A DNA stretch of 22,468 nucleotides from a virus, in the IMG/VR virus record IMGVR_UViG_3300031566_000398, positions 1-22,468 of that record; one strand, 5' to 3'. Below the pieces are notes generated by a model, which saw only the letters and a list, made by a program, of their open reading frames with translations, did no database searches and was not told the DNA's origin. Positions 1-22,468 of this stretch are shown in pieces (within the stretch, counting starts at the first letter, position 1; each line of letters opens with the position of its first letter). The position numbers and the translations under genes are program-made.

Positions 1-249
1 GCGGCTGACGCAGATGTCGTGCTCCCGTTCACAGAGACGGGTGATACGACTTCGATCTACGTTTGTTCATTCGGTTCTACCGGCATCGAGGGGATCCAGA
101 GCTCGCCGATCCAGGTTCGCAATCTTGGAGAGGACAACACTTCTCCGCGTATCGATACCCGGATGGAGTGGTACTCCAATTTCCAGATTGGACATCCTCG
201 TTCGGTGACCCGATTCAGCAACATCGAGAACATCCCGGCCGTCGCCTAG
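1..249 (+). CDS. Major capsid protein, C-terminal end (5' truncated)
   Basis: The reading frame is open from base 1 and stops with TAG at 247-249, giving the last 82 residues of a protein that begins outside the window. The tail of the sequence has the pattern seen at the C-terminus of many phage coat proteins: a beta-rich stretch, then a D-x-R-x-E-W segment, then the motif HPRSVTRFSNI. I infer major capsid protein from this ending and from position: it is followed by a cement-like protein, a small protein, the head-tail adaptor and the neck genes, which is the normal order. The DNA is fairly GC-rich, as in the next gene, which suits high expression. Without the N-terminus the fold family cannot be assigned; another head structural protein remains possible. 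Confidence 0.68.
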   Translation, partial: AADADVVLPFTETGDTTSIYVCSFGSTGIEGIQSSPIQVRNLGEDNTSPRIDTRMEWYSNFQIGHPRSVTRFSNIENIPAVA

Positions 250-267
250 TAGTCACATGGCTCGTCC

Positions 268-294
268 TGTGTCAGTCTAAGGTAGACTGACACA
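268..294 (+). terminator. Perfect 12-bp hairpin after the capsid gene
   Basis: TGTGTCAGTCTA (268-279) is followed by the three-base loop AGG and its exact reverse complement TAGACTGACACA (283-294). It lies wholly in the gap between the capsid stop codon and the ribosome binding site of the next gene. The run after it (CTTCAATTC) is not a proper T-tract. It may therefore be a leaky terminator, an RNA processing site or a 3'-end stabiliser rather than a full intrinsic terminator. Confidence 0.6.
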
Positions 295-319
295 CTTCAA
301 TTCAAATAGGAGAAATGAC

Positions 320-781
320 ATGTCCAGTTCAATCATGTCGCCCTTTCAGAACAGCTACACGCTGGACGCCGACCACATTCTCAAGGCTGCTGGCGTGATC
401 GGTGCGAGTGCTGCGGTCGCGACCGTGGTGGATCTCGGCAGTTCGTACTACAGCGGAACGCTCGTCGTTGACGTAACGGCGATCGAAGTGGCTTCCACAG
501 ACGAGAACTACGCAATCGTGGCTCAGGGAACGAACATCGCAGGCTTCGGTACGAAGACCGATGTCTGGGATCTTGGAGCCATCCTGCTCGGTGGCGGTGC
601 AACGGGGCACTACACCGACTCGACCGCAGTGGACGTCATCGGGCGTTATACGGTGGGCTTCACGAATCGACATGGAGCGAGTCTGCTTCGTTACGTTCGT
701 CTGTACACTGTCGTCGCCGGGGCGATCGCATCGGGAATCAATTACTCGGCGTTCCTCGCCAAGAATCCCGTCGGTGTCTGA
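320..781 (+). CDS. Probable capsid cement/decoration protein
   Basis: This 153-residue protein has no catalytic motif. It is made mostly of alternating hydrophobic beta-strand-like segments rich in Gly, Ala, Val and Thr, for example VVDLG near residue 35 and an RYTVGFTN segment near residue 110. Small beta-sandwich proteins encoded directly after the major capsid gene are typically cement or decoration proteins; the Bbp16 family of Bordetella phage BPP-1 is one possible relative by size and location. The start ATG at 320 has a good AGGAGA site at 308-313. The gene is flanked by a hairpin on each side (268-294 and 790-811), so its transcript may be set apart from its neighbours, as suits a protein needed in several hundred copies. 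Family assignment is by position and character, not by a diagnostic motif. Confidence 0.55.
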   Translation: MSSSIMSPFQNSYTLDADHILKAAGVIGASAAVATVVDLGSSYYSGTLVVDVTAIEVASTDENYAIVAQGTNIAGFGTKTDVWDLGAILLGGGATGHYTDSTAVDVIGRYTVGFTNRHGASLLRYVRLYTVVAGAIASGINYSAFLAKNPVGV

Positions 782-789
782 TCGTTGAT

Positions 790-816
790 GGGGAGGGCGC
801 AAGCCCTCCCCGTTTC
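790..816 (+). terminator. GC-rich hairpin with GCAA tetraloop, probable terminator
   Basis: GGGGAGGGC (790-798) pairs perfectly with GCCCTCCCC (803-811) across a GCAA loop, a stable GNRA tetraloop. It begins 8 bases after the stop codon of the cement gene and is followed by GTTTCC. The stem is strong but the T-tract is short, so partial termination or attenuation is more likely than a complete stop, because the neck and tail genes downstream have no other obvious promoter. Confidence 0.65.
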
Positions 817-833
817 CACATCTCTTTCAAGTC

Positions 834-840
834 AGGAGGA
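834..840 (+). promoter_or_regulatory. Ribosome binding site selecting a GTG start
   Basis: AGGAGGA at 834-840 lies five bases before the GTG at 846. It is close to a perfect anti-16S match, and it is the reason GTG is taken as the start of the following small gene. Confidence 0.7.
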
Positions 841-845
841 ATCAA

Positions 846-1112
846 GTGGCAGCGAAAGTGCTCGTTCACGACAGTCAAGAAGACGAAACGATCATGCTCT
901 ACAGCGCAGATGCGCGTGAGTGGATTGCGACGGAGCCGGATCGTTACTCCCTGATCAATCAGGAAGACAAGATCGCACTTGCGAATCCGCCTCAGGCCGG
1001 CGTTCGGAAGCCTGTTGATCTTGGCAATGAGAAGGGCGATGATAAGCCTCGTCCTCCCGCTCCCGGAGTTCGCGCGAAGGGAAAGGCGAAAGCCGACAAG
1101 GAAGATGACTGA
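846..1112 (+). CDS. Small acidic/charged protein of unknown function in the head-neck cluster
   Basis: An 88-residue protein starting at GTG 846 behind a near-perfect Shine-Dalgarno site. Residues 1-45 look folded (an AAKVLVHD strand, then an acidic stretch, then a REWIATEPDRY segment). The C-terminal half (from about residue 50) is low in hydrophobic residues and rich in Lys, Asp, Pro and Gly, so it is probably disordered. I do not recognise the family. Its stop codon overlaps the next start in TGATG, indicating translational coupling to the head-tail adaptor. Short proteins with charged tails are common between capsid and connector genes in phages, but no specific role can be given. Confidence 0.7.
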   Translation: MAAKVLVHDSQEDETIMLYSADAREWIATEPDRYSLINQEDKIALANPPQAGVRKPVDLGNEKGDDKPRPPAPGVRAKGKAKADKEDD

Positions 1113-1627
1113 TGGCGTTCACGCCTGAAGACGGAACGGGTCTGGCGGCAGCGAATAGCTACGTCAGTGAAGCCGAGCTTGATGCTTGGGTCACCGATCG
1201 CAACCTCACGATTTCCATTGTTCAAGTGGAAAAAGAAGCTGCGATGATTGAGGCGACCACATACATCGACGGGAAGTTCGGTGCTCGTTTCGTTGGTCAG
1301 CGCGACACCAGAACTCAAGGTCTTGACTGGCCTCGTCAATACGCATATGACGAGACAGGCGAGTACATTGAGGATGGAGCGGTTCCTCGCGAAGTCAAGA
1401 ACGCAACGCTGGAGCTTGCCGTTGCCCGTCTCGTGCAAGCTTCAGTTCTCCTTCCTAATGTAGTCGCAGGCGAAAGCGGAATCATTCTTACGGAAGACAA
1501 GATCGGCGACCTCATGACGAAGGTTGAATACGACGGCGGATCAGGATCAGCTGGCGAGCCTGTGTATCGCACAGCGGCTCGCATCCTTCGTCCTCTTCTC
1601 AATCCTGTTGGAATCGTGCGCGCATGA
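1112..1627 (+). CDS. Head-tail connector adaptor, DnaT-like family
   Basis: This 171-residue protein has the features of the phage neck family annotated as putative DnaT-like: an N-terminal ETG/DGTGL-x-x-ANSYVS stretch (residues about 7-19), a helix with KEAAMIEATTYID (residues 41-53), a GLDWPRQYAY segment (residues 70-79), then VPREVKNATLELAV (residues 92-105). In that family the LDWPR segment precedes a VP-x-x-V helix as here. These proteins form the ring bound to the portal through which DNA passes. The DnaT-like name is historical and does not imply replication. The gene overlaps both neighbours (TGATG at its start, ATGA at its end), consistent with an operon of neck genes. Confidence 0.72.
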   Translation: MAFTPEDGTGLAAANSYVSEAELDAWVTDRNLTISIVQVEKEAAMIEATTYIDGKFGARFVGQRDTRTQGLDWPRQYAYDETGEYIEDGAVPREVKNATLELAVARLVQASVLLPNVVAGESGIILTEDKIGDLMTKVEYDGGSGSAGEPVYRTAARILRPLLNPVGIVRA

Positions 1628-2010
1628 GCACAGCTTTCGGCAACAAGATGCGAGCTGCCGCTGTCAAGGTCATTGACAAGTTCGGCATTGACATGATCTT
1701 GACGGCCGATGGCTTCGGTGGCTTTGATGTAACGACTGGCCGAGCGATCAGACTCACAACGGATACGCAGCAGACAGCGAAGTGCGCTCCGTTCGGTCGC
1801 ATCAGCACTCAGCGTGCACAGACAGACGACAACGTGCAGATCAGTGACGCAGTCACGTGGGTGAAACAGACTGGCTTGACTGTACCGATTGCAATCGGCA
1901 TGACAGTACAGATCTCTCCGTCCGGTAGGAAGATGCGTTGCGTTGCAGTGGATAAGTTTGATGCTGACGAGCTTCCGGCAGCGTATCGCTTGATCTTGAG
2001 GGACATGTGA
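1624..2010 (+). CDS. Probable head-completion/stopper protein
   Basis: This 128-residue protein starts at ATG 1624, overlapping the adaptor stop in ATGA. An N-terminal helix (residues 1-25, with K-x-x-D-KFGIDM) is followed by short beta strands ending in a SPSGRKMRCVAVDKFDADE segment and a final AYRLILRDM strand. This helix-then-beta-barrel layout and its place between the adaptor and the tail-completion protein fit a head-closure (stopper) protein of the kind that seals the portal after packaging. No sequence motif proves it. The assignment rests on order and size; family members commonly have about 100-130 residues. Confidence 0.55.
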   Translation: MSTAFGNKMRAAAVKVIDKFGIDMILTADGFGGFDVTTGRAIRLTTDTQQTAKCAPFGRISTQRAQTDDNVQISDAVTWVKQTGLTVPIAIGMTVQISPSGRKMRCVAVDKFDADELPAAYRLILRDM

Positions 2011-2378
2011 GTAGCCTTGATCGCTTCCTACTGAAGCTTGCGAACGACGCGAAGAACGCAGAGAAGCTCATGTCGTTGACGATTCGCGATGTCGGGCTCC
2101 AGGCTCTGCGCGGCGTCGTGCTCAAGACGCGCGTTGTAACAGGTAGGACGCGCGGTAACTGGCAGACGTCCATCGGTACACCGCTCACTGGAACACTAGA
2201 ACGCCTTGATCCTTCGGGTGCGCAAGCGATCGGTCAGGGGAGTGGCGTCATCAAACAGGTGAAGCCGTTTGATACGATCTGGCTTGTCAACAATGTGCCT
2301 TGGATTCAAAACCTTGAGGATCTTGATCACATGGTCGACCTCACGGTCCAGGAAATCATGGGACAGTTCAACCTATGA
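2007..2378 (+). CDS. Tail-completion (neck) protein, HK97 gp10-like
   Basis: This 123-residue protein uses GTG 2007, whose bases overlap the upstream stop (GTGA). Residues 1-40 form an amphipathic helix that ends in ALRGVVLKTRVVTGRTRGNW. The TGRTRGNWQ motif followed later by WLVNNVPWIQNLE (residues about 91-103) is the signature arrangement of the HK97 gp10 and related tail-completion proteins: a helix, a T-G-x-[LT]-R-x-[NS] turn, then an N-N-x-P-Y/W-x-x-x-x-E strand. These proteins join the tail terminator to the head connector. The next gene, a probable tail terminator, starts within its stop codon. Confidence 0.68.
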   Translation: MSSLDRFLLKLANDAKNAEKLMSLTIRDVGLQALRGVVLKTRVVTGRTRGNWQTSIGTPLTGTLERLDPSGAQAIGQGSGVIKQVKPFDTIWLVNNVPWIQNLEDLDHMVDLTVQEIMGQFNL

Positions 2379-2842
2379 CGGAAGTCGCATCGGTATCCTA
2401 CTGGGAAACGAAATCCTTCATAGTGAGATGGATGATCCAGGCTTTGCAAATCACGGATTCGGGTATCACTGTCATGGTCGACAACGTGGACATTGACGAA
2501 CCGATATTCGATCCTGATAGCGTCTCTCGCTCATCGTGGTGGTCTGTGTCTGCGACCACAGGAGAAGCCACGTATCCAACAGTTTCTGGCAGAGGCAGAG
2601 GAGGAAAGAAGTCGCGACTCGTTTCGTATTCTGGAATCCTAGTTGTCCGTTGCTGCACACCGAAAGGCGTCGGTGTCATGCAAGCTGAAAAGATGGCTGA
2701 TGAGGCTGGAAAGATCGTTCGTGATCTTTACACTCCAGTTGTCGGCTTGACTTTCAATGCTCCGTTCACCCAAGAGGTGCCGCAAGAGCGGTACTATCAA
2801 CTCAACCTTCTTGCTCCGTTCACTGTGAACGCTTACACATAA
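2375..2842 (+). CDS. Tail terminator protein (lambda gpU-like role)
   Basis: This 155-residue protein starts at ATG 2375, overlapping the previous stop (ATGA). An N-terminal helical stretch precedes an extended middle, then a YSGILVVRCCTPKGVG strand (residues about 88-103), a helix beginning MQAEKMADEAGKIVRDLY, and a C-terminal RYYQLNLLAPFTVNAYT strand pair. This strand-helix-strand plan, including a bipartite x-G-x-x-x-V-x-x-x-x-P-x-G turn before the helix, is the usual one in phage tail terminator proteins, which form a hexamer capping the tail tube. Its place directly before the tail tube gene agrees. Two adjacent cysteines (CC) in the central strand are uncommon for this family. Confidence 0.65.
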   Translation: MTEVASVSYWETKSFIVRWMIQALQITDSGITVMVDNVDIDEPIFDPDSVSRSSWWSVSATTGEATYPTVSGRGRGGKKSRLVSYSGILVVRCCTPKGVGVMQAEKMADEAGKIVRDLYTPVVGLTFNAPFTQEVPQERYYQLNLLAPFTVNAYT

Positions 2843-2854
2843 AGGAGTGCCCGA

Positions 2855-4144
2855 ATGGGACTCGCTGACTCATCCTCTGCAAATCTTTCTTTCAGAGACG
2901 AACCGACGACGTGGGGCGTTGTCACTGCTGGAGCGTATCAGGAGATGCGCATCATCAGTGAGTCGCTCAAGCAGGAAACGCGAACAGCAGAATCCGAGGA
3001 GGTCGGTAGCGACCGCCTGACTCCGGATATCGTTCGCGTTGGCGCTGACGTGAGTGGTGACATCGTTCAGCATCTTTCGTGGGGAGAAGACGATCTTCTC
3101 AAGTACGCGCAGATGCGCAATTGGACAGCCGCATACGATCAGACAGCCACATGCTCAGCGACTGCGAATGGAGATGGTACGTGGCTCCTGGAAGACGACG
3201 CTACTCCTGCCGCATATAACGCCTTCATCGCAGGCGGACACGTTCGCATGAGCGGATGGACATTCGGTGGTTCGACTGCGAACAACGGTATCTGGCGCAT
3301 CCTGGAAGTTCAAGCTGGCGTCGGTCTGCTCCTGGATGACGGCGACAACATTGCTGTCACCTCCGCTGCTGATGCTGGAGTTCGTGTCATCCATGAGTCG
3401 CTCGTCACCGCCAACGCAACGGATACAGGCAACACGAGTTTCTCGGTGCAGAAGAACTTCCCTGACTCGGATGAGAGCAGCAACGGCACAGTCATCACGA
3501 TGAACGGATTTCGTGTCGATACAATGGCGCTCGCCATTGAATCAGAGGCCATCCCGAAGGTGACGTACGGAGTGCGAGGGAAGATCGCAATCGTCGGCGA
3601 CACGCTTGCTACAGGAGCGAACGTTGCTCCTGGAACTGGCGAAGTCATGAACGCTGTGGACCACATCGAACTGTACTCGTGCGCAAAGACATCAGATACT
3701 GGCGCTCCGTACAAGTACGCAGACGTCAAGTCGCTCACGCTCACCATGAACAACGCTCTTCGACCTCAGCCAATCATCGGTTCGGTTTCCCCTGTTGGAA
3801 TCGGGCGTGGTACTCAGCGCGTGACAATCGCAATGACGGCGTACTTCCGCGACAACAGAGTGCTGGATGACTACCTTGGCTTCAAGAAGGTGAACGTCGA
3901 CTACGGCTACAATGAGACAACGCCGGCAGCGACGACACGCACAGGAGGCATGATCGTCTGTGAGGACACGCTCGGCAACGCCTACGTGTTCGACATCGGT
4001 CAGGCAGTTATCACGAAGGCCGACACGCTGACTCCTGGCAAGGATCAGGACATCATGGTTGACATTGAAATGACGGCCTTCAAGCGCAAGTTCAACGCAA
4101 CGTCCAGTCCGTTCCAGTTCGGAATCAGTCGGATCGTGGCGTAA
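2855..4144 (+). CDS. Major tail tube protein with an inserted 'NNG' domain
   Basis: This 429-residue protein follows a clear AGGAG site at 2843-2847. The N-terminal part (residues 1-90) and the C-terminal part (about 185-429) match the general plan of large tail tube proteins of siphoviruses, with a conserved segment SEEVGSDRLTPDIVR and a following WGEDDLLKYA. Between them, about residues 95-178 form an inserted module with V-R-M-S-G-W then NNGIW (residues 143-147), ending in alternating hydrophobic strands. A related module occurs in the J-like protein of this window. The tube protein polymerises in hexameric rings around the tape measure protein. Location between terminator and chaperone genes makes the call firm; the inserted domain probably decorates the outside of the tail. 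Confidence 0.8.
   Translation: MGLADSSSANLSFRDEPTTWGVVTAGAYQEMRIISESLKQETRTAESEEVGSDRLTPDIVRVGADVSGDIVQHLSWGEDDLLKYAQMRNWTAAYDQTATCSATANGDGTWLLEDDATPAAYNAFIAGGHVRMSGWTFGGSTANNGIWRILEVQAGVGLLLDDGDNIAVTSAADAGVRVIHESLVTANATDTGNTSFSVQKNFPDSDESSNGTVITMNGFRVDTMALAIESEAIPKVTYGVRGKIAIVGDTLATGANVAPGTGEVMNAVDHIELYSCAKTSDTGAPYKYADVKSLTLTMNNALRPQPIIGSVSPVGIGRGTQRVTIAMTAYFRDNRVLDDYLGFKKVNVDYGYNETTPAATTRTGGMIVCEDTLGNAYVFDIGQAVITKADTLTPGKDQDIMVDIEMTAFKRKFNATSSPFQFGISRIVA
3131..3395 (+). repeat. 'NNG' domain copy 1 (inside the tail tube gene)
   Basis: This codes roughly for residues 93-180 of the tail tube protein: a beta-rich module with G-x-V-x-x-S-G-W, then NNGIW at residues 143-147, then L-L-L-D-D-G and a closing V-R-V strand. 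It pairs with the copy in the J-like gene at 13195-13445. The central stretch gaacaacggt-a-tctgg differs by one base from gaacaacggt-g-tctgg in the other copy. Boundaries are approximate. Confidence 0.6.
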
Positions 4145-4170
4145 CAACAAGAGCAGAGGAGCAGAGAACA

Positions 4171-4581
4171 ATGAAGCTATCGGCAATTGAATTGGATGTC
4201 ATCGGCATTCAAGAAGGCAAGTGGACGAAGATGCCTGGAGGCTGGGAGTGCTGCTTGCGCTCAGCGGCTTCCAAGGCTGCTCGTTCTGTTACAGATCGTA
4301 TCCAGCGTGAGCGGCGTGAAAACCCCGAGCTGAAAGGCGCGGAGCCGACCACGGAAGAAGCGATCGAAATGACCATTGAAGTACTCGTAGAGGCTTGCAT
4401 GGTCGATTGGCGAGGATTGGAGGAGGATGACGGTACACCCATCGTCTTCAGTCATGAGCGCGCATACGCAATCTTGCGTGATGAACGCTATCAGCTGATC
4501 CTGGACGCCGTGGCTGATAAGGCCGGAACTGAAAAGACGTTCCTGAAGAATTCGGATGTGGAGAAAGACGCGGGAAACTGA
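4171..4581 (+). CDS. Tail assembly chaperone, short form (lambda gpG-like)
   Basis: This 136-residue, mostly helical, highly charged protein starts at ATG 4171 behind GAGGAG (4156-4161). It lies between the tail tube and the tape measure genes, the invariant place for the first tail chaperone. The C-terminal half has the pattern W-x-G-L-E-E-D-D-G-T-P-I-V-F-S then a helix ending DERYQLILDAVADKAGTEKTFLKNS, which is common in these chaperones. In the lambda model the protein coats the tape measure protein and recruits tube subunits, and is absent from the mature tail. The last two sense codons (GGA AAC) form a slippery site directly before the TGA stop, so a fraction of ribosomes make the longer product described separately. 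Confidence 0.85.
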   Translation: MKLSAIELDVIGIQEGKWTKMPGGWECCLRSAASKAARSVTDRIQRERRENPELKGAEPTTEEAIEMTIEVLVEACMVDWRGLEEDDGTPIVFSHERAYAILRDERYQLILDAVADKAGTEKTFLKNSDVEKDAGN

Positions 4582-4895
4582 TAGAGGTACTCGAGTGGGA
4601 GCAGGTAGGCTGGGGACCTCACGAAGCCTTCCTGCGAAAGCTAGAGCGACAACACGGGAAAGGGTATGTCAAGGCTCTGCAAGAAAGGCCAGAACCTCCC
4701 GGGTACCTACAAAGAATCCTGTCATGTTTCCTCACTTGCGATCGAAGAAGGGTTCACGCAAGAGCACCGATCAGTCTTGTTGATTTGGAGTCTTGGTTGA
4801 ACATACATCTGATTGACGATCTGGATCGTGAATGGTACTTCCACGTCGTTGAAAAGATGGACATCCATTTCCTGAGGAAACATGGCGACACTTGA
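4171..4895 (+). CDS. Tail assembly chaperone G-T fusion by -1 frameshift
   Basis: Reading 4171-4578 in frame, then -1 from base 4578, gives 136 residues of the short form plus 105 residues ending at TGA 4893-4895, 241 in total. The extension begins L-I-E-V-L-E-W-E-Q-V-G-W-G, continues with HEAFLRKLERQHGKGYV and ends RKHGDT. Its content of Trp, His, Arg and acidic residues suits a folded helical domain. I translated the stretch by hand and found no stop. In lambda the T domain binds tail tube subunits while the G part coats the tape measure protein, and only a few percent of products are G-T. The end overlaps the tape measure start by 14 bases, as is usual. Confidence 0.85.
4572..4578 (+). promoter_or_regulatory. 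Programmed -1 ribosomal frameshift site G GGA AAC
   Basis: The heptamer GGGAAAC fits the X XXY YYZ rule in the chaperone frame (gcG GGA AAC TGA). After slippage the two tRNAs re-pair on GGG and AAA, and the ribosome continues at CTG instead of reading the TGA at 4579-4581. Lambda uses the closely similar GGGAAAG at the same place in G-T. The -1 frame is then open to 4895 with no start codon of its own until an internal ATG at 4857, so it can only be expressed by frameshifting. I did not identify a clear downstream stimulatory structure by eye. Confidence 0.88.
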
Positions 4896-7800
4896 ACGGA
4901 TCATCAGGCTAGGGATAGACTCATCGGGAGCAGTCTCGGGCGCTGCTACGTGGACTCAGTCAACTGGAAAGATTGAGAGTTCCACTAGGCGAACTCGGGA
5001 TGAGCTTGGTCGTTTCATTAAGTCGCCAACTGGAATCCGTGGTCTTGCTGATAAGATCCGCAACGAAGCGAAGCCTGCGTTTGATCGTTTCATCGCAGAT
5101 CTGCGCAGGACCGGAACACATACCAAGCTCGCTCGCAATGAGCTCGGTCAATTCATTCGTGGCAGAAACAGCGTTGATGAGCTTCAGCGCAAGCTGAACA
5201 AGATTGGATCTGGGAGCATCGGAAAGCTAGCCGGTGCGTTCAGAAGCGCGAAGCTCGCGCTTGGCGGATTGGGTCTTGGCGCTGGATTCGGTTTGACAGC
5301 CGTATTCAACGTGATCAAAAACTTCGAAAAGGAGATGAGCAACGTCAAGGCTCTTGTCGGTGACATCACTGACAATGAGTTCAAGGCGATGGAAGCCGAG
5401 GCACGAAGGCTCGGTGCAACGACGCGGTTCTCTGCAACGGAAGCCGCGAGTGGTCTTAAGTTCCTGTCATTGGCTGGCTTTGAATCGCGCGAGTCAATCG
5501 CAGCGTTGGAGCCTACCCTCAATCTCGCTGCTGCCGGCGCGATTGATCTGGGCAATGCAGCGGACATCGCGTCTAACATTGCGACACAGTTCGGTATCAA
5601 AGCCGAAAATCTAAATCGCGTTGTTGACACACTTGCGTTCACGGCATCAAAGTCAAATACGAACATTGAACAGCTGAGCGAAGCACTCAAGTTCGCTGGT
5701 CCGATCGCATCTGTCGCTGGCATTGAGCTTGAAGAAGTAGCAGCGGCGGCAGCTCAGCTCGGTAATGCAGGCATCCAGGCTGGTCTTGCTGGTACCGGCC
5801 TTCGCCGAGTGATGATCAATCTGTCTTCGCCGACGGAGTCTGCCGTCGCTGCGTTTGCAGACATGGACCTTTCGCTTAGCGATCTTGATCTGCGTACCAA
5901 CTCCCTCACAGAAGTGATGGCGAAACTCGGTAACGCAAATCTCAACGTTGAGCGTGCCTCCAAGATCTTCGGTGACAGAGCGGCCGGCGTTGCTGTCATC
6001 CTTGCGCGTACGTCAGCTAAGACAGCAGATTTCGAGAAGCGCATTCGTAGCGCTCAGGGTGCTGCGAAAAGAATGGCCGACACCATGTCGGACAATCTAT
6101 TCGGTGCAAGCAAGAACCTGATATCGGTTATACAAGAGCTAATCTTGCAGACTGGTGATGGTGGGCTGACTGGTGCGTTCCGCACGATGCTGGATACGAC
6201 CACGAGTGTTCTTCGTGTCTGGGCGGGGATGGGCGAGTCGCTTGGCAAGAACAGACGCCAGTTCACTACCCTCGCTGATCGCATCGTCGTACTTGCAAAG
6301 ACGCTCGGTGCGCTTGCATCGCTTCAATTCGCAGCGAAGTTCCTTGTACCCATCGCAGCTCAGACAGCAGCGGCAGCTCTTGGCTTCGCTCGCCTCACGC
6401 TTCAGGTCAGAGGGTTCGCTTCTGCTGCCGCTGTCGCTGGAACAGCGTCAGGCAAACTAGCGACAGCGCTCGGTCTTGCTCCTACACCGATGACGAAGAT
6501 CTTGTCCATTGGCTTCAGCCTCATTACGATGTGGGGTCTGTACAAGACAGCGACCGCCGGAGCATTCACAGAAACAAGATCTCTTCTGGATGAAGCTGAA
6601 AACTTCGCAACGACATTCGGCAAGCAGACAGGCAAGGTCGGCGAAGCGATGTCTCGCAACGTCGGCAACAAAGTCAAGGAGCTAAAGGAAAAGATCGCTC
6701 GTGATGCAATCACAGCGGATGATCTTGTGCGACCCGATGTTGCAAGAGAAGTTGATGCGCGACTCAGATCAATCTTTGGTCGTACTCAGTTCCCAGAGGA
6801 CGCCGACAACGGAGAAGAGAAACGAGCCGGCGTTGAGCGCACGATCTTGCGCGAGCGTAGCGAAGCTATCCAGACACTGCGCAATGAGCTTGGAAGGTAT
6901 GAAGTAGCTCTCAGGCTTGTTGATGAAGCGAATAGCAATCTCGCTTCTAACACGGCAGCGCGTGAGGAAATTGAAAAGGAGCACAAAGCGTTCCTTGACG
7001 CTGAGGCTTCTGCTGCTGCATTCCAACTTCGTATGGATACTGCGACTGTGAAGCAGGACGTGTACAGTCAGGTCCTTGAGCTGTCTATCACAAAGCAGGA
7101 ACGCTTTGAAGAAGCAACGAAGGCAATCAATTTTGCGTTGAAAGAAAATGAGATCAGTGTTGAAGACGCAGCACGAGTGACTGAAATCTTCAAAGACAAG
7201 ATCTTTGGCGCGACCAAGGAATCGAAAGAATTTAGTTCTGTGTTGCAAGCCATCCGCACTCCGGCGGATGACTATGCAGATTCACTTCTGCTGGTCAACG
7301 AAGCTCTTGAAAGGAACGTCATAAACGAGGCTCAGGCAGCGCGAGCCACAGAAGTGTTCGCAAAGCGATTCAAGGACGCAACGGACAAGATAGCGGCTGG
7401 ACCGCCGCTCGCACGCGAGTTCGGTGATGCGATGGGCAAGACGCTTACTTCGATGGTCTTCCAAGCTCAGGATGCTGAAGCTGCGTTCAAGAACCTTGCG
7501 CTCCAAATCGCAGAGATGATCTTCCAAGCTACGATCGTTGAGCCGCTCGTCAATAGCATTGTCGGTGCATTTACTGGCGGAATCGGTAGTTTGTTCGGTG
7601 GTGGATTAGCGAATGGACCGCAGGGTCTAGGCTCTGCTCCTGGAGGAGGAAGCTTCAACTATCAAATCGCCCCTCTTGGCAGTGCGATGGGAGGAGATTT
7701 CAAGGTTGGAGGCGGCGGAGGAACAGACAGTCAGCTTGTTCAGTTCATGGCTTCGCCAGATGAAAGCGTTCATGTCCGTACTCCTGGACAACGAGCGGCG

Positions 7801-8058
7801 ATGTCCTCAGCCTCTAGTGCTCCTTCGAGTGGAGGAGGAGGAGGAGGTGGCATCAATCTCCGCGTTGATGTCGTGAACAACAGCAGCACAGCTAGTCCGA
7901 CGAAGACTGAAACTTCAGTTGTTCAGACAGCGCAGAACAGAGTCATGATCACCAACACTGTGACTGACGTCAATCAAGAAGACATCACTAGACGCGGACG
8001 CTTTGCACGCACGATGGAACAGCAATCAACGACTCGTTTTACAGGAGGTGAGCGATGA
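4882..8058 (+). CDS. Tape measure protein (lambda gpH-like)
   Basis: This 1058-residue protein starts at ATG 4882 behind GAGG, inside the end of the G-T frame. Residues about 150-325 hold the conserved tape-measure domain (SNVKALVGDITD, then LGATTRFSATEAASGLKFLS, then a GLRRVMINLSSPT segment). Residues about 465-560 contain hydrophobic stretches that may insert in the host membrane during DNA entry. Two related helical repeats lie at about 724-776 and 794-837. The end is glycine-rich with the motif FMASPDESVHVRTPGQ, familiar from lambda-like tape measures, and a short C-terminal beta/charged tail. No cysteine is seen. At 1.5 A per residue the helix would span about 160 nm, a rough estimate of tail length that ignores any processing. 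Confidence 0.92.
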   Translation: MATLERIIRLGIDSSGAVSGAATWTQSTGKIESSTRRTRDELGRFIKSPTGIRGLADKIRNEAKPAFDRFIADLRRTGTHTKLARNELGQFIRGRNSVDELQRKLNKIGSGSIGKLAGAFRSAKLALGGLGLGAGFGLTAVFNVIKNFEKEMSNVKALVGDITDNEFKAMEAEARRLGATTRFSATEAASGLKFLSLAGFESRESIAALEPTLNLAAAGAIDLGNAADIASNIATQFGIKAENLNRVVDTLAFTASKSNTNIEQLSEALKFAGPIASVAGIELEEVAAAAAQLGNAGIQAGLAGTGLRRVMINLSSPTESAVAAFADMDLSLSDLDLRTNSLTEVMAKLGNANLNVERASKIFGDRAAGVAVILARTSAKTADFEKRIRSAQGAAKRMADTMSDNLFGASKNLISVIQELILQTGDGGLTGAFRTMLDTTTSVLRVWAGMGESLGKNRRQFTTLADRIVVLAKTLGALASLQFAAKFLVPIAAQTAAAALGFARLTLQVRGFASAAAVAGTASGKLATALGLAPTPMTKILSIGFSLITMWGLYKTATAGAFTETRSLLDEAENFATTFGKQTGKVGEAMSRNVGNKVKELKEKIARDAITADDLVRPDVAREVDARLRSIFGRTQFPEDADNGEEKRAGVERTILRERSEAIQTLRNELGRYEVALRLVDEANSNLASNTAAREEIEKEHKAFLDAEASAAAFQLRMDTATVKQDVYSQVLELSITKQERFEEATKAINFALKENEISVEDAARVTEIFKDKIFGATKESKEFSSVLQAIRTPADDYADSLLLVNEALERNVINEAQAARATEVFAKRFKDATDKIAAGPPLAREFGDAMGKTLTSMVFQAQDAEAAFKNLALQIAEMIFQATIVEPLVNSIVGAFTGGIGSLFGGGLANGPQGLGSAPGGGSFNYQIAPLGSAMGGDFKVGGGGGTDSQLVQFMASPDESVHVRTPGQRAAMSSASSAPSSGGGGGGGINLRVDVVNNSSTASPTKTETSVVQTAQNRVMITNTVTDVNQEDITRRGRFARTMEQQSTTRFTGGER
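4996..5196 (+). repeat. Short N-terminal repeat in the tape measure protein
   Basis: Residues 39-59 (RDELGRFIK...) and 85-105 (RNELGQFIR...) share a 9-residue core, [DN]ELG[RQ]FI[KR], spaced 46 residues apart. Each is followed by a short helical stretch. This looks like an old internal duplication of a small helical unit in the N-terminal region, which in lambda-type phages is bound by chaperones. Confidence 0.5.
7051..7390 (+). repeat. Helical repeat pair in the tape measure protein
   Basis: Two units of about 45-50 residues, near residues 724-776 and 794-837, share the plan Y-x(2-3)-L-x(5-8)-A-L-x-x-N-x-I-x-x-x-x-A-A-R-x-T-E-[IV]-F-[AK]-[KD]-[RK]-F/I. They fit the helical repeats found near the C-terminal third of many lambda-like tape measure proteins. 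Confidence 0.55.
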
Positions 8059-8417
8059 CCACTTGGCTCGTGGCTCCTTTCCCTCAGACGCCTCAAGTTT
8101 CGAACTACGGAGAAAAGTTTCGGAACACGGCGCATCATGACGGCGTTGATGAAGGTCCTGTCATGAGTCGGCGCATCGGCCTTGCAGGACCGAAGCCGTT
8201 CACATGCGTATTCTGGCTCACGGCCGCTGAGGTAACTCAGCTGAGGACATGGTGGGAAGATACGATTGAAGACGGCACGATTGAATTCGACTTCCCTCAT
8301 CCGCATCCCGGCGTCGGTGGCACGATCGTATGTCAGATGTTCAAGCCACCTGATGCCAAGACCCAGGGCGGCGATCTCTGGACGGTAGGCTGTGAGATCA
8401 CAGAGGTGCTTGCCTGA
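8055..8417 (+). CDS. Minor tail protein, lambda gpM-like
   Basis: This 120-residue protein starts at ATG 8055, overlapping the tape measure stop (ATGA). It is beta-rich with a central FWLTAAEVTQLRTWWED helix (residues about 52-68) and an E-F-D-F-P-H-P-H-P-G turn. Lambda gpM, the distal tail protein that forms a ring between tube and tip, has 109 residues and lies in the same place, right after the tape measure gene and before L. I call it M-like mainly from position, size and general strand-helix-strand pattern. It could instead be a diverged distal tail protein of another family with the same role. Confidence 0.65.
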   Translation: MTTWLVAPFPQTPQVSNYGEKFRNTAHHDGVDEGPVMSRRIGLAGPKPFTCVFWLTAAEVTQLRTWWEDTIEDGTIEFDFPHPHPGVGGTIVCQMFKPPDAKTQGGDLWTVGCEITEVLA

Positions 8418-8929
8418 TGGCCGACGTAACACCCTCGGCATCCGTACGTCAGCAGATGGCAAGGCGTACGACGAAGAAGGCTCCCATTCTGTGTGTTGAG
8501 ATATTCCAGCCCGATGAACAAGATCCGACATACAGCGATTCACGATGGCCGATCCGTCTTTGCGATCATACGCAGAGCATCAATCATGGTGGGGATACGT
8601 TCACGGCAGTGTCCATGGACTGGTCACCGATCAACCGTGAGGAGGAAGAGGTTCCTCAGTTGATCATCAACGTGCTCGGTGTCGGCGATCTGTATTCAGA
8701 TCTGATGCGAAGCCTGAGCGTGAAGCCTCCGCGTGTGGATGTATTCACCGTGACGATTGACACGACGACAGGACTCGTTCAGCCTACACGTGACGAACAA
8801 ATCACGGACCTGCGCTTGAAGAAAGTGAAGGGCAGATTCGGCATCTCGTTCACGCTGCGCAAGCGAGAGTTCACAGGACCCTATCCAGTTCGTCGTTACG
8901 ACGGCATCACCTTCCCAGGTCTGCGATGA
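8417..8929 (+). CDS. Minor tail protein, lambda gpL-like/DUF1833 type
   Basis: This 170-residue protein overlaps the previous stop by one base (TGATG). Residues about 22-60 form beta strands (APILCVEIF, WPIRLCDH), followed by a segment with VSMDWSPINREEEEVPQL, a pattern typical of the DUF1833/L-like tail-tip family, and the end has YPVRRYDGITFPGL, also typical. Lambda gpL has 232 residues and a C-terminal domain binding a 4Fe-4S cluster through four cysteines. Here the protein is shorter, has only two cysteines, both in the N-terminal part, and so lacks that cluster domain. It probably closes the tube above the J protein. It sits between the M-like and K-like genes exactly as in lambda. Confidence 0.72.
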   Translation: MADVTPSASVRQQMARRTTKKAPILCVEIFQPDEQDPTYSDSRWPIRLCDHTQSINHGGDTFTAVSMDWSPINREEEEVPQLIINVLGVGDLYSDLMRSLSVKPPRVDVFTVTIDTTTGLVQPTRDEQITDLRLKKVKGRFGISFTLRKREFTGPYPVRRYDGITFPGLR

Positions 8930-9336
8930 AAGTCTACGCTGTCGATACAAGCGAGTATCGTGACTGGATGGCCGTCCCCTACAAAGAGTTCGGCAGAGAA
9001 CTCACTGGAGCCGACTGTTGGGGCTGGACTCGTCTGTTCCTGAAAGAGAAGATCGGCGTTGATCTGGCGATCTATGATGGGATGACGCGTCCGACTCCAG
9101 ACACGATCCGCGATCAGCTGAAGTCTGGATGGCGCAGACTAGCAGAAGATGAAGAGCCGCGTCCGTGGGACGTAGTCACGTATCTTCAATCCAGGTACGA
9201 CCTCCACCACATCGGCGTAATGATCGGGAACGACCATTTCTTGAGCATGATCGTTGGATCTTGTGTGACGACGGAGCGCTTGAGTAAAGGCGCTGATGAG
9301 TGGGAATTCGTGAGGCTGTATCGTTATGTCGGCTGA
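8926..9336 (+). CDS. NlpC/P60-family cysteine peptidase, lambda gpK C-terminal-like
   Basis: This 136-residue protein starts at ATG 8926 (ATGA overlap). The probable nucleophile is Cys31 in LTGADCWGWTRLF, the usual (N/D)C-x-G-x-x-x NlpC/P60 motif, and the probable catalytic histidine is His95 in LHHIGVMIG, with His104 a possible third polar residue. The family cuts peptidoglycan stem peptides. In tail tips it is thought to help local wall opening or tail assembly. Lambda gpK also carries an N-terminal JAMM/MPN domain. That half is missing here, since the protein begins about 30 residues before the active cysteine. A PRPWDVVTY strand before the histidine fits the family fold. Confidence 0.82.
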   Translation: MKVYAVDTSEYRDWMAVPYKEFGRELTGADCWGWTRLFLKEKIGVDLAIYDGMTRPTPDTIRDQLKSGWRRLAEDEEPRPWDVVTYLQSRYDLHHIGVMIGNDHFLSMIVGSCVTTERLSKGADEWEFVRLYRYVG

Positions 9337-12300
9337 AGTCATGATCGTAGAAGGGCTGGTGACGTTTGCCTATGCGACGAGCCATCTTGAGATTGATGCC
9401 GCTTCTGTGAAAGAGGTTCCGTGCGGCTTGTCCGTCACGGAGATGCTGGATGAGTACTTCGACGTCGACCACGAGGGGCTCGCGCCGCTTCACGTATATC
9501 TCGGCGGACACACAGAGATCGAGCTCGAAGACTGGGACGTCTATTATCCTGCCGCAGACTGCATGATTCTTGCTGTTCACATTCCACAAGGTCCTCTTCT
9601 GCTGCCGTTGCTTGCATCCGCGTTCGCAGCAGGAGGAGCAGGAACGGCTGGTGGTGCGTTGATCGCTGGAACTACTATTGGCGTTTCTTCAACAGCGGGC
9701 ATCCTTGCGGCAATCACGACAACGGTGTTGACCGTTGCGCTTTCGATTCTCCCTGCTGCACTCATGGGATCTCCAGATCAAGGAGGCGCGAACTACGTTC
9801 CGCCTGGAGCAAGTCCTTCGCTCAATGGCGTGAGCAACGACATTCGTCTTGGTCAGCCGATCATCAAGAATCTTGGACGCAATCTGGTCGTGTTCCCGCT
9901 CGCGACGTTGTCCTACACAGAGACGGTCGGAGAGGAGCAGTTTCAGGTCGTCGTGTTCTCTGGCGGTGAAGGAGTCAACACGATTGAAGAAGCGACGATG
10001 AAGTTCGGTGAGACGTTAGTCTCCAACACAGAGACGGAGTACGTTCTTCACTACGGTAATGGAAATACCAAGCACGTCTATCCCAATGCCTCCGGGCGAT
10101 CCCCCGTGTCGGTCGGTGGCGCGTATCCCGCTGACGGTCCGCCCGTTCTGGAAATTGCGACGCAGGACATCTATGAGGATCGTGTCGACGTCAAGTTTCG
10201 CACCGAGTACACTGGAGCGTGGACGGTCATTCAGGAAGTGATTCACACGACGACTCAAGCTGGTCGCTTCATCAGCTTCGAGCTTCATTTCCCTCAGGGA
10301 TTCGGTCGTTTGGATAGTGGTGATGGTGAGCTTCATGCTGATACTATCTTTCTTGGCATCGAAATACAGGAGCAGGGCGGCGGTGCTTGGACCCCGATCC
10401 CCGACCTTCCCGACTTCACAGACGGCGGCTTTCTTTCTACACACGATCTGAATCATCTCAACCTGACCGGCAATTTTGGAATTGCTACTGAGATCGTGTT
10501 GGATTATTTACTCCCTGGAGTTAATGGAAGACATGTAGCACCAATTCTGCCTGGGACATCCCCGTACAACGGGAACGTCAGTGAAAGCCTGAGAAATGCG
10601 CGAGTTGAAAACTATAGAGGGCAGTTCAAATACGTTGATTTGACGTATGCAAAGGGAATTCGATTCAGATCTTGGATCACGAGGTTCGGCGGAAGTTTCA
10701 TCGACGACAAGGTGTACAGCGGATCATTCTTCGAGTTGACCGGATCGTGGCCCGGTGTCCCTGCTGGAACATACGTTGAAATTGGCATCGTGGAAGCGAA
10801 CCGAATCGAGATTGTGGCAGTAGTCGACGTCAATCGAAAGGTTCGTTATGCAATAGCAGGAGAGGCAAACGGATACACTCCTCTGCACGCTCCGTATGTC
10901 TTCGATAATCTTGTAGCTGCTTCTCCGCGAACGTTGACGACAGAAGACTTCGACAACGTCATTCGCATCACGGGGAAGTCTCACACAGAGATACGCCAAG
11001 GCTTCAAGTTCGAGGCTCCTGCAGGAAGGGATAACTATTCCATTCGTCTTCGTAACTATGGCAATCCGTACTGGACGACGGATCGCTATACGAAGGATCG
11101 CAAAGGTTTCAAGGGCGATGGCATCGTCAATACTGCTGCGAACTACGTTGACTTCGTATGGACGGTATTGAGAGCTCACGATCTGGTCACACCGATCAAC
11201 GAGCCCGGTCAAACGTTGATCGAGATGCGAACGCAGTCCACAGATCACATCAACGGTGTCATCGCAAGATTCAACGCCGTGATGCAGTCCAAGCTCCGCG
11301 TGATAGCGGGCGGAGTACTCCAGGCTACTCCGATCGCAACGAGCAACGCGGCATGGTGCGCACTGGATACCCTCATCGGTAAGTCTGGCAAAGATCCTGT
11401 GTCTGATGCTGATCTTCCCACAACGATTGATCTTGATGCATGGGAAGACTGGGCAGACTTCTGCGATACGGAGAATCTTGAGTACAACAGGATTCACGAC
11501 TACGATTCTACACAGGAGCGTGAGCTCTACAGTATCGCCGCCGTGGGTCGTGCGAGTTTTGACAGAACCGACTTGATCACGCCGATCATCGAGAAGGCCC
11601 AAGACCCACTCGTCTACGGACAGGCATGGACTCCGCACAATTGCAAAGACATGACGTATGAGCGTGTCTTCACAGAAACGCCTCATCTTGTTCGTGCGAA
11701 ATTCCGCAACGCTGCAAAGAACTGGCAACCCGATGTCATTCCGATCTACTCCCCCGAGTATGGTCCCTACGAAGTGGCGGAGCTGGACATCACAATCAAC
11801 GCAGCCTCTTCGACAACAATCGTCATTAGCGGAGCAACGGGATGGGAAGACATAGGCGTTCGCGTTGGAAGCTGGGTGAGATTCCCACTTGGGTCATTGC
11901 AGCCTTGGAATTTCGGCAATGCATTTCTTACCTACCAATCCCCGACATGGCGATCGTTCCTCGTCACGAACTTGACAACGGTCGGTGCGAATCAAGAAGC
12001 GACGCTTAAGCTCAGGACTGGTGAAAGCCTTCAGCATCCGGGCTTTGACAACGGTCGCAAGCATGTTTCTGTTCGTCTGGCCGAGACCGTCGAGACCATT
12101 GATGAGTATGCCGTCACGAGTGAAGAGCAGGTCTACAATGACGTGCGACTGCGCGAGAACATCATCAACCTGCGCCCTGAAGTGTATCAATGGGAGTGCG
12201 GCTGGATCGGGATGAACACAAGGCGTGGACACGTCTGTCCAATCAGCCATTGGGCGCTCAAGGTCGGTCATTCGTTCGGACGCATCGCAACGATCATTAA

Positions 12301-15049
12301 TGACACGTTCAACTACTCGGAAGGCGAGGCAAAGCAGCCGCTTGAGTATCAACGGTATGAGGCTGATGGGTTCACTGTCATTGATTACGGCATCCTCATT
12401 CAGGATGAGGATCTGATCAGCACGGTCCATCCAATTCGCAACGAGGCAGACTTCGCAGCCGTGGCAACGCTGCGAACGACGCATTTCGAATTCTCGACTG
12501 GCGCTCCTACGTCAAGAATCTGGCTTGAGGATCATGTCATCGCGATTGGTCCGATCGCGCTTCTCAACGTTGATGGGTTGATAACCTCAGTACGCGGTAT
12601 TTCAAAGTATGCGTATGAAATTTCTGCTGTGCCGTACTCCCCTGAGATCTATGACAACGATCTCCTGGGGATTGATCTTCCGTCCTTTGACCCGAGGGTG
12701 TTCGTTCCCGACTCTACTCCCATCGGTGCTGCTCCTGCAGATCCCATCAACTGCTCTGCGAAAGGGCAGATGGTGCTCAACTCAGAGGGCAAGATCACTC
12801 GTCAGGTGAAGGCCGTGTTCTTTGCCGCGAATGCTTTCAATTCAGGATCGCGTACCGCTGCGACGATGAAAATTGAAGTGCAGTATCGCCTCTGTGCTGA
12901 TTCATCCGCATTCCTGCCAGAGACTCCGTGGCGCTCTTGGGGCATCTTTGACGTGCATCAGGCGGAGACGATCATTCCATTCAAGAATGAAACGAGGAGC
13001 GTTGATGTTCGATTCCGAGCGGTGAGTGCTCATGATGTGCCTTCCAACTTCGTTGTGGTCACCGGAGTCAAACTGCTGGGAGAGACCGGAAAGGTTGCTG
13101 GGATTCAGGCGCAGGACTTCCTGAAGCAGACGGCATCCGGCGTGAAGAAGGTTCTACGTATCACGTGGAGCTATCCGCAGGGAGTGAGCAAACACTCTAT
13201 CTCAGCCGACGTCAACAACGTCGGTACTGGATTGGCAGACAATCGCTTCACGCTCGACCCTGTTACAGCAGATTTCAAAAGCTTCAGGATTGGGCAGCAG
13301 CTCGTTACGACCGGATTCCTCAATGCTGAGAACAACGGTGTCTGGACCATATTCAGCGCCGCTCTTGGTTCTGGTGTCATCAACGTAACTCCGACTGGAG
13401 TCACGGTCGATGAGCTTGCCTCTGCCAATGGCAACGTGCAGATGGAGACCTTCAATACAGACGACGAAGGCACGCTGCTCTTGCGGCCTGAATACTTCAT
13501 CGTTCGTTGGTCATTCGATGGCGGAGCAAGAAAGACAGATGTAGTTCTTGCAGGATCAGGCGAAAATACATTCTTTGACGTGCTGGACGCGCAGGAAGGT
13601 ATCTACACGTTTGAAGTGACGGCTGCCGGACCCGACAGCGCTCCTGGTAAGCCTGTCTCAAGAACGTTTCAGTATTCACAGACAGTAGACGTTGATCTTC
13701 CTAGGCCTCGTGGTTTGAAGGCAAAGGGATCTCCGCATGATGATCCTGGAAAGTTCGTGGGTCGTGATCTTGTCGTGCGATGCGACCACACTGCGCCTCT
13801 TGACTTTATGCTCCGCAATCAAGGGCAGCAGATCACTTTCAATTCTGGATCGATCAACACAGGCTTCATTGACTGCTACGAATTTTCGTTCATCGATCCC
13901 GTGACGGATGAAGTTCTTGAGATCATCAAGGTGCGAGGCTCCGAGGAGCCGCAAGCGACTTATGGATATGATCTGAACTTTTCGCAGTCTGTAGAGAGTG
14001 GTCGAGAGAATCCGCGCAGGGACATACTGGTCAGAGTAGTGACATGCGATGCGTCTGGTAACGAAAGCCCTCCTGCTGTTCTGCTCTGCCACAACCCGAA
14101 AGCGCCGGAAGTCAAAGTCAAGAACTTCGTCAATGGTATCGGAAATTCTCTTGGTGTCGTGCTTCATAGTATTGATCACGATTTAACTGATGACATCAGG
14201 TTGTCTGTGAACAGGAAGTCTCCTTACGCAATAAGGAGAGGAGTTGAAAAACAACTGGCAGACAGGAGTCATTACACTGTCTGGTCAAAACCCCATAACC
14301 AAGACAATGCACGTGAGATCACAGACGCAGAAATTCAGATGTTGGATCCGCTGATTGAATCTGCGAATCGAGCGATGGTGTTCCCTCAGCTTGAGATCAA
14401 TCGTGTGTATCTGATGCGAATGGCTCAGTCGGATGTGTATTCACTCACGAGCGACGAGATGATCCTTGCTACGCACAGTGATGTCGTTCAGTTCATAGAT
14501 GACGGTTACGTTCGCATGATCCAAGAGCCATTGATTCATGAGTACGGATCTCCGATCTCAGATTGGATTGACTTGTCGGCCATCACGATTGAAGGCACTG
14601 GAGCAACGCCGACGATCAGTACGTATAACGAATTTGGTCATTGGTTCCATGCCAGTGCCGGATTAGATCATGGATATGATCTATCAAATCCGATACCGAC
14701 AGGATGTTTCTCGATTTACACTGTTCATCACGTCTTGTACAAAGAGACGGCTGGTGGTGAAGTGATACTTGACTCTGGGAAGAATACTTACGACAGTTCT
14801 TCACCTTCAAGATTCACTTCGGATTCAGATACGAAGCCTCAGCTAATCGGAACGCACACGTTGACGAACGTTGCTGATCCAGATGGTGCTCTTGCTGCTG
14901 GTGAAGTAGCAACGTACAGATATAAATTTCGATTCACGACTCTCAGTAGTAGTGGTTCACTATCAACAGATCTCATCGTGAATGCTAATTTGATCAATCC
15001 AGGTTCTGGATGGAAAGTCGATTCATCTGTTGCTCCTAGCATAGGATAA
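9326..15049 (+). CDS. Giant tail tip protein: I-like N-terminus fused to J-like host-specificity protein
   Basis: This 1907-residue protein overlaps the K-like gene by 11 bases. Residues 1-90 have a beta-grasp-like layout (SVTEMLDEYF, HVYLGG, then D-x-D-V-Y-Y-P-A-A-D) as in lambda gpI. Residues about 92-146 are a long Ala/Gly/Leu hydrophobic segment. Residues about 149-190 carry the J signature SLNGVSNDIRLGQPIIKNLGR. Around 670-790 is the conserved central J region (IATSNAAWCALDTL, WEDWADFCDTEN, SIAAVGRAS). Residues about 1150-1540 look like a string of fibronectin-type beta modules, with an inserted 'NNG' domain at about 1290-1373. The last 120 residues form a beta-rich tip. J forms the trimeric central tail fibre that contacts the receptor; lambda J has 1132 residues. 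Confidence 0.9.
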   Translation: MSAEVMIVEGLVTFAYATSHLEIDAASVKEVPCGLSVTEMLDEYFDVDHEGLAPLHVYLGGHTEIELEDWDVYYPAADCMILAVHIPQGPLLLPLLASAFAAGGAGTAGGALIAGTTIGVSSTAGILAAITTTVLTVALSILPAALMGSPDQGGANYVPPGASPSLNGVSNDIRLGQPIIKNLGRNLVVFPLATLSYTETVGEEQFQVVVFSGGEGVNTIEEATMKFGETLVSNTETEYVLHYGNGNTKHVYPNASGRSPVSVGGAYPADGPPVLEIATQDIYEDRVDVKFRTEYTGAWTVIQEVIHTTTQAGRFISFELHFPQGFGRLDSGDGELHADTIFLGIEIQEQGGGAWTPIPDLPDFTDGGFLSTHDLNHLNLTGNFGIATEIVLDYLLPGVNGRHVAPILPGTSPYNGNVSESLRNARVENYRGQFKYVDLTYAKGIRFRSWITRFGGSFIDDKVYSGSFFELTGSWPGVPAGTYVEIGIVEANRIEIVAVVDVNRKVRYAIAGEANGYTPLHAPYVFDNLVAASPRTLTTEDFDNVIRITGKSHTEIRQGFKFEAPAGRDNYSIRLRNYGNPYWTTDRYTKDRKGFKGDGIVNTAANYVDFVWTVLRAHDLVTPINEPGQTLIEMRTQSTDHINGVIARFNAVMQSKLRVIAGGVLQATPIATSNAAWCALDTLIGKSGKDPVSDADLPTTIDLDAWEDWADFCDTENLEYNRIHDYDSTQERELYSIAAVGRASFDRTDLITPIIEKAQDPLVYGQAWTPHNCKDMTYERVFTETPHLVRAKFRNAAKNWQPDVIPIYSPEYGPYEVAELDITINAASSTTIVISGATGWEDIGVRVGSWVRFPLGSLQPWNFGNAFLTYQSPTWRSFLVTNLTTVGANQEATLKLRTGESLQHPGFDNGRKHVSVRLAETVETIDEYAVTSEEQVYNDVRLRENIINLRPEVYQWECGWIGMNTRRGHVCPISHWALKVGHSFGRIATIINDTFNYSEGEAKQPLEYQRYEADGFTVIDYGILIQDEDLISTVHPIRNEADFAAVATLRTTHFEFSTGAPTSRIWLEDHVIAIGPIALLNVDGLITSVRGISKYAYEISAVPYSPEIYDNDLLGIDLPSFDPRVFVPDSTPIGAAPADPINCSAKGQMVLNSEGKITRQVKAVFFAANAFNSGSRTAATMKIEVQYRLCADSSAFLPETPWRSWGIFDVHQAETIIPFKNETRSVDVRFRAVSAHDVPSNFVVVTGVKLLGETGKVAGIQAQDFLKQTASGVKKVLRITWSYPQGVSKHSISADVNNVGTGLADNRFTLDPVTADFKSFRIGQQLVTTGFLNAENNGVWTIFSAALGSGVINVTPTGVTVDELASANGNVQMETFNTDDEGTLLLRPEYFIVRWSFDGGARKTDVVLAGSGENTFFDVLDAQEGIYTFEVTAAGPDSAPGKPVSRTFQYSQTVDVDLPRPRGLKAKGSPHDDPGKFVGRDLVVRCDHTAPLDFMLRNQGQQITFNSGSINTGFIDCYEFSFIDPVTDEVLEIIKVRGSEEPQATYGYDLNFSQSVESGRENPRRDILVRVVTCDASGNESPPAVLLCHNPKAPEVKVKNFVNGIGNSLGVVLHSIDHDLTDDIRLSVNRKSPYAIRRGVEKQLADRSHYTVWSKPHNQDNAREITDAEIQMLDPLIESANRAMVFPQLEINRVYLMRMAQSDVYSLTSDEMILATHSDVVQFIDDGYVRMIQEPLIHEYGSPISDWIDLSAITIEGTGATPTISTYNEFGHWFHASAGLDHGYDLSNPIPTGCFSIYTVHHVLYKETAGGEVILDSGKNTYDSSSPSRFTSDSDTKPQLIGTHTLTNVADPDGALAAGEVATYRYKFRFTTLSSSGSLSTDLIVNANLINPGSGWKVDSSVAPSIG
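13195..13445 (+). repeat. 'NNG' domain copy 2 (inside the J-like gene)
   Basis: This encodes about residues 1290-1373 of the J-like protein: F-R-I-G-Q-Q-L-V-T-T-G-F followed by NNGVW at 1336-1340, then V-I-N-V-T and a closing N-V-Q strand. It parallels the insertion in the tail tube protein (positions 3131-3395), with the same order of strands and the same NNG-[IV]-W core. It interrupts a fibronectin-like module. Confidence 0.6.
15034..15046 (+). promoter_or_regulatory. Small hairpin covering the ribosome binding site of the fibre gene
   Basis: TCCTA (15034-15038), a GCA loop and TAGGA (15042-15046) form a five-base-pair hairpin whose right arm is the AGGA Shine-Dalgarno for ATG 15053. It would be opened by ribosomes finishing the J-like gene, which stops at 15049, so it could enforce translational coupling. 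The stem is weak and may be chance. Confidence 0.3.
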
Positions 15050-15052
15050 AAT

Positions 15053-15997
15053 ATGAGTGTATTTAAGGGTTTCAACTGCTACGTGGAAAACGGTGATGAC
15101 ACCGTTCGTGCAATCTGGGTCGTCACTCTTGACGCATCCGTGAACTGGACGCAAGATGAAGTCTTGACTTGGGATGGAGCAGCGGGAACCGGGAAGCACG
15201 TTTCTGATAGTAATTTCCAGTTGAAGCTCTACAGAACGGCTGGGGCTCTTCCAGATATCGGTGACACCGTTCTTGGAGGTTCATCCGGAGTTAGCGCAGA
15301 CATTTCAAACATTGAAGCGTTTGATGTCAATGGTGTTCCGTTGTATCCACCGGAGTTCGCTACAAACAGTCGACAAACGGCTTTGGCGGGCGGCGAGTTT
15401 TTCAGGGTTTCAGATGGTGCTGCTCTGGACAGGCAGGGCATCGTCGACGGTACGATCAACCGAGACACGTTTCAACTATCACAGAACTGGAACGGTCCGA
15501 CGCTCATAGACGTGCCTGGACATTGTAGCCAAGACGTCACTCCTCTGTTTGGAATCGAGCTTGCCAGTCAGGGCGACAATCAACCAATTGCCACACAGAG
15601 AAATGCAACTGGACAAATTGAGACTATCATCCAGGGACCGGCATGGATCACAGTGACGTCGTTCTCCAACGGCTTCACGGATGCGTACCAGAGAGATGCC
15701 ATTTCTGGAGACCACAATCTCGTTCAGTACCGAAAATCTTCAGATGGTCTTGTCCACATTCGCGGAGCAGTAGAACGTCTCGCCGGCGTCCCGACGACAC
15801 AGGATGAGATCTTCTTGCTGCCGTCTGGATACCGACCGCCTGCGTCTATGCGATTCCTTGTGTATGGCGCAGACATCAACAACAATCCGTACACGATCTG
15901 GATCACGAGCGGTGGTTCTGTCAAGTGGATTCAGGGTCCTGTGTATCCAACGAATGACTACATGGGTCTTGACGGCGTTTCCTTCTATAACTACTAG
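15053..15997 (+). CDS. Tail fibre with receptor-binding-like C-terminal domain
   Basis: This 314-residue protein starts at ATG 15053, three bases after the J stop, with AGGA at 15043-15046. Residues 1-195 are beta-rich, with FKGFNCYVENGDDTVRAIWVV near the start. Residues about 197-314 show a pattern common at the end of many tail fibres and baseplate receptor-binding proteins: W-I-T-V-x-x-F-x-N-G-F, then V-Q-Y-R-K-S-S-D-G-L-V-H-I-R-G, then I-F-L-L-P-S-G-Y-R-P-P, and finally M-G-L-D-G-V-S-F. This is a beta-sandwich head known to bind host surface glycans or proteins in other phages. The gene probably encodes a side fibre or a tip attachment to the J protein. Confidence 0.75.
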   Translation: MSVFKGFNCYVENGDDTVRAIWVVTLDASVNWTQDEVLTWDGAAGTGKHVSDSNFQLKLYRTAGALPDIGDTVLGGSSGVSADISNIEAFDVNGVPLYPPEFATNSRQTALAGGEFFRVSDGAALDRQGIVDGTINRDTFQLSQNWNGPTLIDVPGHCSQDVTPLFGIELASQGDNQPIATQRNATGQIETIIQGPAWITVTSFSNGFTDAYQRDAISGDHNLVQYRKSSDGLVHIRGAVERLAGVPTTQDEIFLLPSGYRPPASMRFLVYGADINNNPYTIWITSGGSVKWIQGPVYPTNDYMGLDGVSFYNY

Positions 15998-16005
15998 GAG
16001 CCACG

Positions 16006-16398
16006 ATGGCACTACTCACAGTCCAGAACGAAGATGAGCTCGTGCTCGGCGTTCCGACCTATGTCAACCCGACGACGCCGCTCGGTGATACGTTCATCAA
16101 CACGGGGCAGGAGGGAATCTGGGTCAACAACCAGACGATCTCGATCATCAAGCTCGTTATCAACAGTGTGGATTCCAACTTCGGCTCTTACCCGGAGAAA
16201 GTCATGCAGATCGGTGCCGGAGATACCAAGCTGGGACTTCGTATGGACGGTCGTCGTTTCAACGACGATTACGGCCAGGTGTCATTTCTGATGACTGACA
16301 ACTCCGGAGCGTCCGCCACCGTACCCGGCGCCGTGTTGACCAATATGTCCAACGTCTGGGTCGCAGTCGTTCGTTACCGAACGTGGTTCAAGGATTAG
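16006..16398 (+). CDS. Small beta-rich structural protein, possible decoration-type
   Basis: This 130-residue protein starts at ATG 16006 with the TAGGAG site overlapping the upstream stop. It has no cysteine and no signal peptide. The sequence alternates short strands: GDTFINTGQEGIWVNN, ISIIKLVINS, then an M-D-G-R-R-F-N-D-D-Y-G-Q-V-S-F stretch and a closing VAVVRYRTWF. The order (N-x-G, short strands, a R-F-N-D turn, then G-x-V-x-F) resembles small decoration or fibre-associated proteins of phages, but I cannot name a family. Its codon use is strongly biased to C-ending codons (10 AAC to 1 AAT by my count), like the capsid genes, so it may be a high-copy virion protein. Confidence 0.6.
   Translation: MALLTVQNEDELVLGVPTYVNPTTPLGDTFINTGQEGIWVNNQTISIIKLVINSVDSNFGSYPEKVMQIGAGDTKLGLRMDGRRFNDDYGQVSFLMTDNSGASATVPGAVLTNMSNVWVAVVRYRTWFKD
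16390..16394 (+). promoter_or_regulatory. Ribosome binding site that favours ATG 16401 over GTG 16383
   Basis: AAGGA lies six bases upstream of ATG 16401, an ideal distance. A GTG at 16383 in the same frame would add six residues in front of the signal peptide and has no comparable site. The ATG also leaves a 2-base gap from the upstream stop, matching local packing. Confidence 0.6.
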
Positions 16399-16400
16399 GA

Positions 16401-19259
16401 ATGACAAAGACAAATCGAAACTGGATCCTGCTTGGACTGCTCATCTTCACGATGGTCTTCTGGGCTTTTGTATCAGAAGCACAGCCGGTGTTCTCCAACG
16501 CGAGGCATCTCAGTGCCTCGGGGAATCCAAACACTGTCGGTGCTACCTGTGCAGCAACGGGCATCAGCAAAGATCGCTACGTCAACACAGACGATGCGAT
16601 GGAATGGTACTGCTCTGCTGTAGACACTTGGCTCATGTTCCCGGGGGGCGCGGGTATCACTTCAGCAGCAGTGGAAACGTTGATCGAGAGCGAGACGAAG
16701 ATCCATCGCATGTGCGACTGGGATAACGACGGCACGACCTACGTGACGTGCACCGCGAAGGACTTCGTTGGAGCCGTCGAGACTCCGTGGTGCAAGTATT
16801 CCGGCGAGGTGATCTGGCCCGACTTCGCCGACGACCTCAACGCGGCTGTCCACCAGACTGACAGCAACGCAGCTTGCGAGACTGTGGCAACGGGTGACAC
16901 GATCCTGCTCGACAACGCGATTTATCCCATCGCGCCTTGTCAGAATTCAACGTCAGGAGCGGGCGTTGACTACAGCAATCCGTTTGATCGTTCGCAGGTT
17001 GCGACGTTCCCTGTAGACGCAGCAATCGAAGCTGAGTGTGCCGTCGACAAGCAGGGGAACCTGCTCCACGGACTTCAGTTTCAGGACTGGCAGGGAGTCA
17101 TCCAGGGCGCTGGATGGGATCTACGCTCTTCAACGCAGACGGAAATTGATCTGCGTGCTGAGGGTCGCACGGTCGGATCTACGATCGTCATCGACGAGGG
17201 GCCGGTCATCGGGGACTGGTTCGGGACCACGGAGCATCACAAGCCGTTCGGATTCGGCTTCCAGGATGCCCCGTGCGGAAGTGGACAGTACAACTCTTGT
17301 CATACAGGGACGGGCACCTACGACCTCGGTCTTGGCGTAACGCCCAGCCTCGTAGCAAAGGACTTGACGCAAATCGAGACGACGGGCACTGGAGAAGGCT
17401 TCATGCTCTGTATCAGTGGAGCCTACGCGGATCAGCTCGTTGCGGGTGATCTCCTGGGCGTGGGCGCCGCGTATGACGCTACGCCTCTTCAACAGGGCAG
17501 CGCGCTCACGACGCTGACGTTCAAGGAAGCCATCACACCGACGGCGAGCGATGCCTGCGATCTGGTTGCTGGCACGAACAAGTGGATCCGCTTCGGTGCC
17601 CATCCGCTTGGCATCGGTGCTAACAATCCAGGCGTCAGTCGGATGCACGTGACGCAGCCACAGGGTGAGATCATCGGGCTGACGTCATTCGGCGTCGTGC
17701 AAATTCCTGCCGGCCGGTTGAACGGCAAGATGGTTCTGCGCGATCTGACCGTGGAGCCGCAGGACATCTGGAACGGCGGTGGTGATTGCGTCGTTGCGAC
17801 GGGCCTTGCCGACTACGACTTCTACTTTGACGGTGACGACACGCTGAGCGCTGATGAAGCGGGCAAACCTCGTGGTCTGGACGTCGATGCTCCAGACTGC
17901 GATACGACGACAATGATCTCGATGCACGAGGGATCTGAGACTCACATGCAGCGCGTTGCAGTCAAACATTGGGGTCACTTCGCGATGGACGGCATCGGCG
18001 CTGGACAGCGTGGCGTGTTCGAAGACGTCCAGATGATGTACGGCAACGGTCAGTCGATCGACGACGGTGGACAGAAGGGAGAATACGTTCGCGTTACGAT
18101 TTCCAAGTCCGTGTTCGTCGGCTCGATCTTCGCAGCCTACGGACCGCGACGCGTCACCGGGATGCGCATCATAGACTCCGGCTTCAGCACGATCTTCACG
18201 CTCAACCCCGACAACAACTTCTCCGAACTGCTGGACACGGAGATCATCAGTTCCTCGTTCGTCACGGCCGTTATCGTCAACGAGGGAGCGCAGTTCAACA
18301 CGGTACGGAACCTCACGTCGCGTGGTAGAACGGCAAGCTGGAACGCCAGCTCACCCAGTTCGAGCATGATCATGATCGAGGCTGGGAACGGGTTCGAGCA
18401 CATTACAGGCAACACCTTCAGCGGCATCCGCGATGCTCCGCCGATGGGTACGTGGGCGTGGGACTCCGTTGACAAGACGGGTCGGCAGGGGCTCGTCAAG
18501 GTCAACCTGTACGGAACCGAAGAGGGCGTTGACCTGATCTACGGCAACACGTTCAACGACATGTACATGGACGTCTATGGAGCATCGAAGGCTGACGCGC
18601 GCATGGTCTGCATGATCAAGGGGCTGGACGAAACCGGGCGGCGGTTGGAGTTCTTCACCAACAACACTTTCTCCGATCTGGAGATCTTGGGCGGTGGAAA
18701 GATATTCGGTGGAACCGTGGGATCGAATGACGCCTGTTCGGTGGGTGACGTCTCTACGGTACTTCCGACTGGCTGCAATCTCTTCGAGTGGCCTGGAGGT
18801 ATCCGCACCCACGCCAAATCCCAGTGCGGCCGCATGAAAGCCCGGTGGGTTGGGCGATACAACGACTCTGCTGCAATCACCGTGGACGGAACGTGGCAGC
18901 AGATGACCACTGGTTCGGAACTCTCGAATTACGGTGGCGCGCGAGACTTCAGCTTCGCAACACCCAAGCTGACGTTCAACCGGAACATGGTGGCGACGGC
19001 ACGACTTCGCTGTGCGACCAAGTGGGCCGCGAGTAACAAGGTCCACGCCATCGGCATTGGCGTGGACGATGCGACACCGATCGCGAATGCAGATCAGCCT
19101 ATCGGTCTGGTGAGCGGTGGCGACTGGCGGGTGTCGGACATCACGATCGCGTTGACGAATCCGACATCCATCAAGCCGTGGCTGATTCCATATTTCGGAA
19201 CTTCAAACCCAGTCACGGTGACGTGGGACAACTGCATCGTAGAGGTCATCGAAGAATGA
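16401..19259 (+). CDS. Exported beta-helix tail-fibre/adhesin-like protein
   Basis: This 952-residue protein begins with a Sec-type signal: Lys3/Arg6, then a hydrophobic core from Trp8 to about Val24, and a plausible cut after Ala27 (S-E-A). Residues about 430-775 look like a right-handed parallel beta-helix, with repeated turns such as GNTFSG, GNTFND and NNTFSD and rungs ending in small residues. Residues about 814-952 form a beta-sandwich resembling C1q/TNF-like fibre tips. Around 20 cysteines are spread through the protein, far more than in the tail genes upstream. Beta-helix fibres often bind or cut surface polysaccharide, but no catalytic residues can be picked out with confidence. The position after a fibre gene argues for a virion fibre; the signal peptide argues for export. 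The next gene overlaps the stop in ATGA. Confidence 0.75.
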   Translation: MTKTNRNWILLGLLIFTMVFWAFVSEAQPVFSNARHLSASGNPNTVGATCAATGISKDRYVNTDDAMEWYCSAVDTWLMFPGGAGITSAAVETLIESETKIHRMCDWDNDGTTYVTCTAKDFVGAVETPWCKYSGEVIWPDFADDLNAAVHQTDSNAACETVATGDTILLDNAIYPIAPCQNSTSGAGVDYSNPFDRSQVATFPVDAAIEAECAVDKQGNLLHGLQFQDWQGVIQGAGWDLRSSTQTEIDLRAEGRTVGSTIVIDEGPVIGDWFGTTEHHKPFGFGFQDAPCGSGQYNSCHTGTGTYDLGLGVTPSLVAKDLTQIETTGTGEGFMLCISGAYADQLVAGDLLGVGAAYDATPLQQGSALTTLTFKEAITPTASDACDLVAGTNKWIRFGAHPLGIGANNPGVSRMHVTQPQGEIIGLTSFGVVQIPAGRLNGKMVLRDLTVEPQDIWNGGGDCVVATGLADYDFYFDGDDTLSADEAGKPRGLDVDAPDCDTTTMISMHEGSETHMQRVAVKHWGHFAMDGIGAGQRGVFEDVQMMYGNGQSIDDGGQKGEYVRVTISKSVFVGSIFAAYGPRRVTGMRIIDSGFSTIFTLNPDNNFSELLDTEIISSSFVTAVIVNEGAQFNTVRNLTSRGRTASWNASSPSSSMIMIEAGNGFEHITGNTFSGIRDAPPMGTWAWDSVDKTGRQGLVKVNLYGTEEGVDLIYGNTFNDMYMDVYGASKADARMVCMIKGLDETGRRLEFFTNNTFSDLEILGGGKIFGGTVGSNDACSVGDVSTVLPTGCNLFEWPGGIRTHAKSQCGRMKARWVGRYNDSAAITVDGTWQQMTTGSELSNYGGARDFSFATPKLTFNRNMVATARLRCATKWAASNKVHAIGIGVDDATPIANADQPIGLVSGGDWRVSDITIALTNPTSIKPWLIPYFGTSNPVTVTWDNCIVEVIEE

Positions 19260-21118
19260 AGTACCTACTTCTACTCATTTCGATTCTGCTGCTCGCGGCG
19301 CCGTCGTTGTCGCACGAAGGGGTTTCGGTCACCACGTCGGCTCAGCTCAAAGTGGCGATGGACGAGGGTGAGCTTCGAATCCGTGGTGGCAACGCCAACC
19401 AGGGCACCATCACGATCAGCTCGCCCGTGACGTGGAATCTCCAGTATTACCCTGCCGGCTCTGTCGTGAAGATGGATGATATTCAGCTTACGCTCGGCGC
19501 GAACATCACGATGATCAACGTGCCAGACAACTTCTCCATCAACCACTTTGGAACACTCAGCACGACTGGAGCGAACCGCATAATCTCCAGTGATCGAACG
19601 ACAGGCGATCAGCTCGACTGGAACGTCGTCACCATTGCCGTTCCGACAACGCTCAGCCTGTCTTTCGACAACATGACGGTGGTCTACCACCGACTGAAGG
19701 GCGCCGGGGCATCCGATGCCGTTGGAACGATCGCAGCAACAGGAGGAGCGCCGGGCATTCTCATCGCTGCGGCATGGGCATCGCAGTATGAGAATCGGAC
19801 AGGAGTAGCAGCGTGGACGTCCGCACTCGACCTCGGACTTCAGGATCTCGTCTCATTCTCGAATGTGATGTACCGATGCACGGCTGCAAACTGCCTTGGC
19901 TCTGAAGGAGATCCGACCGTCAACTCTGAGTGGGTGGTCGTCGCACCAGACACAGACACGATCTTCACACCGAACACCGCTCCTGGCGTGGATCACGCGA
20001 GCTACGTGGCGGGGCACACTAATGGAGCAAACTGTGCGGCTGGAGAGATACCTCTCGGCGTGGACGCTGCTGGCGTGGTGGAGAGCTGTTACGAGCCGAC
20101 TGAATCGGACATTACCGATCTAGCGCATACGCCCCCGCTAAACGACCTGTCGGACGTCACACTGACAACGCCGGCCGTAGGAGCCACGCTGGTCAAGAGC
20201 GCAGGCAACTGGGTGGATGGACAGCTCGACCTAGCCGATGCGGATGCGGTCACTGGTCTGCTGCCGGACGCCAACGTAGCTGCGACGATTGCTCGGGACT
20301 CGGAGATCACCACCGACATCTCCACACACGCAGCGATAAGCGCAGCACATCATACGGCGACGGTAGAAACAAACAGCCTCGAAACTACTATCACAGGAGT
20401 TCTTTCCACTGAGGTGTTCGTCGGTAGCGGTGCCGATGCCGGTGCATTCGTCGCCCTGAGCGGTGATGCGACGATGACGAGCGGTGGCGTGGTAACTGTG
20501 GTCGATGATCTGCACGCGCACACGACTACGAGTCTTTCCGGCATCGACATATCAGACGATACGAATCTCGCGGTCACGGCACCTGTGGTGCTGACGGGTG
20601 ACACGGTGAGCGTGACGCTGGGCACGAGGCAGAAATACATGCCCGCCTATTCGCTGGAGGTGGACGGTACGCAATGCGCGAATCCGGCATCGGTGACCAT
20701 CAACAGTGGGCCGATCGTCGGTGCGATCGTCTGCGCGGACAACGCATCGTCGGCCATCTACGGGAGCCTGCCGCTACCGGATAATTACAGCGGCACTACG
20801 GTGACGTTCGAGATGCACGCGCACGAAGCAGCCGGTACGGGTGTGCTCTCGATGGACTTCTCGGGCCAGTGCCGCAGCAACAGCGACGTCATCAATTCGA
20901 CCTGGGGGTCGGCTGTTGAAGCTGCCGTGACGTTCGCTACGGCGAACGACTTGATGATCGACGCCACGGCTGCGGTCACCCCGGACGGCACCTGTGCTGC
21001 GGGGGATCATCTGTTCTGGCGTGCTGTGATGGACTCAACGACAACGACAACGGCGACGGCCAATATTCTCGGCGTGCTCGTACAGTACGAGATTGCCGAC
21101 TTTGATGAGGTGGACTGA
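19256..21118 (+). CDS. Exported repetitive fibre-like protein with C-terminal beta-sandwich
   Basis: I place the start at ATG 19256, which overlaps the previous stop (ATGA). The frame is open further upstream, but this start alone gives a clean signal peptide: Lys2, a Leu/Ile core, and a plausible cut after Ser19 (S-L-S). The protein has 620 residues. Residues about 20-200 are beta-rich. Residues about 240-450 are low-complexity Ala/Thr/Asp/Val repeats typical of phage fibre shafts, including NCAAGEIPLGVDAAGVVESC, a cysteine-bracketed unit seen in many environmental phage fibres. Residues about 460-620 form a beta-sandwich with paired cysteines. It has 8 cysteines. It probably acts with the beta-helix protein before it. 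An enzymatic role is not indicated. Confidence 0.72.
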   Translation: MKYLLLLISILLLAAPSLSHEGVSVTTSAQLKVAMDEGELRIRGGNANQGTITISSPVTWNLQYYPAGSVVKMDDIQLTLGANITMINVPDNFSINHFGTLSTTGANRIISSDRTTGDQLDWNVVTIAVPTTLSLSFDNMTVVYHRLKGAGASDAVGTIAATGGAPGILIAAAWASQYENRTGVAAWTSALDLGLQDLVSFSNVMYRCTAANCLGSEGDPTVNSEWVVVAPDTDTIFTPNTAPGVDHASYVAGHTNGANCAAGEIPLGVDAAGVVESCYEPTESDITDLAHTPPLNDLSDVTLTTPAVGATLVKSAGNWVDGQLDLADADAVTGLLPDANVAATIARDSEITTDISTHAAISAAHHTATVETNSLETTITGVLSTEVFVGSGADAGAFVALSGDATMTSGGVVTVVDDLHAHTTTSLSGIDISDDTNLAVTAPVVLTGDTVSVTLGTRQKYMPAYSLEVDGTQCANPASVTINSGPIVGAIVCADNASSAIYGSLPLPDNYSGTTVTFEMHAHEAAGTGVLSMDFSGQCRSNSDVINSTWGSAVEAAVTFATANDLMIDATAAVTPDGTCAAGDHLFWRAVMDSTTTTTATANILGVLVQYEIADFDEVD

Positions 21119-21678
21119 TGCGACGGTTTCTCCTAGTTCTGATTCTTCTCATGGCAACCAGCGCATCCGCGATCGACGTGACGATCACGATCCCGGCAGC
21201 GGTGACCACAGACTTCGTGGATGCTTGTAAACGGATCAGCCGGCAATACGGTACGAAGCAATTCACAAACGGAGTCGCGGCTGGCACGCTTTCCCGAGAG
21301 GACTGCTTGCTCAAGATGCTGTCCGAGTACATGGTGCCTGAGATTCGCGATGTTGAATCGCGAGTACAGCGCAACGTGGGACGGTCTGCCGTCTCTTCTG
21401 TCGTGACTACCTTCGAGTCTGGTTTTGCCTGGAGTCCGCCGCTGGCAGTCTGCGGGGACAGCGAGATTGACGCGAACGTGGGGGAGTCCTGCGACAATGG
21501 AGGTTCGAACGGATCTGCGATGCCTTGCTTGCCGTCATGTTCGATTGCGACGTGCGGTGATGCGACTGTTTGCTCGGATGCAGCGTGCACGAGCGGACCC
21601 GGTGGCGGTCCTGAGGAATGCGATCCCGGCGTGTCTGGCATCGCATCGTGTGACGTAACATGCGCCGTCATACCGTAA
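21118..21678 (+). CDS. Exported small protein with two myxobacterial-type cysteine-rich repeats
   Basis: This 186-residue protein starts at ATG 21118 (TGATG overlap). Residues 1-18 are a classical signal peptide, with Arg2-Arg3, a Leu/Val/Ile core and A-S-A before Ile19. Residues 33-75 are helical, with ACKRISRQYG and EDCLLKMLSEYMVPEI, a motif pair common in small phage tail-region proteins. Residues 112-182 hold ten cysteines in two units: CGD-x(7)-GESCDNGG...C-x3-C (112-141) and CGD...EECDPG...C-x3-C (146-182). This matches the plan of the cysteine-rich repeat family (DUF4215-like) common on the surfaces of Myxococcota and related bacteria. The repeats presumably fold by disulfides outside the cytoplasm. 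The function is unknown; adhesion is a reasonable guess. Confidence 0.75.
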   Translation: MRRFLLVLILLMATSASAIDVTITIPAAVTTDFVDACKRISRQYGTKQFTNGVAAGTLSREDCLLKMLSEYMVPEIRDVESRVQRNVGRSAVSSVVTTFESGFAWSPPLAVCGDSEIDANVGESCDNGGSNGSAMPCLPSCSIATCGDATVCSDAACTSGPGGGPEECDPGVSGIASCDVTCAVIP

Positions 21679-22468
21679 TCGCGTTAGTTGTAGTCGCGAT
21701 CTGCTGTCTCGCGTTCGTCCCTGGACGAAAGCGTGGCGGCGGTGGCGGTACTCCTGCACCTGATTGGACTGCATCGTTCGTCGCCGTTTGGCTGCTAGAA
21801 GAATCAAGTGGAACGCGCTTGAATGAGTCCGCCACTACATGCGGTTCAGATTGTAACTTCGGTACTCTCTTGGGCTCTCCAAGTCAGGACGCTACGAATT
21901 ACGTTGAAGGATCAGCCAGTGTCGTCGGGAATAGAGCTGACGGTGCCGACCAAGTTCTTTGTACTGAGTCGGTTTGCAATGAGTTAAAGCTGTATTCCCC
22001 AGTGAGTTGGGGTGGCTGGTATCGTCAACAGCAAAATGGGAACAACACGAACGCTTTTCAAGCTAAGGCTTACTCGTCCCCATACCGAGGGTATTCGTTA
22101 TCACATTTTCGATGGGGATCGCCGAACCATCATTACGAATGTACGGTTGAAGGCATAACCACGACCATGAGTACGGCGAGTGCTCTTAATACGTGGGAGC
22201 ACAGGGTGTGCACTTATCAAGATGACGCAGACGATGAGCTGAACGCATACCGAAACGCAGTTCTTAATGCGACACCAAGCACAGGAGCAGTGACGGCTGG
22301 TGGTGGCTCTTACGATCCCATTGGTATAGGGGGAGGTTGGGGTTTAGGTGGTGGTGCGGATGAGCAATTCGTGATCTCCGTCGAGCTAAGCGCTGAACAG
22401 ATTTGTCGCATTGTTTCGTGCCAGATTGATGGCTCCCTGTGTACCTGTAGCGGAGCAAGCTACACGGA
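21660..22468 (+). CDS. LamG/concanavalin-like lectin with N-terminal hydrophobic anchor (3' truncated)
   Basis: I read this frame by hand from ATG 21660 to the window end (269 codons, no stop), overlapping the previous gene by 19 bases. An in-frame TGA at 21651-21653 fixes the start. Residues 4-21 are hydrophobic, but with Cys15-Cys16 and no clear cleavage motif, so an uncleaved anchor is possible; R23-K24-R25 and a glycine run follow. From about residue 35 the pattern DWTASFVAVWLLEESSGTRL, then Y-V-E-G-S-A-S-V, then an R-V-C-T-Y...N-A-Y-R-N-A-V strand pair fits LamG/concanavalin-A-like lectin domains. The motif LSAEQICRIVSCQIDGSLCT near residues 243-262 packs several cysteines. Such domains bind carbohydrate. 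The true C-terminus lies outside the window. Confidence 0.78.
   Translation, partial: MRRHTVIALVVVAICCLAFVPGRKRGGGGGTPAPDWTASFVAVWLLEESSGTRLNESATTCGSDCNFGTLLGSPSQDATNYVEGSASVVGNRADGADQVLCTESVCNELKLYSPVSWGGWYRQQQNGNNTNAFQAKAYSSPYRGYSLSHFRWGSPNHHYECTVEGITTTMSTASALNTWEHRVCTYQDDADDELNAYRNAVLNATPSTGAVTAGGGSYDPIGIGGGWGLGGGADEQFVISVELSAEQICRIVSCQIDGSLCTCSGASYT

Follow-up and report, generated by a model that had tools for sequence, protein, structure and literature searches.

The window analysed here, a 22,468-nt (22.5 kb) virus fragment from IMG/VR, carries a siphovirus tail module on the + strand. This module comprises a tail tube gene (PF18906), a tape measure protein of 1058 aa (4882..8058; PF10145, 2.5e-39; phrog_1533, 1.2e-81), tail-tip genes encoding a 120-aa protein, a DUF1833 protein and an NlpC/P60 peptidase (8055..9336; PF08875, PF00877), and a J/TipJ-like tail tip attachment protein of 1907 aa (9326..15049; NF040662, 1.3e-11; phrog_469), for which tblastn found matches in 11 phage records. 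Two fibre-region proteins of 314 and 130 aa follow (15053..16398), the former with weak matches to phrog_13022 and to minor tail proteins. Neither the J-like protein nor these two proteins has a signal peptide according to our signal rule. The gene order of the tail module is the same in Rhizobium phage RHph_Y3_1. A 12.2-kb contig represents approximately the same virus (best tape measure segment 100% identical) and overlaps only the left part of the window. Host matching against 84,980 genomes confirmed no host in a first scan and gave four chance-like 17-residue matches in a second.

Further downstream on the + strand lie four genes that occupy, behind J, the tail-module position of phage tail fibre and receptor-binding proteins. 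Protein 1 (952 aa, 20 Cys) is encoded at 16401-19259, protein 2 (620 aa, 8 Cys) at 19256-21118, protein 3 (186 aa, 12 Cys) at 21118-21678, and protein 4 (at least 269 aa, 12 Cys) at 21660..22468, with no stop codon before the contig end that cuts it. A 2-nt gap after position 16398 separates the first of these genes from the preceding one, and the following junctions are overlaps of 4, 1 and 19 nt; coordinates and spacing agree with the preliminary description, which had placed four genes here, coupled by tiny gaps or overlaps. No promoter-like or terminator-like site was found on the + strand from 15000 to 22468.

The same description had assigned a Sec-like signal peptide or anchor to each of the four proteins, and our rule was positive for all four, with a weak cut in protein 4. 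Proteins 1 to 3 have the features of Sec/signal peptidase I substrates, with a positive n-region, an uncharged hydrophobic core and small residues at -3/-1. The signals are MTKTNRNWILLGLLIFTMVFWAFVSEA/QP in protein 1 (residues ~1-27, 16401-16481, predicted cut SEA/QP), MKYLLLLISILLLAAPSLS/HE in protein 2 (residues ~1-19, 19256-19312, predicted cut SLS/HE) and MRRFLLVLILLMATSASA/ID in protein 3 (residues 1-18, 21118-21171, predicted cut ASA/ID). The predicted cleaved N-termini would appear as semi-tryptic peptides starting QPVFSNAR, HEGVSVTTSAQLK and IDVTITIPAAVTTDFVDACK. Protein 4 starts with a signal or signal-anchor, MRRHTVIALVVVAICCLAFVPG (residues ~1-22), which holds 2 of its 12 Cys; a hydrophobic core is present, but the cleavage site is doubtful and the weakest of the four. 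The detector was a crude rule-based script and not SignalP. With it, signal peptides were found in 4 of 19 tail-module genes, namely the last four, and in none of the 15 preceding tail/virion genes (Fisher p=2.6e-4). Applied to 28 other phage regions, the same rule was positive for 9/357 genes, several of them encoding lysis or membrane proteins. Among six isolate phages with a related J, 0/22 J and downstream proteins carry a signal as annotated, and an unannotated upstream start would add one to one of these 22 genes. Signals on fibre-region genes are easily missed in annotation, for example when the start codon is set too far downstream. In Bradyrhizobium phage ppBeUSDA76-1 (OP596613), a gene at 14470-15627 is annotated from a start at 14542, which omits an in-frame upstream start; the latter gives a strong signal peptide. 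The encoded protein has a C-terminal D-glucuronyl C5-epimerase domain (PF06662, 1.2e-44) and may be an exported modifier of the host surface carried by the prophage.

The cysteine content noted for this region also held, with 20, 8 and 12 Cys in proteins 1 to 3 against none in the tape measure protein. Across five contigs (the window and the four described below), the Cys share was 1.81% in the mature part of 13 exported-type proteins and 0.49% in 35 neighbouring proteins not of this type (p=1.5e-5, Mann-Whitney). The number of Cys is even in only 8/11 complete proteins, a parity that is weak and not convincing.

Protein 2 contains a fibre module, LSDVTLTTPAVGATLVKSAGNWVDGQLDLADADAVTG (20093..20305, +), with 44-61% identity to proteins of three environmental viral contigs, L014, L016 and L017, over 71-144 aa (pairwise blastp), and it was also aligned with L013 and L014 (alignment A1). 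Its C-terminal part (20618..21115, +) was modelled by AF2 as a beta-sandwich head (pLDDT 69, ~80 in the core), which shares 45% identity with the L013 fibre, all four Cys being kept (4/4). The head model resembles viral fibre tips or heads in BFVD (best E 1.7e-8), while its PDB matches, to lambda gpJ, capsule tailspikes and carbohydrate-binding modules, are marginal (best E 1e-3). Protein 4, which is truncated, has a putative LamG/ConA-like lectin domain (PF13385, 7.7e-6; 26.6 bits, just below the curated cut-off of 27.6) and no relatives in the phage collection. Protein 1 is repetitive and looks beta-helix-like by eye; it had no family match in profile searches and no direct relatives in viral contigs or phage genomes, and its AF2 model without alignment (pLDDT 31) is unusable except for the N-terminal helix. 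By eye, protein 1 seemed to contain a Cys-pair module that the fibres of L013 and L016 have, but a profile did not find it there. For protein 3, no relatives were found, phage collection included, and no NCBIfam or Pfam match. By eye, its C-terminal half (21450-21675; VCGDSEIDANVGESCDNGG) is similar to cysteine-rich repeats of myxobacteria, but the Myxococcus cysteine-rich repeat profile TIGR02232 gave no match at E<=10. None of the window proteins had a significant direct match to known virion fibres, and profile searches with them matched neither Lom nor other outer-membrane families.

Relatives of protein 2 were found in four other environmental viral contigs, L013, L014, L016 and L017. The module-bearing protein has a signal peptide in 5/5 contigs, window included, all five being fragments and the relatives having been found by searching with the window's protein or with an alignment built on it. 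These relatives are a 1990-aa fibre in L013 (signal MKRLLIALALLIGASVDA/AV), a 665-aa protein in L014 (MRLLTGRACGLIGLVCLLTGSPAYA/EP), a 1744-aa protein in L016 (MKMKARALLLGVALALWGQAQA/QT) and a truncated protein in L017 (MRKLILAFACLLAAPVSA/FE). What the five proteins have in common is only a module of ~45-140 aa; the C-terminal domain also occurs in L013 and, weakly, in L016. Contigs L019-L027 were rejected as family members, as they have only a short stretch in common with the query and their matching proteins lack signal peptides.

The surroundings of the module were also compared. In L014, five exported-type ORFs in a row are flanked by a collar-like protein that is not exported and by an endolysin-like gene. 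L013 has its exported fibre and an exported protein of 412 aa immediately ahead of an endolysin-like gene. The names collar and endolysin were given by eye from the sequence. Two of the L014 ORFs were missed by the strict rule because their n-region has no net positive charge. The L014 cassette includes a PF13229 beta-helix and a PKD domain. The motifs GDMLD and GNHD give an exported-type protein of 438 aa (L014, 5956-7272) the look, by eye, of a calcineurin-type phosphoesterase, but it has no Pfam match at E 0.1. Two further exported-type proteins lie past the lysis-like genes of L013 (12846-13870), and the 192-aa one is cohesin-like by eye. The mature N-terminal domain of the L013 fibre is also found as two tandem small non-exported proteins in L016 (8004-8330 and the next gene, to ~8673; 42% and 37% identity). 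At the far end of the L016 record (L056, 7066-8451), a gene looks by eye like a tyrosine integrase; if it is real, the L016 phage would be temperate. Residues 269-403 of the L013 fibre, which lie in a module not shared by protein 2, match tail fibres of cultured phages; these lack signals and have mostly 0-0.3% Cys, with P-SSM2 as an exception (~1.1%).

A further case came from L007, a low-GC phage found via its tape measure. Downstream of its tail genes are a 1000-aa protein with a weak tail match (phrog_4577; signal ..CLNLFS/QQTPS) and a 271-aa protein (18220-19035; signal ..LATYS/QTIY), the cuts being placed by eye where the script preferred other sites. With Gln after the cut, both signals fit the Q-rule of Bacteroidetes (PMC10653852), and we infer, from this fit and the low GC only, that the host is a bacteroidete. 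The 271-aa protein belongs to phrog_8198 (1.3e-37), whose cyanophage members are in part annotated as virion proteins; the signal is absent in every homologue examined, including those in contigs L046-L048. The same domain therefore occurs with and without an export signal. A hydrophobic helix arisen by chance would hardly account for a Q-rule-type signal on a tail-related protein.

The simplest joint reading of these observations is that the four proteins are receptor- or glycan-binding and work outside the cytoplasm. We tentatively favour, at somewhat under an even chance, an explanation in which the four genes form a late cassette of fibre or appendage proteins routed via the host Sec pathway. 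Signal peptidase I would cut off the N-terminus, the periplasm would be the site of folding and disulfide formation, and at lysis the exported proteins would meet released virions and then act as receptor- or glycan-binding appendages. The analysis shows in silico the signal-peptide architecture, the Cys enrichment, the signals and Cys kept in the relatives, the fibre-type modules and the place of the operon behind tail genes. The further parts of this scheme differ in strength: actual export and cleavage are very probable, disulfides are probable, and mounting on virions is a tentative proposal at somewhat under an even chance. For T4 and P22, in vitro complementation has established that completed particles can acquire their fibres or spikes outside the cell. 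Mounting at lysis is slightly preferred because the relatives' modules are common to virion fibres, because the N-terminal domain of the L013 fibre also exists in non-exported form in L016, and because the genes follow the tail genes and, in two relatives, have lysis-type genes as their immediate downstream neighbours. Tailed-phage virions are put together in the cytoplasm, and their fibres are usually attached through the N-terminus, the end that carries the signal here; both points count against mounting. No docking domain was identified in the cassette proteins, which also counts against it.

The four proteins could also be exported without becoming virion parts: secreted, or set free at lysis, they would bind or cleave glycans on their own. 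We consider this unlikely, though it is the alternative that best survives, and the same holds for the role it would imply, in clearing host polysaccharide or acting on neighbours. The LamG-like domain of protein 4, the beta-helix and PKD domains of L014 and the marginal resemblance of the protein 2 head to carbohydrate-binding modules all point this way, and such a domain mixture would suit a secreted cocktail. Some cassette members in the relatives (the beta-helix, PKD and, by eye, phosphoesterase-like proteins of L014) have less the look of fibres than of secreted enzymes or surface proteins of bacteria, which counts against the favoured explanation. However, long repeat-rich fibre architectures and modules shared with virion fibres are unexpected in free enzymes, and no catalytic domain was found in the window.

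Less probable still, and in our view quite unlikely, is that the proteins remain in the envelope or at the surface of the host cell, infected or lysogenic, and serve there as adhesins, to mask receptors or to exclude superinfection, a case of lysogenic conversion. Precedents exist in lambda Lom (PMC12309495) and in Q-rule genes of Porphyromonas phages (PMC10367356), the Bradyrhizobium prophage has its exported-type C5-epimerase-domain gene behind a fibre gene, and the L016 record may hold the integrase seen by eye. Against this, the cassette is coupled to the tail genes and has no promoter-like site of its own, so that expression is probably late; moreover, proteins 1-3 showed neither a lipobox nor a match to an outer-membrane family.

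That the hydrophobic N-terminal helices stay uncleaved and tether the fibres to the tail, or resemble export signals only by chance, is very unlikely: the lack of a strong cleavage site in protein 4, the crude detector and the apparent signals reported on Porphyromonas phage capsid proteins (PMC10367356) would agree with it, but cleavage motifs of the A-x-A or Q-rule kind are found repeatedly in contigs that are not related, Cys enrichment tracks the signals, virion relatives lack the helix, and no J or downstream gene of the six isolate phages has a signal as annotated. The preliminary description is supported in that the fibre region does encode cysteine-rich proteins of exported type, and these carry fibre-type domains. 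Of its interpretations, uncleaved N-terminal anchors are disfavoured by the A-x-A-type sites in unrelated contigs and by the Q-rule fit in the Bacteroidota-like phage. Its other three, namely maturation in the periplasm with later joining to virions, surface adhesins or decoys, and secreted glycan-binding proteins, are alike compatible with the sequence, and the modules shared with virion fibres somewhat favour the first.

Tail fibres determine which hosts a phage can infect, and the usual assumption is that both their folding and their assembly take place in the reducing cytoplasm. The recurrence of the pattern in unrelated environmental phages suggests that, in some phages, appendages related to the virion are made outside the cytoplasm of the bacterium and not within it. 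It is conceivable, at less than an even chance in our view, that certain tailed phages of diderm bacteria follow a split route, in which heads and tails would be made in the cytoplasm while disulfide-hardened receptor-binding fibres would be Sec-exported, oxidised in the periplasm and mounted only at lysis. If true, a recurring exported cysteine-rich fibre cassette would represent either a second assembly route for tailed phages, outside the cytoplasm, or a class of secreted phage proteins that has received little notice.

In the literature searched, which holds few subscription papers, no account was found of tailed phages whose tail fibres are exported by Sec. Among known proteins, tail fibres such as Pelagibacter phage Kolga gp17, Roseobacter phage CRP-1 gp37 and Achromobacter phage Axy12 gp72 share a homologous module with the L013 fibre; they are alike in fibre architecture and place among the tail genes, but lack a signal peptide and usually have few Cys. 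Synechococcus phage S-SCSM1 gp31 and S-H9-1 gp83 have the phrog_8198 domain in common with the exported-type 271-aa protein of L007, but in the homologues checked no signal peptide is present, and the N-terminus is instead a short cytosolic segment or some other sequence. The nearest precedents for exported fibre-region proteins appear to be lambda Lom and the Porphyromonas Q-rule genes. Lom carries a signal peptide, and its gene lies between the regions for the tail spike and the tail fibre (PMC12309495); it is a small outer-membrane beta-barrel, whereas the window proteins are long, fibre-type and cysteine-rich. Phages of Porphyromonas gingivalis (Nixviridae) carry genes of unknown function with Q-rule signals fitted to the host signal peptidase I, and the authors of that work regard them as potential modifiers of the outer membrane (PMC10367356); unlike the window cassette, the encoded proteins are not described as fibres or as cysteine-rich.
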